Source of the DNA: Thermodesulfatator indicus DSM 15286
GTDB taxonomy: Bacteria > Desulfobacterota > Thermodesulfobacteria > Thermodesulfobacteriales > Thermodesulfatatoraceae
Direction of reading: 5' to 3'
Length of the DNA stretch: 64,000 nt
Assembly (NCBI RefSeq): GCF_000217795.1
Contig: NC_015681.1
Coordinates: forward strand, 1,417,244 to 1,481,243
The first letter of the stretch is position 1; every line of letters begins with the position of its first letter. Positions 1 to 64,000 of this stretch are shown piece after piece. The position numbers and the translations under genes were made by a program. Under the pieces are notes generated by a model, which saw only the letters and a list, made by a program, of their open reading frames with translations, did not search any database and had not been told where the DNA came from.

Positions 1-2
1 CC

Positions 3-674
3 TTTTTCAAAAAATTACGCCATTTAACCTTTTCTGAAATAAAAACATTCTGCCGTGGTGGGGAACTGCGCTTTGAAGTGCGCACGGCAAGGTTATTTGA
101 TGAATTGCTTTCTCGATTATGTGAAAGCTGTGCCTTAATCAAGGCTTTGGTGCAGAAGGCCCAGGCCGGAAGGCTACTTTCGCGCGAGGAAAAACTGGCC
201 CTTTTCCTCACCATTGGCTTGCTTGACCAGGACGGCCGCTTGCTTCACGAAGTGCTTTATCCGTGCCCTGATTATCGCTTTGCAAAAATAGAACGCCAGC
301 GCCGAGGCCTGCCTAAAAACCCCGTTAGCTGTTACAAACTTAGAGCCTGGTTTCCTGCGCTTGCGGCCTCTTTGCCGTGCCACTGTGTATTTGAAAATGC
401 GCAAGAAAGATACCCCTCTCCTTTGCTTCACGTTTCACCCATTCTGGTGCCACCTGAGGAAGAGACTCTTACCCTTGAGTACAGGACTCCTAAAGAGCTT
501 GCTCGGCGCTACTGCTTTTATCTCAACGAAAAAGAAAGGCTTGAACGCAAAATAGCCAGAGCTGAACGGGAACTTACTGAGTATCTGAGGGCCAGGCCAG
601 GCAAAAAGATAAAACTCTCTGAAAACGCCTTTCTTACTTACGAAGACGGAAAGCTCAAAGTGGAGCAGAACTAA
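3..674 (+). CDS. CRISPR-associated primase-like protein, C-terminal part (5' end outside window)
   Basis: The frame is open from the left edge with no stop, so only the C-terminal ~223 residues are seen; the first in-frame GTG (78) is probably internal. The visible part carries four spaced cysteine positions in the contexts CESCALI, CPDY, SCYKL and CHCVF, then YPSPLLH. I recognise this as the PriL-like Fe-S region that follows the archaeo-eukaryotic primase (AEP) catalytic domain in bacterial CRISPR-linked and TOTE-type primases. A basic helical tail ends the protein. The stop overlaps the cas1 start by one base (TAATG), so the two are translationally coupled and probably act together in spacer acquisition, for example copying or completing prespacers. 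The catalytic AEP half lies outside the window, so primase activity is inference. Confidence 0.6.
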   Translation, partial: FFKKLRHLTFSEIKTFCRGGELRFEVRTARLFDELLSRLCESCALIKALVQKAQAGRLLSREEKLALFLTIGLLDQDGRLLHEVLYPCPDYRFAKIERQRRGLPKNPVSCYKLRAWFPALAASLPCHCVFENAQERYPSPLLHVSPILVPPEEETLTLEYRTPKELARRYCFYLNEKERLERKIARAERELTEYLRARPGKKIKLSENAFLTYEDGKLKVEQN

Positions 675-1690
675 TGGCCTTATACATTACCGAGCAAGGT
701 TTAAAAGTCAGGAAGGAGGGCCAGCGCCTTCAATTTTACAAAGAGAAAAACGTTGTTCGTGAGTTTAGGCTTGATGATCTTGACGAAATCTATGTCTTCG
801 GGCGATTGAACTTTTCGGCAGCAGCCCTTCAGGCCCTTCTTAAACACGAAATAAAAGTGCACTTTCTTACCGCTTCAGGTAAATATCTGGGGCGCCTGGC
901 TCCACCTCGCGGCAAAAACGTAGAGCTAAGGCTTGCTCAATTCAGGGCCTTTGATAACGAAAAACGCCGTCTTGAGATAGCAAGAGCCGTTATTGCCGGG
1001 AAAATCAGAAACCAGAAAAACTTCTTGCGCCGCCAGAACCGTAAATTGAAAAACGAAAAAATAGGCCAGGCTATCTTAAAATTGCGTCACAAAATTAAAG
1101 AGGCCGAAGATGCCCAGAGCCTGGAATCTTTAAGGGGGATAGAAGGTCAGGCCGCCCAGGTCTATTTTGATGTTTTTGGTAAGCTTTTTCAGGTAGAGGG
1201 GTTAAAGTTTCCGGGCCGCATTAGAAGGCCGCCGCCTGACCCGATAAATGCTCTGCTTTCTTTAGGCTACACCCTTCTTTTTGCCCAGATATGGAGCGTT
1301 GCTGAAAGTACCGGCTTTGACCCTTATCTTGGTTTTTTGCACGTGCCTGAGTACGGCCGTCCTTCATTGGTTTTAGACCTCGCTGAGGAGTGGCGCCCTC
1401 TAATAGTGGATTCTCTAGTAGTGAGGCTTTTTAACTGGAAGGCCGTAAAGCCTGAGGACTTTACCGAAGAGCCCTGGGATGATGAGGAAGACTTTACTTC
1501 TTTTAAGCTTACGCCTGACGGCCTGCGAAAGTTTCTCGCCAAATTTCGCGAGCGTTTGGACGAAGAGGCCTTGTATGCTCCGCTTAACAAGCGTCTAAGC
1601 TATCGCTACATCATGCAACAGCAGGTGTGGCATCTGGCCCGGGTGCTTGATGGCCGAGAAGAAAAATACCAGGCTTTCTCATTAGAATGA
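674..1690 (+). CDS. cas1: CRISPR-associated endonuclease/integrase Cas1
   Basis: Cas1 is the metal-dependent integrase that, with Cas2, inserts new spacers into CRISPR arrays. The 338-aa protein has the N-terminal beta domain (about 1-75) and the helical catalytic domain. Active-site residues are visible as Glu157 (RGIEGQAA), His223 (GFLHVPEYGRPSL) and the Asp235/Glu238 pair (LDLAEEWRP). There is no fused RT or Cas6 domain. Length and motifs are those of the Cas1 found with type I-B/III systems. It sits between the primase-like gene (1-nt overlap) and cas2 (4-nt gap), which makes an adaptation operon. Confidence 0.96.
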   Translation: MALYITEQGLKVRKEGQRLQFYKEKNVVREFRLDDLDEIYVFGRLNFSAAALQALLKHEIKVHFLTASGKYLGRLAPPRGKNVELRLAQFRAFDNEKRRLEIARAVIAGKIRNQKNFLRRQNRKLKNEKIGQAILKLRHKIKEAEDAQSLESLRGIEGQAAQVYFDVFGKLFQVEGLKFPGRIRRPPPDPINALLSLGYTLLFAQIWSVAESTGFDPYLGFLHVPEYGRPSLVLDLAEEWRPLIVDSLVVRLFNWKAVKPEDFTEEPWDDEEDFTSFKLTPDGLRKFLAKFRERLDEEALYAPLNKRLSYRYIMQQQVWHLARVLDGREEKYQAFSLE

Positions 1691-1694
1691 GCCC

Positions 1695-1985
1695 ATGGCC
1701 AAGAGGCAGTTTTACATAGTTTCTTATGATATATCTGACGAAAAGCGCCTGCGCGAAATACACAAATTCATGAAAGACTTTGGCGAATGGAAACAAAAAA
1801 GCGTATTTGAGTGCTGGCTTACACCAGAAGCTTACGAAAACATGAAAGCTGGCCTTAAAAAGCTTTTTAAGCCCCGAGAAGACCGGGTGCGTATTTACCG
1901 CCTCTGTAAGACCTGCCGTGAAAGGGCCTTTTCCTACGGCTGGGGCGAACTTCCTGAAGAGTTTGAAGAAGATGTGATTTTATAG
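1695..1985 (+). CDS. cas2: CRISPR-associated protein Cas2
   Basis: This 96-aa ferredoxin-fold protein is the structural partner of Cas1 in the spacer integration complex. The start of the first beta strand, FYIVSYDISDEKR, carries the conserved Asp12 at its end. The usual KSVFEC segment follows, and the C-terminal part is acidic. It is the third gene of the primase-cas1-cas2 operon. Its last 52 bp overlap the 3' end of the convergent cas6, so the acidic tail here and the Ser-rich tail of Cas6 are read from opposite strands of the same DNA. Confidence 0.95.
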   Translation: MAKRQFYIVSYDISDEKRLREIHKFMKDFGEWKQKSVFECWLTPEAYENMKAGLKKLFKPREDRVRIYRLCKTCRERAFSYGWGELPEEFEEDVIL

Positions 1986-2878
1986 TGGCCGAAGCCGAAG
2001 CTTGTGTTTTTGCCCACGTGGACGAGCTCGCCTGCTCTTAAAAGTGGAGTAAATGGAGTGAGATTACCTTCAAAAGATACCCGGCCTATCAGGCCCCGCA
2101 GGGGCATTTTTTGTTTAGTCCTGGCTGAGTAGCGTGTAATTTCAACGGATTTAAGGTTTTTGGCTGTAGTTTTTATTTGCTTGGCGGCTTCAATCAGGCC
2201 TTTGAAGTCAAGGGCAAGCTCTTTTTCGGCATGGAAAAAAGAAAGGGCTGAGAGCCGTCGCAAAAGATTTCTAATAAAGACGTGAAATTCAAACTGCTCG
2301 GGCTTTACCAGCTTTCCCTCAAACCGCAAGGTTACCGGTGTTTCAAACAAAAGGCTTAGCTTCTCGGTTTCGTAAGGCAAAAATTCACTCAATAAACTTG
2401 GCGGTTTTAGTTTTCCGGCCTGGTAGAGTTCGTCATTTTGGTGGTCTTTTATGGCTTTGAGCCTTAAGGGCACTCTTTCTCGGCCAAGGCCTTTCTCCCC
2501 GGCCGCACTTAAAGCCAGCACCAGATGCGGAAAGTATTGTATAGCCCTGCCCACAAGGGTAAGGCCCAAAAAGAAGGGGTTTTCCCTGGGGGTAGGGTAG
2601 GGCAGGCTTATGGTAAAAGGATGAGGGAGATACGGATATAGACGCAGGCGCTCAGCTCCCTCTGGCCTTGGCGTTTCAAAGATGTAACCGTAAGCGCAAT
2701 GTTGATTAAGCGGACACTCCCGACAGGTGCTAAACTTTCTTGCCACGCAAGAGAGCCTTTTTAGCTGGGCGCCTAAGACCCCGCGAAGGGGCGAAAAGAG
2801 ATAACGAGGAAGACTCTCTGGTTCTTCGGCTTCAAACTCTAGCCACACACGAATAACGGGAAGTTCAAGCGTCTGCAT
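1934..2878 (-). CDS. cas6: CRISPR pre-crRNA endoribonuclease Cas6-like RAMP protein
   Basis: A 314-aa RAMP-type protein of the Cas6 family that cleaves CRISPR precursor transcripts within the repeat. It has an N-terminal RAMP domain with a cysteine cluster (STCRECPLNQHCAYGYIFE) typical of the Cas6 variety with an internal zinc-like motif. The C-terminal glycine-rich loop GKNTSFGFGHYKI is the family signature. Residues after that loop (SSSNSSGSSPQP) lie in the part that overlaps cas2 and look like a read-through tail. The gene is convergent with cas2 and has no effector genes next to it, so it may serve arrays and effectors elsewhere in the genome. Confidence 0.85.
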   Translation of the reverse strand: MQTLELPVIRVWLEFEAEEPESLPRYLFSPLRGVLGAQLKRLSCVARKFSTCRECPLNQHCAYGYIFETPRPEGAERLRLYPYLPHPFTISLPYPTPRENPFFLGLTLVGRAIQYFPHLVLALSAAGEKGLGRERVPLRLKAIKDHQNDELYQAGKLKPPSLLSEFLPYETEKLSLLFETPVTLRFEGKLVKPEQFEFHVFIRNLLRRLSALSFFHAEKELALDFKGLIEAAKQIKTTAKNLKSVEITRYSARTKQKMPLRGLIGRVSFEGNLTPFTPLLRAGELVHVGKNTSFGFGHYKITSSSNSSGSSPQP

Positions 2879-2929
2879 AATGGCATTTTAAACTGAAACG
2901 GTTGATTGGGGCAAAAATTTTGTCTGTTT

Positions 2930-3694
2930 TTAATAGCCTTCCAGATTATAAAGAATCTTTTTGAATCCTAGCTTTTTAAAGAAACTAACGATAGACCTTT
3001 GATTTCCAAGAACTTTTTCTTGTTCGCTTAATGTAACTTCTATTATCGCCAAGTTGGCCTTCTTTCGTACTCTCACCAAAGAAAGTCCTAGTCCCTTAAG
3101 ATAATTTTCGGCCTTCTGTATCATTAAAAGGCTATCCCGGGTTATTGGTTCTCCTGTAAGGAATCTGGTGGCCAAACAAGGGGAGGCTTCTCGTTTATAA
3201 TTTGGTAGTCTAAATTTCTTCGCCAATAAACGAATTTCCTCTTTTGGGAAGCCAGCTTCTTTTAAAGGAGATAAAATTTTCAGTTCGCTGATAGCCTTAA
3301 GCCCGGGCCTATAATCGTTTAAATCGTCTAGCTGAGTGCCATCAGCCACGGGATACGGGCTTTTAGTGATTAAGGCTTTAAACATTTCTTTTTTACAAAA
3401 GTAGCAGCGGTTTTTAGGGTTTTGCTGGAAGGCTTTAAGGCTTAGGTGATCAAAAGCGATAAATTCATGTTTTATTCCTAAGTGTGAAGCCACCAGCCTG
3501 GCGTGGTATAAATCTTCTGGATTAATAATAGGCGAGGTTATGGTGTAAGCTAAAACCTTTTTACGGCCTAAAAAGTTAGCCGCTAAAAAAAGAAGGACGC
3601 TGCTATCAAGGCCCCCTGAGAGGGCTATCGCAAGCCCCCCCAGGTTTTTAAAAATGTCTTCAAGGCACTTTAGCTTTTGCGCTATCTTTTCCAC
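2930..3694 (-). CDS. larE: LarE-type ATP-dependent sulfur transferase (adenine nucleotide alpha hydrolase fold)
   Basis: A 254-aa PP-loop ATPase of the LarE family, which adenylates a carboxylate and delivers sulfur. The PP-loop SGGLDSS is at about 26-32. The cysteines CYFC (97, 100) and SPCLATRF (173) form the three-Cys set that in some LarE proteins holds a [4Fe-4S] cluster used for non-sacrificial sulfur transfer. The start is a GTG overlapping the stop of the DUF39 gene by one base. No other lar genes (larB, larC, larA) are visible, so classical nickel-pincer cofactor synthesis is doubtful. The operon instead suggests sulfur delivery to homocysteine synthesis, which is inference. Confidence 0.82.
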   Translation of the reverse strand: MEKIAQKLKCLEDIFKNLGGLAIALSGGLDSSVLLFLAANFLGRKKVLAYTITSPIINPEDLYHARLVASHLGIKHEFIAFDHLSLKAFQQNPKNRCYFCKKEMFKALITKSPYPVADGTQLDDLNDYRPGLKAISELKILSPLKEAGFPKEEIRLLAKKFRLPNYKREASPCLATRFLTGEPITRDSLLMIQKAENYLKGLGLSLVRVRKKANLAIIEVTLSEQEKVLGNQRSIVSFFKKLGFKKILYNLEGY

Positions 3695-4878
3695 TAACGG
3701 AATGGATAAAGTTCGGTGCCAGGGAATGGAGCCTGGGGTTCGCTAAGCAGGAATTTGCCTTCTTTTATCCAATTCTTCAGGGTTTCGGCGATTTTTCTAG
3801 CTTTAACTATGCTCGAAAGAGGTACGGTAGGAATTTCTTTATCTAAAACCCTTATAGTACCGCTTTTGAGTTCGGCATAGCTCACAGTGCCGTAAGAACG
3901 CTTGATGCCATTGGGATAATCGTGAGCGTAATCCACCACTTGGGTGAAAAGTTCCTCATCAGAAAGCCCGGCAAAGGCTGCTATTTCTTCGTTAAGAATA
4001 GGTATGGGCACACCTAGGCCTACCGCCAGAGAGCATCCATAACCCAAAATGCTAACACCCACTAGCCATTCAGCACTCATTTGTTTCATGTCTCCATAGA
4101 CCATGAGAGTGGCCGCAGGGGTGAGCGGAGCGCCTTTTTCTGTGCGAGGCACTTTGAAGTTGCACTGGGTCCCTGCCCAGGCTACGTAACCTATTCCACC
4201 TCCTAAGAAAATTCGGGTTCCTACTCCTATGGTACGAAGATACGGATCTTTAAAAAGTGGTGAAAGTTCTCCAGAAGTAGCGTAATTAGCGTTTTGAGCT
4301 CTGGGGCGCAAAATGCCCATGTAGGTGTAGATGGTTTTATCCGAAAGATTTATGGCGCAGTTATAATTTTGGTAAGCATTACGTGGGTTAAATAAAAGGG
4401 CATAAGGAATATCTTTAAGAGTTATTTCTTTTTCGAGGTATTTACGGGGATAACAATGGGTGCCATAAGATGTGGCTTTAAGATAAACAGTTTTTCCGGC
4501 TACCAAGTCTTGAATGACATGGCCTCCGCCGTAACGAAATTCACCAGGATAAACTTTGTTGAGAGGGTCATCTTCACATGGCTCTGTTGCTCCAATATAA
4601 ATGTCAACCGCGGCAATGCCAGCGTAAGCAGGCACGCCATTTAGCCAAACTCTATAGGCCTTAATGGCTGGTTTTGAATGGCCAAAGTTGATAAATGCGC
4701 CAGAGGAACACATGGGGGCAAAAGTGCCAGTAGTAACTACATCTACCTGAGCAGCAGCTTCTTCAGGCCCGTTTTCTTTGACTATCTTTACCATTTCTTC
4801 GGCAGTTACAACTACCGCTTCGCCTTTTTTTATCTTTTCGTTGATTTCATCTATGGTTTTTTTGATTTTGTATCCCAT
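3694..4878 (-). CDS. DUF39/HcyBio homocysteine biosynthesis protein
   Basis: A 394-aa protein of the DUF39 (HcyBio) family, which in methanogens and sulfate reducers is needed to make homocysteine from aspartate semialdehyde and sulfide. Visible family features are the glycine-rich TTGTFAPMCSSGAF segment with a Cys near residue 57, SYGTHCYPRK, and the long GVGTRIFLGGGIGYV stretch. The length is normal. The gene lies 8 bp after a CBS-domain gene and overlaps larE by 1 nt. In archaea DUF39 is often fused to a CBS pair that binds S-adenosylmethionine; here the two parts are separate genes of one operon. Confidence 0.87.
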   Translation of the reverse strand: MGYKIKKTIDEINEKIKKGEAVVVTAEEMVKIVKENGPEEAAAQVDVVTTGTFAPMCSSGAFINFGHSKPAIKAYRVWLNGVPAYAGIAAVDIYIGATEPCEDDPLNKVYPGEFRYGGGHVIQDLVAGKTVYLKATSYGTHCYPRKYLEKEITLKDIPYALLFNPRNAYQNYNCAINLSDKTIYTYMGILRPRAQNANYATSGELSPLFKDPYLRTIGVGTRIFLGGGIGYVAWAGTQCNFKVPRTEKGAPLTPAATLMVYGDMKQMSAEWLVGVSILGYGCSLAVGLGVPIPILNEEIAAFAGLSDEELFTQVVDYAHDYPNGIKRSYGTVSYAELKSGTIRVLDKEIPTVPLSSIVKARKIAETLKNWIKEGKFLLSEPQAPFPGTELYPFR

Positions 4879-4886
4879 AGTCTCTC

Positions 4887-5486
4887 CTATTCTACTAGAG
4901 ATACTACTTGATGACCTGCTATTTCGAGGGCTGCGGCAATAGGGTCAAGCGGACATTTCTCAAGCCTTACATAATAAATTTTTTCCCCGCTGGGATGTAT
5001 ATCCATACCTACGGAAATTACATGTCCACCGTGAGTTTTTATGATGTCAAGAACTTCTTCAAAACTTTTATTTTTCGCGGGGATAACATCAATGCGAGAG
5101 CTTGAGCGCAAAATGCCCATCAGTTCTATAAAGGCCTCAAGAAGATCGGTAACAGTAATAATGCCGACCAGTTTTCCGGCTTGGATAACCGGAAGCCCAC
5201 CTATTTTGTGGCGGTGGATAAGGCGTGCCGCTTCGTCAATGGTGGCTTCAGCGTCAACGGTAATGGGGTTTAATATCATTACCTCTTTTATGGGGAGGGA
5301 ATCTTTTATAGAAGGAAGGGTGTATTGACGAATACTGCTTTCTGTTACTAGACCCACCAGATCTTCTCCATCAACCACTGGCAGATGCCTGATAGAGTGT
5401 TTTTTCATTAACTGGAGAGCTTCTTCTACAGTGGCCTCTGGTGAGATAGTAATTACATCTTTTATCATCCAGTGTTTTATACGCAA
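4887..5486 (-). CDS. CBS-domain pair protein with C-terminal ACT-like domain
   Basis: A 199-aa cytosolic regulator-type protein with two CBS repeats (about 7-60 and 67-120, each with HLPVVD or GLPVIQ and a following LVGxxT). A C-terminal ACT-like region follows (about 128-199). CBS pairs bind adenosyl ligands. A TTG start at 5486 is preferred because an AAAGG sits 5 nt upstream; ATG at 5468 is the alternative. It is the first gene of the CBS-DUF39-larE operon. Sensing of S-adenosylmethionine or AMP to adjust homocysteine synthesis is likely but inferred. AcuB-like proteins share the same architecture. Confidence 0.85.
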   Translation of the reverse strand: MRIKHWMIKDVITISPEATVEEALQLMKKHSIRHLPVVDGEDLVGLVTESSIRQYTLPSIKDSLPIKEVMILNPITVDAEATIDEAARLIHRHKIGGLPVIQAGKLVGIITVTDLLEAFIELMGILRSSSRIDVIPAKNKSFEEVLDIIKTHGGHVISVGMDIHPSGEKIYYVRLEKCPLDPIAAALEIAGHQVVSLVE

Positions 5487-5553
5487 CTTACCTTTCTCCT
5501 TAAAAAAACTATTAGAACCTTGACCCTAAATATAGCATGCTTTTACTAATTGG

Positions 5554-8500
5554 CTACGCTGCCTTTTGCCTTCCTTCCTGCTCGGCAAAGTGTTCGCGTA
5601 CCTGATGCATAAAGGCCTCAAGCCGCATCCTGGTGCCCATAGAGCGTTGACCATCACAGGAAACAGTAAGCATGGGGATAAGGCCGTTTTCTTCGCGAAC
5701 TCTTTTAAGCACCATAGCTACTATAGTTCCTGGCATACAGGTAAATGGAATAACGTTTATAATTCCATTTACCCCGTGGCGCAAGTAGTCAAGGCTTTTG
5801 CCTACCGAGAGAATAGCTTCACCTTCAAACTCGTCATTCATGTACTTTTGGGCTAGCTTAATTATCTCTTCTACCTGTGGATCTTCGGCGGTCTTCAAAA
5901 TATCTTGCACCAGTGCAGCAAAGCGGTGCTCGTCTTTTACCTGAACGTGATGCTCAATTATAAGACGAACGAGCTGTTTAAACTTGCGGAGCCTCTTGGC
6001 CCATCTTTTAGAGGTGTAATTGATGTAATAAAACCACTCAGAAACAGGGGGGAGCCATACTTCTGCTCCCATTTCTTCGAGGACTTTTATTAAATCTTCG
6101 TTGGCAAAACGGTTCATTCTTACATAAATTTCTCCTACTATACCTACGACAGGTTTTTCTCCAAAGTTTTCCGTAGGTATAGCGGCAAAGGCTCCACGAA
6201 TTTCTTCCATAACCGGGAGTAAGTCTTTTCGTTCCTCTATGGCTTGGCATATTTTCTCAAGGCTTTCCTTGTAAACTTTTTCTGTTTCTCCGACGTTAAT
6301 TTCGTAGGGCCTTATTTCGCGTAAGAATTTGTCAAGAATGTCTATGCAAACTAAAGCCTTCCAGGAAAGCCTGGTAAAGTCTTTTCCTATCATGCCAAGC
6401 TCTTGGTAGAGCTGAAAATTCTGGGTAGGTGAATAAATGGGTACGTCTTCGTAGCCGAGTTGGTCAAGAATCATGCGATGTAGGCGGTTATACTGGCCAA
6501 AACGGCAGGGGCCAGAACCTGAAGGCATAAAAAAGGCCGCCCGTTTAGGGTCAAAGTCAGGACGTTTTAGCATTTTTAACATGTCGCCCGTGGTAAGTAC
6601 GGCTGGATAACACTCTTTCCCTGAAGTATAACGACGGCCAAGGCGTAAAGACTCTTCGTCTGATTCAGGAAGGACGCGTGCGTCTACTCCACAAGCCCGA
6701 AATACAGCAGCTAGCCCGTAAACATGATCTGACATGTAAGGTAGATAAATGATACGCTGGTCCTCAGGTTTTACAGCTTTGCGATATGGTTTAACAGGCT
6801 TTTGAGGAGCCAAGTTTCTTCCTCTTATACTGTCAAGGAAGGCTTCTATGCGGGTAACTACGCCGGCATCAGCGCTGTGTTCGTCTATCTCTATTTCAAG
6901 ATAGGGTTTGCCTCCAAGGAGTTCTTCAAAGAAGTGAATAATAAAGGAATCCGGACCACAAGAAAAATTAGTTAAAAAGATAGGGTAAAGTCTTGGGTGA
7001 TTTCTTATAAAATGAGCTGCTAAGAGAAACCTTTGGCCATAGCGCCAGTACATGCCTTCAAGACCGTCTAAGTCTTTAATTTGGTGGAGAGGGAGCATGT
7101 CAACAGGAATGCCTAAAACACCGAGGCTCCTAATTTTATTGTGAATGGAAAGATTGGCCCCTGGATCAAAGGCATTGTAAGGACGACCAACAATCACTAA
7201 GGCTACTTCTTCTGGGTCGAGGTTTGCTAAAACTTCTTCGCCGCGTTTTTTAAGCCAACTATCAAAGTCTCTTTGAGCCGCTTCAGCCTTTTTCCAGGCC
7301 TCTTTTACCTGTTTTTGAGAAACACCAAGAAGATTGGCCAATTCACCTTTCTGTTTTTCAAGCACTTTGCCTCCGGTGCCAAAGTGAAATACCGGGGCCA
7401 GAATATTCGCTCCGTATTCTTTAAGGTTGATTGATGCCTCTAAGGCCGCCGCCACACTTTGCACGTAAGGACAAATTTTCCCACTTTTTAGGTCTGGATG
7501 ATCGGCTGGTAGATCAACTATGTAAGGTACGAAAATCTTTTTTACACCCTTTTTTAGCAAATCAAGGACATGGCCGTGAGCTACTTTTACTGGAAAGCAC
7601 GTCTCTGCGGCAACTATTTCACAGCCTTCGTTTACCAGCTTTTTATTCGTAGGTTCCGAAAGTACTACTTTAAAGCCTAACTCCTGAAGAAGAGTGGCGA
7701 AAAAGGGAAGTCTTTCAAAATAAAAGAGCATACGAGGAAGCCCTATTTCTCCCAAAGGGGCATCTTCTTTATCAACTACATAGCTCAAAAGTTTTTCTGT
7801 TCTTTCGTTAACCAAGTTTGGCAGACTGGCGGGGGGTTTGCGATGTTCCACCTCGTATTTTTCACAGCGCCCGCCATAAAAATAAGGTTTGCTGCCTTCA
7901 ATGGAAACCTGCCTTATTTCGCAGCGATTAGGGCAGGCCTGACATTCAAAGGTAGAGATTTCATATTGGATATGGGACAAATCAAATCCGCGGAAAGAAC
8001 TTTTCCCTTTGGATTCTTCTAAAGCAAGAAGGGCTACTCCCATGGCCCCGGTTACTTCGTTATGCGGAGGAACAATTATTTCTTTACCGAGGACTTTTTC
8101 AAAAGCGGCCACTATGCCTTTATTAAAGGCCGTAGCTCCCTGGTAAAATACCTTATTTCCGATTTTGCGGTTTTCTACCACTTTGTTTAGATAGTTGTGG
8201 ACAATGGCGTAGCATAATCCGGCGATGAGATCTTCTTTAGGGAGCCCCTGCTGTTGGTAATGCAAAAGGTCAGACTGCATAAAAACAGTACAGCGCTCAC
8301 CCATCTCCACCGGTGCTTCAGATTTAAGGGCGTAATCGCCAAACTCTTCAATAGGTACATTTAGACGTACAGCCTGTTCTTCCAGAAAAGAACCAGTCCC
8401 TGCAGCACAGGCTTTGTTCATAGTGAAGTCAACGATAGTTCCATTTTCTAAGCGGATATACTTTGAATCCTGCCCGCCTATTTCTATGATGGTATCAACA

Positions 8501-9732
8501 CTTGGGTCAATGGCTGCGGCGGCTTTGGCCTGGGCAGTTATTTCATTTCTAATTACATCGGCACCGACAAAGTCTCCCACCAGGTAACGGCCAGAGCCGG
8601 TAGTGCCGACGCCTAGGACTTCTATCTCCAAGTTTTTGGGAAGTTTTTCTCTTAGGGCCATAAGGCCTTTTTTGACACTTTCAAGCGGCTTTCCGTGATG
8701 GAGGGAATAAGTTTTGGCAATAAGCTTTCCTTCCTCGTTGATGGCTACAAGCTTAGTGCTTACAGAACCTACATCTATGCCCAGATAAACACGCAGTTTC
8801 CCCTGACTCTGGGGAAATAGAGTTTGCGTTTTGGGAGTGCGCACGGTATAAGGCCCGAGTTTTGGGAGCCTTTTTACCGTGCGCTTTCTTTCTTTTAAAT
8901 ATTCTTTAAGAACTTGAGAGCCTTGATAAGGCGAGGTAAATCGGCCGTCAAGGCCGTAAAGAGAAGCCCCTATGGCCCCCATGATAAAGTGATAATCGGG
9001 TATGATGAGCTCGCCTTCTTTGAGATTAAATATTTCTTTTATAGCGCGGCGAACTCCATAGTTGGCAGCTACACCTCCCTGAAAAACAATTGGTGGTAGT
9101 ACCTTTTTGCCTTTGGCGAGATTACTTTTAAGATTTCTGATGATGGCAAAACAGAGACCGGCAATAATTTCGTGGTCAGGCACAGCGGCTTGCTGGAGGT
9201 GAATCATGTCAGACTTGGCGAATACCGTGCAGCGGCCAGCAATACGAGGAATGTTTTCAGCTTTAAGGGCAAGTTTGCTGAATTCCTGAATAGTATAACC
9301 AAGGCGAGCGGCCTGCTGTTCAAGGAAAGCGCCGGTGCCCGCGGCACAAAGGGTGTTTAAAGCAAAGTCCTTTATGCGAAACTTGCCGTCTTCGTGTGAT
9401 ATAAAGACCAACTTTGAATCTTCGCCACCGATGTCAATGATAGTGCGGGCCTCGGGATGAAAGTGTTCTACGGCCCGGGCATGAGCCATAACTTCATTAA
9501 CAAAGGCTACAGATAATATCTTAGATATGGTTTTGCCGGCGGTGCCTGTGCAGGTGAGGCCTTCTAATTCGTGGCCAAACTTGTCTTCTACATCAGCCAA
9601 AATTTTGGCCGCTGTTTCTACCGGTTGCCCATGAGTCTTTTCATATGCGTGGTAAATAATTTCTCGCTTTTCGTTCAGTACCGCTACTTTGGCAGTGCCT
9701 GAGCCCACATCAAGGCCAACATAGTATCCCAT
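5554..9732 (-). CDS. Giant 2-hydroxyacyl-CoA dehydratase activase-like protein (double BadF/BcrA ATPase + DUF2229)
   Basis: A 1392-aa protein built from two ASKHA ATPase domains in tandem, YVGLDVGSGTAK at residue 3 and YLGIDVGSVSTK near residue 320. Each has the paired cysteines of archerase-type activators (CAAGTG and GRCTVF in the first, CAAGTG and ERCTVF in the second) that bridge a [4Fe-4S] cluster at a dimer interface. A CQACPNRC segment follows, then a DUF2229 domain and an HgdB-like C-terminal half with further conserved Cys (KECYPAV, SGPCRFG, PFTCMPG). Such proteins inject low-potential electrons with ATP hydrolysis; the true substrate of this widespread family is unknown. ATG 9732 is chosen over an upstream ATG (9795) because GGAGG lies just before it. 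No dehydratase subunits are adjacent. Confidence 0.87.
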   Translation of the reverse strand: MGYYVGLDVGSGTAKVAVLNEKREIIYHAYEKTHGQPVETAAKILADVEDKFGHELEGLTCTGTAGKTISKILSVAFVNEVMAHARAVEHFHPEARTIIDIGGEDSKLVFISHEDGKFRIKDFALNTLCAAGTGAFLEQQAARLGYTIQEFSKLALKAENIPRIAGRCTVFAKSDMIHLQQAAVPDHEIIAGLCFAIIRNLKSNLAKGKKVLPPIVFQGGVAANYGVRRAIKEIFNLKEGELIIPDYHFIMGAIGASLYGLDGRFTSPYQGSQVLKEYLKERKRTVKRLPKLGPYTVRTPKTQTLFPQSQGKLRVYLGIDVGSVSTKLVAINEEGKLIAKTYSLHHGKPLESVKKGLMALREKLPKNLEIEVLGVGTTGSGRYLVGDFVGADVIRNEITAQAKAAAAIDPSVDTIIEIGGQDSKYIRLENGTIVDFTMNKACAAGTGSFLEEQAVRLNVPIEEFGDYALKSEAPVEMGERCTVFMQSDLLHYQQQGLPKEDLIAGLCYAIVHNYLNKVVENRKIGNKVFYQGATAFNKGIVAAFEKVLGKEIIVPPHNEVTGAMGVALLALEESKGKSSFRGFDLSHIQYEISTFECQACPNRCEIRQVSIEGSKPYFYGGRCEKYEVEHRKPPASLPNLVNERTEKLLSYVVDKEDAPLGEIGLPRMLFYFERLPFFATLLQELGFKVVLSEPTNKKLVNEGCEIVAAETCFPVKVAHGHVLDLLKKGVKKIFVPYIVDLPADHPDLKSGKICPYVQSVAAALEASINLKEYGANILAPVFHFGTGGKVLEKQKGELANLLGVSQKQVKEAWKKAEAAQRDFDSWLKKRGEEVLANLDPEEVALVIVGRPYNAFDPGANLSIHNKIRSLGVLGIPVDMLPLHQIKDLDGLEGMYWRYGQRFLLAAHFIRNHPRLYPIFLTNFSCGPDSFIIHFFEELLGGKPYLEIEIDEHSADAGVVTRIEAFLDSIRGRNLAPQKPVKPYRKAVKPEDQRIIYLPYMSDHVYGLAAVFRACGVDARVLPESDEESLRLGRRYTSGKECYPAVLTTGDMLKMLKRPDFDPKRAAFFMPSGSGPCRFGQYNRLHRMILDQLGYEDVPIYSPTQNFQLYQELGMIGKDFTRLSWKALVCIDILDKFLREIRPYEINVGETEKVYKESLEKICQAIEERKDLLPVMEEIRGAFAAIPTENFGEKPVVGIVGEIYVRMNRFANEDLIKVLEEMGAEVWLPPVSEWFYYINYTSKRWAKRLRKFKQLVRLIIEHHVQVKDEHRFAALVQDILKTAEDPQVEEIIKLAQKYMNDEFEGEAILSVGKSLDYLRHGVNGIINVIPFTCMPGTIVAMVLKRVREENGLIPMLTVSCDGQRSMGTRMRLEAFMHQVREHFAEQEGRQKAA

Positions 9733-9933
9733 TACCGGCCCTCCATCACGGTTTTCTTGAATCTTAAGTTTTTTACTATGTATTTTCAAGCACATTTGTT
9801 ACTTTTTGAGGACGAGAGCTTTGGACGAAGTTTTTAAAATTCCTGGTGAAATTTATGATGAGACTTTTGGAAAAATATTTTAATTTTATTTTCTATTCTC
9901 CGTTTTGGCCATTAAAGCAAAAATTTCTGATTT

Positions 9934-10636
9934 CTATCCCTTTTGCTTATCTCTTTTTCTTTTCTTCTGTCTGGCCGAAAGGGGCCTATTTCTCCTGGCC
10001 TTTGCTAAAACTTCACAAAATATCCCCTTCCTACGACACCTCCTCCTTAACTCTTGCTTATAATAAGTTTTATCTGCAAAAACACTTACCTCATCTCCTT
10101 CAAGTAGTTCATCAACAACTTGGGAATCGTGCACGTTAGCTGGTGTGCAAACGAACTCTGAAACAAACTCATTTTTAACGTCAATAGCAATATGGTCTTT
10201 GTAGCCGTAGAAGGATTGTTTTTTCTTTTTAGTGAAGTCTGCATCGGGATCGTCTTTTCCTGAATTTCTAGCAGCCTTAACTATACGAGCATCAACGATT
10301 TTTCCTGTCTTCAACTCATAACCCTTTTCAGAAAGCTGGCGATTTAGTTCCTGAAAACATTCTTTATAAAGTTCCATAGAATATAGGTCTTTGCGGAAGC
10401 GGCAGATAGTAGAATGGTCAGGTACAGGATCAGCGGCGGAGAGATCGAGGAAGCGACGGTAGAAGAGGTTGCCTTTGAGCTGGAGTTCAATCTTTAGAAA
10501 GATAAAGAGAAGCGAGGATTTGTTGAAAAGGATCCCAATTGATAAGTTTATTGATACGAGCCAAGATGTCATCAGGCAAGTTTTGATAGATAAGATGTTT
10601 GCCTATAGTTAGATTTGTATTATTTCCTCTGAGCAT
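9934..10636 (-). pseudogene. IS5-family transposase remnant (DDE), internally deleted and 3'-truncated
   Basis: The reading starts at ATG 10636 behind AAGGAG and gives an IS5-type N-terminus (MLRGNNTNLTIGKHL...). The frame stops after about 50 codons near 10485. A second frame continues with ELQLKGNLFYRRFLDLS, DPVPDHSTICRFR, the DAR motif near KIVDAR, YGYKDH and the ANVHDSQVVDEL block. The usual 30-40 residues between the two parts are missing, so an internal deletion plus frameshift is likely. The C-terminal part with the last catalytic Glu (RxxVE region) is replaced by a basic tail and a stop at 9934. It lies at the distal end of the integron cassette array and probably truncated it. Confidence 0.85.
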
Positions 10637-10732
10637 AAATGAAGCTCCTTTAGTTTTTAAGTAGATTTATCATGAGAAATATTACTATTCAACAAATTTT
10701 GTAAAGATCTCTTTTCTATTTATATAGGGCTG

Positions 10733-11389
10733 TTAATATTTATTTATTATCTCATATATTATTTCAGCTGTAACTCCCCAAATAATTCCTACATTAGTTT
10801 TATATACCAGAACTCTATATTTTTTACCACCCCAAGGTTTCCAATATCTTTTTGGCAAGCCTAATTCCTTGGCAGGAAAAAGGACTATTTCTTCTCCATT
10901 ATCATTGATATATGATGGTTGTATTTCTAATCTGACCTTATATATTTCAGGCGAATTCTTTTTGAAATAAGATACTGGTAATGTAAAAATACTTTCTACT
11001 TCAGCATGATTAATATGTAACTCTTGTAAATTTATAATATCTAAAATTCCTACAAATGGATCAATAGCTACCCCCATTGGGGCAATAACTGTATCTAGTT
11101 GGCCAATAATTATAATCTTATTTTTTTCTATACCTAACTCTTCTATACATTCTCTAATAGCTGTATCTTGATAGGATCTATCCTTTATCTGATCAAATTT
11201 ACCTCCGGGGAAACATATTTCTCCACCTTGTTTTATATTTATACTTCTTTTTTGAAATAAAAAATGATATTCATTATTCTGCCAGATTAGAGGCACTAAT
11301 ACTGCTGTATTGACATATTTTTCTCTACCCTGTACGTTAGGAAACCTTGGTAAATTAAATCTTAAAATTTGTAAATCTTTTTTATTCAT
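10733..11389 (-). CDS. Nudix hydrolase, NudL/CoA pyrophosphatase-like (integron cassette 5)
   Basis: A 218-aa Nudix protein. The UPF0035-type signature is present: FQKRS, then GGEICFPGGKFD, followed by the Nudix box core RECIEELGI. These are features of coenzyme A diphosphatases (NudL/NUDT7 type), which split CoA into phosphopantetheine and 3',5'-ADP. The first Glu of the strict Nudix box is not conserved, as often in this group. The gene is very AT-rich and has no strong ribosome site. It begins 20 bp inside the cassette after attC4. Its stop codon coincides with an AAC core-like trimer, but no attC hairpin follows. Confidence 0.8.
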   Translation of the reverse strand: MNKKDLQILRFNLPRFPNVQGREKYVNTAVLVPLIWQNNEYHFLFQKRSINIKQGGEICFPGGKFDQIKDRSYQDTAIRECIEELGIEKNKIIIIGQLDTVIAPMGVAIDPFVGILDIINLQELHINHAEVESIFTLPVSYFKKNSPEIYKVRLEIQPSYINDNGEEIVLFPAKELGLPKRYWKPWGGKKYRVLVYKTNVGIIWGVTAEIIYEIINKY

Positions 11390-11409
11390 ATTATCATCTA
11401 ATTATCTTA

Positions 11410-11469
11410 ATTTAACGCCTAAACTCACAGGCGAGCGGTATGCCCGTCCGCTGGAGAGGTTTGTTAGAA
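11410..11469 (-). repeat. attC4 recombination site (end of VapBC cassette)
   Basis: On the minus strand it starts with the R'' core TTCTAAC, eight bases downstream of the toxin stop, and ends with the R' core GTTAAAT. The L'' arm CTCTCCAGCGGACGG matches the other attC sites, and the L' side reads GAGTTTAGGCG. The central hairpin is less symmetric than in attC2 and attC3. Length is 60 bp, in the range of short attC sites. Confidence 0.82.
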
Positions 11470-11476
11470 ATTGAAA

Positions 11477-11864
11477 TTATTTATCTTTAAATAAACTTAA
11501 ATTCTTTATAAAACGAAAATCTTTAATATTGTAAGTCCATAAACTAAGATCATAATAGATAGCGGTAGAAGCAATTAAAGCATCTGGTATTTTCAGCCCA
11601 TGACTTTTTGAATATGTTTCAATTAAATTTATTGCTATTTCCGTAATCTCTTCGTTCAAAGACAATATATTGAACTCACTTAATGCTCTTTTGGTTTTAT
11701 TCAGCTCTCTTTTATTAAGTGCTCCATAATATAATTCTATTAGTGTAATAGCACTTAATGCAATATTTTTCCTTTCTAATTTATCGAAAACGTTTTTGAG
11801 TCTCATTGCCTTTTAAGTATTCTATGATTACATCTGCATCACATAAAATTTTTACATTCTCCAT
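11477..11864 (-). pseudogene. VapC-like PIN-domain toxin, frameshifted (integron cassette 4)
   Basis: From ATG 11864 the frame reads MENVKILCDADVIIEYLKGN, the first acidic strand of a PIN nuclease, then hits a stop after about 27 codons. The rest (LERKNIALSAITLIELYYG, KIPDALIAS, YNIKDFRFI) continues in the next frame to 11477. Removing one base from the AAAA run at 11787-11790 restores a 128-aa PIN protein with all acidic residues (two Asp near 9-11, Glu of IELYYG, Asp of IPDAL, Asp of IKDF). A real mutation or an assembly error are both possible. It overlaps the antitoxin by 13 bp, as is normal for vapBC. Confidence 0.75.
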
Positions 11865-12046
11865 GCTTTCTCTCTTAATTTTTCTTTAGTAATATTTCTA
11901 TCTTTCCAAATACCAAAAATTTCCTCAAACTTGTGTTCTTTTTTTAATTTTTGAGATTCTCTTATTTTAACAAAAGGTAGTTGTTTTAAACAATTTATTA
12001 AAGCTCTTCCTTCTTTACTATTTTCAACTTCTAAAACAACCCGGAT
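11852..12046 (-). CDS. VapB-type antitoxin, start codon apparently lost (integron cassette 4)
   Basis: A short frame reads RVVLEVENSKEGRALINCL, then FVKIRESQKLKKEHKFEEIFGIWKDR and ends LREKAWRM. The FGIWKDR...KLREKAW tail is typical of small antitoxins that precede PIN toxins. An AAGGAG site lies 6 nt before codon ATC at 12044-12046, exactly where ATG is expected, and there is no ATG, GTG or TTG in frame. Either the start was mutated or a non-standard start is used. With the frameshifted toxin this makes a decayed toxin-antitoxin cassette. The frame remains open further upstream into attC3, so the 5' limit is a judgement. Confidence 0.55.
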   Translation of the reverse strand: MRVVLEVENSKEGRALINCLKQLPFVKIRESQKLKKEHKFEEIFGIWKDRNITKEKLREKAWRM

Positions 12047-12115
12047 GAGTTTCTCCTTTTTTCTTTTAAATTTTAAATTTCTTGCTATTTTTATTTTAGC
12101 ATATTCTTCAAACTT

Positions 12116-12174
12116 TTTTAACGCCCAAACTCAGCGGCCGGCAGATACGCCGTCCGCTGGAGAGGGTGTTAGAA
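12116..12174 (-). repeat. attC3 recombination site (end of methyltransferase cassette)
   Basis: A 59-bp imperfect inverted repeat that begins 2 bp after the methyltransferase stop. On the minus strand: R'' TTCTAAC, L'' CTCCAGCGGACGGC, loop GTATCT, L' GCCGGCCGCTGAG, R' GTTAAAA. The L'' arm has an extra C relative to L', which leaves an unpaired base when the strand folds. The segments between cores and L boxes do not pair, as in the unpaired central spacer of attC hairpins. Confidence 0.87.
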
Positions 12175-12176
12175 CT

Positions 12177-12980
12177 TTATTTTTTTGCTATAAGATACAC
12201 TCGATAAAAAACTAGCTCAACCTTTCCTTCTTCATCAACCTGATTATAAAAATTTTCCTTTACTATTTCTCTGAAAGCTTTAGCATATGTCTCATCTATT
12301 GGAATCTTGTAATACTTGGGATTTAAATATCCTGCGACCGCTCCAGAATTAAATATATTATATACTTCTTCAGGAGTATGCTTAGTGTGTTTTTCTTCTA
12401 TTTCTGCATAAAGCACTTCAAAATTATTTCTCTCAAAAAGTTCTTTATATTCTTCTGCACTTTCTAAGAAAAACCAGGGTTCTTCAAAAAACTTAAAAAC
12501 GTCTTTGGTTTTTGGATGTTTTTTAACTTCTTCTATGGCTTGAATAAAATTAGGAGAATATACCTTTCGGGCTGGAGCTTGAATTCCTATTCTCCCTTTT
12601 GTTTTAAGAGCTTCATAACACTTCTGGAGTACAATATCAGGATTTTTAAACCATTGAAACGCTGAATTACAAAAAATCACATCAAACTCGTCTTTATAGT
12701 TTATTTCTTCAGCTCTTTTTACTTTAAAAGTTATATTTTTCTTGCCGTATTTATTTAGAGATTTTTCAATCATTTCTTTCTCTACATCAATTCCTATAAC
12801 TTTTCCAGAAGTTATTTTTCTTATTTTTACAGTAAGATCTCCTGTCCCGCATCCAAGGTCAAGAACATCTTCTGTAGGTTTTATCGAGAGCAATTCAAAA
12901 AGTTTCTCACTTGCGGATTTTTGAACGATAGAAGTCTTATCATAACTTTTAGCTACTTCTGAAAAAGTAATTCCACTCAT
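12177..12980 (-). CDS. Class I SAM-dependent methyltransferase (integron cassette 3)
   Basis: A 267-aa Rossmann-fold methyltransferase of the Methyltransf_11 type. Motif I is VLDLGCGTGDLT (about 39-50), followed by the acidic residue of motif II in VIGIDVEKEM and CNSAFQWFKNPD at the motif IV position. The AFQWF context resembles trans-aconitate 2-methyltransferase and BioC, which methylate small carboxylic acids, so a small-molecule substrate is more likely than nucleic acid. The exact substrate cannot be told. The gene is AT-rich, fills its cassette, and ends 2 bp before attC3. Confidence 0.85.
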   Translation of the reverse strand: MSGITFSEVAKSYDKTSIVQKSASEKLFELLSIKPTEDVLDLGCGTGDLTVKIRKITSGKVIGIDVEKEMIEKSLNKYGKKNITFKVKRAEEINYKDEFDVIFCNSAFQWFKNPDIVLQKCYEALKTKGRIGIQAPARKVYSPNFIQAIEEVKKHPKTKDVFKFFEEPWFFLESAEEYKELFERNNFEVLYAEIEEKHTKHTPEEVYNIFNSGAVAGYLNPKYYKIPIDETYAKAFREIVKENFYNQVDEEGKVELVFYRVYLIAKK

Positions 12981-12994
12981 TTTTCCATAACTTT

Positions 12995-13055
12995 TTCTAC
13001 CGCCCCAAACTCAGCGGCGGCGTGTAACGCCGTCCGCTGGAGAGATTTGTTATAT
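12995..13055 (-). repeat. attC2 recombination site (end of DUF262 cassette)
   Basis: A 61-bp site starting 7 bp after the DUF262 stop. On the minus strand: R'' ATATAAC, L'' CTCCAGCGGACGGCG, loop TTACA, L' CGCCGCCGCTGAG, then GGGGCG and a mutated R' core GGTAGAA where GTTAGAA would be expected. The L'' arm has an extra C and an extra A relative to L', so two bases stay unpaired in the folded strand. R'' is the exact complement of GTTATAT at the start of this cassette. Confidence 0.9.
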
Positions 13056-13062
13056 GTTTTAA

Positions 13063-14766
13063 TTAGTTAGTTATTATTCTCATTTTCCTAAATTTATCAA
13101 CTATTAGTTTTTTACGTGCTTCTATAAACTCTTCAAAATTGTCTATTTTCCATAGTTTTTTATCTTTTGGAATCAAATGAATCTCAAAATATTTATCATC
13201 TTTACCTTTTAGCCATTCATCTGGCGGTTTATTTCTTTTTTCATCTCTGTTTTCCTCCGCAGAAAGAAGCATTAAATTTGCAATTTGATCTCTCTCCCAT
13301 TGTTTGTATTTTATAACTTTTCGACCTGTTTCTGGATTTACCACTTTTACTTCTTTTAACTTAGATTGTGGGAAAATGTGATCTACCCATGGAAGATTTC
13401 CTTCATATGCTGGCTTAAAATTGACATCTTGATACCATAATGCAAATATGAGATAAAGCTTTTTGTCTCCATAATAACTATCCAAAAGTGATTCCTCAGA
13501 TATATTTATTGTTCTTCCTCTATTTATAATTTCAGTGTTGATAACGTCAATATCAAAATCTTCCTTCTCGTCTACTTTTTTAATGAGAGCATCTAATAAT
13601 GTATCAGAGCTTCCAGAAAAAGTACCAGTCAACAGAACTCGAGTGAGCCACTTTGCTAATTCTTCTTTATTAGCTGTTTTCCATTTGTCTGGATATTTAT
13701 AATTGAAATATATTAGTGGAATTAATGCCAAGTAACTGGGAAGTGCTTTATCGTCTCTTATGAATGTATATTTACAGAGGAAATCTTTAATTTCTTTTAT
13801 TGATTTTTTAATTTCATCCCAATTATTTTGTAGCTTTTCTAAATTTTCTTCTTTTCTAAATTTCATTACATCATACTTTGCACCGGTACCAATAAGAATA
13901 AGGCTCGTTTTTAAAACGAAATCCCTTTCAAAAGCAAATGCTGTGCTATTGAGATCTTCTAAGAAATATGTCAGATCTTCTTCTATTTCCTCCCAATTTG
14001 CTGTTAGGAGAGAGAACATTAAATCTGATTTGCTTAAAGGAGTACCTCCAGAGTTTGCTCTGATAAATATTTCAACCACATCGTTTAGTGTATACATATC
14101 TGGATTATCTACACTGTCCAACTCTGTATATGCTATATTTTCCTTATCTCTAAATTCTTTAATGAGCTTTAATATATTTTTTCTTATAAGTCTTTTCTCT
14201 TCTTCAGAAATAGAATTAATTTTTTCAACAATTTCTTCTGTAATTTCATCGTATTCTCTATTATCGTACACAATATCCTTTACTTTTACCCATCCTTTTG
14301 TTACATCAGCTTTAGCAGGATTCAAGAATTTAAATTCAAATTTAATATCTTCTTTTTCTTCTTTCCCACTTAACACATTAAAATATAATTCTTCTCCATT
14401 ATAACTACCCTTTAGTGCAATGAACAAACTTTGTAGTCTTTGCTGCCCGTCTAGGACAAGCAACTTCATTTTTTCATTTTTGGGGACATAAAAATCCGTT
14501 AGTTTTATCCCACCTTTGTAATTATCAATAAACTTTCTCATTTTTACAGGCTCTCTTGTTTTCCATATAAGGAAGTTGCCTATAGGATATTCTCTCATTA
14601 TTGAATCAAATAATTTTTCTATTTGGTCTTTTCTCCAAACAAAATATCGTTGAATATTTGGTAACCAGAAACCACCTTGCTCTTCTTCATTATTGACCAT
14701 ACTTACAAATTTTCTAATAGTTTCTTTTCTATTTCGCATGATAATAACTACATTTTTAAAATTCAA
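13063..14766 (-). CDS. DUF262/DUF1524-type GmrSD-like protein, candidate phage defence (integron cassette 2)
   Basis: A 567-aa protein with an N-terminal DUF262 (ParB/GmrS-like) domain: WLPNIQRYFVWRKDQIEKLFDSI, the NTPase/nuclease motif LLVLDGQQRLQSLF and ANSGGTPLSKSDL. The C-terminal HNH-type DUF1524 part has WVDHIFPQSKL and NLMLLSAEENRDEKRNK. GmrSD-family enzymes are type IV restriction systems that cut DNA with modified (glucosylated hydroxymethyl) cytosines; related single-chain proteins are found in defence islands. Start is uncertain: TTG 14766 gives the longest frame, ATG 14739 the next, and neither has a clear ribosome site. It is AT-rich and flanked by attC sites on both sides. Confidence 0.85.
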   Translation of the reverse strand: MNFKNVVIIMRNRKETIRKFVSMVNNEEEQGGFWLPNIQRYFVWRKDQIEKLFDSIMREYPIGNFLIWKTREPVKMRKFIDNYKGGIKLTDFYVPKNEKMKLLVLDGQQRLQSLFIALKGSYNGEELYFNVLSGKEEKEDIKFEFKFLNPAKADVTKGWVKVKDIVYDNREYDEITEEIVEKINSISEEEKRLIRKNILKLIKEFRDKENIAYTELDSVDNPDMYTLNDVVEIFIRANSGGTPLSKSDLMFSLLTANWEEIEEDLTYFLEDLNSTAFAFERDFVLKTSLILIGTGAKYDVMKFRKEENLEKLQNNWDEIKKSIKEIKDFLCKYTFIRDDKALPSYLALIPLIYFNYKYPDKWKTANKEELAKWLTRVLLTGTFSGSSDTLLDALIKKVDEKEDFDIDVINTEIINRGRTINISEESLLDSYYGDKKLYLIFALWYQDVNFKPAYEGNLPWVDHIFPQSKLKEVKVVNPETGRKVIKYKQWERDQIANLMLLSAEENRDEKRNKPPDEWLKGKDDKYFEIHLIPKDKKLWKIDNFEEFIEARKKLIVDKFRKMRIITN

Positions 14767-14795
14767 TTACATTTCAAAAGGTTCAAATATATTCT

Positions 14796-14868
14796 ATATA
14801 ACGACAAAGCTCACCTGCCGCCAAGGAGCGCCAGCGGAATAGCGGTCAGGTGGAGCGATTTGTTCGGC
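14796..14868 (-). repeat. attC1 recombination site (end of first cassette)
   Basis: A 73-bp imperfect inverted repeat. On the minus strand it begins R'' GCCGAAC and ends R' GTTATAT. The L'' arm GCTCCACCTGACCGC pairs with L' GCGGCAGGTGAGC, leaving an extra C and an extra A unpaired, as in attC2. The longer centre (TATTCCGCTGGCGCTCCTTG region) forms the variable terminal structure. R'' is the exact complement of GTTCGGC at the attI junction, as expected if this cassette entered there. Confidence 0.87.
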
Positions 14869-14995
14869 TCTTGCCACACTTTACCAGATAATAGTCTTAG
14901 TCTGATGATCAGGCGGAACCTCATTTTCAACCGCAAGGAAAATAGTTATCCAATAAATTGAAAGCGACGGATACTAAACTTACTTTAGAGGCCTT

Positions 14996-15238
14996 TCAAA
15001 TGAGTTCCCAAACACCTTGAGGAGACATATTTGCTGCCTTCATTATCCCTGTTTTTCTAAGCTCTGTAGCGGCCCATCTAACATCATATTGCCAAGTATA
15101 GAAAAGGTTTCCAGACGCCCTTAATTCATCTTCATACTTATCCCATATGTATTTACAAACATCGACTATTCTAGCACTCTTCCCATTAGCCCTCAGCGCC
15201 TCCACCAGCCAATCTCTCAAATCATATTTATCAGCCAT
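14996..15238 (-). CDS. 80-aa winged-helix-like protein, unknown function (first integron cassette)
   Basis: A small soluble protein (ADKYDLRDWLVEALR..., ARIVDVCKYIWDKYEDEL..., WQYDVRWAATELRKTGIM, PQGVWEL). The alternation of short helices with a final W-containing strand resembles the winged-helix N-terminal domain of Mrr-type restriction proteins, but no nuclease domain is attached. I do not recognise a precise family. It has a good ribosome site (AAGGAG, 7 nt before ATG) and is the gene closest to the Pc promoter, so it should be the best expressed cassette. Its base composition is less AT-rich than cassettes 2-5. About 130 bp separate its stop from attC1. Confidence 0.75.
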   Translation of the reverse strand: MADKYDLRDWLVEALRANGKSARIVDVCKYIWDKYEDELRASGNLFYTWQYDVRWAATELRKTGIMKAANMSPQGVWELI

Positions 15239-15261
15239 TTGATATCTCCTTATTTATTTAA

Positions 15262-15268
15262 GCCGAAC
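15262..15268 (-). other. attI crossover site (GTTCGGC)
   Basis: On the minus strand GTTCGGC precedes the first cassette, 24-30 bases upstream of its ATG. Recombination by IntI occurs between G and TT, so the chromosome-cassette joint is between 15268 and 15267. The seven bases are the exact reverse complement of the R'' core of attC1 (14862-14868), which is the relation expected for a cassette inserted here. Confidence 0.82.
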
Positions 15269-15325
15269 ATTTCATTTTGACCTGCGGCCGTGGATTTGGA
15301 AATTTTATTATTACCCACCCCCAAT

Positions 15326-15361
15326 TTAGGGGATAGTACCATATAGGTTGGCCCCTGTCAA
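15326..15361 (-). promoter_or_regulatory. Pc-like cassette promoter (TTGACA-17-TACTAT)
   Basis: The minus strand reads TTGACA (15361-15356), a 17-bp spacer and TACTAT (15338-15333), a near-perfect sigma-70 promoter directed into the cassette array. The start is predicted near 15326. A CCCC/GGGG inverted repeat (15319-15332) covers the start region. It is the only strong promoter seen for the minus-strand cassettes. Confidence 0.8.
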
Positions 15362-15399
15362 AAAATTTACTCAAAATTAGCCGTATAAAGTTAATAAAT

Positions 15400-15431
15400 T
15401 TGACATAATCATGCTAGAAGATTAATCTAGC
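15400..15431 (+). promoter_or_regulatory. intI promoter with overlapping inverted repeat
   Basis: TTGACA (15400-15405), 17-bp spacer, TAATCT (15423-15428). Transcription would start only about 4 bases before the intI ATG (15439), so the message is nearly leaderless, in line with the absence of a ribosome site. The inverted repeat GCTAGA...TCTAGC (15413-15418 and 15426-15431) covers the spacer and -10 and could be a repressor operator. It does not match the E. coli LexA box. Confidence 0.65.
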
Positions 15432-15438
15432 AGTTACT

Positions 15439-16689
15439 ATGAATAACTCCTGGCAAAACTTTACTGACTATTTAAACGAACTTCCTATTCCTGAAAAAGC
15501 AAAGCCTTTTTACGTTTCCTGGGCAAAGAGAGCCCTTTCTTGGAACAACAATGCCCAGAAGAAATCTGAACCGGTCCCTATCTCGGAAAAGGCTCAAAAG
15601 CGTTTCCTTAAGTTTCTTGAAACCCGTTATGAACCGTGGCAGGTCGCCCAGGCCGAAGAAGCTATAAAGCTCTACAATTACTTCATTTCGTCGGTTCAAA
15701 CCTCTTCCCCTGAAAAACCAGACCAGGCAGCCTGGTCCTACATTAAAGAAGAAGCTTGCCGACTCATGCGCCTGCGTCACCTCTCTTACCGCACGGAAAA
15801 GACCTATCTCTCCTGGATCGGAAGATTTCAAAAATTCATAAATTCCAAAGCTCCAGTCCGTCTTACCGCAAGGGACTTTCAGGATTTCTTAACGCACCTT
15901 GCCGTAGAACGCCGTGTGGCACCTTCCACCCAAAATCAGGCCCTGAACGCCCTGGTTTTCCTTTATAAACATGTATTGCAGCAGGACATCACCGCAGCCA
16001 TTAACGCCGTTAGGGCCAGAGAAAGGCGCCGCCTACCGGTAGTGCTCGAAAAGGAAGAAGTGGAGCGGGTTCTGCAACACATGCCTTATCCATACCATTT
16101 GATCGGCGGTTTGATGTACGGCGGAGGGCTGCGCTTAAGCGAGGCTTTAAATCTACGTGTAAAAGACGTGAACTTTGAAAAACGGCAGATAATCGTTCGG
16201 GCAGGAAAGGGAGATAAAGACCGCGTTACTATCCTTCCGGAAAAACTCGCCGATCCTCTCTGGGAACATTTACAAAAAGTAAGACACCTTTACGAATTCG
16301 ACCGTGAAGAAAATCTTCCCGGAGTCCATCTTCCCGAGGCGCTGGCGCGAAAATATCCAAACGCAGGTAAAGAATGGGCCTGGTTTTGGCTCTTTCCCTC
16401 CCCCAAGCTTTCCGTGGACCCTCGGACCCTTACCGTGCGCCGGCATCATCTCTACCCTACCTCGGTTCAGCGAGCTTTTAAAAGGGCTCTGGCGAAAGCA
16501 GGCATAGAAAAGCCGGCCAACGTACATTCTTTACGACACAGTTTTGCCACGCATCTTCTTGAAGCTGGCTATCACATCCGCACTGTGCAGGAACTCCTGG
16601 GACATAAACATATCCAGACCACCATGATTTACACGCATCTTGCCCGCCAAAAGTTACTAAAAGTCCAAAGCCCGCTGGATAGAGAATAA
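15439..16689 (+). CDS. intI: Integron integrase IntI (tyrosine recombinase)
   Basis: A 416-aa tyrosine recombinase that inserts and excises attC cassettes. Catalytic residues are Arg232 (GGGLRLSE), Lys near 257-260 (GKGDKDR), His363/Arg366 (HSLRHSF), His389 (LGHKH) and Tyr398 (MIYTH). The IntI-specific insertion that distinguishes integron integrases from XerC/D is present: GVHLPEALARKYPNAG, WAWFWLFPS and VRRHHLYPTSVQRAFKRA. The core-binding domain spans about 100-195. An extra ~95-residue N-terminal part precedes it, longer than in class 1 IntI (337 aa). Transcription is opposite to the cassettes, the standard integron layout. Confidence 0.96.
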   Translation: MNNSWQNFTDYLNELPIPEKAKPFYVSWAKRALSWNNNAQKKSEPVPISEKAQKRFLKFLETRYEPWQVAQAEEAIKLYNYFISSVQTSSPEKPDQAAWSYIKEEACRLMRLRHLSYRTEKTYLSWIGRFQKFINSKAPVRLTARDFQDFLTHLAVERRVAPSTQNQALNALVFLYKHVLQQDITAAINAVRARERRRLPVVLEKEEVERVLQHMPYPYHLIGGLMYGGGLRLSEALNLRVKDVNFEKRQIIVRAGKGDKDRVTILPEKLADPLWEHLQKVRHLYEFDREENLPGVHLPEALARKYPNAGKEWAWFWLFPSPKLSVDPRTLTVRRHHLYPTSVQRAFKRALAKAGIEKPANVHSLRHSFATHLLEAGYHIRTVQELLGHKHIQTTMIYTHLARQKLLKVQSPLDRE

Positions 16690-17033
16690 ATAATTGTAGA
16701 AATTGGGACAGGGATTGCTTCGCTTTGCTCGCAATCACCCAATTGTCGCCTATTTAGTGACCCCATTATATCTCTTCTTAGGATTTAGTTTTTTCTTCCA
16801 CGCTGAAATTTAACATAAGGATTGTTTCACTAAGATCTTTTTGTTTTAGGGATTAAACTCATTTTAAAGCGTTACAAAATGATAAAAGATTATCCAAAAT
16901 TCCCGCTTAAACGGGAATAAAGGATATTAAAAGATTATAATTCGTGTTGCAAAATAAAAAAAAAAATTTTAGGAGTGGTTGGACCTTAAAAGGTTTTAGG
17001 TATGGGCTTAAACAAATATTTTCGGAGGGGAAA
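16690..17033. other. Gap between intI and hydrogenase: REP-like repeat and a small hairpin
   Basis: It holds a REP-like segment (16711-16734, identical 24 bases at 18732-18755) that includes ATTGCTTCGCTTTGCTCGCAA, and a perfect 7-bp hairpin ATTCCCG/CGGGAAT (16899-16918) upstream of the hydrogenase gene. I see no attC site or gene here, so the integron does not continue on this side. Confidence 0.6.
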
Positions 17034-18566
17034 ATGGGTGAAAAAGGTTTTAAGAAGAAAATTAGTCGGCGTTCTTTTTTGGAAATTATAGCTGGGCTTG
17101 GTGTTACAGGCCTTGCGGGTACAGCCTTTCGAGGTCTTAATGGCTTACCAGAGGCCATAGCCAAAACCAATAGACGGGGAACCAAATATTATGGCTATGC
17201 CGGATCTGTTGTCCCTGTAGCTCCTGATAACCCTTCCATTGTACACTTTGACAAATTTTGTAAACATGGTGAATGTGGAGTTTGCAGTACAGTATGTCAT
17301 GAAAAACAGGGGGTATTTGGGTATTGGGATCCACGGGTAGCTAGTGAAGTTGTTTGTGTGAATTGTGGTCAGTGTACAGCCTATTGTCCTGGTAAAAGAG
17401 GTATTCCTGCTATGCAGGAGCGCGATGAGACAGAAAAGGCCTTTGCTTTTCTTGAAAACGATGAATACCACGTGGTTGTACAAACGGCTCCAGCTGTGCG
17501 GGTGGCTATAGGAGAAGAATTTGGTCTTCCTCCAGGAGAGTGGGAAGAGGGGCAATTAGTGGCAGCTTTACGTCGTTTAGGTTTTGATGCGGTTTTTGAT
17601 ACCAATTTTGCAGCTGATCTAACTATAATGGAAGAAGCTACCGAATTTGTAAAACGAGTTGTTTATGCAGAAAAACCTTTGCCGATGTTTACTTCCTGTT
17701 GTCCTGGTTGGGTAAAGTTTGCCGAGTATTTCTATCCTGAACTTCTTTCACATCTATCTAGCTGTAAATCTCCTCAGCAAATGTTGGGAGCAGTAGCAAA
17801 GACTTATTATGCTAAGGAACGAGGAATTGATCCCTCAAAGATCATCTCCATTGCTGTTATGCCCTGTACCGCCAAAAAATTTGAGGCTCAGCGTCCTGAA
17901 ATGAAAGCTGCTGCTGAATACTGGCATAATGAAGAAATAACTGCTGATGTAGATCTCGTTTTAACAGTTCGTGAATTAGCCAGAATGCTCAAAGCCAAAA
18001 ATATTGATCTTTTAGCTTTACCTGAAGAAGATTACGACCCAATACTAGGGGAGGATACTGGAGCAGCCAGAATATTTGGAGTTACTGGAGGCGTTATGGA
18101 AGCTGCTGTTCGGACCGCTTATTATTTCCTTACCGGAGAAGATCCTCCAGATACATTGCTCGAATTTACTCCTGTTAGAGGGCTGGACGACGTCAAAGAA
18201 GCCTCTTTAAATATTAATGGTGCTACGATTAACATTGCCGTAGTTAATGGTCTAGCGAATGTTCGCAACGTATGCGAAATAGTTATGGACAACCCCAACA
18301 AGTGGCATTTTATTGAGGTTATGGCCTGCCGTGGTGGTTGTATTAGTGGTGGTGGTCAGCCTAGAACAGAAGTCCCTCCAACTGACGAAATTCGTTTGGC
18401 TCGTATAGAATCTCTTTATACCAGTGATGAACTTTCACAAATACGACTGTCTTATCTTAACGAAGAAGTACGCGCTCTTTACGAGAAATTTTTAGGTGAG
18501 CCAAACGGCGAATTAGCCGAAGAATTACTTCACACTCACTACGTTGATAGAGGGCCAGTAGCATAG
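17034..18566 (+). CDS. hydA: Periplasmic [FeFe] hydrogenase with fused small-subunit domain
   Basis: A 510-aa iron-only hydrogenase with a Tat signal at the N-terminus (RRSFLEIIAGLGVTGLAG), so it acts in the periplasm, most likely oxidising H2. Two [4Fe-4S] clusters are bound by the C-rich ferredoxin part (CKHGECGVCSTVC and CVNCGQCTAYC). H-cluster motifs are L1 TSCCPGW, L2 MPCTAKKFEA and L3 VMACRGGCISGGGQP, where Arg replaces the common Pro. The C-terminal 50-60 residues are the small-subunit domain. ATG 17034 has GGAGG upstream and gives a normal Tat leader; an upstream in-frame start (16944) would only lengthen it. It stands alone with a terminator after it. Confidence 0.93.
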   Translation: MGEKGFKKKISRRSFLEIIAGLGVTGLAGTAFRGLNGLPEAIAKTNRRGTKYYGYAGSVVPVAPDNPSIVHFDKFCKHGECGVCSTVCHEKQGVFGYWDPRVASEVVCVNCGQCTAYCPGKRGIPAMQERDETEKAFAFLENDEYHVVVQTAPAVRVAIGEEFGLPPGEWEEGQLVAALRRLGFDAVFDTNFAADLTIMEEATEFVKRVVYAEKPLPMFTSCCPGWVKFAEYFYPELLSHLSSCKSPQQMLGAVAKTYYAKERGIDPSKIISIAVMPCTAKKFEAQRPEMKAAAEYWHNEEITADVDLVLTVRELARMLKAKNIDLLALPEEDYDPILGEDTGAARIFGVTGGVMEAAVRTAYYFLTGEDPPDTLLEFTPVRGLDDVKEASLNINGATINIAVVNGLANVRNVCEIVMDNPNKWHFIEVMACRGGCISGGGQPRTEVPPTDEIRLARIESLYTSDELSQIRLSYLNEEVRALYEKFLGEPNGELAEELLHTHYVDRGPVA

Positions 18567-18580
18567 CCTATTTGACATGC

Positions 18581-18625
18581 GAGGGCTATAGATTTCGCTT
18601 GTCTATAGCCCTCGTAGTAGTTTTA
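18581..18625 (+). terminator. Terminator-like hairpin after hydrogenase gene
   Basis: Perfect 12-bp stem GAGGGCTATAGA / TCTATAGCCCTC around a 9-base loop, followed by a moderately T-rich stretch (TTTTATT). It lies 15 bp after the stop codon. Confidence 0.7.
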
Positions 18626-18689
18626 TTAATCCGATTTTTTGCACGACAAAGTATCGCCGCTGACATAATCACTAAGGCAAAGTAACCTT

Positions 18690-18762
18690 CGCTGTCACTG
18701 CGAGGCCTCGTTAGAGGTCGAAACAGTCTCAGGGATTGCTTCGCTTTGCTCGCAAGGTGATC
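18690..18762. repeat. REP-like intergenic repeat (copy 2)
   Basis: The segment starts GTCACTGCGAGG, has a GGCCTC/GAGGTC hairpin, and ends with GGGATTGCTTCG...GCTCGCAA. Its last part (18732-18755) is identical to 16711-16734. Similar GTCACTGCGAG and ATTGCTTCG elements recur at 42855-42938. Such palindromic units are typical bacterial extragenic repeats; no coding capacity is seen. Confidence 0.65.
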
Positions 18763-18795
18763 TTAGTTGAAATAATTTCAGAAAAAGAAAAATCT

Positions 18796-19431
18796 CTAGA
18801 ATAATTCTTTTATTTCGTTTACGGAAATTTTTTCCTGAATAAGGGTAAGGGTTTCTTGAGGAGTGGTAAATCTTCCTACCAGGAATTTGAGTATTTTGGC
18901 ACCATTTTTTTGGTAAAATTCTATGAGAGGTCTTGTTCGATCTTTGTATATCTGCCATTTACGGTAAATAAGCTCAATGTAATCGTCATCGCGGCCTTTG
19001 CGATCGCCTCCAGTATTTCGATGAATGCGTTCAAGGATTTCTTCAAATGAGGCTTCTATTCTGACAACCAAGCGGATAGAAATCTTTCTAGCCAGTGCTT
19101 TGGCCTGTCCTTCATGGCGAGGAAGCCCGTTCATGATTAGTATTTCGCGGCCAGAATAAACTCTGGCCTTTAAAAACACGCTAAGGATTTTTTCGGCCAA
19201 ATAAAAGTGTTCATTTTCAAGGAGGAGACCTTCTTCAAGAACCTTTTTTATGAAAATACGTTCTGAAGGTAGAATGTCGTGACGATAAGCCCCTTTGGCA
19301 ATAGTCCTTAACTCGCGGCCAAAGTCAAAGTGTAAACACTTATGGCCGTAGAGCCCAGTTTTTTCTAAAAGATCCCCCAGAGGGCTCTTACCCACTCCTG
19401 TTGGCCCAAGAAGTAGAATGCCTTTCAACAT
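18796..19431 (-). CDS. Adenylate kinase-like nucleoside monophosphate kinase
   Basis: A 211-aa P-loop kinase. The N-terminal Walker A GPTGVGKS (9-16) is followed by FDFGRELR in the NMP-binding region, MNGLPRHEGQAKAL at the position of the adenylate kinase GFPR block, and RIHRNTGGDRKGRDDD resembling the LID arginines. The LID is short and without zinc cysteines. The family interconverts nucleoside mono-, di- and triphosphates; the exact base preference is unclear, and adenylate kinase identity is not certain because another adk usually sits with ribosomal genes. It lies 6 bp after ftsY and is probably co-transcribed with it. Confidence 0.75.
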   Translation of the reverse strand: MLKGILLLGPTGVGKSPLGDLLEKTGLYGHKCLHFDFGRELRTIAKGAYRHDILPSERIFIKKVLEEGLLLENEHFYLAEKILSVFLKARVYSGREILIMNGLPRHEGQAKALARKISIRLVVRIEASFEEILERIHRNTGGDRKGRDDDYIELIYRKWQIYKDRTRPLIEFYQKNGAKILKFLVGRFTTPQETLTLIQEKISVNEIKELF

Positions 19432-19437
19432 GGAGGC

Positions 19438-20400
19438 TTAAGGAATAATAGCATTTACAAAGGCTTCAGGATCAAAAGGTTCGAGATCTTCCAGTTTTTC
19501 ACCTAAACCGATGAAAGATATAGGGATTTTAAAGAGATGAGCCAGTGTTAAAACTATGCCGCCTTTGGCGGTGCCGTCCATTTTGGTTACAATGAGAGTG
19601 TGTATGGGTAAAGCTTCTTTAAACCATTTGACCTGGCTTACAGCGTTTTGGCCGGTGGTAGCATCAATAACCAGGATATTTTGATGAGGGGCTTCCTCGA
19701 TAGCTTTACCAGCTACTCTTGCCATTTTTTTGAGTTCTTCCATGAGGTTGTATTTAGTGTGAAGGCGACCTGCGGTGTCTATAAGAGCCACATCTATATT
19801 ACGGCTTTTAGCTGCTTTTAGGCCCTCAAATACTACTGAGGCTGGGTCTGCCCCGAGTTTTTGCTTGATAACGGGGATTTCTAAACGATTCCCCCAGTTT
19901 TCAAGCTGTTCAATAGCCGCGGCCCGGAAAGTATCAGCCGCTACGAAGAGCACCGAAAACCCGCTGTTTTTCAAACGATAACCCAGCTTGGCAATAGATG
20001 TGGTTTTGCCAACCCCGTTTACACCGACTACAAAAACAGCCGCTGGTCTTGCTTCAGGCGGGAATGGCGGCGGTTCAAGGGAAAGAATTTTTAACATCTC
20101 GGCCTTTAAGGCCTCTTTGAACTCGGAGGTTTTTAAAAGTTCGCCCTGAGAAACCCTCATTCTTAGAGGGGTAAGGAGTCTCTTGATGGTATCAATGTTA
20201 ATATCAGCAGTTATAAGGGCTTCTTCTAATTCTTCAAAAAAGGCCTCATCAACATTTCTTTCAATAACGAATACTTCGCTGAGGCCTTCTTTGAGTTTTT
20301 CCCTGGTGCGTGAAAGCCTTTCCTTAAACTTGCCTAAAAGCTTTTTTTTCTGAGCTTCTTCAGCCTGGCTATTATCTTTTTTTCGTAACCACTTGAACAT
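19438..20400 (-). CDS. ftsY: Signal recognition particle receptor FtsY
   Basis: A 320-aa GTPase that docks SRP-ribosome complexes at the inner membrane. It has a short acidic/basic N-terminal A region, the N domain (to about 110) and the G domain with GVNGVGKTTSIAKL, the insertion-box region around AADTFRAAAIEQL, DTAGRLH and TKMDGTAKGG. ATG 20400 (MFKWLRKK) is preferred because AAGGA precedes it; an ATG 15 bp upstream is possible. The gene is divergent from ilvE, with about 70 bp between them. Confidence 0.96.
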   Translation of the reverse strand: MFKWLRKKDNSQAEEAQKKKLLGKFKERLSRTREKLKEGLSEVFVIERNVDEAFFEELEEALITADINIDTIKRLLTPLRMRVSQGELLKTSEFKEALKAEMLKILSLEPPPFPPEARPAAVFVVGVNGVGKTTSIAKLGYRLKNSGFSVLFVAADTFRAAAIEQLENWGNRLEIPVIKQKLGADPASVVFEGLKAAKSRNIDVALIDTAGRLHTKYNLMEELKKMARVAGKAIEEAPHQNILVIDATTGQNAVSQVKWFKEALPIHTLIVTKMDGTAKGGIVLTLAHLFKIPISFIGLGEKLEDLEPFDPEAFVNAIIP

Positions 20401-20470
20401 AAAGAGTCCTTGCATTAAAAAGAATTGAGTTGGTTTTTAGAAATATACCACGTTAAAGGACTTGGCAAGG

Positions 20471-21541
20471 ATGGAAATAAAATTAGAGCTTTTACCTCCA
20501 GAAAAACGTCGGAAATTAGATCTTGAAGGAGATCTTCCTTTTGGCTGTATTTTCACTGACCACATGTTTCTGATGTATTACCAAGAAGGTAAAGGGTGGT
20601 ATGATGCCCAGATAAAACCTTACGAACCAATCTGCCTTGATCCTGCAGCCACCGTTTTTCATTATAGCCAAACTATATTTGAAGGCCTTAAGGCCTATTA
20701 CGGAGTGGACGGTCGAATCCGGCTTTTTCGGCCAGAACGTAATATGGCCCGCATGAACTACTCAGCCAAACGTATGTGTATGCCAGCTATTGACAAAGAA
20801 TTTGCTCTTCACGCTATTAAAACTTTAGTTGATCTTGAAAAAGGCTGGATACCAAAAGAAATAGGTTCGGCTCTTTATATCAGGCCGGTACTGATGGGAA
20901 CAGAAGCATTTTTAGGTGTAAAGCCGAGCAGTGAATATATTTTTTTCATTATCCTTTCTCCGGTAGGAGCTTATTATAAGGAAGGTTTTAACCCTATAAA
21001 AATTTACGTTACAGACAAGTATGTCCGTGCTGTGCCTGGTGGTGTGGGGGATGTGAAAACCGGCGGCAATTATGCGGCCAGCCTTATGGCTTCTGAAGAG
21101 GCAGCTAAATTAGGCTACACACAGGTTCTCTGGCTGGATGCCATTGAGCGCCGTTATGTAGAAGAAGTCGGCACTATGAATATATTCTTCTACTTTGAAG
21201 ACGAGCTGGTAACACCAGCGCTTACAGGTACAATTCTTCCCGGAATTACCAGGGAATCAGTTATCCAGATGGCCAAAGACTGGGGGCTTAAAGTCAATGA
21301 GCGCCGTATCACTATTGATGAAGTTATTGAGGGAGCTGAAACTGGCCGTCTAAAAGAATGTTTTGGTACAGGTACGGCTGCTGTTATTTCGCCAGTAGGC
21401 TATTTGGCTTATAAGGGTAAAGAGTATGTCATCAACCAGGGCCAAACAGGTCCTCTCGCTCAAAGGCTTTTTGAAGAGCTTACCGGGATCCAGTATGGCG
21501 AGAAGCCTGACCCTTACGGCTGGATACAGTTCGTTCCCTGA
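20471..21541 (+). CDS. ilvE: Branched-chain amino acid aminotransferase
   Basis: A 356-aa class IV PLP-dependent transaminase that makes leucine, isoleucine and valine from their 2-oxo acids. Family landmarks are FHYSQTIFEGLKAY, RIRLFRPERNMARM, VGDVKTGGNYAAS with the PLP lysine in this segment, VEEVGTMNIFF, PGITRESVIQM and CFGTGTAAVISPVG. It belongs to the longer (bacterial BCAT2-like) subgroup. ATG 20471 is chosen; a TTG three codons upstream is equally close to the AAAGGA site. Its last 62 bp overlap the convergent AAA+ gene. Confidence 0.95.
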   Translation: MEIKLELLPPEKRRKLDLEGDLPFGCIFTDHMFLMYYQEGKGWYDAQIKPYEPICLDPAATVFHYSQTIFEGLKAYYGVDGRIRLFRPERNMARMNYSAKRMCMPAIDKEFALHAIKTLVDLEKGWIPKEIGSALYIRPVLMGTEAFLGVKPSSEYIFFIILSPVGAYYKEGFNPIKIYVTDKYVRAVPGGVGDVKTGGNYAASLMASEEAAKLGYTQVLWLDAIERRYVEEVGTMNIFFYFEDELVTPALTGTILPGITRESVIQMAKDWGLKVNERRITIDEVIEGAETGRLKECFGTGTAAVISPVGYLAYKGKEYVINQGQTGPLAQRLFEELTGIQYGEKPDPYGWIQFVP

Positions 21542-22682
21542 TACGTTTTTCTTCTTGAATAAGCTGGCTTAAAAGGTCTTCAATATCTCGAAATCTGAGT
21601 CTGTTTTTAACAATTTTTTTAGGTAAATGCCTTTTAAAGGTTTCTTCTTCACCCCAAATTACAACCTCTTTTATAATCTTTTTCAATTCATCTAAATTGC
21701 TTGGCCAGGAGTGGAATAATAACCTTTCTATAAAGTTAGCCGAAAAATAAATTGTTTCTTTGCGATATAAATGAGCATACTTTTCTAAAAAATGTTGAGC
21801 TAGTAAAGGGATATCTATCTTTCGTTTTTTTAAAGATGGTAGATAAATGGCAAATTCAGATAGGCGGAAAAATATTTCTGTATGGATTTTCCCTGTTTTA
21901 AAAATCTCTTCAGGTGGTTTTGAAAGAGAGGCAACTAGTTTAGCCGAACTTTTTACGGCTTCTTTGGCTCCCAGGGGATAAAAATATCCATTTTCAATAA
22001 AAGAAAGCAATTTTTTCTGGGTTTTTAAGGGTAAAGTGTCTATGTCTTCAATATAAAGTACCCCTTCTCCTGCTTTAGCCAAAAGACCTTCTTTCTTTTT
22101 CTTAATCTTAGGAAAAACGCTTGCGGAAAATCCAAATAATACCGGTTCAATCATATCTGAAGCCAAGGTCTTTGGAGAAAATTTTATAAAGTTTCCTCCG
22201 CGGTGCGCCTGTATGTGGCGGGCAAGCAACTCTTTCCCAGTCCCTTTGGCTCCTACCAGTAAAACAGGAGAGGAAATAGAAGCGAGTTTGGGTATGAAAT
22301 TTCTTATTTTGGCAATGCTAGAGTGTTCCCCTATAAAGGGGTTTTCTCTTTCTTCCCGGGTGAGAGGTAAATGGCTGGAAGATATTTCTTCAATCAAATT
22401 TATGAACTGGCTGGTTAAAAAAGGTTGCTTTAAAAAAAACGTTTCTCTTACAGGAAGATTAACTGAAGATAGATTTTGACTAACTATCAATATTTTGACG
22501 TTTTTCTTTAAATTTGAAACCAGTTTTTCTAGTTTTTTAATGGGTATCTTTTCTGGTTCTACCAGTATTAACAAATTAGCGTTTTCTAATGTGCTTTCGT
22601 CTATTTTTGCTAAATCTAGTAAATGGCTAATATAATGGCCCGTTAGTTTATTTTCTGTAATAAGTTTGTATTTTATCATCAA
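21480..22682 (-). CDS. Degenerate NtrC-like AAA+ protein without GAFTGA or HTH
   Basis: A 400-aa protein with an N-terminal receiver-like domain (about 1-105, without a clear phosphoacceptor pattern). A sigma-54-activator-type AAA+ domain follows: ENPFIGEHSSIAKIR, Walker A GAKGTGKELLARHI, Walker B GVLYIEDIDTL, and FFRLSEFAIYLPSLKKRKIDIPLL. The loop that should read GAFTGA and touch sigma-54 is replaced by FSASVFP, and the C-terminal part has no Fis-type DNA-binding helix pair. It is therefore unlikely to open sigma-54 promoters itself and may be a regulator or scaffold. A sigma-54-like promoter lies directly before its start. The 3' end overlaps ilvE convergently. Confidence 0.8.
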   Translation of the reverse strand: MMIKYKLITENKLTGHYISHLLDLAKIDESTLENANLLILVEPEKIPIKKLEKLVSNLKKNVKILIVSQNLSSVNLPVRETFFLKQPFLTSQFINLIEEISSSHLPLTREERENPFIGEHSSIAKIRNFIPKLASISSPVLLVGAKGTGKELLARHIQAHRGGNFIKFSPKTLASDMIEPVLFGFSASVFPKIKKKKEGLLAKAGEGVLYIEDIDTLPLKTQKKLLSFIENGYFYPLGAKEAVKSSAKLVASLSKPPEEIFKTGKIHTEIFFRLSEFAIYLPSLKKRKIDIPLLAQHFLEKYAHLYRKETIYFSANFIERLLFHSWPSNLDELKKIIKEVVIWGEEETFKRHLPKKIVKNRLRFRDIEDLLSQLIQEEKRIRERTVSSRKGQASRHTGSR

Positions 22683-22709
22683 CTTTTATTATATGCAAAA
22701 ATTGTGCCT
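22683..22709 (-). promoter_or_regulatory. Sigma-54-type promoter of the degenerate AAA+ gene
   Basis: The minus strand reads AGGCAC (22709-22704), five bases, TTGC (22698-22695), with the exact -24/-12 spacing. Only the first base differs from TGGCAC-N5-TTGC. The predicted transcription start is about at the gene's ATG (22682), so the message would be leaderless or nearly so. Confidence 0.55.
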
Positions 22710-22813
22710 TTCTTGAAAAAGTAAAGATTTTGTAAGCAATCCCCAAAAGCCATATATTTCGTATATTTTATAGGTTTTTAAAAATGTAAATTTTTTGACA
22801 CCTTCAGGCTAAA

Positions 22814-22859
22814 GGGAAAAATTTTTCCCATATTGGCTAAATTGGGAAAAATTTTTCCA
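22814..22859. promoter_or_regulatory. Pair of 16-bp palindromes, possible activator or operator sites
   Basis: GGGAAAAATTTTTCCC at 22814-22829 and the same sequence with a final A at 22844-22859, centres exactly 30 bp apart (about three helical turns). They lie 105-165 bp upstream of the sigma-54-like promoter at 22695-22709, the usual place for enhancer-binding-protein sites, and 87 bp upstream of the tRNA. Confidence 0.6.
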
Positions 22860-22945
22860 CTCGTACACTACGGGAAGGGAGCGGTAAAATCGTTTCACAA
22901 AAACTTGCAAGAAAGTTCTTATAAGTTATTTTATAGATACTCTGA

Positions 22946-23020
22946 TCCCGGGTCGTCTAATCGGCAGGACATGGGGTTTTGGCCCCCATAGTGGTGGTTC
23001 GAGTCCACCCCCGGGATCCA
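22946..23020 (+). tRNA. trnQ: tRNA-Gln (anticodon TTG)
   Basis: Cloverleaf read by eye: acceptor TCCCGGG/CCCGGGA with a T discriminator and encoded CCA, D arm GTC...GAC, anticodon stem TGGGG/CCCCA with loop TTTTGGC giving anticodon TTG, four-base variable loop, and T arm GGTGG-TTCGAGT-CCACC. It is 15 bp upstream of the ABC transporter ATPase start. A possible promoter with TTGCAA lies about 40 bp upstream. Confidence 0.95.
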
Positions 23021-23035
23021 CTTTTTAAACCTCCC

Positions 23036-23755
23036 ATGGATACTGTTCTTGAAGTAGAAAATCTTAGCAAAAAATTTAGCACTTCTTGGGCTTTAAAAGA
23101 CGTTTCTTTTTCACTTTATCGGGGAGAAATCTTGGGGATTGTTGGGCCCAATGGAGCAGGAAAGACTACGCTGATAAATTGTCTTTTGGGTTTAATTTTG
23201 CCTACCAGCGGAACTATTAAATATTTTGGTTTATCCTTCTCAAGGTATCGCTCACAGGTCCTTGAAAAGGTAAATTTTGCCTCAAATTACGTCGGTCTTC
23301 CGTTATCTTTGACCCTTGAAGAAAACCTCCTGGTTTATGCCCATCTTTATCACCTTAAAAATACAAAAGAAAAAATCAGCGAATTACTCAAACTTTTTGG
23401 CCTTTGGGAAAAGAGAAAACAACGTACGCGGACCCTTTCTTCAGGCCAGATGATGCGTCTTTGCTTGGCCAAGGCTTTACTCAATGATCCTCAAATATTG
23501 CTTTTAGATGAACCCACCGCTGGCCTTGACCCGGAGATAGCCAGGGAAACCCGTGATCTTTTACTAAAGCTAAGCCACGAACAAAACACCAGCATTATTA
23601 TTACTTCCCATAACCTTGCCGAAATAGAACGTATAAGTGACCGCCTTCTTATTCTTCAGAAAGGTCAGATAAAAGCCCTGGGCACTACCGAAGAGCTTTT
23701 AAAAAAGTTTGAGGCCCAAAGCTTAGAAGAACTTTATTTCAGGTTAAACCTATGA
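23036..23755 (+). CDS. ABC-2 type transporter ATP-binding protein
   Basis: A 239-aa ABC ATPase with Walker A GPNGAGKTT, Q-loop region, signature LSSGQMMRL, Walker B ILLLDEPTAGLDP and the H-loop histidine in IITSHNL. It powers an exporter together with the following permease (4-nt overlap ATGA). The substrate (polysaccharide, lipid or drug) cannot be told. The start at ATG 23036 fits the family; a longer frame upstream would run through the tRNA. No clear ribosome site is seen. Confidence 0.93.
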   Translation: MDTVLEVENLSKKFSTSWALKDVSFSLYRGEILGIVGPNGAGKTTLINCLLGLILPTSGTIKYFGLSFSRYRSQVLEKVNFASNYVGLPLSLTLEENLLVYAHLYHLKNTKEKISELLKLFGLWEKRKQRTRTLSSGQMMRLCLAKALLNDPQILLLDEPTAGLDPEIARETRDLLLKLSHEQNTSIIITSHNLAEIERISDRLLILQKGQIKALGTTEELLKKFEAQSLEELYFRLNL

Positions 23756-24543
23756 GTCCAAGGCGAATTTACGCGGTGATTTTGCGACAGCTTTTTCTTT
23801 ACCGCCGAAGTTTTACCCGGGTGCTTGATGTCTTTTACTGGCCAACAGTGGATCTCCTTCTCTGGGGTTTTATTACTGTTTATTTGGCCAAAGCCGGTAC
23901 CACTCTTCCTCCTTACGCCTCTTTTTTCCTGGGAGGCTTAATCCTCTGGAACATACTTTTGAGGGCCCAGCAGGGAGTTTCGGTTTCTTTTCTGGAAGAT
24001 ATATGGGCCAGAAACCTGATCAATCTTTTTGTCTCTCCCTTAAAAATATCCGAATATTTGGCGGCCCTTTTGTGTATAAGTCTAATAAAAGTTTGCTTGG
24101 CTTTTGCGGTCCTTTCTCTTTTAGCCAGTCTTTGTTTTGGATTCGGAGTTTTTAAAATGGGTTTTTGGCTGTTGCTCTTTATTTTAAATCTGTGTGCCAT
24201 GGGCTGGGCTATCGGGTGGGTTACTATGTCAGCTATTTTATGGTTTGGTCAGGAAGCGGAAATTCTCGCCTGGGCCCTTGCTTTTCTTTTCTTGCCGGTA
24301 TCAGGTGTCTTTTATCCAGTAGAGGTGTTACCTGACACTTTGCGTCTAATAGCTCTCTTTGTCCCGGCCTCTTATGTATTTGAAGGGATGCGAGAAGTGC
24401 TTTTAAAGCAAACACTTCATATCTCGCTTTTGTATAAGGCCTTTGGCCTAAATATGGTGTATCTTACTGGAAGTCTTTTTCTTTTCCTAAAGGTTTATAG
24501 GAAGGCTTTGATAAAAGGCACTATTCCCAAAATTGGGGAGTGA
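23752..24543 (+). CDS. ABC-2 type transporter permease
   Basis: A 263-aa integral membrane protein with six predicted hydrophobic segments and the ABC-2 family feature of a re-entrant segment before the last helix (FLPVSGVFYPVEVLPDTLR, VPASYVFEGMRE). It forms the membrane channel of the exporter whose ATPase precedes it with a 4-nt overlap. The nearest relatives are O-antigen, multidrug or cytochrome-type ABC-2 exporters; no substrate-specific neighbour is present. Confidence 0.92.
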   Translation: MSPRRIYAVILRQLFLYRRSFTRVLDVFYWPTVDLLLWGFITVYLAKAGTTLPPYASFFLGGLILWNILLRAQQGVSVSFLEDIWARNLINLFVSPLKISEYLAALLCISLIKVCLAFAVLSLLASLCFGFGVFKMGFWLLLFILNLCAMGWAIGWVTMSAILWFGQEAEILAWALAFLFLPVSGVFYPVEVLPDTLRLIALFVPASYVFEGMREVLLKQTLHISLLYKAFGLNMVYLTGSLFLFLKVYRKALIKGTIPKIGE

Positions 24544-24584
24544 TTGCAAATTTTTTATTTTGGTCTAAAATTTGTAACGCTTAC

Positions 24585-24613
24585 TTGACAAGAAAGCTCA
24601 GGTCATTTAAAGA
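24585..24613 (+). promoter_or_regulatory. rplM-rpsI promoter
   Basis: TTGACA (24585-24590), 17-bp spacer, TAAAGA (24608-24613), about 30 bp upstream of the rplM ATG and its GGAGG site. Confidence 0.65.
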
Positions 24614-24645
24614 TTTTGAGCCGATCTGTTATTGGAGGAGTAAAA

Positions 24646-25089
24646 ATGGCGATATTTACATCTCAGACCCCGATGTTGAAAAAAGAAGAAGTAAAAAGGC
24701 CCTGGTATGTGGTTGACGCCAAAGGCAAGACTTTAGGCCGCTTAGCAAGCATAATTGCTTATCGTTTGCAGGGTAAACACCGTCCGGATTATACCCCACA
24801 TGTGGATGCCGGAGATTTTATCGTGGTAATAAATGCCGATAAAATAAAGCTTACTGGCAAAAAACTGGATCAAAAGATTTACTGGCGGCACTCTGGTTAT
24901 ATGGGTGGTATTAAACTTACGCCAGCCAAAAAGATGCTTAATAAAAAGCCCGAAGAGGTTATCAGGCTGGCGGTAAAACGTATGCTGCCAAAGAATCGTC
25001 TTGGGCGTAAAATGCTTAAAAAACTTAAAGTTTATCGGGGAGAAACCCATCCTCATACTGCCCAGAAACCAAAAGCTTTAGAAATTTAA
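24646..25089 (+). CDS. rplM: Ribosomal protein uL13
   Basis: A 147-aa large-subunit ribosomal protein. It has the family block [16 protein letters not shown] near the N-terminus, [32 protein letters not shown] and [15 protein letters not shown] 24646 is preceded by GGAGG and fits the family N-terminus, so the upstream in-frame GTG-type extension is rejected. It forms the conserved two-gene operon with rpsI (13-bp gap). Confidence 0.96.
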
Positions 25090-25102
25090 GAGGTGAGACA
25101 AA

Positions 25103-25504
25103 ATGGCCAAGAATCCTGAAAGATTTTACGCTACTGGTAAGAGAAAGACCGCTATTGCCCGCGTCTGGATTATGCCTGGAAGCGGCAAATTTAAGGTAAA
25201 CAACAAAGATTTTGAAGACTACTTTTCTGATAATGTAGTAGCCAGGCATGTGGTAGAGCAGCCTTTTAACGTAACTGGTACTTCTGGCAAGTTTGACATT
25301 ATTTGCACGGTTAAAGGTGGAGGGAAATCTGCCCAGGCTGAAGCCATAAGGCACGGGGTAGCTCGAGCTTTAATCGTTTATAACGAAGAGCTTCGTCCTT
25401 CCCTTAAGAAAGCAGGCTTTCTTACCCGTGACGCCCGTGTTAAAGAGCGTAAAAAGTACGGGCTTCGTGGGGCAAGGCGCGGCCAGCAATACTCCAAGCG
25501 TTAA
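25103..25504 (+). CDS. rpsI: Ribosomal protein uS9
   Basis: A 133-aa small-subunit protein with the conserved ATGKRKTAIARVW start, GGGKSAQAEAIRHGVARALI and the basic C-terminal tail KYGLRGARRGQQYSKR that reaches the P-site tRNA. It is the second gene of the rplM-rpsI operon, with an intrinsic terminator 15 bp after the stop. Confidence 0.97.
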   Translation: MAKNPERFYATGKRKTAIARVWIMPGSGKFKVNNKDFEDYFSDNVVARHVVEQPFNVTGTSGKFDIICTVKGGGKSAQAEAIRHGVARALIVYNEELRPSLKKAGFLTRDARVKERKKYGLRGARRGQQYSKR

Positions 25505-25518
25505 GATAGAATCAACAG

Positions 25519-25545
25519 GGGAGCCCAAGGCTCCCTTTTTTATTT
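25519..25545 (+). terminator. Intrinsic terminator of rplM-rpsI
   Basis: Stem GGGAGCC / GGCTCCC with a CAA loop, followed by a run of T. argC starts only 8 bp beyond the T-rich end. Confidence 0.88.
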
Positions 25546-25552
25546 TTAAACC

Positions 25553-26593
25553 ATGCTTAAAATAGCTATCATAGGGGCTACTGGTTATACCGGGCTTGAG
25601 TTGTTACGCATTTTAGCCAAACACCCAGAAGTAGAAATTGTTTCGGTTACTTCTCGTCAGGAAGCTGGCAAAAAAGTTAGAGAAGTTTTCCCTTTTGAAA
25701 GTTATTTTGCCGAACTTGTCTTTGAGGAGCCTGATGTTTCTAAGATTGCTCCCAGGGTTGACTTAGTTTTTCTCTGTGTGCCTCATGGGGCGGCGGCTGA
25801 AACCGCGAGGGCCTTTCTTGAAGCCGGGGTTAAGGTGATTGACCTTTCGGCAGACTTTCGCCTTAAAGACGCCGCAGTTTACGAAAGCTGGTACAAAACT
25901 AAACACCCCTGTCCGGAATTGCTTTCAAAGGCTGTTTACGGTCTTCCTGAAATTTATCGTGAAGAGATAAAAGGGGCTTCTCTGGTAGCCAATCCTGGCT
26001 GTTATCCCACCGCCAGTATTTTGCCTCTTGTACCTTTACTTAAAGAGAAACTTATTGAACCTCAAAGCATTATCATTGACGCTAAAAGTGGTGTTTCTGG
26101 AGCGGGGCGGAGTGCTAAACTGCGCCTTATTTTTTGTGAAGTTAACGAAGACTTTTGTGCTTACAACGTGGCGGTTCATCGCCATACCCCTGAGATTGAA
26201 CAAGAATTAAATCAGGCGTCAGGTTTTTCTTTTCACATAAACTTTACCACCCACTTGGTGCCTATGAGCCGAGGGATTTTGGCCACCTCTTACGCGGAAG
26301 TAAAAGAAGGTGTCACTGAAAGGGATTTGAGAGAGGCTTTAAAAAGCGCTTACGCCCGTGAACCTTTCATCAAAATCCTAGATGAAGGGCTCTATCCCCA
26401 AACCGCCCACGTGAAAGGTACCAATCTTTGCCTTATCGGCCTAAAGTTTGACCCTCGCACGGGTAGAGCTATAATAATTTCAGCCATTGACAACTTAGTT
26501 AAAGGGGCAAGTGGGCAGGCCGTGCAGAATATGAACCTTATGGCTGGTTTCCCTGAAACCCTTGGTCTTGAAAAGAGGCCTCTTTTCCCCTGA
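25553..26593 (+). CDS. argC: N-acetyl-gamma-glutamyl-phosphate reductase
   Basis: A 346-aa NADPH-dependent reductase of arginine biosynthesis that converts N-acetylglutamyl phosphate to the semialdehyde. It has the Rossmann motif GATGYTGLELLRIL, the active-site Cys in VANPGCYPTAS, SGVSGAGR and the conserved HRHTPEIEQ histidine region. Length is standard. It starts the argC-truA-aspartate aminotransferase run; no other arg genes are adjacent. Confidence 0.96.
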   Translation: MLKIAIIGATGYTGLELLRILAKHPEVEIVSVTSRQEAGKKVREVFPFESYFAELVFEEPDVSKIAPRVDLVFLCVPHGAAAETARAFLEAGVKVIDLSADFRLKDAAVYESWYKTKHPCPELLSKAVYGLPEIYREEIKGASLVANPGCYPTASILPLVPLLKEKLIEPQSIIIDAKSGVSGAGRSAKLRLIFCEVNEDFCAYNVAVHRHTPEIEQELNQASGFSFHINFTTHLVPMSRGILATSYAEVKEGVTERDLREALKSAYAREPFIKILDEGLYPQTAHVKGTNLCLIGLKFDPRTGRAIIISAIDNLVKGASGQAVQNMNLMAGFPETLGLEKRPLFP

Positions 26594-26595
26594 CC

Positions 26596-27396
26596 ATGCG
26601 GAACATAAAACTCACTATCTCTTATGATGGTACCAATTATCTCGGCTGGCAAAAACAAAAGGTAGGCCCTACCATCCAGGGGGTCCTTGAAGACACCCTT
26701 AAGAGACTACTTGGCCATAAAATTAAACTCAGGGCCGCTGGACGCACAGATGCCGGGGTCCATGCTCTGGGGCAGGTGGCCAATTTTCTTACTACCAACA
26801 AAATGGCCCTAGAAGATATGCATCGGGCGCTAAATGCCCTTCTTCCCAGGGACATATCCATAGTTAAGGTAGAGGAAGTGCCCATCAAGTTTAATGCCCA
26901 GTATGATGCCAGGTACAAGACTTATTTTTACCAGATTTATAATCATCCCATTCGCAATCCCATCGTCAGGCTTTATTCCTGGTGGGTGCCGCAAAAGCTT
27001 GATATAGAAGCCATGAAGGCCTGCGTGCCGCTTTTTGTTGGGCAAAAAGATTTTGCCAGTTTTAAGAAAGCCGGGACGGAAACCAAGACCACGGTGCGCA
27101 CCGTCCTTTCCGCGGAACTCAAACGGGTGCCAGGAGTGGCTGGCATGCTTCGTTTTGAGATTTCGGGAAGGGGTTTTTTGCGCTATATGGTAAGAAATAT
27201 CGTAGGGGCTCTAGTGGAAGTAGGCCTGGGTAAGCTAACCTATGAAGAACTCGCCAGTATTTTGGAAGCCAAGGATAGGTCCCTTGCGCCACCACCTGCG
27301 CCACCACAAGGCCTATTTCTTAAGGAAGTAATTTACAAAGATAAAAGGAGGGCTTCTCGTGAAAGAAAAACTAGCCACCAGGGTCAAACAACTTAA
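26596..27396 (+). CDS. truA: tRNA pseudouridine(38-40) synthase TruA
   Basis: A 266-aa enzyme that isomerises uridines 38-40 in the anticodon arm. The catalytic Asp is in AGRTDAGVHALGQVANF (about residue 52), with YKTYFYQIYN and GRGFLRYMVRNIVGALVEVG further on. It starts 2 bp after argC. Its last 38 bp overlap the next gene; the C-terminal basic tail is read from that overlap and looks unusually extended. Confidence 0.94.
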   Translation: MRNIKLTISYDGTNYLGWQKQKVGPTIQGVLEDTLKRLLGHKIKLRAAGRTDAGVHALGQVANFLTTNKMALEDMHRALNALLPRDISIVKVEEVPIKFNAQYDARYKTYFYQIYNHPIRNPIVRLYSWWVPQKLDIEAMKACVPLFVGQKDFASFKKAGTETKTTVRTVLSAELKRVPGVAGMLRFEISGRGFLRYMVRNIVGALVEVGLGKLTYEELASILEAKDRSLAPPPAPPQGLFLKEVIYKDKRRASRERKTSHQGQTT

Positions 27397-28561
27397 ACCT
27401 TCGGCTACGCTGGCGGTAAACGCCAAGGCCAAAGCTCTAAAAGCCAAAGGTATAGACATTATCAACCTTTCGGCCGGTGAACCCGACTTTGATACGCCTG
27501 AACACATAAAAAAGGCCGCCATTAAGGCCATAGAAGAAGGGTTTACCCGCTATACGCCGGTGGCCGGCATTCCCGAACTTCGGGAAGCCATCGTTAACCA
27601 AATAGCCAAAGATTACGGCCTAACTTACGTGCCTGACGAGGTGGTGGTGACCTGTGGGGCCAAACAGGCTTTATTTAATCTGGCTCAGGCCCTTTTTGAG
27701 CCCGGAGACGAAGTGCTAATCCTTGCTCCTTACTGGGTATCTTATCCGCCTATAGTTGAACTGGCCGGAGCCACACCGGTAATTGTTTCTTCTAGCAAAG
27801 AGAACAACTTTGAGCCCCAAACAGAAGATATCGCCAAGGCCATAACCGAAAAGACCAAAGGTATCATCTTAAATAGCCCTTCAAACCCTACCGGGCAGAT
27901 TTATAGCCGCGGCTTTCTGGAAGAACTGGCCCAAATTTGTCAGGAAAAGGGCCTTGTAATTATTTCCGATGACATTTATGACAAACTCCGCTTTGATGGC
28001 CAGGGGCCAGAAAACATTCTCACGGTGGCGCCTGATTTGCGGGAGCAGACGGTCATGGTAAACGGTGTTTCAAAAACTTACGCTATGACTGGATGGCGTA
28101 TAGGCTGGGCCGTGGGGCCTCAGGATATTATCAAGGCGGTGTCAAAGATTCAGGGTCAAAGCACTTCAAACGCTACATCCGTGGCCCAAAAGGCGGCTTT
28201 AGAAGCGCTCACCGGGCCGCAAGATTGTGTATCGGAAATGTGTAATTCTTTTAAGCGGCGGGCCAAACTTCTATACGACGAAATCAATAAAATTCCCGGC
28301 CTGAGTTTGCCTGAGCCCAAAGGCACCTTCTATGCTTTCGTTGATTTTTCAAACTATTACGGTAAGAAAGCCCCCTCGGGCCTGGAGATAAAAGATTCTC
28401 TTAGTATTTGTGAATATCTTTTGGAAGAGGCAAAAGTGGCTACGGTGCCAGGGGTGGCCTTTGGTGACGACCGCTTTTTAAGGATTTCTTTTGCCAGCGC
28501 CGATGAGGATATTAAGCAGGGGATATCCCGGATTGCTGACGCGTTAGGAAAACTTGCTTAA
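27359..28561 (+). CDS. aspC: Aspartate aminotransferase (class I, subgroup I-gamma)
   Basis: A 400-aa PLP enzyme that transfers the amino group between aspartate and 2-oxoglutarate. Landmarks are LSAGEPDFDTPEHIK, YTPVAGIPELREAI, the NSPSNPTG block, SDDIYDKL, and the PLP-binding lysine in NGVSKTYAMTGWRIGW. It starts with GTG 27359 behind AAAGGAGG, inside the end of truA. In thermophiles this I-gamma type can also accept prephenate; that cannot be decided here. Confidence 0.93.
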   Translation: MKEKLATRVKQLKPSATLAVNAKAKALKAKGIDIINLSAGEPDFDTPEHIKKAAIKAIEEGFTRYTPVAGIPELREAIVNQIAKDYGLTYVPDEVVVTCGAKQALFNLAQALFEPGDEVLILAPYWVSYPPIVELAGATPVIVSSSKENNFEPQTEDIAKAITEKTKGIILNSPSNPTGQIYSRGFLEELAQICQEKGLVIISDDIYDKLRFDGQGPENILTVAPDLREQTVMVNGVSKTYAMTGWRIGWAVGPQDIIKAVSKIQGQSTSNATSVAQKAALEALTGPQDCVSEMCNSFKRRAKLLYDEINKIPGLSLPEPKGTFYAFVDFSNYYGKKAPSGLEIKDSLSICEYLLEEAKVATVPGVAFGDDRFLRISFASADEDIKQGISRIADALGKLA

Positions 28562-28597
28562 TCATTACTTTCAATGGGATAGGTGCTTAGCTTTTTG

Positions 28598-30652
28598 ATG
28601 CGATTGGGAAAGTTATTGATTAAAAGTCTGTTCATATTTTTGTTGTTCTTTTTTTTTACTATATCTGCCACTTGGGCTAGCGATAAAACCGACGACCTTG
28701 AAAACTTTCTTAAAAAGGCTACCAGTACCGCCTTTGAGTTAGGCCTAAATATAGATGATTACCCTTCCTCTTTCACTGTTTTTGACCGTCAATTAATAGA
28801 ACGTACCGGAGCAACCACTATTGCTGAACTATTACGATTTGTCCCGGGAATAGAAGTAATTCGAGAAAACAATGGTTCTTTTCATCTGATTATTAGAGGA
28901 AATTATTCAGACCGTAGGGTCTTGATACTCTGGGATGGCCAGCCGCTAAATGTGCTTCATACTAGAAGAGCTCTATTTTTTATAGGAGCTTTGCCCGTAG
29001 ATATCCTTGAAAGAATTGAGATTTCAAGAGGTCCTTCTTCAGCTGTTTATGGTTCCTATGCTGTAGGAGGAGTTATTAATTTAATACCAAGAAAATGGAA
29101 CAATGGTGGAGAAATAGGCGGAGCTATAGGAAGTTTTAAAAGTAAACGAGGCTTCGCTTCAGCTGGTTTTATAAAAAACGGCTTTGATTTTCAAATAAGT
29201 GTAGGAGCAAGTGATAGTGAAGGAGATAAGTTTGTCGTAAAAGATGTAATTGGTATTCCAGGTGAGGTAAATACCGCTCAAGGAACTAACTGGCAGGAGT
29301 TTCGTATTAGAAAAGATAACTTTACTTTCAAATTTTTTCGATTCTTTGTTGATTTGACTCACTATTACGGCATAACAGATCGTCTGGCACGTTCGGATAA
29401 TCCAGAAACTCAGGCCGAACAAATTGGAGGTCAATTTGCCTACAATTTAGATTTAATATCAGGCATAAATACTTCCTTTTATCTTAACTGGAGGGAAAAT
29501 AATATAGATTACGGCAAATATTATATATTTCATCAATTCCCTCCTGAAACCATCATAAATATACCAGCTAGTGATCAGCCTACTCTTGCCACTGAAAAGA
29601 TAAAATTACAAGAATTTACCTTGGGAACCAAGTTCCATTATAGCTACCATAAACACCATTTAACCTGGGGATTAGAAACCCTAAAGAACAGTATTCGTTC
29701 AGTTGAATTTTACGCCAATAGAAGTGTGCCAGATCTAACCCCTCTAGGAGAACTTGTACGGCAAAAAGATCCTTGGCCTCATGTCTCTGAAAAAATGTGG
29801 GCTATTTATTTTCAAGATCGCTGGGAAATATCTCCTAAAAACGAACTAAATTTAGGCCTTCGTTATGATAAATATAGTGGTTTTAAAGGGCAATGGAGCC
29901 CTCGTTTAGTGCTAATTCATCGTTTTTCAGAACGTTTTTTAACCAAGTTGATATATGGCCATGGTTTTCGAGTCCCTGACTTAGATGCTTTATATAATAA
30001 CCACTACCCTCTGGTTTCAGGGAACCCAAATCTCAAGCCCGAAAAGCTGGATTCCCTTGAAACGGTATTTATTTGGAAACCTACCCAAAGACAAAGGATT
30101 AGTTTTAGTTGCTACCGTATGTGGTTAAGAGATGTTTTGGGACGACGAGCTCCGACAAATTTGCCAGGCTGGCATTTTCGGCAAGGAGGTGACGAAAATG
30201 TTTTGGGGACAGAGATTACCTATCGTTACCAGGGTATAAACTGGGATATCTATCTTTATGGTAGTTATCAGTGGGGAGAAAATGAGTTTGACGAGCCTAG
30301 ACCTTATGTAGCTAATGTATTGGCAGGAGGAATCCTTTCATACTCCTTTAGTTTTTTGCCTTTAGAAGTAAATCTGGGTATAAATTACGTAGGTCCCAGA
30401 TGGCGGGACAAACACAATCCCGTTGATCCAGAAGCTTCTTCTTTTGTTCCAGATCTTCGTCCTAAACTAAAAGGATATACTAACGTCAATCTTAAACTGA
30501 TTTATAAACTTTCTTCTCGAGTAACTATTTGGACAGGTGGAACTAATATTTTGAATGCTGATATTCGCTATCCTTCAAGTTATGGTGCTATTCCTGATGA
30601 TTACCGTGAAGCAGGACGATATATGGAAGCAGGTATAAAAATTAATTTTTAA
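28598..30652 (+). CDS. TonB-dependent outer membrane receptor
   Basis: A 684-aa protein with a signal peptide (basic start then a long hydrophobic stretch with a run of Phe, cut near TWAS). A plug domain follows (SSFTVFDRQLIERTGATTIAELLRFVPGIEV..., ILIRG-like HLIIRGNYSDRRVLILWDGQPLN, ERIEISRGPSSAVYGSYAVGGVINLIP). A beta-barrel ends in an aromatic residue (AGIKINF), as outer-membrane proteins do. It takes up a metal complex, vitamin or other ligand that is not identifiable. GTG 28583 is an alternative start. It is followed at 17 bp by a DUF4154 gene and then a hybrid kinase. Confidence 0.92.
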   Translation: MRLGKLLIKSLFIFLLFFFFTISATWASDKTDDLENFLKKATSTAFELGLNIDDYPSSFTVFDRQLIERTGATTIAELLRFVPGIEVIRENNGSFHLIIRGNYSDRRVLILWDGQPLNVLHTRRALFFIGALPVDILERIEISRGPSSAVYGSYAVGGVINLIPRKWNNGGEIGGAIGSFKSKRGFASAGFIKNGFDFQISVGASDSEGDKFVVKDVIGIPGEVNTAQGTNWQEFRIRKDNFTFKFFRFFVDLTHYYGITDRLARSDNPETQAEQIGGQFAYNLDLISGINTSFYLNWRENNIDYGKYYIFHQFPPETIINIPASDQPTLATEKIKLQEFTLGTKFHYSYHKHHLTWGLETLKNSIRSVEFYANRSVPDLTPLGELVRQKDPWPHVSEKMWAIYFQDRWEISPKNELNLGLRYDKYSGFKGQWSPRLVLIHRFSERFLTKLIYGHGFRVPDLDALYNNHYPLVSGNPNLKPEKLDSLETVFIWKPTQRQRISFSCYRMWLRDVLGRRAPTNLPGWHFRQGGDENVLGTEITYRYQGINWDIYLYGSYQWGENEFDEPRPYVANVLAGGILSYSFSFLPLEVNLGINYVGPRWRDKHNPVDPEASSFVPDLRPKLKGYTNVNLKLIYKLSSRVTIWTGGTNILNADIRYPSSYGAIPDDYREAGRYMEAGIKINF

Positions 30653-30669
30653 GAAATCTAGGATAATAC

Positions 30670-31251
30670 GTGGGCGGGCGATTTTTTTTATTTATAGTAG
30701 TAGTTATACTGATAGTTGGCGCAAAAAACTTGTCAGCAAGTTCTCTGATTACTATAGAATCCCAAAAGGCTCGTTTGACTTTAATTCTTTTAACTAAACT
30801 TATAAAGTTAGAAAAAAATTTAAAAAATAAAAATAGAATTAAAATTTTGGTTTTTTTGCCACAAAATCAAAGTGCTTTTCAAGATCAAAATATTGTTAAC
30901 GAAGCTGTTAAAAATTTTTTGCGAGAAAATAAGCACATTTTTGAACCAATCTACGTCAGTTCAGTTAATAAAGCAAAAGAAATTATTCAAGAAAAACATA
31001 TTGATGTAGTTTATATTGCTGGACTAGACAAAAGTATCAAAGATCTTATAGATTTAGCTAATAAAAAGGGAATTTTAACTATCTCTCATATTATAGAATT
31101 AGTCCCTAAGGGAGTTGCTATCTCACTTGATCTGGAAAGAAGAAAGGCATGTATTTTAGCTAATGCTAAGACTTGGAAAGAATTAAAGCTTAAATTCCCT
31201 CCACAAGTTTTAAGTAAAATAACCTTTACTTTTGAATATGATGGTCTGTAA
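30670..31251 (+). CDS. YfiR-like (DUF4154) secreted protein
   Basis: A 193-aa protein with an N-terminal signal/anchor segment (FFLFIVVVILIVGAKNLSAS) and a periplasmic domain of the DUF4154/YfiR type (VVYIAGLDKSIKDLIDLANKKGILTISH, GVAISLDLERRKACILAN, a late Asn-Ala step and PPQVLSKI end). These proteins regulate membrane-bound sensor or cyclase partners. Here it lies between a TonB receptor and a membrane-bound hybrid kinase, so it could be the periplasmic sensor part. It starts with GTG, and the stop overlaps the kinase start. Confidence 0.78.
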   Translation: MGGRFFLFIVVVILIVGAKNLSASSLITIESQKARLTLILLTKLIKLEKNLKNKNRIKILVFLPQNQSAFQDQNIVNEAVKNFLRENKHIFEPIYVSSVNKAKEIIQEKHIDVVYIAGLDKSIKDLIDLANKKGILTISHIIELVPKGVAISLDLERRKACILANAKTWKELKLKFPPQVLSKITFTFEYDGL

Positions 31252-33103
31252 AAAGAATCCTCCTTCTTTGAAGATAGTCTTTATATTTGTCCTGTTTGTA
31301 TCTTTATCTATTATTTTTGGAACAATGTTTTGGGGGATTTATAAGCTCAAACAACAGTTAATGAAAGAAAGGCAGGATACTATCAGATTGATTTTAAGAC
31401 ATACTGCTCAAATTATTACTCCTCCGTTAAAGTATAAAGTTAAAAGTGAAATAGAAAGGATACTTCAAGATTTAGTAAGATTTGAGTTTATAAAAGGAGC
31501 TAAAGTTGTCTGGGAGGAGCCAACAGTATATAAAGAACTTGGAGAATTAGATGCAGTAATTAAAAAGAAAGAACCTCATAAAATTAAAAAATTTACAATA
31601 ATAAGAGGAGATATGGATGGCAAAATAATATCGTATCAGTTTGAAGATAGAAGTGGAATGAAAGCTACTTTAGAAGTGGCTATTAATGATAGATTATATC
31701 AAAAAATAATAAAAAATATAGTGGTTAATTTTGCTATTATCGGTTTGTTTTCGACTGTTCTATTATGTGTAGTTATTTATTTCTACTATTATTATATTGT
31801 TGCCTCTATACTGAGGTTAGTGGAGCATATTAGAAAAATTAGGACAGAAGAAACTCTAAAGCCCGTTGTTTTAGAGAAGGGGCCAAAGGAAATAATTGAA
31901 TTAGTACAGGTATTTAATGAGCTTATTGAAAACATTAATAAATATAGGAATCATTTAGAAAAAATTTTAGAACAATGGAAAAGCGAGGCAGTAAAAGCTA
32001 AAAGTGCTAGTCAGGCTAAAACTAAATTTTTGGCAAATGTTTCTCATGAGATTAGAACTCCTATGACAGCGGCTATGGGTATGCTTGAAATGTTAAAAGA
32101 GGAAAGTTCTTTGGCCGATAAAGAGAAGCTTAGACATCTAGAAGTTGCGCTTAAAAGTCTAGGTGCTCTTATTGAGGAAACTTTAGATTTTGCCAAACTC
32201 GAGGAAGGTAAAGAGGAAATCAAAGAAGAAACATTTAATATTACTGAACTAGGAAAAGAAATACACGAATTATTTGAAATAGAGGCCCAAAAAAAGAATC
32301 TGGTTTTTGAGGTTTTTATTTCTCTCGATATTCCTAAAGAATTAAGAGGAGATATTTCTAAAATTAGGCAAATAATAATAAATCTTATCTCCAATGCCAT
32401 TAAATTTACTGATAAAGGGAAAATTACCCTTCGGATTTTTCCTGAAAAAGTTGGAGAAAAATTTATCTGGTTGCATTTTGAAGTTAAAGATACTGGTTGT
32501 GGTATACCTCCTTCAGAACTTGAAAAGATTTTTAATCCTTATGAAAGGTTAGAAGATTTATATAATAAACCTTATCCAGGAACAGGGTTGGGGTTGGCTA
32601 TATCAAAGAGGTTGGCCGAGCTTCTTGGCGGTAAGCTATGGGCAGAGAGTGAGGGGCTTGGTAGGGGGGCTATATTCCACCTTTTGATTCCTTTAAAAAG
32701 GGCTGAAAGTGATTCCCCTATACAAAAAACTCCTCCCAAAAAACTTAAAGGAAAAGTACTTCTTGCTGAAGATAACCCCGTGAACCAGCTATATTTTAAG
32801 CGAGTATTAGAAAAGCTAGGGCTTAATGTAGAAGTCGCTTCAGATGGCCTGGAAGCCCTTAACGTCATTAATGAGAAGCATTTCGACCTTATCATTCTTG
32901 ATATTCGTATGCCCGGGTTAAGTGGGCTTGAAATTGTTAAACGAATACGCAAGAAAGGTATTTCTATTCCTATTATAGCCCTTACGGCTCATAGCGTCAG
33001 TGAAATAGAAAAAGAAGCCTTAGCCTCTGGTTTTGACGATTTTTTGCAAAAACCTATTTCCCGCGAGGAACTTGCTCAAAAATTGGCCAAATGGTTATCT
33101 TAA
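31238..33103 (+). CDS. Hybrid sensor histidine kinase with receiver domain
   Basis: About 621 aa. Membrane helices lie at about 12-33 and 163-188 around a periplasmic sensor domain without a recognised fold. A HAMP-like segment, HisKA (NVSHEIRTPM, phospho-His near 270) and HATPase (LISNAIKFTDKG, DTGCGIPP, GTGLGLAISKRL) follow. The C-terminal receiver domain has EDNPVNQLYFKRVL and the phosphoacceptor Asp near 555 (LIILDIRMPGLSG). No HPt or output regulator is adjacent. The start overlaps the DUF4154 gene (ATG 31238 or 31241). With the TonB receptor it may form a ligand-sensing operon. Confidence 0.93.
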   Translation: MMVCKKNPPSLKIVFIFVLFVSLSIIFGTMFWGIYKLKQQLMKERQDTIRLILRHTAQIITPPLKYKVKSEIERILQDLVRFEFIKGAKVVWEEPTVYKELGELDAVIKKKEPHKIKKFTIIRGDMDGKIISYQFEDRSGMKATLEVAINDRLYQKIIKNIVVNFAIIGLFSTVLLCVVIYFYYYYIVASILRLVEHIRKIRTEETLKPVVLEKGPKEIIELVQVFNELIENINKYRNHLEKILEQWKSEAVKAKSASQAKTKFLANVSHEIRTPMTAAMGMLEMLKEESSLADKEKLRHLEVALKSLGALIEETLDFAKLEEGKEEIKEETFNITELGKEIHELFEIEAQKKNLVFEVFISLDIPKELRGDISKIRQIIINLISNAIKFTDKGKITLRIFPEKVGEKFIWLHFEVKDTGCGIPPSELEKIFNPYERLEDLYNKPYPGTGLGLAISKRLAELLGGKLWAESEGLGRGAIFHLLIPLKRAESDSPIQKTPPKKLKGKVLLAEDNPVNQLYFKRVLEKLGLNVEVASDGLEALNVINEKHFDLIILDIRMPGLSGLEIVKRIRKKGISIPIIALTAHSVSEIEKEALASGFDDFLQKPISREELAQKLAKWLS

Positions 33104-33168
33104 CCCTTGTCACTTTGGCTTAAGCTTTCTACTATGCGTAACAGCACAAGATTAAAAAGGGGTGGCTT

Positions 33169-36021
33169 ATGAACGAAAAAGTAGAATGGAAAGATACTCT
33201 TAATCTTCCTCGTACTGACTTTCCGATGAAGGCCAATTTAACCAAAAAAGAACCAGAATTTCTTAAATGGTGGGACGAGATAAATCTTTTTAAAAAATTA
33301 TTAACCTATCGGCAGGGTGCACCTCTTTATGTCCTTCACGATGGCCCGCCTTATGCTAATGGCCATATTCATATGGGTACAGCCCTAAACAAGGTCTTAA
33401 AAGATATAATCGTCAAATCCAGGCACAAAGCAGGTTTTAATAGTCCTTACGTGCCTGGATGGGACTGCCATGGTCTTCCCATTGAACTAAATGTAGAAAA
33501 AGAACTCAAAGTGAAACGGGGAGAGCTACCTAAACTCACTATCCGCAAACGCTGTCGGGAATACGCCGAGCGCTGGATAGCTATACAGCGCGAAGAATTC
33601 AAACGCCTTGGCGTTATTGGAGACTGGGAAAACCCCTATCTTACCATGAGCTATGATTACGAGGCCACTATTGCCCGGGAATTCGTAAATTTTTTGGCCC
33701 AAGGCTCAGTTTATCGCCGCAAAAAGCCGGTTTTCTGGTGCCCGCATTGCGTAACGGCTTTGGCAGAAGCTGAAGTAGAATACGAGCCCCATCGCTCACC
33801 TTCTATTTATGTGAAATTTCCTCTGGCTGAAGACGCCTATGAAGTCTTACCTGATGAGTTAAAAAAAGAAAGGGTCTTTATTGTTATCTGGACCACTACA
33901 CCCTGGACTCTTCCTGCTAACCTGGCCATTGCCTTGAATCCTGAGTTCAAATATGTGGCGGTAAAACTTAATGAAGAAGTTCTTATCTTGGCTGAGGGTA
34001 GGCTTTCTGCCCTGGCCGCTGAATTGGACCTTGAAAAGGTGCCACCTATTCTTGCTTATGTTGACCCTAAGGCCTTGGAGAAGAAGCATGCCAAACATCC
34101 CTTTTTGCCGCGCGAGTCTCTCTTGGTTCTTGCCGATTATGTAACCCTTGAAGCGGGAACCGGTTGTGTCCATAGTGCTCCGGGCCACGGTGAAGAAGAC
34201 TACGAAACTGCTCTTAAGTATGGCCTGGATATCTACGCCCCGGTAAGCCCTGAGGGCTTTTTTGACGAAGACATCCCTGAAGTTGGCGGTAAGCACATCT
34301 TTAAAGCCAATGACGAGATAATAGAAATTCTCAAAAGAGAAGGAAAGCTTTTGAAAGCAGGCGAAATAGAACACAGTTACCCCCACTGCTGGCGTTGTAA
34401 GAAGCCTGTTATTTACCGGGCTACGGAACAGTGGTTTATCTCTATGGAAGCTAATAATCTGCGCCAAAGGGCCCTTGAATGGATTGAAAAAGTGCGCTGG
34501 ATCCCTCACTGGGGGAAAAATCGTATTAAAAGTATGATTGAAAAGCGGCCTGACTGGTGTCTCTCCCGCCAGCGTTCCTGGGGGGTACCTTTAACAGTCT
34601 TTATCTGTAATAAATGCGGAGAATTTTTACGGGATAAAAAATACTACGAAAAAGTCCTGGCCCTTTTTGAAGAAAATGGCGCGGACGTATGGTTTGAAAA
34701 AGAAGTATCTGAGCTTCTCCCCGAAGGAGCTGTTTGTCCTAAATGTGGTAGTAAGGATTTTCGTAAAGAGGAAGATATCCTTGATGTGTGGTTTGATTCC
34801 GGGGTCTCTTTTGCTGCGGTCCTTGAAAGACGAGAAGAACTTAAATTTCCTGCAAACTTATATTTGGAGGGTACTGACCAACATCGTGGTTGGTTTCATA
34901 GCTCTCTTCTTTGTGCTGTAGGCACGCGAGGTCGTGCTCCTTATGAAGGGGTTTTGACTCACGGGTTTGTGGTTGATGGCCAGGGAAGAAAAATGTCTAA
35001 GTCCCTTGGCAATGTCATTCCTCCTGAAAAAATAATAAAACGCTACGGAGCAGAGATTTTACGGCTCTGGGTAGCGGCGGAAGATTATCGCGACGATATT
35101 CGCCTTTCAGACGAAATACTAAATCGATTGACCGAGGCTTATCGTAAAATTCGCAATACCTGCCGTTTTATGCTTGGCAACCTCTTTGATTTTGACCCTG
35201 AAAAAGACTTGATACCTTTAGAGGAGCTTCCAGACTTTGAGCGTTATATTCTATTCCGTCTTTCAAAGCTGATTTCTCGTTGTCTCAAGGCTTACGATGA
35301 TTACGAATTTCACATTGTAACCCACGGAATTCACCAGTTTTGTGCGGTGGATTTGTCGGCCATCTTTATAGATATAAGCCGGGATACCCTTTATTGCGAA
35401 AGCCCTGGGGCACCTTCTCGTCGGGCGGTACAAACTGTGCTTTATCATGCGCTATCAGCTATTACGAGGCTTATGGCTCCCATCCTTTCTTTTACGGCCG
35501 AAGAAATCTGGCGCTATATTCCTGGCCAGAATAAAGAAGAAAGTGTTCATTTGGCTTCTTTTCCTGAGCCCTTTGTTACCAAGCTTGACGATGATTTTCT
35601 CAAAAAATGGGAAAAACTTATGGATATTCGTAGTGAAATAACTAAAGCTTTGGAAATTGTCCGTAAGGAACGAAAAATAATCGGTAATTCTCTTGAAGCC
35701 GAGGTAATATTGTCTGCCGAGCAAAAAGAACTTCTTAACTTTTTAGAAGAAAATAGAGAAATGCTTGCTTATTTAGCCATTGTATCTAAGCTACAGGTGG
35801 CTGCTAAACTAGAACCCAAAGAAGACGAAGTCTTTTATCAGGGTGAAGAAATGCCAGAACTTAAAGTTTTGGTAAAACGAGCTCCTGGTGAGAAGTGTGA
35901 ACGTTGCTGGAAGTGGAGTGAAGAGGTCGGTCAAAACGAAAAGGGACTTAAAGTCTGCCCGCGTTGTTATAAAGTGCTTGAGGAGTCATGGAAAGATTTT
36001 CTCAAAAATATTTTTTCATAA
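33169..36021 (+). CDS. ileS: Isoleucyl-tRNA synthetase
   Basis: A 950-aa class I synthetase that charges tRNA-Ile and edits valine. The HIGH-type motif is PPYANGHIHMGTAL near residue 60. The editing domain has WTTTPWTLPANLA and GTGCVHSAPGHGEEDY. The KMSKS motif is near residue 608 (GRKMSKSLGNV), and the C-terminal zinc-binding part has CERCW...CPRC. This is the bacterial type (IleS1, with C-terminal zinc finger). lspA starts 34 bp before its stop in another frame. Confidence 0.97.
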   Translation: MNEKVEWKDTLNLPRTDFPMKANLTKKEPEFLKWWDEINLFKKLLTYRQGAPLYVLHDGPPYANGHIHMGTALNKVLKDIIVKSRHKAGFNSPYVPGWDCHGLPIELNVEKELKVKRGELPKLTIRKRCREYAERWIAIQREEFKRLGVIGDWENPYLTMSYDYEATIAREFVNFLAQGSVYRRKKPVFWCPHCVTALAEAEVEYEPHRSPSIYVKFPLAEDAYEVLPDELKKERVFIVIWTTTPWTLPANLAIALNPEFKYVAVKLNEEVLILAEGRLSALAAELDLEKVPPILAYVDPKALEKKHAKHPFLPRESLLVLADYVTLEAGTGCVHSAPGHGEEDYETALKYGLDIYAPVSPEGFFDEDIPEVGGKHIFKANDEIIEILKREGKLLKAGEIEHSYPHCWRCKKPVIYRATEQWFISMEANNLRQRALEWIEKVRWIPHWGKNRIKSMIEKRPDWCLSRQRSWGVPLTVFICNKCGEFLRDKKYYEKVLALFEENGADVWFEKEVSELLPEGAVCPKCGSKDFRKEEDILDVWFDSGVSFAAVLERREELKFPANLYLEGTDQHRGWFHSSLLCAVGTRGRAPYEGVLTHGFVVDGQGRKMSKSLGNVIPPEKIIKRYGAEILRLWVAAEDYRDDIRLSDEILNRLTEAYRKIRNTCRFMLGNLFDFDPEKDLIPLEELPDFERYILFRLSKLISRCLKAYDDYEFHIVTHGIHQFCAVDLSAIFIDISRDTLYCESPGAPSRRAVQTVLYHALSAITRLMAPILSFTAEEIWRYIPGQNKEESVHLASFPEPFVTKLDDDFLKKWEKLMDIRSEITKALEIVRKERKIIGNSLEAEVILSAEQKELLNFLEENREMLAYLAIVSKLQVAAKLEPKEDEVFYQGEEMPELKVLVKRAPGEKCERCWKWSEEVGQNEKGLKVCPRCYKVLEESWKDFLKNIFS

Positions 36022-36455
36022 CCGCCCTGGCCGTAGCCATTGTTGACCAGGCTACAAAAATATTTTTTCAAAAATTACTGGCCCCGGGAGAGATAAAAAT
36101 AATAATCCCGGGGTTTTTCAACCTAGTCCATGTGTGGAATCCCGGAGTTGCTTTTGGTTTTTTCGGTAATTCTCCCCACTGGGCCAGATATTTACTGATG
36201 GGTATAAATCTTGTAGCGGCTACCGGTCTTTATTGGTTGGCCAGAAATAAAGCCAGATCCATGCAAATTTTTTGTGGGCTGGTAGCGGGAGGGGCTATTG
36301 GCAATTTTATTGACCGTTTTTACCACAGCCGGGTATTCGATTTTCTTGACTTTCATATAGGCCCATATCACTGGCCGGCTTTCAACCTGGCAGACACATC
36401 TATAACTTTAGGAGTTCTGGGCCTTATCTTTATCTTTTCAAAAGAAGGAAATTAA
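35988..36455 (+). CDS. lspA: Lipoprotein signal peptidase (SPase II)
   Basis: A 155-aa inner-membrane aspartyl protease that cleaves prolipoproteins before the lipidated Cys. Four membrane helices are visible. The catalytic aspartates are in GNFIDRFYH and FNLADTSITLG, and the family block FNLVHVWNPGVAFGFF is present. GAGG lies upstream of the ATG, which is inside the end of ileS. The ileS-lspA pairing is a common arrangement. Confidence 0.95.
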   Translation: MERFSQKYFFITALAVAIVDQATKIFFQKLLAPGEIKIIIPGFFNLVHVWNPGVAFGFFGNSPHWARYLLMGINLVAATGLYWLARNKARSMQIFCGLVAGGAIGNFIDRFYHSRVFDFLDFHIGPYHWPAFNLADTSITLGVLGLIFIFSKEGN

Positions 36456-36491
36456 ATTCAAGGTTTAGGGCCGACTTTCGATCAGAAATAC

Positions 36492-38354
36492 ATGAGACTT
36501 AGGCTTAAATTTTTTCCAGAAATTCAAGAGAGTTTTTATGCTCTTTCTCTTGAAGAAATAAAGAGCAATGTCAAAAGAATATTCAAGAATGCTTTCTTGA
36601 AAGAAAGCAATGAACTAGAAATAGGTTTAGAAGAGCTTAATCGGGCTGAAAAATTTTTTTCGTCTCTACAAAAGCTTTTAAACTCAGACAAGCCTTTACC
36701 AGTTTCTTTGGTCCCTCTCGAAAAAAAAGGCCTTTTTAGGCCAGGAAAGATTTATCTTTTACCAAAGGCGGCCCAGGAATTACGTTCCAAGATAAAAGAT
36801 TGGCCATATCCAGCGGCTCTTATACCTTGGCAAAAGTTTTATGAACTGGAAATTCCTTCCACTAAAGACCCTACGTCAGAGTTCCCATTAAAAGATCTGC
36901 TTTTACTTGGGCCTTTAACGCCTTGTCCTATTTGTGGTTTGAGGTGGCATAAGCCTGCGAAATGTCCTGGGATAAAAGGGAATTTTTTTGAATTTGTAAG
37001 TTCTATGTTGAAAAAGACTCCCCATGGAATGCTTTCTTATTTTCAAAAAACTTTTACTGCAGATTCTTCCAAGAAAACTAATAATTTCTGGAGTAAACGA
37101 TTTTTTTATCTTCGGCCAGGAATACTTCAAAATATTTTCAGTACCAACCCAGAAACGTGGGAAAAATTACCGCGAAAGACACAACCTAATCGTGGAGGTA
37201 AACTCTTTTTAGCTCTTGAAGCCCTTTATCACGGAAACCTTGAAGAGAGTAAAAGACGTTTTAATGGCATAAACAATAACGAACTATTTGCCCGGATTGG
37301 GCTCATTTTTGTAGCTGTTCTTGAGGGAGATCTGGCTGAAACCCTTTTTAATATCGAAAAAGCCAAGGCTTTGGCTTCATCTCCTTTTCTTAAAGCCTAT
37401 CTTTCCTTTTGGAGAGGTTGGTTATGTGAAATTGAAAATAAACAATTTGATGCTGAAGAACATTACAAAGAAGCCTTAAAACGAGATCGTACTTTCTGGC
37501 CGGCTAAATATCATCTGGCGCGAATTTATATCAAAATCGCACCTAATAAGGCTAAAAACTTAGTTCAGACTTTGACTTCTGTTCCCGAAGCCATTCCCCT
37601 TTTGTTGAGCGAGGGCTTATTTATCCCCTTTGCCCAGGAACTTGAAAAAGAAATAGAGGCCTATTTTGAAGAAAGACAAAAAGAAGCTGTCATAAAGCTA
37701 ACCCAAGCTGAAAATGCTTTAAGACCTCTTACCAAAACTCTACCAGAAGAAGATAAAGGGGCCTTTCAGGAAAGAATTTCCGAATTAAGGGAAAAGATTT
37801 ATAACGGCGGATTCTCAGACCTCCTTTTCGCTGAGCAGAAAGCTCTGGAATTAAGCTTAGAATTGCAGGGCTATCTTTTCCGAAAGGTTAAAAAATTTCG
37901 TGAAAAATATAAAGAACTCAAAAGACAATATGAAACATACGAATTGTATTGGCAAAATTACCCTTATCGTCAAAATGCTAACGATTTTTACCAATTGCTG
38001 CGTAGTATTCAAATAGAATTAAAGACATTAAATTCTCTTTTTGAAGGGGATGCCTCTAAACGTTTAAAACAAATCCGAAATAAAAGCCAAGAAATAGAAA
38101 AACTTTTAAATTCTTTGGAAGAGAAAAAGCAAGAGCTTGAACAAAGACGCAAGTTTTTGAGACAACTAAATTCTTTTATCAAAACATTTGTGATTCTAGA
38201 AAGCCTTCTCTTCGGATTTTTCGTAATTATACCTTTTATGGAGCATTTCTTTCACATAGAGAGACCGCCTATTTTTTCCATGGAAGCCTTTTTACTCTTT
38301 TCTTTCATGATATTTTTTTTCTCCCTTTTTTATGCTTTGAGTCAAAAAAATTAA
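36492..38354 (+). CDS. Unrecognised 620-aa protein: Cys cluster, TPR-like repeats, coiled coil, two C-terminal membrane helices
   Basis: I do not recognise a family. Visible parts in order: an N-terminal helical part (1-150); a small Cys/His cluster CPICGLRWHKPAKC (about 142-155) that could bind zinc; helical repeats resembling TPRs (about 235-370, with EEHYKEALKRDRTFWPAKYHLARIY); a long charged coiled coil (about 380-555); and two hydrophobic helices at the C-terminus (VILESLLFGFFVIIPFM and MEAFLLFSFMIFFFSLFYAL). It is thus a C-terminally anchored protein with a large cytosolic assembly domain. It follows lspA by 36 bp and precedes the CIRCE/groESL unit. Confidence 0.75.
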   Translation: MRLRLKFFPEIQESFYALSLEEIKSNVKRIFKNAFLKESNELEIGLEELNRAEKFFSSLQKLLNSDKPLPVSLVPLEKKGLFRPGKIYLLPKAAQELRSKIKDWPYPAALIPWQKFYELEIPSTKDPTSEFPLKDLLLLGPLTPCPICGLRWHKPAKCPGIKGNFFEFVSSMLKKTPHGMLSYFQKTFTADSSKKTNNFWSKRFFYLRPGILQNIFSTNPETWEKLPRKTQPNRGGKLFLALEALYHGNLEESKRRFNGINNNELFARIGLIFVAVLEGDLAETLFNIEKAKALASSPFLKAYLSFWRGWLCEIENKQFDAEEHYKEALKRDRTFWPAKYHLARIYIKIAPNKAKNLVQTLTSVPEAIPLLLSEGLFIPFAQELEKEIEAYFEERQKEAVIKLTQAENALRPLTKTLPEEDKGAFQERISELREKIYNGGFSDLLFAEQKALELSLELQGYLFRKVKKFREKYKELKRQYETYELYWQNYPYRQNANDFYQLLRSIQIELKTLNSLFEGDASKRLKQIRNKSQEIEKLLNSLEEKKQELEQRRKFLRQLNSFIKTFVILESLLFGFFVIIPFMEHFFHIERPPIFSMEAFLLFSFMIFFFSLFYALSQKN

Positions 38355-38365
38355 AACTTTACCCC

Positions 38366-38393
38366 TTGCCAAGCCAATCTGGGTGATTATATT
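38366..38393 (+). promoter_or_regulatory. groESL promoter
   Basis: TTGCCA (38366-38371), 16-bp spacer, TATATT (38388-38393). The -10 abuts the CIRCE element, so bound HrcA would block RNA polymerase. Confidence 0.65.
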
Positions 38394-38418
38394 AGCAGCC
38401 AGCAAAGGTGAGTGCTAA
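38392..38418 (+). promoter_or_regulatory. CIRCE operator (HrcA binding site), left half degenerate
   Basis: TTAGCAGCC - 9 bases - GAGTGCTAA. The right half and the 9-base spacer match the CIRCE consensus (TTAGCACTC-N9-GAGTGCTAA) exactly; three bases of the left half differ (GCC for CTC region). It lies about 25 bp upstream of groES. Confidence 0.85.
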
Positions 38419-38440
38419 TAAAAATCCCAAAGGAGGGGGT

Positions 38441-38737
38441 ATGAAGATGAAAGTAAAACCGCTTCATGATCGCATTCTTGTCCAGCGCATTGAGGAGGAA
38501 GAGCGCACTAAAAGTGGCATCATTATCCCTGATACCGCTAAAGAAAAGCCTATCATGGGTAAAGTTATTGCTGTTGGCGATGGTCGTATTCTTGAAAATG
38601 GTCAGAAGTTGCCTCTCAGTGTAAAAGAAGGCGATCGCATTCTTTTCGGCAAATATGCCGGCACAGAAGTTAAGATTGAAGGTGAAGAATATCTTATTAT
38701 GCGCGAAGATGATGTTCTTGCCATTATTGAAGACTAA
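38441..38737 (+). CDS. groES: Co-chaperonin GroES
   Basis: A 98-aa co-chaperonin that caps the GroEL ring. It has the family start [19 protein letters not shown] with the mobile loop ([14 protein letters not shown]), and ends in [13 protein letters not shown] 38441 has AAAGGAGG before it; a second ATG two codons later (MKVKPL) is possible, and an upstream GTG frame is rejected because it would start inside CIRCE. It is the first gene of the groESL operon. Confidence 0.97.
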
Positions 38738-38764
38738 TTAAATTCCCCAAAACAAAAAAATTGA

Positions 38765-40399
<1,635 letters not shown>

Positions 40400-40425
40400 A
40401 ATAGATTTTAAAAAGATTATAAAAA

Positions 40426-40455
40426 GGCGGCCCAAAGGCCGCCTTTTTTATTTTT
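40426..40455 (+). terminator. Intrinsic terminator of groESL
   Basis: Stem GGCGGCC / GGCCGCC with a CAAA loop followed by six T. Confidence 0.92.
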
Positions 40456-40604
40456 GGAAGCTTGCTATTTAGACATTTCTGATTGTTTCGACAAATTTTT
40501 CCGCTGGTTATCGAAAGTTTATAGTTTAGACAGCTCCTGATTCTTCTTTCTATAGCTCCACAGCTACAGCTCCTGTCCTTTGTTCTAATAGTTTTGGCAA
40601 ATCC

Positions 40605-40632
40605 TACAAATTGTAACAAATTACAAATTGTA
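40605..40632. promoter_or_regulatory. Two TACAAATTGTA palindromes, possible activator sites
   Basis: Two identical 11-bp palindromes (TACAA-A-TTGTA), 17 bp apart, lie about 90-115 bp upstream of the sigma-54 promoter. This spacing suits an enhancer-binding protein, but the second copy touches the REP hairpin, so it could also be part of that repeat. Confidence 0.45.
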
Positions 40633-40662
40633 GGGACAGGCGAATCAAAATTTGCCTGTCCC
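40633..40662. repeat. REP hairpin of the RAYT family (GGGACAGGC motif)
   Basis: GGGACAGGCGAA (40633-40644) and TTTGCCTGTCCC (40651-40662) form an imperfect inverted repeat around six bases. The same GGGACAGGCGAA unit occurs at the RAYT transposase gene (46022-46033, 46628-46639, 46675-46686). Confidence 0.75.
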
Positions 40663-40718
40663 TTTCTGCCTGCGTGTTAACAAGAATTTTAGACGAGTCG
40701 TCATTTCGATTTCTATTA

Positions 40719-40733
40719 TGGCATGATCTTTGC
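40719..40733 (+). promoter_or_regulatory. Sigma-54 promoter of the secreted protein gene
   Basis: TGGCAT-N5-TTGC with exact -24/-12 spacing and T after TTGC. A transcription start near 40745 leaves a short leader with the AAGGAGG site before ATG 40772. rpoN itself is in this window (54741). Confidence 0.7.
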
Positions 40734-40771
40734 TTCTAAATACGTTGAAAAAAAAGACAAGGAGGTTAGTT

Positions 40772-41326
40772 ATGAAAAAGATATACTTCATAACTTTGTT
40801 GATGTTTTTGATGCTAACTACTTCAGCCTTAGCTCAAACTGCGAGAAATAGGGGATGGTGTGGAGGATGTGCCGGCCTTTTTGCGGATATGATATGTAGT
40901 GGAACGCCGGTTACGATTTCTGGACAGGTAGTTGGTGTGTCTCCAGGGCGAGGTTACATAGTTAATGTTAATGGTGAAAATGTCATTGTAAGTGGCATGG
41001 GGCCGGTATGGTATTGGAGACGATTAGGGGTTCCAAGACCAAGAGTAGGGGACATAATTACCGTTGATGGGTATCAGGTGACTTTAAAAAGTGGGGAGAC
41101 AGTTATTTTTGCCATAAATGTAACTACTTACGATGGTATGACAATCCAATTGCGAGATCCTAATACGTGTTGTCCTCTTTGGTTCAGAAAGAATTTTAGA
41201 AACTTCAGAAATTTCAGAAGAAATAATCTTCCTCTGAGACAAAGATATTATAATCCTTACAATCCTTACAATAATCAACCTAATTTCAATCAAAGATGTA
41301 CGCCGTATCCATATAATCAACCTTAA
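40772..41326 (+). CDS. Secreted small protein with OB-like domain and Asn/Tyr/Pro-rich tail
   Basis: A 184-aa protein with a signal peptide (KKIYFITLLMFLMLTTSALAQ). Its central domain is about 100 residues (VTISGQVVGVSPGRGYIVNVNGENVIVSGMGPVWYW, PRVGDIITVDGYQVTLKSG), built of beta-strands in an OB-fold-like order. Cysteines occur near the N-terminus (WCGGC, MICS) and in CC before the tail. The C-terminal tail is low-complexity (FRNFRNFRR, then NPYNPYNN and YPYNQP). No family is recognised. ATG 40772 is set by AAGGAGG; it is controlled by a sigma-54 promoter. A role in the periplasm or on the cell surface is likely. Confidence 0.72.
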   Translation: MKKIYFITLLMFLMLTTSALAQTARNRGWCGGCAGLFADMICSGTPVTISGQVVGVSPGRGYIVNVNGENVIVSGMGPVWYWRRLGVPRPRVGDIITVDGYQVTLKSGETVIFAINVTTYDGMTIQLRDPNTCCPLWFRKNFRNFRNFRRNNLPLRQRYYNPYNPYNNQPNFNQRCTPYPYNQP

Positions 41327-41401
41327 AAATCGGGCCTTGGTTTGGTTATTGGGCTTATGACTTGACCTGACAATTTCTAAAAACTTTCTTATATTATCTT
41401 T

Positions 41402-42781
41402 ATGCGATACTTAGTAACCCTTGTTTTACTATTCACTTTATTCTTGCCCAGACCAAGTTTCTCTCTGATGAGCCCAGAGGATGAGGCCAAGCTTGGCCAA
41501 AAAGTCCTTGAAATGCTTCAGAAAAAAGATTCTCTGGTGGAAGACCCTGAAGTTATAAATTATGTGGCTCAGGTGGGGCGAAGAATTATTGCTCACATAG
41601 GTCCGCATTATTTTCCCTTTCGTTTTTACGTAATCAAAGACCCAAGTCTTAACGCTTTTGCCTTGCCAGGTGGTTATATCTTTGTAAATACCGGGCTTCT
41701 TGAAGAAATAGATCGTGAAGATGAATTGGCCGGAGTTCTGGCTCACGAATTAGCTCATGTCCAAGCCAGGCACCTGGCCAAACGTATGCAAAAGCTGAAT
41801 AGGCTTAGTTTGGCTACGGCTGCGGTAACCATTGTTGGGCTTTTGCTCGGTGGTGGTCAGGCAGGGCAGGCTATAGCCATAACCTCTTCGGCTTTAGCTA
41901 CCACCAAGGCGTTGGCTTATAGCCGAGCTGATGAGGAAGAAGCCGATCGCCTGGGTTTTGAATATCTTACCGCGGCTGGTTATGATCCAAAAGGATTTAT
42001 AGAAGTTTTTAATAAAATTTTGAGACATCGCTGGCTTTTGTCAGAGAATACCCCTAGCTATTTATTGACTCATCCAGGTACCGCTGAACGTATCACTTAT
42101 CTTGAGAGCATGATTGAGTATTATAAACCAAAAGTTACTTACAAACCTGATCCCTTTAAACTACGTAGAATACAGGTTCGAGTAAAAGTACTAACGCATG
42201 ATGCCGGCGATTTAGTTCTCAGATACCAGGAAGAACTTCGTAAAACTCCTGATGACCCAATGCTTCACTATGGTTTAGCCCTTTCTATGGCTAAGCTCAG
42301 ACGCTATGACGAAGCTGTTACCGAAATGCTTAAAGTAATTCGTCTGCTTCCTAAAGAAGATGATTTTAAACTTGACTTGGCAGAAATTTATTTTGAGGCT
42401 GCCCAGTATGATAAAGCTTTAGATATACTTAGTCCTTATATAAAACGTTATCCATATAAAGAAATGGCAGAGTTTCTATTGGCTAGGTGTTATCAGGAGA
42501 CCAAACAATATCAAAAAGCCTTAAATATTTTTAAGGAACTAGAAAAAAAATTTAACGAATATCCTGAATTTCACTATTATTTCGGTCAACTCTATTCATC
42601 TTTGGGAAAGTCGGGGCTTGCTCATTATCAATTCGCCCAATACTTTAGGCTTAAAGGAGACCAAAAAGTAGCTCTTTATCATTTACGCCAGGCTTATAAA
42701 AAGCTACCACCTGAAAGCCCCTTACGATCTAAAATAGCGGCTAAATTGGCGGCTACTAAAGAAACGAATAACGGAAAGTAA
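41402..42781 (+). CDS. BepA-like M48 metalloprotease with TPR domain
   Basis: A 459-aa periplasmic protease with a signal peptide (RYLVTLVLLFTLFLPRPSFS). An M48 peptidase domain has the zinc motif HELAHVQARH near residue 114 and a later Glu in SRADEEEADRLG. A C-terminal TPR array follows (about 265-450). This is the architecture of BepA/YfgC, which acts in outer-membrane protein quality control. A promoter CTGACA-17-TATATT (41367-41395) would start transcription about at the ATG, so translation may be leaderless. Confidence 0.92.
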   Translation: MRYLVTLVLLFTLFLPRPSFSLMSPEDEAKLGQKVLEMLQKKDSLVEDPEVINYVAQVGRRIIAHIGPHYFPFRFYVIKDPSLNAFALPGGYIFVNTGLLEEIDREDELAGVLAHELAHVQARHLAKRMQKLNRLSLATAAVTIVGLLLGGGQAGQAIAITSSALATTKALAYSRADEEEADRLGFEYLTAAGYDPKGFIEVFNKILRHRWLLSENTPSYLLTHPGTAERITYLESMIEYYKPKVTYKPDPFKLRRIQVRVKVLTHDAGDLVLRYQEELRKTPDDPMLHYGLALSMAKLRRYDEAVTEMLKVIRLLPKEDDFKLDLAEIYFEAAQYDKALDILSPYIKRYPYKEMAEFLLARCYQETKQYQKALNIFKELEKKFNEYPEFHYYFGQLYSSLGKSGLAHYQFAQYFRLKGDQKVALYHLRQAYKKLPPESPLRSKIAAKLAATKETNNGK

Positions 42782-42824
42782 ATGGCGGATAGATCTTTGC
42801 AAAATTCAAAAAAACATAGATAGA

Positions 42825-42940
42825 TCGCCACGGCGCCATCAGCGCCTCGCGATGGGGATTGCTTCGGCTGCTGGCCGCAGCCTCGCAATGACTCTTTTAA
42901 GATGTCACTGCGAGCCCGCAAGGGCGAAGCAGTCTCTAAA
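42825..42940. repeat. REP-like intergenic repeats (copy 3, two hairpins)
   Basis: It contains GGGATTGCTTCG (42855-42866) followed by a GGCTGC/GCAGCC hairpin and CTCGCAATGAC, then GTCACTGCGAGCCC with a GCCC/GGGC hairpin and GAAGCAGTCTC. These are the same units as the repeats at 16711 and 18690, here as an inverted pair between two convergent genes. Confidence 0.65.
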
Positions 42941-43017
42941 TTAAAACATTTTGCAAAGGGCTTTTAAAATAGGTTATATTTTCATAGTGCTTGGCGTTTC
43001 GCGATAGGGATTGTCGG

Positions 43018-45075
43018 TTAAGTCTTTAGTGCTTCTTTTTGATCAAAACGTGAGAATTTCATAGTGAAACTGGCTCTTCCCTGGGTGGCTGAACGCAAAG
43101 CCGTGGAATATCCGAAAAGTTCGGCCAAAGGGACTTCGGCTTTGACTATCTGCACCGGGTCTTTTGTTTCTATGTTAATTACATGCCCCTGACGCTGGTT
43201 CAAATCACTTATAACTTCGCCGAGGTGTTCAGAAGGCACCGTGACTTCCACTTCCATTACAGGCTCAAGAAGAACGGGATGGGCTTCTTTTAAAGCCCGC
43301 ATAAGGGCTTTAAACACGGCGGCTCTGGCAGCCATTTCGTTAAAACTGCCACCAGGGAAATTTACATCTAGCATTAGGACCTCTACGTCTATGACCGGAT
43401 ATGCCAGAGGACCACTGGCTGAAAGGGTGTCTTCAATAGTTTTAAGAAGCAGCTTGAGTTGTTCTTCGCTAAGTTTATCTTGAGGGACCAAGGAGCCGAT
43501 AAGATTGCCTTCCCCTCGTTTACGTGGCCTGACGATAAGGCTTACTTCTGCGCTGAGACGCTCATCGCCTATTGGTTCATCAAAGTGCTCTTTTACTTCT
43601 ATTTCCTGGGCAATGGTCTCACGGTAAATAACTTGAGGCCGGCCTACCTTTAATTCCAGGCCAAAATCTCGTTTTAGACGCTCAAGGATTACTTCTAAAT
43701 GGAGCTCACCCATACCGGAAATTATGCGCTGGCCGGTGTCTTCATTAATTTTTACCCTAAAGGTAGGGTCTTCTTGGGCTATTTTGGCAAGGGCCTCTTC
43801 TACTTTTTCCTCTTCCGCTCGGGTTTTAGGCTCCACAGCTATGGAAATAACCGGTTCATAAGCCCCGATAGGCTCAAATACTATGGGGTGTTCAGGGTCA
43901 CACAGAGTATCGCCGGTAACCGTGTGTTTAAGGCCCATGGCTGCTACGATATCTCCAGCGCCGGCCCTGTCCAGCCGAGTTCTTTTGGCAGCGTGCATCA
44001 GAAATAGCCTGGCCACTTTTTCCTTCTTGTTTTGTGTGGCGTTAAGAACGGTTTTCCCTACCTCAAGGATGCCAGAGTAAAGGCGTAGATAGACCATTTT
44101 TCGGCCTTCAAACATCTGCACTTTAAAGGCTAGGGCTGAGAAGGGAGCAGCTTCATCTGGAGCTCTGACTTCTTCTTTGCCGGTAAAAGGGTTAATGCCC
44201 TTAACCGGTGGGATATCTAATGGTGAAGGAAGATAATCTACAATAGCGTCAAGCAAAGGTTGAATTCCTTTATTTTTAAGCGCTGAGCCGGCAAATATAG
44301 GCACTATTTCCCGAGAAAGAACTCCCTGGCGAATCAGTCTTTTTATTTCTTGTAAGGACAAAGGCTCATCGGCGAGATACTTTTCCATAAGCTTTTCGTC
44401 AAACTCAACCACGGTTTCTATAAGTTCTTCTTTTAAGCGAGACACTTCTTCACGCTTGTCTTCAGGGACAGGCAAAAGGTCATATTTTTCTCCGAGACTC
44501 TCTTCGTCCCAAATAATAAGTTTCTGAGAAAGTATATCTATCACGCCTTTAAAATATTCTCCTTCACCGTAAGGAAGCGTAAGAATTACCGGTTTCACCC
44601 TAAATTTTTCTCTTATTTGGCGAACAACTTTCCAGAAATTGGCTCCTATGCGGTCCATCTTATTGATAAAGGCGATCTTTGGCACTTTAAAACGTTCGGC
44701 CTGGTGCCATACTGTCTCTGACTGGGGCTCAACCCCACCTACAGCACAGAAAACCCCCACGGCGCCGTCTAGTACTCTAAGGCTCCGTTCCACCTCAATG
44801 GTAAAATCAACATGGCCTGGTGTATCTATGAGATGGATTTCGTGGTCGCGCCAATAACAAGTGGTGCAGGCCGCGGTAATAGTGATGCCGCGTTCCTGTT
44901 CTTCGGGGAGATAATCCATGGTGGCCTGGCCTTCGTGAACCTCGCCTATTTTATAGATTCGTCCCGTGTAATAAAGGATTCGCTCAGTAAGAGTTGTTTT
45001 ACCCGCGTCTATGTGGGCAATAATGCCTATGTTTCTAATTTTTTTAATTCTTGCTTCTCCAGCCATCTTTGGCAT
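43018..45075 (-). CDS. fusA: Translation elongation factor G (possibly a paralogue)
   Basis: A 685-aa translational GTPase. G motifs are AHIDAGKTTLTERILYYTG, RGITITAAC, DTPGHVDFTIEVERSLRVLDGAV and NKMDRIGA. Domains II to V follow, with ISGMGELHLEVILERL and EVPLAELFGYSTALRSATQGRA at the end. ATG 45075 (AAGG upstream) is chosen over an upstream frame start (45144) that would overlap plsY. It is not next to rpsL, rpsG or tuf, so it may be a second EF-G copy rather than the str-operon one. Sequence alone does not separate these. Confidence 0.9.
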   Translation of the reverse strand: MPKMAGEARIKKIRNIGIIAHIDAGKTTLTERILYYTGRIYKIGEVHEGQATMDYLPEEQERGITITAACTTCYWRDHEIHLIDTPGHVDFTIEVERSLRVLDGAVGVFCAVGGVEPQSETVWHQAERFKVPKIAFINKMDRIGANFWKVVRQIREKFRVKPVILTLPYGEGEYFKGVIDILSQKLIIWDEESLGEKYDLLPVPEDKREEVSRLKEELIETVVEFDEKLMEKYLADEPLSLQEIKRLIRQGVLSREIVPIFAGSALKNKGIQPLLDAIVDYLPSPLDIPPVKGINPFTGKEEVRAPDEAAPFSALAFKVQMFEGRKMVYLRLYSGILEVGKTVLNATQNKKEKVARLFLMHAAKRTRLDRAGAGDIVAAMGLKHTVTGDTLCDPEHPIVFEPIGAYEPVISIAVEPKTRAEEEKVEEALAKIAQEDPTFRVKINEDTGQRIISGMGELHLEVILERLKRDFGLELKVGRPQVIYRETIAQEIEVKEHFDEPIGDERLSAEVSLIVRPRKRGEGNLIGSLVPQDKLSEEQLKLLLKTIEDTLSASGPLAYPVIDVEVLMLDVNFPGGSFNEMAARAAVFKALMRALKEAHPVLLEPVMEVEVTVPSEHLGEVISDLNQRQGHVINIETKDPVQIVKAEVPLAELFGYSTALRSATQGRASFTMKFSRFDQKEALKT

Positions 45076-45125
45076 ATTACCTTTTTCAGAAAATATTTGC
45101 CAAGAACTTTTAGCCGAGGGATAGC

Positions 45126-45725
45126 ATGGAAAAAGTTTACTCAATATTTATTTTAGCTTATTTGTTAGGGTCAATACCTACCGCGTTGTTGGTGGCCAAG
45201 CCTTTTGGTATTGACCCACGAAAGCATGGCAGTAAGAACTTAGGAGCCACTAACGTAGCCAGGCTATTGGGTAAAAAGTGGGGGCTTTTGACCTTAATTG
45301 GGGACATGGGCAAAGGGATAGTGCCCATGTTGTTAGCGCTTTATCTTTTCAAAGATTATCCTCAAAAAGACTTCTTAGTGGCGGGCACAGGTTTTTGTGC
45401 CTTCTTAGGGCATCTTTTTCCAGTTTACTTAAAGTTCCGCGGAGGAAAGGGCGTGGCTACGGCAGCCGGTGTCTTTTTAGTGCTTTGTCCCGCTGCGTTA
45501 GCTGTGGCCTTAACGGTTTTTGTGCTAGCGGTTAAATTTACGGGTTACGTATCCGTAGGTTCTCTTTTAGCTTCAGCCCTGGTTCCTTTACTCATACCCT
45601 TTCTTTGTCATAAAGAAGTCTATTTTTATACTGCTTTGGTTATGGCAGCCTTGATCTGGTTCAAACACCGGGAAAATATTCGTCGGCTCATACGGGGTGA
45701 AGAGAAAAGCTGGAAGAAGAATTAA
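45126..45725 (+). CDS. plsY: Acyl-phosphate:glycerol-3-phosphate acyltransferase PlsY
   Basis: A 199-aa membrane enzyme that makes lysophosphatidic acid from acyl phosphate, the first step of phospholipid synthesis. It has five hydrophobic segments and the conserved loops LLGSIPTALLVAK, KHGSKNLGATNVARLLGKKWG and FRGGKGVATAAGVFL. It diverges from fusA with about 50 bp between starts. Confidence 0.96.
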   Translation: MEKVYSIFILAYLLGSIPTALLVAKPFGIDPRKHGSKNLGATNVARLLGKKWGLLTLIGDMGKGIVPMLLALYLFKDYPQKDFLVAGTGFCAFLGHLFPVYLKFRGGKGVATAAGVFLVLCPAALAVALTVFVLAVKFTGYVSVGSLLASALVPLLIPFLCHKEVYFYTALVMAALIWFKHRENIRRLIRGEEKSWKKN

Positions 45726-45739
45726 AAAGCTTTAGATCT

Positions 45740-46591
45740 TTAGAATGATAGGAATGGCTTGTCTGGAATAACTTTTTCTCGTTTTCTTGCAAAGAATCTT
45801 TTTAGTTCTCTTCCGGCCTCGTCTATAAATCTTTTTGAACCAATGATAAGACTTTCCGAGAAATAGCGTGTTCTATAGGTAAATTCTTTGACCTTGGTGA
45901 ATGTTTTTGGTTCACTAAGGCCACTTTTTCCGTAAACAAACTCTCGGTAGAGCTTGAATCTTTCCCGCTCAGACTTGTTGGCATAAGAGGGGAGGCCGAT
46001 ATTTAACGAAAGAAAACTTGTTTCGCCTGTCCCTAATCTTGCTCGATATCCTAGCGAACACCAACGATAGTCCTCTGGTTTTTCTACGATTCCCGCTCGT
46101 ACCGGATTAAGCTCTATGTAAGCTAGGCAATTTAGCAAAGCCTCACCAGTCTCAATGATTACGGACTTAAAGCGATCAGCCCAAAAATAGCCTTTGCGGT
46201 CAACGCGTTTGTTGTACCATCGTGAGAAGCGCTGCTTGATATCCTGGACATAGCGAGAAAGGCTGGAGAGCCTTGCTCGCCATTTCTTGATCATATCTTC
46301 GTAGATGAAGACTTTGCGTTTCTCCTGGTAGTAGAGCTTGATACGGCGGGCGACTTCTTCGTCGGAGAACTGGTTTTCAGGGAGCATGCGGCAGAGGAGA
46401 TGGAAATGATTACCCATGATGGCAAAGCCATAGACTTCTACGAAATAGACCTGCGAGAGCCAGTTAATGAGCTGGAGTAGGTGTTCTTTTTCTTCAGAGC
46501 CAAGGACATCATGGCCGGGTAAGGCTGTACGAGAGATGACATGATAAGCGGCCTTAGGGTTGTTGGTAAGCAAACGAGGAATTCTTGGCAT
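45740..46591 (-). CDS. REP-associated tyrosine transposase (RAYT, IS200-like Y1 domain)
   Basis: A 283-aa HUH endonuclease of the TnpA-REP family. The HUH motif is His62-Phe-His64 (MGNHFHLL), and the likely nucleophile is Tyr114 (SRYVQDIKQRFSRWYN). WADRFKSVII, YIELNPVRAGIV and WCSLGYRA are also RAYT signatures. RAYTs are domesticated enzymes thought to spread or process REP hairpins. Matching motifs GGGACAGGCGAA lie just upstream (46628-46639, 46675-46686) and one lies inside the gene (46022-46033). An AGGAGG site precedes ATG 46591. Confidence 0.9.
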   Translation of the reverse strand: MPRIPRLLTNNPKAAYHVISRTALPGHDVLGSEEKEHLLQLINWLSQVYFVEVYGFAIMGNHFHLLCRMLPENQFSDEEVARRIKLYYQEKRKVFIYEDMIKKWRARLSSLSRYVQDIKQRFSRWYNKRVDRKGYFWADRFKSVIIETGEALLNCLAYIELNPVRAGIVEKPEDYRWCSLGYRARLGTGETSFLSLNIGLPSYANKSERERFKLYREFVYGKSGLSEPKTFTKVKEFTYRTRYFSESLIIGSKRFIDEAGRELKRFFARKREKVIPDKPFLSF

Positions 46592-46597
46592 GGTTAT

Positions 46598-46690
46598 ACC
46601 TCCTAAAAAATTTTCGCCAAAAAATTTTCGCCTGTCCCTTTTATCGGAACATTTTCTTCTGAGCTTGAAATTTTTCGCCTGTCCCCAAAT
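46598..46690. repeat. REP motifs upstream of the RAYT gene
   Basis: Plus-strand AAAATTTTCGCC repeats and two copies of TTCGCCTGTCCC (46628-46639, 46675-46686), complementary to the arm of the hairpin at 40633-40662. They are read here as REP units, the substrates of the neighbouring RAYT protein. Confidence 0.65.
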
Positions 46691-46697
46691 TTACTCT

Positions 46698-46736
46698 TGA
46701 CGGAAATAACCAATTCGGGTATTTAAATATTTAAAC
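46698..46736 (+). promoter_or_regulatory. Promoter and palindromic operator of the Rrf2-sulfite reductase operon
   Basis: TTGACG (46698-46703), 17-bp spacer, TATTTA (46721-46726). A perfect 14-bp palindrome TTTAAATATTTAAA (46723-46736) overlaps the -10, placed for repression by the Rrf2 protein encoded just downstream. That the Rrf2 protein binds here is inference. Confidence 0.6.
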
Positions 46737-46754
46737 TGTTTAAAGGAGTTGAAT

Positions 46755-47192
46755 ATGGCTGGGCCAATTTTAAGAATTTCTGATGCTTTAGCTTTAGGAT
46801 TACACGCTATGGCTTATTTGTCTTTAGAGCCTAAAAAGGCCAAAAGAGTAAAAGAGATAGCCATTAAGTTGAAGGCGTCTGAAGCTCATTTGTCAAAGGT
46901 TTTACAGGCTTTAGCTAGAGCCGGGTTACTTAAAGCCACAAGAGGGCCTAAAGGTGGCTATATGTTGAATAAAAAGCCTGAAGAGATTTCCCTCCTGGAT
47001 ATTTATGAAGTCATAAGTGGCCCTTTGGAAGATCAGCGCTGTCTTTTCAAGAAACCTTTATGCGATGGGAAAAACTGTATCTTGGGAGATTTGTTATCTT
47101 CAGTAAATCAGCTTGTAAAAGAACATTTTTCAAAAACCACTTTGATAGCTGCACAAAAAATAAATTTTTTGGAGGAGGAAAAAGATGCTTAA
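46755..47192 (+). CDS. Rrf2-family transcriptional regulator with Fe-S cysteines
   Basis: A 145-aa winged-helix regulator: LGLHAMAYLSLEPKK, AIKLKASEAHLSKVLQALARAGLLKATRGPKGGYML. The late three-cysteine motif CLFKKPLCDGKNC is the IscR/NsrR-type site that holds an Fe-S cluster used to sense iron-sulfur status, redox or nitrosative stress. ATG 46755 has AAAGGAG at 6 nt. It overlaps the sulfite reductase gene by 8 nt, so it probably controls that gene and itself. Confidence 0.9.
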   Translation: MAGPILRISDALALGLHAMAYLSLEPKKAKRVKEIAIKLKASEAHLSKVLQALARAGLLKATRGPKGGYMLNKKPEEISLLDIYEVISGPLEDQRCLFKKPLCDGKNCILGDLLSSVNQLVKEHFSKTTLIAAQKINFLEEEKDA

Positions 47193-47841
47193 AGATGGTG
47201 AAAAAGGAGCAATACTTCAGCGAGACAAAGAAACTTACGCTATCGCCCCGCATGTACCTTTAGGAGTTGTTACACCGGAATTTTTGCGGAAAGTGGCCAA
47301 CATTGCGGAAAAGTATGGTGTCAAAGCTATGAAGCTCACCAGTGCTTGTAGGATTGCTATGGTGGGTTTTAAAGAAGAAGATATTGATCGGGTATGGGAA
47401 GAATTAGGAGTTGAGCCGGGAGCAGCGGTGGGGGCTTGTGTCCGTAGTATAAAAGTTTGTCCCGGGACTACTTTTTGTCGTTTAGGGCAACAAGATTCTT
47501 TAAGTTTGGGAGCCGAACTAGATAAACGTTATCACGGATATCAGCTTCCTGCCAAATTTAAAATTGGAGTAGCAGGCTGCATTAATGATTGTGCTGAAGT
47601 CTGTATTAAAGACCTGGGTTTTATCGGAAAACCTAAAGGCTGGACGGTAAAAGTTGGCGGGTGTGGCGGAGCTAAACCCAGACTCGCTCAGACTTTAACA
47701 GAAAATATATCCAGTGAAGAAGCGCTGGCTATAGCCGATAAGATAATTAAGTTTTATGAAGCCCATGCCAAAAAGACAGACAGATTAGGACGTCTTATTG
47801 ACCGGATAGGCTTCGAAGAATTTAAAAAGGAAATTTTTTAA
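47185..47841 (+). CDS. Small siroheme sulfite/nitrite reductase (assimilatory-type, low molecular weight)
   Basis: A 218-aa single-domain sulfite/nitrite reductase. The siroheme-[4Fe-4S] ligands are visible as Cys92-X5-Cys98 (VCPGTTFC) and Cys132-X3-Cys136 (GCINDC). It equals in length the monomeric assimilatory-type sulfite reductase of Desulfovibrio vulgaris and has the N-terminal ferredoxin-like half with LTSACRIAMVGF. The reaction is reduction of sulfite (or nitrite) with six electrons. It is the second gene of the Rrf2 operon, and a terminator follows. Confidence 0.85.
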   Translation: MLKDGEKGAILQRDKETYAIAPHVPLGVVTPEFLRKVANIAEKYGVKAMKLTSACRIAMVGFKEEDIDRVWEELGVEPGAAVGACVRSIKVCPGTTFCRLGQQDSLSLGAELDKRYHGYQLPAKFKIGVAGCINDCAEVCIKDLGFIGKPKGWTVKVGGCGGAKPRLAQTLTENISSEEALAIADKIIKFYEAHAKKTDRLGRLIDRIGFEEFKKEIF

Positions 47842-47856
47842 CACCCCCCTCCTTAT

Positions 47857-47890
47857 AAAAGGTCCTTTTAAAAAGGGCCTTTTTTTATTC
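47857..47890 (+). terminator. Intrinsic terminator of Rrf2-sulfite reductase
   Basis: Stem AAAGGTCC / GGGCCTTT with one G-T pair, followed by a run of seven T. Confidence 0.75.
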
Positions 47891-47962
47891 ATAAAATTTT
47901 TAACTTTTCGGCTGATCTTTTCGATTATAAGATTAAAGTTCAATTAATATTGAGGGGTGCCT

Positions 47963-49072
47963 ATGCGATACAAACATTTAATTTTAATGATTAGTTTGGT
48001 GTTTTTGTGTGTTAGTTGTGGAGGCTATAGTGTCAAACAAACTTTAGCTCCCGCTCATCCACCTCAAGGAGCTTCTAATTTGCCCAAGGTAGCGGTTTTA
48101 CCTTTTGCCGATTACAGCTCTTCATCTGTTTGGGAGGCGTGGCGCAAGAATATTTTTATCAGGGAGGCCCTTGAAGATGAATTTCTTAAGGCCGGCCTAG
48201 CTACAGTGCCAATGGAGCAAGTTAATCAATATCTTTTGAGCCAGGGAGTTATTAAGCCTGTTAAAACTTATTATTCCAATGTTGATTCTTCCCTGATTAC
48301 TATGCTCAAGGGCGATTGGTCTCCTGAAATGAAGGCTGAAATTTGGCAGGCCATCGAGCGTAATCAAAGGATATCAAAGGTAAAGAAAGAAGAAACTCGT
48401 CCCCTTGATACCCAGATGATTATGGATATCGGCAAGACCTTTGGAGCTCGTTACGTAGTTAGAGGTAGAATCCTTGATTTTAACTCGGAGCGTTATCGTT
48501 CTCTTAATCCAATTAAAAGTGGCCTTTTACCCTTCGTGGTAAACCTGGGTTCTCGTACAGTTTTTGGAGTAGCTGATTCAGAAACATATGAGGCCATTAA
48601 CTTTGCCGCTACTGGAGCCATAGCCGGTGGATTGATAGATGCTTCCTGGGGTGGGGCTGGAATTGGAGCGGCCGCAGGCCTTGCTACTCTTAAAACCGGA
48701 AAAACCAATCAGGCCAAAGTACAGTTAAGAATTTACATACAGGATACTTCCACAGGAGAAGTAATCTGGACTGGACGTACCGAAGTAGAAGTCACCCCTG
48801 AAAGTATATTTGCCAACAAATCTTCTGATGATTTGTTTAAAAAAGCTATTGATGAAGCCGTTCACTTTTTAGTAGCTGATTTTTCAAAAGCCCTGGCTCA
48901 AGGGGAACTAATCGCGCCAACCAGAGAAGAAATTTCACCTATAGTCGAAGAGGCTAAGGCCGCAGCCCAAGAAGCTAGAGCCGCGGCAGCAGAGGCCCAA
49001 GAGGCAGCCCAAAAGGCCCAAAAACAGGCTATAAAAACCGAAAGAATATTCGAAAAAACTCTTACTAAATAA
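47963..49072 (+). CDS. Outer-membrane lipoprotein with Ala-rich coiled-coil tail
   Basis: A 369-aa lipoprotein: the lipobox LVFLCVSC|GG gives Cys about residue 19. The mature protein begins with a domain resembling the CsgG/TolB-N type (LPKVAVLPFADYSSSS..., EFLKAGLATVPMEQV, DTQMIMDIGKTFGARYVVRGRILDF). It includes a glycine-rich amphipathic segment (GAIAGGLIDASWGGAGIGAAAG) and ends in an Ala/Glu-rich coiled coil (about 320-360). The exact family is not certain; a CsgG-like secretion or cell-envelope assembly role is possible. A terminator follows. Confidence 0.75.
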   Translation: MRYKHLILMISLVFLCVSCGGYSVKQTLAPAHPPQGASNLPKVAVLPFADYSSSSVWEAWRKNIFIREALEDEFLKAGLATVPMEQVNQYLLSQGVIKPVKTYYSNVDSSLITMLKGDWSPEMKAEIWQAIERNQRISKVKKEETRPLDTQMIMDIGKTFGARYVVRGRILDFNSERYRSLNPIKSGLLPFVVNLGSRTVFGVADSETYEAINFAATGAIAGGLIDASWGGAGIGAAAGLATLKTGKTNQAKVQLRIYIQDTSTGEVIWTGRTEVEVTPESIFANKSSDDLFKKAIDEAVHFLVADFSKALAQGELIAPTREEISPIVEEAKAAAQEARAAAAEAQEAAQKAQKQAIKTERIFEKTLTK

Positions 49073-49077
49073 AACAG

Positions 49078-49105
49078 AGGGGTCTCTCCGAGACCCTTCT
49101 CTATT
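49078..49105 (+). terminator. Terminator-like hairpin after lipoprotein gene
   Basis: GGGTCTC / GAGACCC stem around a short loop with a T-rich tail (TTCTCTATTTT). Confidence 0.7.
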
Positions 49106-49152
49106 TTCCTTTGCTGGTCCGATTTTTGTTCGGGCCAGGGGTGATATAAATT

Positions 49153-49851
49153 TTAAAACCAGATTTGCATTTTAAGGCCAAAACTGTCCTCTTCTATCTT
49201 TTGAGGGATGGCCTGAGCCTCTCCAACATAGATTTTTTTAGCGGCTAGAAGGCAGGCATAGGCATCGAGCAAATCTTTACGAAATAAAACTTTTATTTTA
49301 GCCAAATTTTGGTCTAATTTTTTGAATAATCTGCTATTTTGTAAAATATTATGGCGAAAAGCAAGCCCATCTGCCGTATGTTTAGAAGGAAGGGGCCTTT
49401 TAGCCAAGCTTTTGAAAACTAGTTCAGGATGGGTTTCGTAAATGTTTTTAGGCTTTTTAATCCTTAAATACTCGTCAAGTTCTCTTACTTTGGGAAGTAA
49501 ATAGAAACTTTGTAGTGAAAGTTTAATCCCTTGCTTCCTCAATTCTTTGTAGGTTTTAGCTTTAAATGCCAGGCGAGGAGGAGGGCTGAAAATACTAGCT
49601 CGCCTGGACCCTAAAAGTTTGCGAGCTATTTTGTCACAAGTTCGACCACCAGAAACATAGTTTTCCGAAAGTCCAATAGGCATGTCAAAGGCATAAATAC
49701 GGGCTGATAGATCAAAAATTTCTTTTACAGTGGCCAAAATAAAAATTTCTTCACTTAAGAAATCTTTTTTATCTAGACAAAAAGTTCCTTTTACTACCAA
49801 CCATCCGTTGCGACAGCCATCAATGCCTGCCAAAATGATTTTGTTTTCCAT
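49153..49851 (-). CDS. DUF429 family protein (RNase H-like fold)
   Basis: A 232-aa protein of the DUF429 family, predicted to have an RNase H-like nuclease fold. Conserved acidic residues are visible: Asp of AGIDGCRNGW (N-terminus), Asp of FDMPIGL, Glu of YETHPELVF and Asp of LLDAYACLLAAKK. GRTCDKIARKLLG and RASIFSPPPR are family signatures. The biological role of DUF429 is unknown. It is divergent from the ThiF-like gene, about 70 bp apart. Confidence 0.85.
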   Translation of the reverse strand: MENKIILAGIDGCRNGWLVVKGTFCLDKKDFLSEEIFILATVKEIFDLSARIYAFDMPIGLSENYVSGGRTCDKIARKLLGSRRASIFSPPPRLAFKAKTYKELRKQGIKLSLQSFYLLPKVRELDEYLRIKKPKNIYETHPELVFKSLAKRPLPSKHTADGLAFRHNILQNSRLFKKLDQNLAKIKVLFRKDLLDAYACLLAAKKIYVGEAQAIPQKIEEDSFGLKMQIWF

Positions 49852-49924
49852 AAGGCATTTATTACATCGTGTTTTTTACCGATATAAACATAAAATCGAT
49901 ATAAAAGTGAAAAGGGGTGTTTTC

Positions 49925-50845
49925 ATGTGGCATCTGATTCAGAAGAGCCTTTTAGGCCGTAAGCTAGAAAAATACAATATTAGAAGTGAAGCATCTTTTT
50001 TTGAAGAAGTTTTTAAGCCCCAGAGGGGTTTGTTCTCTGAAGAGGACCAAAAAAAGTTGAGACAAGCTACGGTGGCTATCGCTGGTTTAGGTGGTGTAGG
50101 TGGTACCCATCTTGTATCCCTTATTCGTACCGGGGTAGGGCGTTTTAAACTAGCTGAATTTGACGTCTTTGAGCCTCGAAATATCAGTCGCCAATATGGA
50201 GCAAGGGTAGACACTTTAGGACGCCCCAAAGGCGAAGTGATGCTTGAAGAGGCCTTTCGCCTAAATCCTTTTCTTCAAATTGAATACTACAAAGAAGGTA
50301 TTACCCCTGAAAACATAGATGCTTTTTTAGATGGAGTTGATGTGGTGCTAGATGGGGTGGAATTTTTCGCTGTAGAGGCCAGAAAACTTCTCTATGATAC
50401 TGCTAGAGCCAAAAAAATTCCTTTGATTACCGCTGGCCCTTTAGGTTTTAGTGCCTCTTTGTTGATTTTTGATCCAGAAAAAAGCCCATCCTTTGATGAA
50501 TATTTTGCCATAAAGCCAGATATGTCACCTGTGGAAAAAGCTATACTTTTTGCCTTGGGGTTGGCTCCTAAGCCAATTTTTTTGAGATATATCGATTTTA
50601 AAAGTTTAAATCTCAAAGCTGGCCAAGGCCCAGCCTCAGTAATTGCCTGTTACTTATGTAGTGCTTTAGCCGCTATGGAAGCTGTGAGAATAATTTTAGG
50701 CCGTCCGGGTCTAAAGCCAGTTCCTCATTATCTTCAGATAGATCTTTATCTTAGGAAGCTCTATGAAGGTTATCTAAAAAAAGGCAATAGGAGTGCTACC
50801 CAAAGGCTCAAATTCTTTTTTCTTAAAAAGAAACTCGGGCTTTAA
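49925..50845 (+). CDS. ThiF/MoeB/HesA-family adenylating protein
   Basis: A 306-aa E1-like protein. The nucleotide-binding motif is AIAGLGGVGGTHLVSLIRTGVGRF, with conserved Arg/Asn-bearing NISRQYGARVDTLGRPKGEV and DVVLDGVEFF. The family adenylates the C-terminus of small ubiquitin-like sulfur carriers or peptides. The two zinc CxxC motifs of MoeB/ThiF are not seen; only one Cys pair (CYLC) occurs. No carrier protein gene is adjacent, so the substrate is unknown. ATG 49925 with AAAAGGGG upstream is chosen. It is convergent with the UPF0280 gene. Confidence 0.82.
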   Translation: MWHLIQKSLLGRKLEKYNIRSEASFFEEVFKPQRGLFSEEDQKKLRQATVAIAGLGGVGGTHLVSLIRTGVGRFKLAEFDVFEPRNISRQYGARVDTLGRPKGEVMLEEAFRLNPFLQIEYYKEGITPENIDAFLDGVDVVLDGVEFFAVEARKLLYDTARAKKIPLITAGPLGFSASLLIFDPEKSPSFDEYFAIKPDMSPVEKAILFALGLAPKPIFLRYIDFKSLNLKAGQGPASVIACYLCSALAAMEAVRIILGRPGLKPVPHYLQIDLYLRKLYEGYLKKGNRSATQRLKFFFLKKKLGL

Positions 50846-50850
50846 ATATT

Positions 50851-51591
50851 TTAGACATTTATGGATACGAATTCTATAGCTTTTCCTTGAGCGAAAAGCT
50901 TATCATTGAGGATACAAACCACACCTAATGCCTGGGGAAGACTTTTTAGAGCTTTTTTGAGTTTTTTGAAGTCTTTAGGGGTATTAACCATATTTCCGAG
51001 GGCTGTAGCACAGGCGTCAGCTAAAGCTGTATCTTTAGCTATTACACAAAGGGCATCGGCTTTACCCAGGCTTAGACTGTGGCCTACTGTGCCTGAAGAG
51101 GTACAAACTCCGCAAGGCATAAGGTCTTTTTTTATGCGTAATCCTAATTTACCTGAAAGGGGAGAGTTCCCGGCCCAGATAGCTACGGTGGCATTATTTT
51201 TTAAAGCCAGATAGATATCACCACCATTTTCAACTACCACTTCGCTGGTGAAGCCTAAATTTATGAGTTTTTCTCCAACTTCCTGGGCAACAGCACCAGC
51301 TACCGCCGCCATAGGCCCTACGCCTGCTATTTTGCCGGCTTTTAGCATTTTTTGAATGATAGAGGGCGCCTCTGGATCAAAAGGCAAGGGCTTTAGGCTT
51401 TTTAAAAATTGTGGGTTTTTGATTATGTAATTTTCAAGCTCTTGGCGAATAGTATAAAGTATTTCCAGGGTTTTTTGGGAAAGGTCTTTTTCAGCAAGTA
51501 TTAAAAGATCAGATTCCTTTAAAACCACGCGAAAAGGTATAAGCCTTTGGGCACCAATGTAAGTACGATAATCTCTTATTTCAAAATTCAT
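50851..51591 (-). CDS. UPF0280 family protein (ApbE-like fold)
   Basis: A 246-aa protein of the UPF0280 family, structurally related to the FAD:protein FMN transferase ApbE. Visible blocks are AGVGPMAAVAGAVAQEVGE, VVVENGGDIYLALK, LMPCGVCTSSGTVGHSLSLGKADALCVIA and ADACATALGNMV. Function in bacteria and archaea is unproven; sulfur and methanogenic organisms commonly encode it. It is divergent from kdsA with under 40 bp between the starts. Confidence 0.85.
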   Translation of the reverse strand: MNFEIRDYRTYIGAQRLIPFRVVLKESDLLILAEKDLSQKTLEILYTIRQELENYIIKNPQFLKSLKPLPFDPEAPSIIQKMLKAGKIAGVGPMAAVAGAVAQEVGEKLINLGFTSEVVVENGGDIYLALKNNATVAIWAGNSPLSGKLGLRIKKDLMPCGVCTSSGTVGHSLSLGKADALCVIAKDTALADACATALGNMVNTPKDFKKLKKALKSLPQALGVVCILNDKLFAQGKAIEFVSINV

Positions 51592-51629
51592 ATGACATTA
51601 GAATAGAAGTAAGCTAAAATACAAAAACA

Positions 51630-52472
51630 ATGCCAAAGATTAATATCGTAAAAATAGCAGATTTCCAAGTGGGAGGGGCAACGCCTCTTCTAATTGCTGG
51701 TCCGTGTGTGCTTGAAGATTTAGACATAGCCCTTGAGTGTGCTCGTTTTATGAAAGAGGTCGCCCAAAAAGCTGGTTTTAATTATATTTTCAAGGCTTCT
51801 TTTGATAAGGCCAACCGCACTTCTCTCTCTTCTTATCGTGGTCCAGGGCTTGAAAAGGGTCTGGCTATGTTAGAGCAAGTCAAAAAGGAAGTAGGTGTGC
51901 CGGTTATCTCTGATATCCATGAGCCCTGGCAGGCAGAACCTGCGGCTGAAGTGTTAGATATTATTCAGATTCCGGCTTTTCTTTGTCGTCAAACGGACTT
52001 AATATTAGCTGCTGCTCGCACTGGCCAGCCTGTAAACATAAAAAAAGGCCAGTTCGTTTCTCCCTGGGATATGTATTACGCCGTTGAAAAAGCCCGCGGA
52101 GCTGGGGCCCAGGGAATCATTCTTACTGAGAGGGGTTATACCTTTGGCTATCGTAATCTCGTGGTAGATATGCGAGCTTTTCCTATTATGCGTAATTTTG
52201 GTGTTCCGGTGGTTTTCGATGCCACCCATAGCGTTCAGCTTCCAGGTGGTGCTGGTGGGGCTTCTGGAGGTGAACGAGAGTTTGTTGCTCCGCTTGCGAG
52301 AGCGGCTGTTGCCGTGGGAGTTGACGGCATTTTTATGGAGGTTCATCCTGAGCCGAAAAAGGCCCTCTGTGATGGGCCTAATTCTTTACCCCTCGAGGAG
52401 GCCAAAGGGCTCCTTATGATCCTTAAAGAGATATACGAGGTGATACGGAAAAATGATATCCTTTCCCCCTGA
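51630..52472 (+). CDS. kdsA: 3-deoxy-D-manno-octulosonate 8-phosphate synthase
   Basis: A 280-aa aldolase that joins PEP and arabinose 5-phosphate to make Kdo-8-phosphate for lipopolysaccharide. Landmarks are IAGPCVLEDLDIALE, KASFDKANRTSLSSYRGPGLEKG, IQIPAFLCRQTDL, the NIKKGQF motif and DATHSVQLPGG. The Cys of GPC is consistent with a metal-dependent type. It is first in the long Kdo/LPS-export/rpoN operon and overlaps kdsC by 20 nt. Confidence 0.97.
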   Translation: MPKINIVKIADFQVGGATPLLIAGPCVLEDLDIALECARFMKEVAQKAGFNYIFKASFDKANRTSLSSYRGPGLEKGLAMLEQVKKEVGVPVISDIHEPWQAEPAAEVLDIIQIPAFLCRQTDLILAAARTGQPVNIKKGQFVSPWDMYYAVEKARGAGAQGIILTERGYTFGYRNLVVDMRAFPIMRNFGVPVVFDATHSVQLPGGAGGASGGEREFVAPLARAAVAVGVDGIFMEVHPEPKKALCDGPNSLPLEEAKGLLMILKEIYEVIRKNDILSP

Positions 52473-53010
52473 AGTACTGGAAAAAGCTGCTAAGATTAAG
52501 CTTTTACTCCTTGATGTGGATGGTATCCTCACTGACGCTCGAATCATAATTGACGAGTCAGGTCGTGAAATAAAACATTTCTGTGTACGCGATGGCATGG
52601 GAATAAAGCTTTTGCAAATAGCGGGTCTAGAAGTTGGTCTTCTTTCAAGTCGCATCTCGCAGCCTGTTTCTCATCGAGCCCAGGAGCTGGGGATAGATAT
52701 GATCTTTCAAGGAGAAAAAGACAAGCTTTCCCTTTATGAAAAAATTAAAGAGGAAAAATCCTTGTCAGATCAAAATATTGCCTTCATGGGGGATGATTGG
52801 GTAGATATTCCGGTTCTGGCGAAGGTAGGGCTTGCCGTTACTGTACCTGAGGCCTGGCCACCAGTTAAGGATTACGCCCATTATGTTACGCAAAATTCAG
52901 GTGGGCATGGAGCAGTGCGTGAAGTTTGTGATCTCCTGCTCAAGTCCCAGGGGAAATGGGAGGAAGTATTAAGGTGTTTCGCTCCTTCTGCGCCTGTGTG
53001 TTCTTTTTAA
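52453..53010 (+). CDS. kdsC: 3-deoxy-D-manno-octulosonate 8-phosphate phosphatase
   Basis: A 185-aa HAD phosphatase, C0 type without cap. The nucleophile motif is LLLDVDGILTD; GLLSSRISQPVSHRAQELGI and FMGDDWVDIPVLAKVGLAV are motifs II/III/IV. It removes the phosphate from Kdo-8-phosphate made by KdsA. It overlaps kdsA and lptC, consistent with one transcript. Confidence 0.95.
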   Translation: MISFPPEVLEKAAKIKLLLLDVDGILTDARIIIDESGREIKHFCVRDGMGIKLLQIAGLEVGLLSSRISQPVSHRAQELGIDMIFQGEKDKLSLYEKIKEEKSLSDQNIAFMGDDWVDIPVLAKVGLAVTVPEAWPPVKDYAHYVTQNSGGHGAVREVCDLLLKSQGKWEEVLRCFAPSAPVCSF

Positions 53011-53552
53011 TATTTCTGGCTGCTTGCACTCAGCAGGTGAAAAGAACTCCAAATAATGCCTTGCTTGAATCTCAGAGAGGCCAAAAAGTTCATAAACCCG
53101 AAGAGATAAAACGAATTCCTGAGGGGCTGAGAAAGGAGCCAACGGTAGAGATTAAAAAGCTTTATTACGTGATTTATGAACAAGAAAAACTGAAATGGAA
53201 GATATGGGCCGAACAAGCCAAAATGTATAATGGAGAAAGAATAAAACTTTTTAAACTAAAGATTTGTGCGAATCCTAAGGAAGGTTTTTGTATTACCGCT
53301 GAAAAGGGAGATTACGATTCCAAGGCGGGAAAATTTGTTTTTAGCGATAACGTCCACCTTACGACTAAAAATAAAGGGGAGCTTTTTACCTCTTACTTGG
53401 AATATTTAACCGAAGAAGATATTTTGACTACCTCTGCTCAAGTCAGGATAATAAAAAAAGGTTTGGTTATAAAAGGAAAAGGGCTTTTATATGACTTAAA
53501 AGCCGGTCACATGAAAGTACTTAAACAGACCAAGGTGAAGATAGATGCTTAA
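52974..53552 (+). CDS. lptC: LPS export periplasmic protein LptC (putative lipoprotein)
   Basis: A 192-aa protein with a hydrophobic N-terminal segment ending in a lipobox (FFLIFLAAC), so it may be lipid-anchored, unlike the helix-anchored E. coli LptC. The domain has beta-jellyroll strands in repeats (KLKWKIWAEQAKMY..., CITAEKGDYDSKAGKFVFSDNVHLTT). It moves lipopolysaccharide from LptBFG to LptA. Starts with GTG 52974 behind GGGAGG; an ATG at 52956 is an alternative. It overlaps kdsC and lptA. Confidence 0.87.
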   Translation: MFRSFCACVFFLIFLAACTQQVKRTPNNALLESQRGQKVHKPEEIKRIPEGLRKEPTVEIKKLYYVIYEQEKLKWKIWAEQAKMYNGERIKLFKLKICANPKEGFCITAEKGDYDSKAGKFVFSDNVHLTTKNKGELFTSYLEYLTEEDILTTSAQVRIIKKGLVIKGKGLLYDLKAGHMKVLKQTKVKIDA

Positions 53553-54003
53553 AAAATGGTTTTTATTGCTAATTTTTATCCTTTTATGGGGATCTCTGGC
53601 CTTAGCCAAAGAGCCTGTATCCATAAAAGCTGACCACATGGAAGTTCTTGAAAAAGAAAATAAAGTAATATTTACCGGTCACGTAGTAGCTCAAAAAAAG
53701 GATTTCACCATCTATGCAGATAAACTCGTAGTTTTTTATCATCTTGTTAACGGAAAAAGAGAGGTAAAAAAGATCGAGGCCACAGGAAAAGTAAAAATAA
53801 AACGGGGTGAGCTTATAGCTAGTGCCCAAAAAGCCACTTATTTTCGCGACAAAGACATTTTAGTTTTAGAAGGTTCCCCTGAGGTGTGGCAGGGCGATAA
53901 TACAGTTAGGGGTTCTCGTATAGTAATTTATCTGTCTGAAGATCGCTATGTTGCGGAGTCTGCTCCTTCAGAAAGGGCTGAAGCTATTCTTTTTGTGGAT
54001 TAA
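53545..54003 (+). CDS. lptA: LPS transport periplasmic protein LptA
   Basis: A 152-aa protein with a signal peptide (LKKWFLLLIFILLWGSLALA) and an OstA/LptA jellyroll: PVSIKADHMEVLEKENKVIFTGHVVAQKKDFTIYADKLVV, EATGKVKIKRGELIASAQKATYF. It bridges LptC and LptD in lipopolysaccharide transport. It overlaps lptC by 8 nt and precedes lptB. Confidence 0.93.
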   Translation: MLKKWFLLLIFILLWGSLALAKEPVSIKADHMEVLEKENKVIFTGHVVAQKKDFTIYADKLVVFYHLVNGKREVKKIEATGKVKIKRGELIASAQKATYFRDKDILVLEGSPEVWQGDNTVRGSRIVIYLSEDRYVAESAPSERAEAILFVD

Positions 54004-54007
54004 GCCT

Positions 54008-54736
54008 ATGGCCAAGACATTAAAAGCAAAAAATTTATGCAAGCGTTTTGGGAAACGCGAAGTAGTAAAGGGAGTTTCCTTAGAAGTGTCCACTCAGCAA
54101 GTGGTTGGACTCCTTGGTCCCAACGGAGCAGGGAAAACCACCACCTTTTATATGGTTTGTGGTCTCTTGCCTGTGGATGACGGCAAAGTTTTTTTAGATC
54201 AAAAAGAAATTACCCAGTTGCCTATACATCAGCGGGCCTGGGAGGGGATAGTTTATCTTCCCCAGGAACCTTCGGTTTTTAGACGCTTGACAGTGGCGGA
54301 AAACATTCTTCTAGTTTTAGAGATTTTAAAAATTCCTCGAAAAGAAAGAAAAAAAAGGCTTGATGATCTGCTAGAAAGCTTTGGCCTAACTTCCTTAAAA
54401 GATCAAAAGGCCTATGCTTTATCAGGTGGAGAAAGGAGACGGGTAGAAATCATGAGGGCGCTGGCGAGGGAGCCAGAATTTTTGCTTTTAGATGAGCCCT
54501 TTGCTGGTATAGATCCCATTGCTGTGGCGGATTTAAAAGAAATTATTAAAAATCTTAAACAAAGAGGTTTAGGAATACTTATTTCTGATCATAATGTCAG
54601 AGAAACCTTGCTAGTTTGTGATTTTGCCTATATTGTAGCTGACGGCCAAGTCATTGCTTCAGGGAAACCCGAAGAAATAGCAGAAAATCCCTTAGCGCGT
54701 GAGTTGTACTTGGGCAAAGATTTTAGGTTAAACTAA
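54008..54736 (+). CDS. lptB: LPS export ABC transporter ATP-binding protein LptB
   Basis: A 242-aa ABC ATPase with GPNGAGKTTTFYM, YLPQEPSVFRRLTVAENI, signature LSGGERRRVEIMRAL, Walker B FLLLDEPFAGIDP and the H-loop SDHNVRE. It powers lipopolysaccharide extraction from the inner membrane. ATG 54008 starts the conserved N-terminus (KAKNLCKRFGKREVVKGVS); the frame is open upstream but overlaps lptA. rpoN follows at 4 bp. Confidence 0.96.
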   Translation: MAKTLKAKNLCKRFGKREVVKGVSLEVSTQQVVGLLGPNGAGKTTTFYMVCGLLPVDDGKVFLDQKEITQLPIHQRAWEGIVYLPQEPSVFRRLTVAENILLVLEILKIPRKERKKRLDDLLESFGLTSLKDQKAYALSGGERRRVEIMRALAREPEFLLLDEPFAGIDPIAVADLKEIIKNLKQRGLGILISDHNVRETLLVCDFAYIVADGQVIASGKPEEIAENPLARELYLGKDFRLN

Positions 54737-54740
54737 AAAT

Positions 54741-56183
54741 ATGGCGTTAGAACTTAGACAACAAGTAAAACTAACTCAACAATTAATATTGACTCCACAA
54801 TTGCAGCAGGCCATAAAGCTGCTGCAATTGAACCGCCTTGAACTCGAACAGGTCATTCGTCAGGAAATAGAACAAAATCCCGTTTTAGAACAAGTAGAAC
54901 TGGAAACAAAAACTATATCCCTAGAAGACATTTCCTCTGAAGTAAAAGTTGATGGTGAGGTAACCTTAGCCTCGGAAAGCCCCCTTGGAGCAGAAGCAGT
55001 CAAGGAGTTTGACTGGGAAGCTTATTTCCAAGATACAGGTAGCTCTTATCCCAGTTTTGCCTTTGAAGAAAAAGAAGCCCAGGACTATGAAAGGCGGCTT
55101 TCTAAGCCAGAAAATCTGGTTTCTCACCTGCTTTGGCAGCTCTATCTTTCAGACTTTACCGAAAAAGAACGAGAAATCGGAGAATATATTATCGGTAACC
55201 TAGATGAAAGAGGCTATCTTTCTCTAGAGATCTCCGAGATAGCGGGTGATTTAGGTGTTTCTCAAGAAGCTGTTCTTAGCGTCTTAAAGAAGATTCAATT
55301 TTTTGATCCCGTAGGTGTAGCTTCCCGAGATTTAAGAGAATGCCTTTTGGTTCAATTAGAACATCTTGGTCTTACAGGTACTCTTGCAGAAAAAATAGTC
55401 AGAGATCACCTTAAACTCCTTGAAAATAATAATTTATCTCAGCTGGCCAAAATTTTAGGTGTGACTGTTGATGATGTAGAAGCAGCGATAGAGATAATTC
55501 GTAATCTTGAACCACGTCCAGCGCGGAACTATGCCGATACCGAACCGCAGTACATAGAACCTGACGTAGAAGTATTCAAAGAGGGTGATGAGTGGATTGT
55601 GCGGCTGGTTGACGAAGATTACAGCCGTTTAAAAATAAGTCCTTATTATCGTAAACTTCTTCAAGATCCTACTACTCCTTTAGAGGTTAAGCAGTATATT
55701 CAAAAGAAGCTCAAAGCTGCTACCTGGTTTATCAAAAGCATAGAACAGCGCAATAGAACTCTGCTCAAGGTTTCAGAAAGTATTATGCGCTTTCAGCGGG
55801 ATTTTTTAGAAAAGGGTGTGGTAGGCCTAAAACCATTAACTTTAAAAGAAGTGGCCCTCGATGTGGATCTGCATGAGTCCACTGTCAGCCGGGTGACTAC
55901 TGGTAAGTATATTGATACTCCTCACGGGCTTTTTGAGCTTAAATACTTTTTTTCCTCTGGTTATAAAAGCGCCTCTGGAGAGGAAGTAGCTTCTGAGACA
56001 GTAAAACAATATATAAGAGAAATTATTGCCCAGGAGGATCCTAAAAGACCTTACAGTGATCAGAAAATTTCAGATATTTTAAGGCAGAAGTACGACATAA
56101 AGATTGCTAGGCGAACAGTGGCCAAGTATCGCGATCAGATGGGTATACTTCCTGCCAGCAGGCGTAAAAACAAAATAAAGTAA
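54741..56183 (+). CDS. rpoN: RNA polymerase sigma-54 factor
   Basis: A 480-aa sigma factor with the Gln/Leu-rich region I (LRQQVKLTQQLILTPQLQQAIKLLQ), an acidic region II, the core-binding and HTH region (LHESTVSRVTTGKYIDTPHGLFELKYFFSSG) and the RpoN box near the C-terminus (ARRTVAKYRDQMGI). It directs polymerase to -24/-12 promoters and needs an enhancer-binding AAA+ activator. Two candidate targets are in this window (22695-22709 and 40719-40733). Confidence 0.98.
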   Translation: MALELRQQVKLTQQLILTPQLQQAIKLLQLNRLELEQVIRQEIEQNPVLEQVELETKTISLEDISSEVKVDGEVTLASESPLGAEAVKEFDWEAYFQDTGSSYPSFAFEEKEAQDYERRLSKPENLVSHLLWQLYLSDFTEKEREIGEYIIGNLDERGYLSLEISEIAGDLGVSQEAVLSVLKKIQFFDPVGVASRDLRECLLVQLEHLGLTGTLAEKIVRDHLKLLENNNLSQLAKILGVTVDDVEAAIEIIRNLEPRPARNYADTEPQYIEPDVEVFKEGDEWIVRLVDEDYSRLKISPYYRKLLQDPTTPLEVKQYIQKKLKAATWFIKSIEQRNRTLLKVSESIMRFQRDFLEKGVVGLKPLTLKEVALDVDLHESTVSRVTTGKYIDTPHGLFELKYFFSSGYKSASGEEVASETVKQYIREIIAQEDPKRPYSDQKISDILRQKYDIKIARRTVAKYRDQMGILPASRRKNKIK

Positions 56184-56192
56184 GGAGGCTTT

Positions 56193-56723
56193 ATGCAAAT
56201 TAACATTACTTTTAGGCATCTCGATTCTTCTCCAGGTTTGAAAGAATACGTCAATAAACGTATCTCCAAATTGGCTAAATATTTTAACGGTCCTGTTGAG
56301 GCAAACGTTATTCTTAAGGCGGAGAAATTTCGCCAACAGGCAGAGGTAAGCATTGTAGGTGATGGCTTTAATATCAACGGCAAAGAAGAGACTGGAGATA
56401 TGTATGAAGCCATAGACCTGGTAGTGGCCAAGCTTGAGACCCAGATTAAAAAACTTCGCGAAAAGAGAAAAGGCCGCAAGAAAGGAACTACTAAGGAATT
56501 TGAAGTAGCTTCTATAGTTGCTGAAGAAGCTTCTGAAGAAGGGCCTGAAATAGAAGTTGAAAGGGTTTTTGTAAAGCCTATGTCTGTAGAAGAGGCCCTT
56601 GAACAAATTAAAACCACCGGCAAAGATTTTTTGATTTTTAACAATTCTGAAACAGATTCGGTAAGTGTTCTTTATAAAAAAGGAGAAAATAGATATGTTC
56701 TGGTATTACCAGAGCTTTCGTAA
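56193..56723 (+). CDS. hpf: Long-form ribosome hibernation promoting factor
   Basis: A 176-aa protein with an N-terminal HPF/RaiA domain (NITFRHLDSSPGLKEYVNKRISKLAKYF, AEVSIVGDGFNINGKEETGDMYEAIDLVVAKLETQIKK), a linker, and a C-terminal domain (VFVKPMSVEEALEQIKTTGKDFLIFNNSETDSVSVLY) that dimerises ribosomes into 100S particles. It belongs to the rpoN-hpf-ptsN-rapZ block typical of Proteobacteria. A short terminator-like hairpin follows. Confidence 0.96.
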   Translation: MQINITFRHLDSSPGLKEYVNKRISKLAKYFNGPVEANVILKAEKFRQQAEVSIVGDGFNINGKEETGDMYEAIDLVVAKLETQIKKLREKRKGRKKGTTKEFEVASIVAEEASEEGPEIEVERVFVKPMSVEEALEQIKTTGKDFLIFNNSETDSVSVLYKKGENRYVLVLPELS

Positions 56724-56728
56724 GCAAG

Positions 56729-56750
56729 AAGGCCCCATAGGGGCCTTTAA
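56729..56750 (+). terminator. Weak terminator/attenuator hairpin between hpf and ptsN
   Basis: GGCCCC / GGGGCC stem with a 3-base loop and a short TTT. It lies between hpf and ptsN, so it may only attenuate read-through. Confidence 0.5.
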
Positions 56751-56765
56751 AAACTAAAGGAAGCT

Positions 56766-57224
56766 ATGAAAATTAGAGATTTATTGCTCGAAAATTGTTT
56801 TTTTACGGATGTCAATGTTAAGGATAAATGGCAATTTTTTAAAGAGATATCAGCGTGTATTGCTAAAGAAGTAGGGCTTTCGCCTGAAAAGATAGAAGAA
56901 GCGCTGGTAGAAAGAGAAAAACTGGGGACCACTGCTGTAGGTGGGGGGATTGCTATTCCTCATAGTCGGGTAGAAGGCCTAGAGAAAATAGTTATTGCCG
57001 CGGCTATTTCTAGAAAAGGTCTTGATTTTGAAGCATTAGATAAAAAGCCAGTCTATCTCATATTTGTAGTCCTTGCTCCTGAAAACGAATCTTCTCTTTA
57101 CCTTAAGACCTTAGCTCAGCTTGCCCGAATACTTAAACAAGAACAAGTCAAAAAAAGGCTGCTTGAGGCCAAAGATATTCAGGAGTTTAAAAAGGTTCTC
57201 GCCGAAATTGACTACGAATATTAA
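56766..57224 (+). CDS. ptsN: PTS IIA-like nitrogen regulatory protein PtsN
   Basis: A 152-aa EIIA-Ntr protein. The phosphorylated histidine is His66 in GGGIAIPHSR. Conserved LVEREKLGTTAVG and VVLAPENESSLYLKTLAQLARIL are present. It takes part in the nitrogen PTS that links metabolism with sigma-54 regulation. No HPr or enzyme I gene is in the window. It overlaps the start of rapZ. Confidence 0.95.
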   Translation: MKIRDLLLENCFFTDVNVKDKWQFFKEISACIAKEVGLSPEKIEEALVEREKLGTTAVGGGIAIPHSRVEGLEKIVIAAAISRKGLDFEALDKKPVYLIFVVLAPENESSLYLKTLAQLARILKQEQVKKRLLEAKDIQEFKKVLAEIDYEY

Positions 57225-58098
57225 AAGAAAAATTCAGACAGTTATCATTACCGGTCTTTCCGGGTCGGGTAAAAGTACGGCCTTGCGGGCTTTTGAAGAT
57301 TTAGGTTTTTTCGGGGTTGATAACCTACCAGTAGAGCTTTTACCTGCTTTTTTAGAGATAAAAAGCAAACAAATTCAGAGTAACCTTAATCTGCGTTTTG
57401 CTTTAGTAATGGACGTAAGAGAAGAGGGGTTTGTTAGGAGCCATCGAGAGATATTCCAGCGGGTAAAGAAAGAAGGCTATCATCTGGAAATATTATTTTT
57501 AGAAGCCAGTGACGAAGTGCTTGTTTCGCGATTTTCACAAACAAGAAGGCCTCACCCTTTAGCTCCCAAGCTTCCTTTGCTGGAAGCCCTGAAGTTAGAG
57601 AGAGAAATTATGGCCGAAGTAAAAGAATTTGCTGATGTGGTTATCGATACATCAAATTTCAATGTTCACCAGTTAAGGAGAGAAATAAAAGAGCGTTTTG
57701 GCCCTCGCCATGATCTTTCTTCTCTTCTGGTGCATTTAATTTCCTTTGGGTTTAAATACGGTGTGCCCCCTGAGGCTCATTTACTTTTTGACGTGCGCTT
57801 TTTACCCAACCCATATTTTGAACCTTCTTTGAAACCTCTTTCGGGATTAGAACCCGCTGTTAGGGATTACGTTTTAAGACAAGAAGAGACAAAACAATTT
57901 TTGGCCCTATCAGAGCAATATCTTAAGTTTCTTATACCTCAATACGAACGTGAAGGAAAAACTTACTTGGTGGTAGCGATAGGTTGTACTGGAGGGCGTC
58001 ATCGTTCGGTAGCTATTGCTCAAGAAATAGGCCTCATGGTAAAGGAATGGGGTTGGGAGACGATTATTTCTCATCGTGATTTGGAAAAGGAGGCCTGA
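57208..58098 (+). CDS. rapZ: RNase adapter / nucleotide-binding protein RapZ
   Basis: A 296-aa P-loop protein (YvcJ/RapZ family) with Walker A TGLSGSGKST. An N-terminal kinase-like domain includes DVREEGFVRSH, RFSQTRRPHPLA, and the C-terminal domain has SFGFKYGVPPEAHLLFDVRFLPNP and IGCTGGRHRSVAIAQ. In E. coli it controls small-RNA decay in amino-sugar synthesis. Start TTG 57208 is chosen because it gives the family N-terminus; the frame remains open further upstream inside ptsN. Confidence 0.93.
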   Translation: MTTNIKRKIQTVIITGLSGSGKSTALRAFEDLGFFGVDNLPVELLPAFLEIKSKQIQSNLNLRFALVMDVREEGFVRSHREIFQRVKKEGYHLEILFLEASDEVLVSRFSQTRRPHPLAPKLPLLEALKLEREIMAEVKEFADVVIDTSNFNVHQLRREIKERFGPRHDLSSLLVHLISFGFKYGVPPEAHLLFDVRFLPNPYFEPSLKPLSGLEPAVRDYVLRQEETKQFLALSEQYLKFLIPQYEREGKTYLVVAIGCTGGRHRSVAIAQEIGLMVKEWGWETIISHRDLEKEA

Positions 58099-58099
58099 T

Positions 58100-58492
58100 A
58101 TGACGGGAATTATTATTGCCGGTCATGGGAGATTACCAGAAGAACTGGTTACCATTGGCGCTTTTATCCTAGGTAAGATTGAAAATGTTGAGCCTATTTC
58201 TATAGATCCTTCTGAACCAGCTAGCAAAATACACGATGATCTGGCTAAACTTATTAAAAAAACAGACCAAGGCCAGGGGATTGTAATTCTTACCGATCTT
58301 TTTGGAGGAACCCCTTCAAATATAGCTCTCTCTTTTTTAAAGCCGGGGTATATCGAGGTGGTCTCTGGTGTTAACCTTCCTATGTTGATAAAGGCGGTAC
58401 AAAATCAAGACAAAACACCTTCAGAGCTTGCCCAAATATTAGTAGAAGCTGGCCGCAAGGCAATTAACCAAGCTTCAGAAATTTTGTCTTAA
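58100..58492 (+). CDS. PTS EIIA component, mannose family
   Basis: A 130-aa mannose-type EIIA domain. The phosphorylated histidine is His9 (IIIAGHGRLPEEL). Family block ILTDLFGGTPSNIALSF and IEVVSGVNLPMLI are present. ATG 58100 has AAAGGAGG before it. No IIB, IIC or IID partners are adjacent, which suggests a regulatory rather than transport role, as in many Desulfobacterota. It follows rapZ directly and precedes rimI by 0 bp. Confidence 0.93.
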   Translation: MTGIIIAGHGRLPEELVTIGAFILGKIENVEPISIDPSEPASKIHDDLAKLIKKTDQGQGIVILTDLFGGTPSNIALSFLKPGYIEVVSGVNLPMLIKAVQNQDKTPSELAQILVEAGRKAINQASEILS

Positions 58493-58948
58493 GTGTCAGA
58501 AAACTTAAGTAAAATCAAAATACGGCCTGCTAGAACAAAAGATTTGCCTGCCATAACTGAAATAGAGAGGCTTTCTTTTCCTACGCCCTGGCCGCCTTCT
58601 CTTTTGCTAGCAGAGTTAAACAAAGATTATGCTTATTTTTGGATAGCTTTAGCAGATGAAAAAGTCATAGGTTATATTTGTTTTTGGATTATCAAAGATG
58701 AAGCCCATTTAGTTAATATAGCGGTACATCCCCATTCCCGCCGCAAAGGTATAGGGAGCAAGCTTCTTGAAGATTTTTTATTTTTTGCCAGGAGAAGGGG
58801 CGTTAAAAAGGTCTACCTTGAAGTAAGAGCAAGAAACAAAAGGGCCCAAAAATTTTACGAAAAATTTGGTTTTAAAAAAGATGGCCTAAGAAAAGCTTAT
58901 TATCAGGATACCAAAGATGATGCCATTTTGATGAGCAAGAGGTTATAA
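58493..58948 (+). CDS. rimI: Ribosomal-protein-alanine N-acetyltransferase RimI-like
   Basis: A 151-aa GNAT acetyltransferase that N-acetylates ribosomal protein bS18. The family pattern is visible: RPARTKDLPAITEIERLSFPTPW, HLVNIAVHPHSRRKGIGSKLLEDFL (acetyl-CoA binding P-loop), VYLEVRARNKRAQKFYEKFGF and KAYYQDTKDDAILMSK. Start is GTG. It closes the rpoN operon; gap follows after about 70 bp. Confidence 0.9.
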   Translation: MSENLSKIKIRPARTKDLPAITEIERLSFPTPWPPSLLLAELNKDYAYFWIALADEKVIGYICFWIIKDEAHLVNIAVHPHSRRKGIGSKLLEDFLFFARRRGVKKVYLEVRARNKRAQKFYEKFGFKKDGLRKAYYQDTKDDAILMSKRL

Positions 58949-58998
58949 TAGTATGAGGGCCATTGTTTAATTTAGTTCTTTTTAAAATAGAAAAATAA

Positions 58999-60021
<1,023 letters not shown>

Positions 60022-60028
60022 TTCTCTT

Positions 60029-60049
60029 GGGGCCTGTAACTCGGGCCCC
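60029..60049 (+). other. Hairpin between gap and the PPDK-like gene
   Basis: GGGGCC / GGCCCC stem with an 8-9 base loop, lying just before the GGAGG ribosome site of the next gene. It has no T-run, so it may mark transcript processing or partial termination. Confidence 0.4.
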
Positions 60050-60060
60050 ATGGAGGTCCC

Positions 60061-63000
60061 ATGAAACAAGAATTTACTTCTCAAGCCCTTATTGCCAACC
60101 TTAAAGAAACAGCTGTCAAAGAATTCCCCATACCTGAAGAACATTGGGTACTTCTTGAAGCGGTTTCTGGCTATCAGGGGCTAGAGAAACAGGCTTTTGA
60201 GCTGATAAGAGAAATAAACCACCCTTTTAGAAATGTTCGTCTGGTAATAACCGACTTACGGGCTTTTATTCTAAAAAATTTTCGCGTATTGGCCTCAAAA
60301 GAAAAGGCTTCTGAAGCCTTAATGGTCTCGTGTGATATCCTTTTTCAAATCCTTGAAAGAGAGTCAACTGAAGAGATATTAAAGCAGGCAGCGGAAGCAA
60401 TATTAGCTATACTTGATAAAATTGCTTCTATTCCAGCCAAAGACTTTAAAAATTTTTGGTCCGTATTTGAGTATTGTTTCAAATGTTTTAAAACTCTGCC
60501 TCCGGAAAAATTTGTCCACTTTCTTAGAAGCTATTTTTCTTTTAAGAAATTGGCCAAAAATGTTTTAAATAAAGGCCTTTCCCAGGAAGATTTAGGCATT
60601 CTTTCGGATTTTTTGGCCTATTTATTTCGTTTTACTTATGAATATTGGCTTAAAGAACCAGATCCCGCCAAGTGGCTGGCAGAGGAAGCTCTAGAAACTT
60701 TGGGAGACCTTACCAAAGAATATCTTTCTCTGGTTAAACCGGTTTCTCATGAGAGTTTAAAAAAATTTCTGGCCCGCCTTGATGAATTAGAAAGCACTGA
60801 CCCTCAACAGAAGATAAAAGCCCTTCTGGAACTGCCCGATTATCTTGATATTATACGCTTTTACAAGGAATTGCCTTACAAAGTTGAAACCCTTTCTCGT
60901 TCTGCAGATCCTGATGACCCTTTTCACAATATAAAAATAATAGTCCTTTTCAGGATTGTTGAAACTCCTGGTACTTCTCCTATTCATGAAGAAGCACTGC
61001 GTTTGATAAATCGGGAACTGGTTCACATGATTAGGCGTGAGCCGGCTGAAAGCTTGGATGACTTTGTTATCCGTACCTTTTGTCTTCTCAGAAAAAATAT
61101 CAGACAATATCCTTGGACGGCCCTTCAATGTATTAAAAGTATGGGGTTAGAAATTCTTGATAGAGGAGATCCTCGGCTTGCCGAACTTTTTTTAGAGGAA
61201 GTAGTAAAGTTTGGTTTTCAGCCGCCCGAAATAAAGGGGGTAGATGCAGAGTGGCACTTGATATGTAATCCGGCCCATCTGCTTAATATAAGGACCTGGC
61301 TTGATATCATTGTACATCACCCAAAGTGGTGTACTACTTTGCTTTCAGCCCTAATAATCAATTTGCAGCTGGCAGGCACCTGTATTCGGGATACAGACCT
61401 ATTCCAAAAAGATGTTTCTAAGCTTCTTAACAGCGATATTGAGCCTATCTATAACCTAGTTAAACAGTTCTGCCGTATTCTTCCTGTGTATTACAATGAA
61501 ATCGGAGCAGAGGGGATTCTTAGAGATGTTTCTACCGAGCTTGACGAAATACATCACCGCAAAGATAAGTTAATACATTTTCTGCGTAAACAAAGTCATG
61601 TGGAAAGTTCAAATCTCATAATTGATTTTATAGAAGCTATTATTTCTTTTTGGCTCACCAAAGACAAAACTCCTATAAAACCATTTGTCCCCCCCGAAGT
61701 TTATGAAAGTATCCCTGTGGAAGGGCCTTATATAGATCCCGTGCACCAAATAATTAAGGCTTTTTGGGAAAAGGCAGGAATTAAAAAAGTAAAAGAGCTA
61801 CTTTCTTTAAATGATGAGAAAGTCCAGGAAATTTTAGACCAGATAGAAGGCCTTTCTTTCGAAAAACGGCGAGTCTTTTTGCTTTTCAAAATGTATCGTC
61901 TTGAAGTCCAGAAATATGGTTTTGATCTTTACGAACTTAAAACCTATCTCGAATATCTTAAAAATTGGGGGTTTGAGAGGATTGACGATCTTCTCGAAGC
62001 TTTAGAAAAAGGCAGCCGTGAGAAAAAACTTGAAGCCATTTTAGATTATCTGGAATATCTCCAGGGTATTATTCTTAGTCCTGAAAAATTTAAACCGAGA
62101 GAGGATATTTATTTTAAGCGTCATATTGCTGCCAATATTCCTTCCATGTATGGGCGCTACCATGAAAAGAAATTCGACGCTTTAGGACTTACTTTTAGAC
62201 TTGAAGCCTTAGGTAATGCTCTTTTTGAAGACTTAGTAGCTGATCTTGAAATACCTTTTATTACCAGGTCAACGTTTTTCAAAATATTAAAAATTCTCAG
62301 GTATTTTAGACGAGCTCTCCATATAGAAGGAATAAGTTCTAAAAAATTCAATACTTACCTGGGGTTACTTGAGGCCTCTCTTGAGGTAAGACGTTTTACT
62401 TACACGCAATATTTAGATATTTTTCGGGGGCTCCTTGAAGGTGTTCGTGACATAACCAAAGTTTACTATATAAGTCCTCATCGAGAGAATTTGGCCATTA
62501 TTTTGCGTCAGTTTGGTCGAAAACATCTTTTGCCCAAATACCTAACCGGCCATGAAAATCTATCTGATGAAGAACTGTTTCATCGAGTTTCGGAGAGATT
62601 TTTACGTGACTTGATAGCTCAATCATTTGCATTACAGGCCCTTGATAATTTTGTTTCTCGTCTTTATCGAACACTTCTTGAGCAGAGAGAAAAGCTTTCT
62701 CAAGAAGACTTAGACCTCTTGATGACCTATGATCCAGGAAGAGCCATTTGTTCCCTTCATAAACCCAATAGATTAACCCAAGACCTTATTCATCTAGGTA
62801 ACAAGGGCTATAATCTCTTTTTGCTTTCTACTTTAGGACTATCTGTCCCGTCAGGATTTATAATTACTACCGAAGTTTTCCGCTGTTACCGGGTAATTAA
62901 GCGCTATAAGGCTACTTATGAAGACTTTTTAGAACAAATTCATCGTGCACTTTCACAGCTCGAACACCAGGTAGGGCGCAAGTTTGGAGACCCTAAGAAT

Positions 63001-64000
63001 CCTTTATTAATTTCCGTTAGAAGCGGAGCTGCTATTTCTATGCCTGGTATGATGGCTACGGTTTTAAATGTGGGGAACAACATTTCTATCGTTGAGGGGC
63101 TTGCTCAAAAAACTGGCAATCTTTGGTTTGCCTGGGACACTTATAGACGTTTTTTACAGAGTTGGGCTATGGCCCACGGTCTTGAGCGAGAAACGTTCAA
63201 CCGTCTTATGAGAGAACATAAGTCTTTGTATGGAGTTAAGAAAAAGCGCGAGTTCACTGGAGAACAAATGCGAGAACTCGCTTTAAAATATCGTCAAGTC
63301 ATCAAAGATAAGGGGATTCCTATTGTAGAAGACCCTTGGGAGCAACTGCTTATTTCTATAGAATTGGTTTTTTCTTCCTGGAATGCTGAAAAAGCCAGGG
63401 CCTATCGTCATATTATGGGTATTTCTGACTATTGGGGCACAGCAGTTTGTATCCAGGCCATGACTTTTGGAAATATTTCTTTAAAAGCGGGTACTGGAGT
63501 AGCTTTTACGGCACCACCATTTGGTAAGCTTTCTCGCGTAGCTCTCTGGGGAGATTATACTCCTGGTAACCAAGGAGAAGATATAGTTTCTGGTTTGGTT
63601 ACTACTTATCCCATTTCTATTGAACAAAAGAAGCGTGAAGGTCGAACCGGAGAACCTTCTCTTGAAGAAGCTTTTCCAGATATTTATCGAGCCCTTTTTG
63701 AGATCGCTCAGGACCTTATTTACGGCAAAAAATGGTCTCATCAAGAAATAGAATTTACCTTTGAAGGTCCTGAAGCCGACAAACTCTTCATCCTTCAGAG
63801 CAGAGACATGGTGACCAAAGAAGAGAGACCCCGTGTAAACGTCTTTGTAGTTACCGAAGACCTGAAAAAGGCTTTTGTTGGCAGAGGTATAGGGGTTTCT
63901 GGAGGGGCTCTTTCTGGACGCGTTGTTTTTACTCTGGAAGATATTCGGGAGTTTAGAGAGGAAAATCCCAGGACTCCTTTAATTTTATTGCGTTTTGATA
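60061..64000 (+). CDS. Pyruvate phosphate dikinase/PEP synthase-like protein with ~900-aa N-terminal extension (3' end outside window)
   Basis: The frame is open from ATG 60061 (GGAGG upstream) to the window edge, so only the first 1313 residues are seen. The first ~900 residues are long, mostly helical and unrecognised. From about residue 913 a PPDK-type ATP-grasp domain begins (LGNKGYNLFLLSTLGLSVPSGFIITTEVF), with VRSGAAISMPGMMATVLNVG and SWNAEKARAYRH. ILQSRDMVTKE follows near 1240, then a start of the phosphohistidine domain (GVSGGALSGRVVF). The PEP-binding barrel, if present, is outside. It may be a phosphotransferase rather than a classical PPDK because of the extension. Confidence 0.8.
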   Translation, partial: MKQEFTSQALIANLKETAVKEFPIPEEHWVLLEAVSGYQGLEKQAFELIREINHPFRNVRLVITDLRAFILKNFRVLASKEKASEALMVSCDILFQILERESTEEILKQAAEAILAILDKIASIPAKDFKNFWSVFEYCFKCFKTLPPEKFVHFLRSYFSFKKLAKNVLNKGLSQEDLGILSDFLAYLFRFTYEYWLKEPDPAKWLAEEALETLGDLTKEYLSLVKPVSHESLKKFLARLDELESTDPQQKIKALLELPDYLDIIRFYKELPYKVETLSRSADPDDPFHNIKIIVLFRIVETPGTSPIHEEALRLINRELVHMIRREPAESLDDFVIRTFCLLRKNIRQYPWTALQCIKSMGLEILDRGDPRLAELFLEEVVKFGFQPPEIKGVDAEWHLICNPAHLLNIRTWLDIIVHHPKWCTTLLSALIINLQLAGTCIRDTDLFQKDVSKLLNSDIEPIYNLVKQFCRILPVYYNEIGAEGILRDVSTELDEIHHRKDKLIHFLRKQSHVESSNLIIDFIEAIISFWLTKDKTPIKPFVPPEVYESIPVEGPYIDPVHQIIKAFWEKAGIKKVKELLSLNDEKVQEILDQIEGLSFEKRRVFLLFKMYRLEVQKYGFDLYELKTYLEYLKNWGFERIDDLLEALEKGSREKKLEAILDYLEYLQGIILSPEKFKPREDIYFKRHIAANIPSMYGRYHEKKFDALGLTFRLEALGNALFEDLVADLEIPFITRSTFFKILKILRYFRRALHIEGISSKKFNTYLGLLEASLEVRRFTYTQYLDIFRGLLEGVRDITKVYYISPHRENLAIILRQFGRKHLLPKYLTGHENLSDEELFHRVSERFLRDLIAQSFALQALDNFVSRLYRTLLEQREKLSQEDLDLLMTYDPGRAICSLHKPNRLTQDLIHLGNKGYNLFLLSTLGLSVPSGFIITTEVFRCYRVIKRYKATYEDFLEQIHRALSQLEHQVGRKFGDPKNPLLISVRSGAAISMPGMMATVLNVGNNISIVEGLAQKTGNLWFAWDTYRRFLQSWAMAHGLERETFNRLMREHKSLYGVKKKREFTGEQMRELALKYRQVIKDKGIPIVEDPWEQLLISIELVFSSWNAEKARAYRHIMGISDYWGTAVCIQAMTFGNISLKAGTGVAFTAPPFGKLSRVALWGDYTPGNQGEDIVSGLVTTYPISIEQKKREGRTGEPSLEEAFPDIYRALFEIAQDLIYGKKWSHQEIEFTFEGPEADKLFILQSRDMVTKEERPRVNVFVVTEDLKKAFVGRGIGVSGGALSGRVVFTLEDIREFREENPRTPLILLRFD

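Follow-up and report, generated by a model that had tools for sequence, protein, structure and literature searches.

A small winged-helix protein encoded by an integron cassette of Thermodesulfatator indicus belongs to a mobile family linked to restriction and other defence genes

The first, attI-proximal cassette of an integron in Thermodesulfatator indicus is filled by a gene for an 80-aa winged-helix protein. This protein belongs to a family of small winged-helix proteins that recur as integron cassette genes and are strongly linked to genes for restriction and other defence systems. Defence genes neighbour the family far beyond chance, so its members are probably portable helpers or regulators of the anti-phage defences to which they are linked. 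Our preferred reading, to which we assign a probability of about 0.4, is a functional inference: the protein would act as a mobile DNA-binding accessory of restriction and other defence systems, either a reader or a recruiter, and perhaps a reader of DNA marks. The genome was analysed as one contig of 2,322,224 bases; the window, by which we mean the whole stretch of DNA studied here, comprises 64,000 nucleotides of it, and its features are collected in Table 1.

Table 1. Features of the integron and its cassettes, in window coordinates.
Feature	Position	Strand	Basis
Integron integrase, 416 aa	15439..16689	+	TIGR02249, 411 bits (cut-off 265), residues 108-415
Promoter-like site, possible Pc	15333..15361	-	TTGACA-17-TACTAT, 10/12; consensus match only
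attI/cassette 1 junction core GTTCGGC	15262..15268	-	Sequence
Cassette 1, 466 bp, from TTCGGC through the G of the following attC R' box	14802..15267	-	Own core and own R'' complementary at 7/7
Shine-Dalgarno-like AAGGAG	15246..15251	-	Sequence; 7 bases ahead of the ATG of the winged-helix gene
Gene for the 80-aa winged-helix protein	14996..15238	-	ATG-start ORF; relatives; AlphaFold2 pLDDT 95; weak Mrr_N match
attC of cassette 1, R'' GCCGAAC	14796..14868	-	Single-strand fold z -2.94; attC model 62.6 bits (training sequence)
Cassette 2: GmrSD-type (DUF262 + DUF1524) modification-dependent restriction enzyme	13063..14766	-	Pfam GmrSD_N 2.7e-33, GmrSD_C 3.7e-8
attC of cassette 2	12985..13055	-	Model match 12995-13055, 41.9 bits, not a training site; fold z -3.68
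Cassette 3: class I SAM-dependent methyltransferase	12177..12980	-	Pfam Methyltransf_31 2.5e-23
attC of cassette 3	12116..12174	-	attC model 65.8 bits (training sequence); fold z -4.41
Cassette 4: PIN-domain protein	11477..11806	-	Pfam PIN 4.9e-14
attC of cassette 4	11410..11469	-	attC model 65.3 bits (training sequence); fold z -1.50, by itself not significant
Cassette 5: NUDIX hydrolase	10733..11389	-	Pfam NUDIX 1.5e-9

The core at the attI junction is complementary to the R'' box of the following attC at all seven positions, a score reached in 0 of 1740 pooled shuffles; this complementarity identifies cassette 1 as a single complete cassette in first position. The integrase lies 171 bp from the junction. 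Together with the ORF itself, these features bear out the attI-proximal placement given in a preliminary description of the sequence. By its position the cassette would also be the newest, as that description held. The N-terminus of the integrase is some 100 aa longer than the TIGR02249 model (window 15439-15760). No attC was found behind the NUDIX gene of cassette 5 by the attC covariance model, and an Rfam search of window positions 1-17000 gave no match. The distal end of the array is bordered by a transposase-like ORF that looks IS5-type by eye (window 9934-10640).

An ATG-initiated ORF of at least 80 aa arises in 4.3% of shuffles of cassette 1 and length alone is thus weak evidence for a gene; it is the presence of relatives in 80 other genomes that establishes the ORF as a real one. 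Its GC content of 41.2%, against 26.1-30.7% for the other four cassette ORFs, agrees with the distinct base composition reported previously. The gene had also been placed directly behind a strong promoter. A sigma-70-like site with a 17-nt spacer and a TG preceding its second hexamer was indeed found, while the attribute of strength is suggestive only, because the scanned stretch holds three such sites and shuffles of it hold 2.1.

To follow the gene as a cassette elsewhere, an attC covariance model was trained on three window sites and five sites beside relatives, eight in all, and was run on the window and 83 loci. At E < 0.01, matches occurred only in the window and in 7 of 80 relatives (L015, L016, L030, L032, L035, L058, and L059), always adjacent to the winged-helix gene. 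Five of these seven had supplied a training site; the independent matches are those in L030 and L058, four more sites in L015, and the second attC of the window. An integron integrase is also present in L030 and L058, and the seven relatives are spread over several parts of the family tree. Given these sites, we consider the winged-helix gene a recurrent cassette gene. L073, L023, and L024 were not counted as cassettes, their attC scan scores being chance-like, nor were loci with a core-like GTTRRRY upstream, recognized by eye, and no attC match (e.g. L006, L033, L037, L071, and L073). A second attC array was observed outside the window, about 90 kb from the first (G000:C1:1336101-1339072, locus L100), with four matches, one of them weak. 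At positions 104-316 of this locus, an out-of-frame ORF like one within the integrase gene of the window hints at a further integrase encoded on the minus strand; inside the second array (3455-4396) lies a longer ORF similar to the transposase-like ORF of the window.

Relatives were collected by a GTDB genome scan with a four-sequence alignment, which reported 146, and the best 80 (L006-L085) were fetched. These 80 show 46-76% identity and derive from Pseudomonadota, Bacillota, Actinomycetota, Thermodesulfobacteriota, Acidobacteriota, Chloroflexota, and other phyla, as well as three archaeal bins. The scan looks for short peptides, F[YF]TWQYD among them, and the invariance of F46 and T48-Y51 is therefore partly built in; outside both search peptides, L39 and W55 are conserved in 79 of 79 rows and R54 and L60 in 78 of 79. 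A search of the phylum independent of these peptides found the gene, besides T. indicus, in 3 of 296 genomes (a weak match inside an 851-aa frame was left out). Three further searches of this kind, covering 298 (E up to 1e-8), 368, and 395 genomes, found it in none, one, and none, respectively, and turned up no intermediate relatives; from the few members and the lack of intermediates, the family is rare and sharply bounded. Exactly one copy was present in each of the 43 genomes examined. In the family tree, computed from 82 columns and poorly resolved in its deeper branches, the window protein is closest to those of a Desulfobulbaceae bin and an acidobacterial bin (support 98/83 for the three). 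A DNA-level search of E. coli with the winged-helix gene of Trabulsiella gave no match.

Members are similar in size: 75 of the 79 aligned are 76-92 aa long, with extremes of 70 and 103, in a set filtered to 70-110 aa with starts set at the beginning of the alignment. At about 15 loci the open frame extends further upstream of the assigned start, and longer products are possible there. As relatives are mostly of the same size within the filtered set, we rejected the alternative, raised in the preliminary description, that the gene is the remnant of a larger one. Five of the 80 relatives fall outside the alignment, three with an in-frame stop (L013, L040, and L082) and two with the 5' part or start missing (L039 and L046). 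One in-frame stop was seen in at least five copies (these three, L102, and L073, where it lies near the end), and the gene is thus dispensable in places.

The AlphaFold2 model of the window protein is a winged helix with a pLDDT of 95, comprising helices at residues 4-17, 24-41, and 45-62 and strands at 21-23 and 76-79, as its earlier description from sequence had suggested. Mrr_N (PF14338), the N-terminal domain of Mrr-type enzymes to which the protein had been likened, is the sole Pfam family with matches from two or more members: 26 of 79 reach it at E up to 0.01 (best 1e-5), and the window protein itself scores 20.3 bits, under the gathering cut-off of 29.5, such that the resemblance stands as a distant one. 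Otherwise the protein remains unrecognized, as first described. NCBIfam returned 0 families across the 79 members; PADLOC 2.0.0 returned 0 families for the window protein and one weak model match (E 0.0075) among the 79; a few members have weak matches in PHROGs; and no housekeeping family was found among these matches. A search of the open literature, including the motif TWQYD, Mrr_N names, and passages of PMC2292703, PMC12707154, and PMC11090510, yielded no publication naming the family. In fold comparison the best match is the linker histone globular domain (Z 9.7), followed by cullin and forkhead winged helices, with the DpnI winged-helix domain also among the matches (Z 8.3, rmsd 2.4, 71 aligned); Foldseek gave no match with E up to 0.001. 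The modelled fold, being generic, indicates a winged helix and no more. A match to PvuRts1I over 37 positions (E 0.022) was treated as chance, as a designed repeat protein matched better (0.006). The net charge is 0 for the window protein and +0.6 on average for the family, which is near neutral.

The genomic surroundings are more specific. We annotated 215 of the 226 neighbours that lie within two genes and encode at least 110 aa; the 11 left out include all those of L013 and L048. Their clusters comprise C5 methyltransferases at nine loci, Vsr nucleases at six, DrmB-like proteins and large helicases at five each, and Z1 and DUF4420 proteins at four each. Among Pfam families, tabulated in two batches as family counts with the matching member not given, C5 methylase came top in one batch (6) and second in the other (2), after HATPase_c_3 (3). 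For a base rate we used the genomes of 43 of the 80 relatives (181.2 Mb), which hold 43 C5 and 26 Vsr genes once split matches are merged. In 11 of the 43 genomes, no more than 10 kb separates the winged-helix gene from a C5 DNA methyltransferase gene, against 0.20 expected, and a Vsr nuclease gene is found at this range in 8 of 43, against 0.12, in keeping with the tie to restriction proposed earlier. The 11 C5-linked genomes include seven from Actinomycetota, among them two sister Nocardioides, and three from Bacillota or Gammaproteobacteria, and so are not independent; the expectation also takes no account of contig ends. For these reasons we quote an excess and not a P value.

By marker genes, 18 of 80 relatives have a defence neighbourhood, which is a lower bound; the remaining 62 showed none of the counted markers in an annotation that did not reach every neighbouring gene. 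Loci with GHKL-type neighbours (L021, L025, and L086) or DndB-like neighbours (L056 and L071) were left out of this count, and L045 was dropped as its large neighbour has no Pfam match. Many copies have ordinary neighbours, as where FtsK-like and LolA-like genes (named by eye) flank the winged-helix gene. Such copies, and the linker histone domains as closest folds, would fit a general small DNA-binding protein, whether of the nucleoid or a housekeeping regulator, whose link to defence islands reflects mere mobility. The rarity of the family in the peptide-independent searches (3/296 in the phylum besides T. indicus; 0/298, 1/368, and 0/395 in the other searches) and a linkage excess of about 50-fold or more speak against such a protein, and we regard it as unlikely.

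Of the 18 defence-linked loci, eight (L028, L075, L036, L048, L029, L011, L061, and L064) have the winged-helix gene in the same orientation as an adjoining defence gene, and in six the nearest C5 or Vsr gene runs in the opposite direction. In the DISARM-like locus L028, genes for a helicase, an MZB (DrmB-like) protein, and a PLD protein are followed, 16 nt after the last, by the winged-helix gene. In L075 the order is Z1, DUF4420, AIPR, the winged-helix gene (2 nt after AIPR), and an overlapping NERD/helicase gene. L036 is a type I-C cas operon in which Csd1 and a Cas7-like ORF (by eye) precede the winged-helix gene, with Cas4 and Cas1-like and Cas2-like ORFs behind it; L048 matches it in layout, as judged by gene lengths, and its Cas4 is nearly identical. 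In the GmrSD operon of L029 (Desulfallas), an Eco57I-type enzyme, a small ORF, and GmrSD precede the winged-helix gene, and a helicase follows it. Here the gene lies 24 nt downstream of that for GmrSD, which is 55.5% identical to the enzyme of cassette 2 in the window. Among eight more distant GmrSD relatives in the phylum (25-40% identity), none has a winged-helix gene within about 1.5 kb; with two genomes only, the pairing is suggestive. An attC match was also observed immediately ahead of the gene for a GmrSD relative that shares 40% identity with that of the window (L091:3257-3323, minus strand), and the enzyme may itself travel as a cassette.

Placement inside host defence operons, with spacings of 2-24 nt, also bears on the suggestion in the preliminary description that the protein is an anti-restriction factor or decoy, occupying or blocking restriction sites or enzymes and so shielding incoming mobile DNA. 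Its mobility and lack of a nuclease would suit such a role, as would its occurrence in four IMG/VR contigs, three of them with an adjoining CI-repressor-type gene. The places where counter-defence genes are expected, however, yielded nothing: at E 0.01 there was no match to the window protein in 50,697 phage records, nor to two queries in 72,556 plasmid records. At every locus with a recognized defence neighbour, the winged-helix gene keeps company with defence genes of the host and not with phage or plasmid counter-defence loci, although the three IMG/VR loci (two identical in sequence) place it next to a phage CI repressor. We regard this suggestion as very improbable. In the IMG/VR contigs L086 and L088, the winged-helix gene was seen just behind or near the CI-repressor-type gene.

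A close rival, which we rank second and hold to be possible, is that the protein regulates the transcription of defence operons and perhaps its own. Like the small controller proteins of restriction-modification systems, but built on a winged helix, it would limit or time expression of genes whose products are toxic on entry. Its size, fold, and single copy per genome are fitting, and regulation easily accounts for the mechanistic diversity of the linked systems. At 7 of 13 actinobacterial loci (L031, L038, L041, L051, L061, L070, and L083), a 12-mer, AGCTGnnWAGCT, occupies exactly positions -18 to -7 relative to the start codon of the winged-helix gene, the usual place of a Shine-Dalgarno sequence, and it has just one other copy in 887 kb of loci. 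The 12-mer was, however, chosen after inspection of the data. Its dyad occurs in 0 of 69 other loci, where a single AGCTG is mildly enriched (14 vs 6.8), and it was not found ahead of the neighbouring methyltransferases in the 13 actinobacterial loci. An upstream operator common to the whole family was looked for in the loci and none was found; it would be unusual for a regulator to keep helix 3 nearly constant and yet lack a constant operator, and several copies lie inside operons.

We favour the accessory over the regulator on the following observations: a confidently modelled winged helix with Mrr_N matches and a DpnI fold match, linkage to C5 and Vsr genes, embedding in several operons, a nearly constant helix 3, co-direction with the adjoining defence gene in 8 of 18 loci, the identity of the two GmrSD enzymes, and the want of a family-wide upstream operator. 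On the other side stand the near-neutral charge, the generic fold, a GmrSD pairing confined to two genomes, and the opposite orientation of the nearest C5 or Vsr gene in 6 of 18 loci; the 62 relatives without counted markers indicate that a fixed partner is not general. Acting as an accessory, the protein would use helix 3 and the C-terminal wing to bind double-stranded DNA and would serve as an add-on reading or recruiting component for restriction and other defence enzymes. It could thus be the counterpart of the winged helix fused within Mrr or DpnI, here as a separate mobile polypeptide. In T. indicus its likeliest partner would be the GmrSD-type enzyme of cassette 2, although we can only guess at both this partner and the DNA feature that is read. 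A bolder version, about which we are doubtful, is that of a universal plug-in, one winged-helix reader of a common DNA feature recruited separately by C5 restriction-modification, DISARM, Z1/AIPR, GmrSD, and type I-C CRISPR systems and circulated by integrons as a free cassette.

A conserved gene that recurs in diverse anti-phage systems and in integron cassettes, with no NCBIfam or PADLOC model, is a small missing piece of defence biology. A protein that reads DNA marks would amount to a portable specificity module, and one that regulates would reveal how toxic defence genes stay safe during transfer. Its occurrence as a cassette is consistent with the idea of chromosomal integrons as stores of defence genes.

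Several known systems invite comparison. The C proteins of restriction-modification systems are small, stand-alone DNA-binding proteins, and the winged-helix protein is likewise small, stand-alone, and found beside restriction-modification genes; theirs, however, is a helix-turn-helix of the XRE type. The linker histone H1/H5 globular domain, the top fold match (rmsd 2.1, 67 aligned), belongs to a eukaryotic chromatin protein, is 17-19% identical in the top rows, and shows a generic winged-helix resemblance. Likeness to Mrr_N consists of a weak, recurrent match over helices 2-3 and the wing, a winged helix, and a restriction context, whereas the window protein falls below the cut-off and stands alone at about 80 aa; unlike an Mrr-type restriction enzyme, it stops at the wing, without the C-terminal nuclease domain. 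The C-terminal winged-helix domain of DpnI (4esj and 4kyw) may share the fold of the window protein over the 71 aligned residues, its Z of 8.3 standing among those of many other winged helices (Foldseek ranks 2-3, E 0.04-0.05, not significant by E-value); identity is 8%, and the DpnI domain is fused to a PD-(D/E)XK nuclease. The winged-helix domains of Mrr and DpnI are described in passages of PMC12707154 as binding modified DNA. Finally, several members lie within gene sets of Z1, DUF4420, GHKL ATPase, C5 methylase, Vsr, and DrmB-like proteins, as in DISARM and in the MORC/Z1 restriction-modification neighbourhoods of Iyer et al. (2008; PMC2292703), the passages of which mention no small winged-helix component; nor is the winged-helix protein covered by a PADLOC model. 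Winged helices and Mrr_N are already known; what is new is a winged helix outside the models of NCBIfam and PADLOC that is mobile, stand-alone, Mrr_N-like, and tied to defence.
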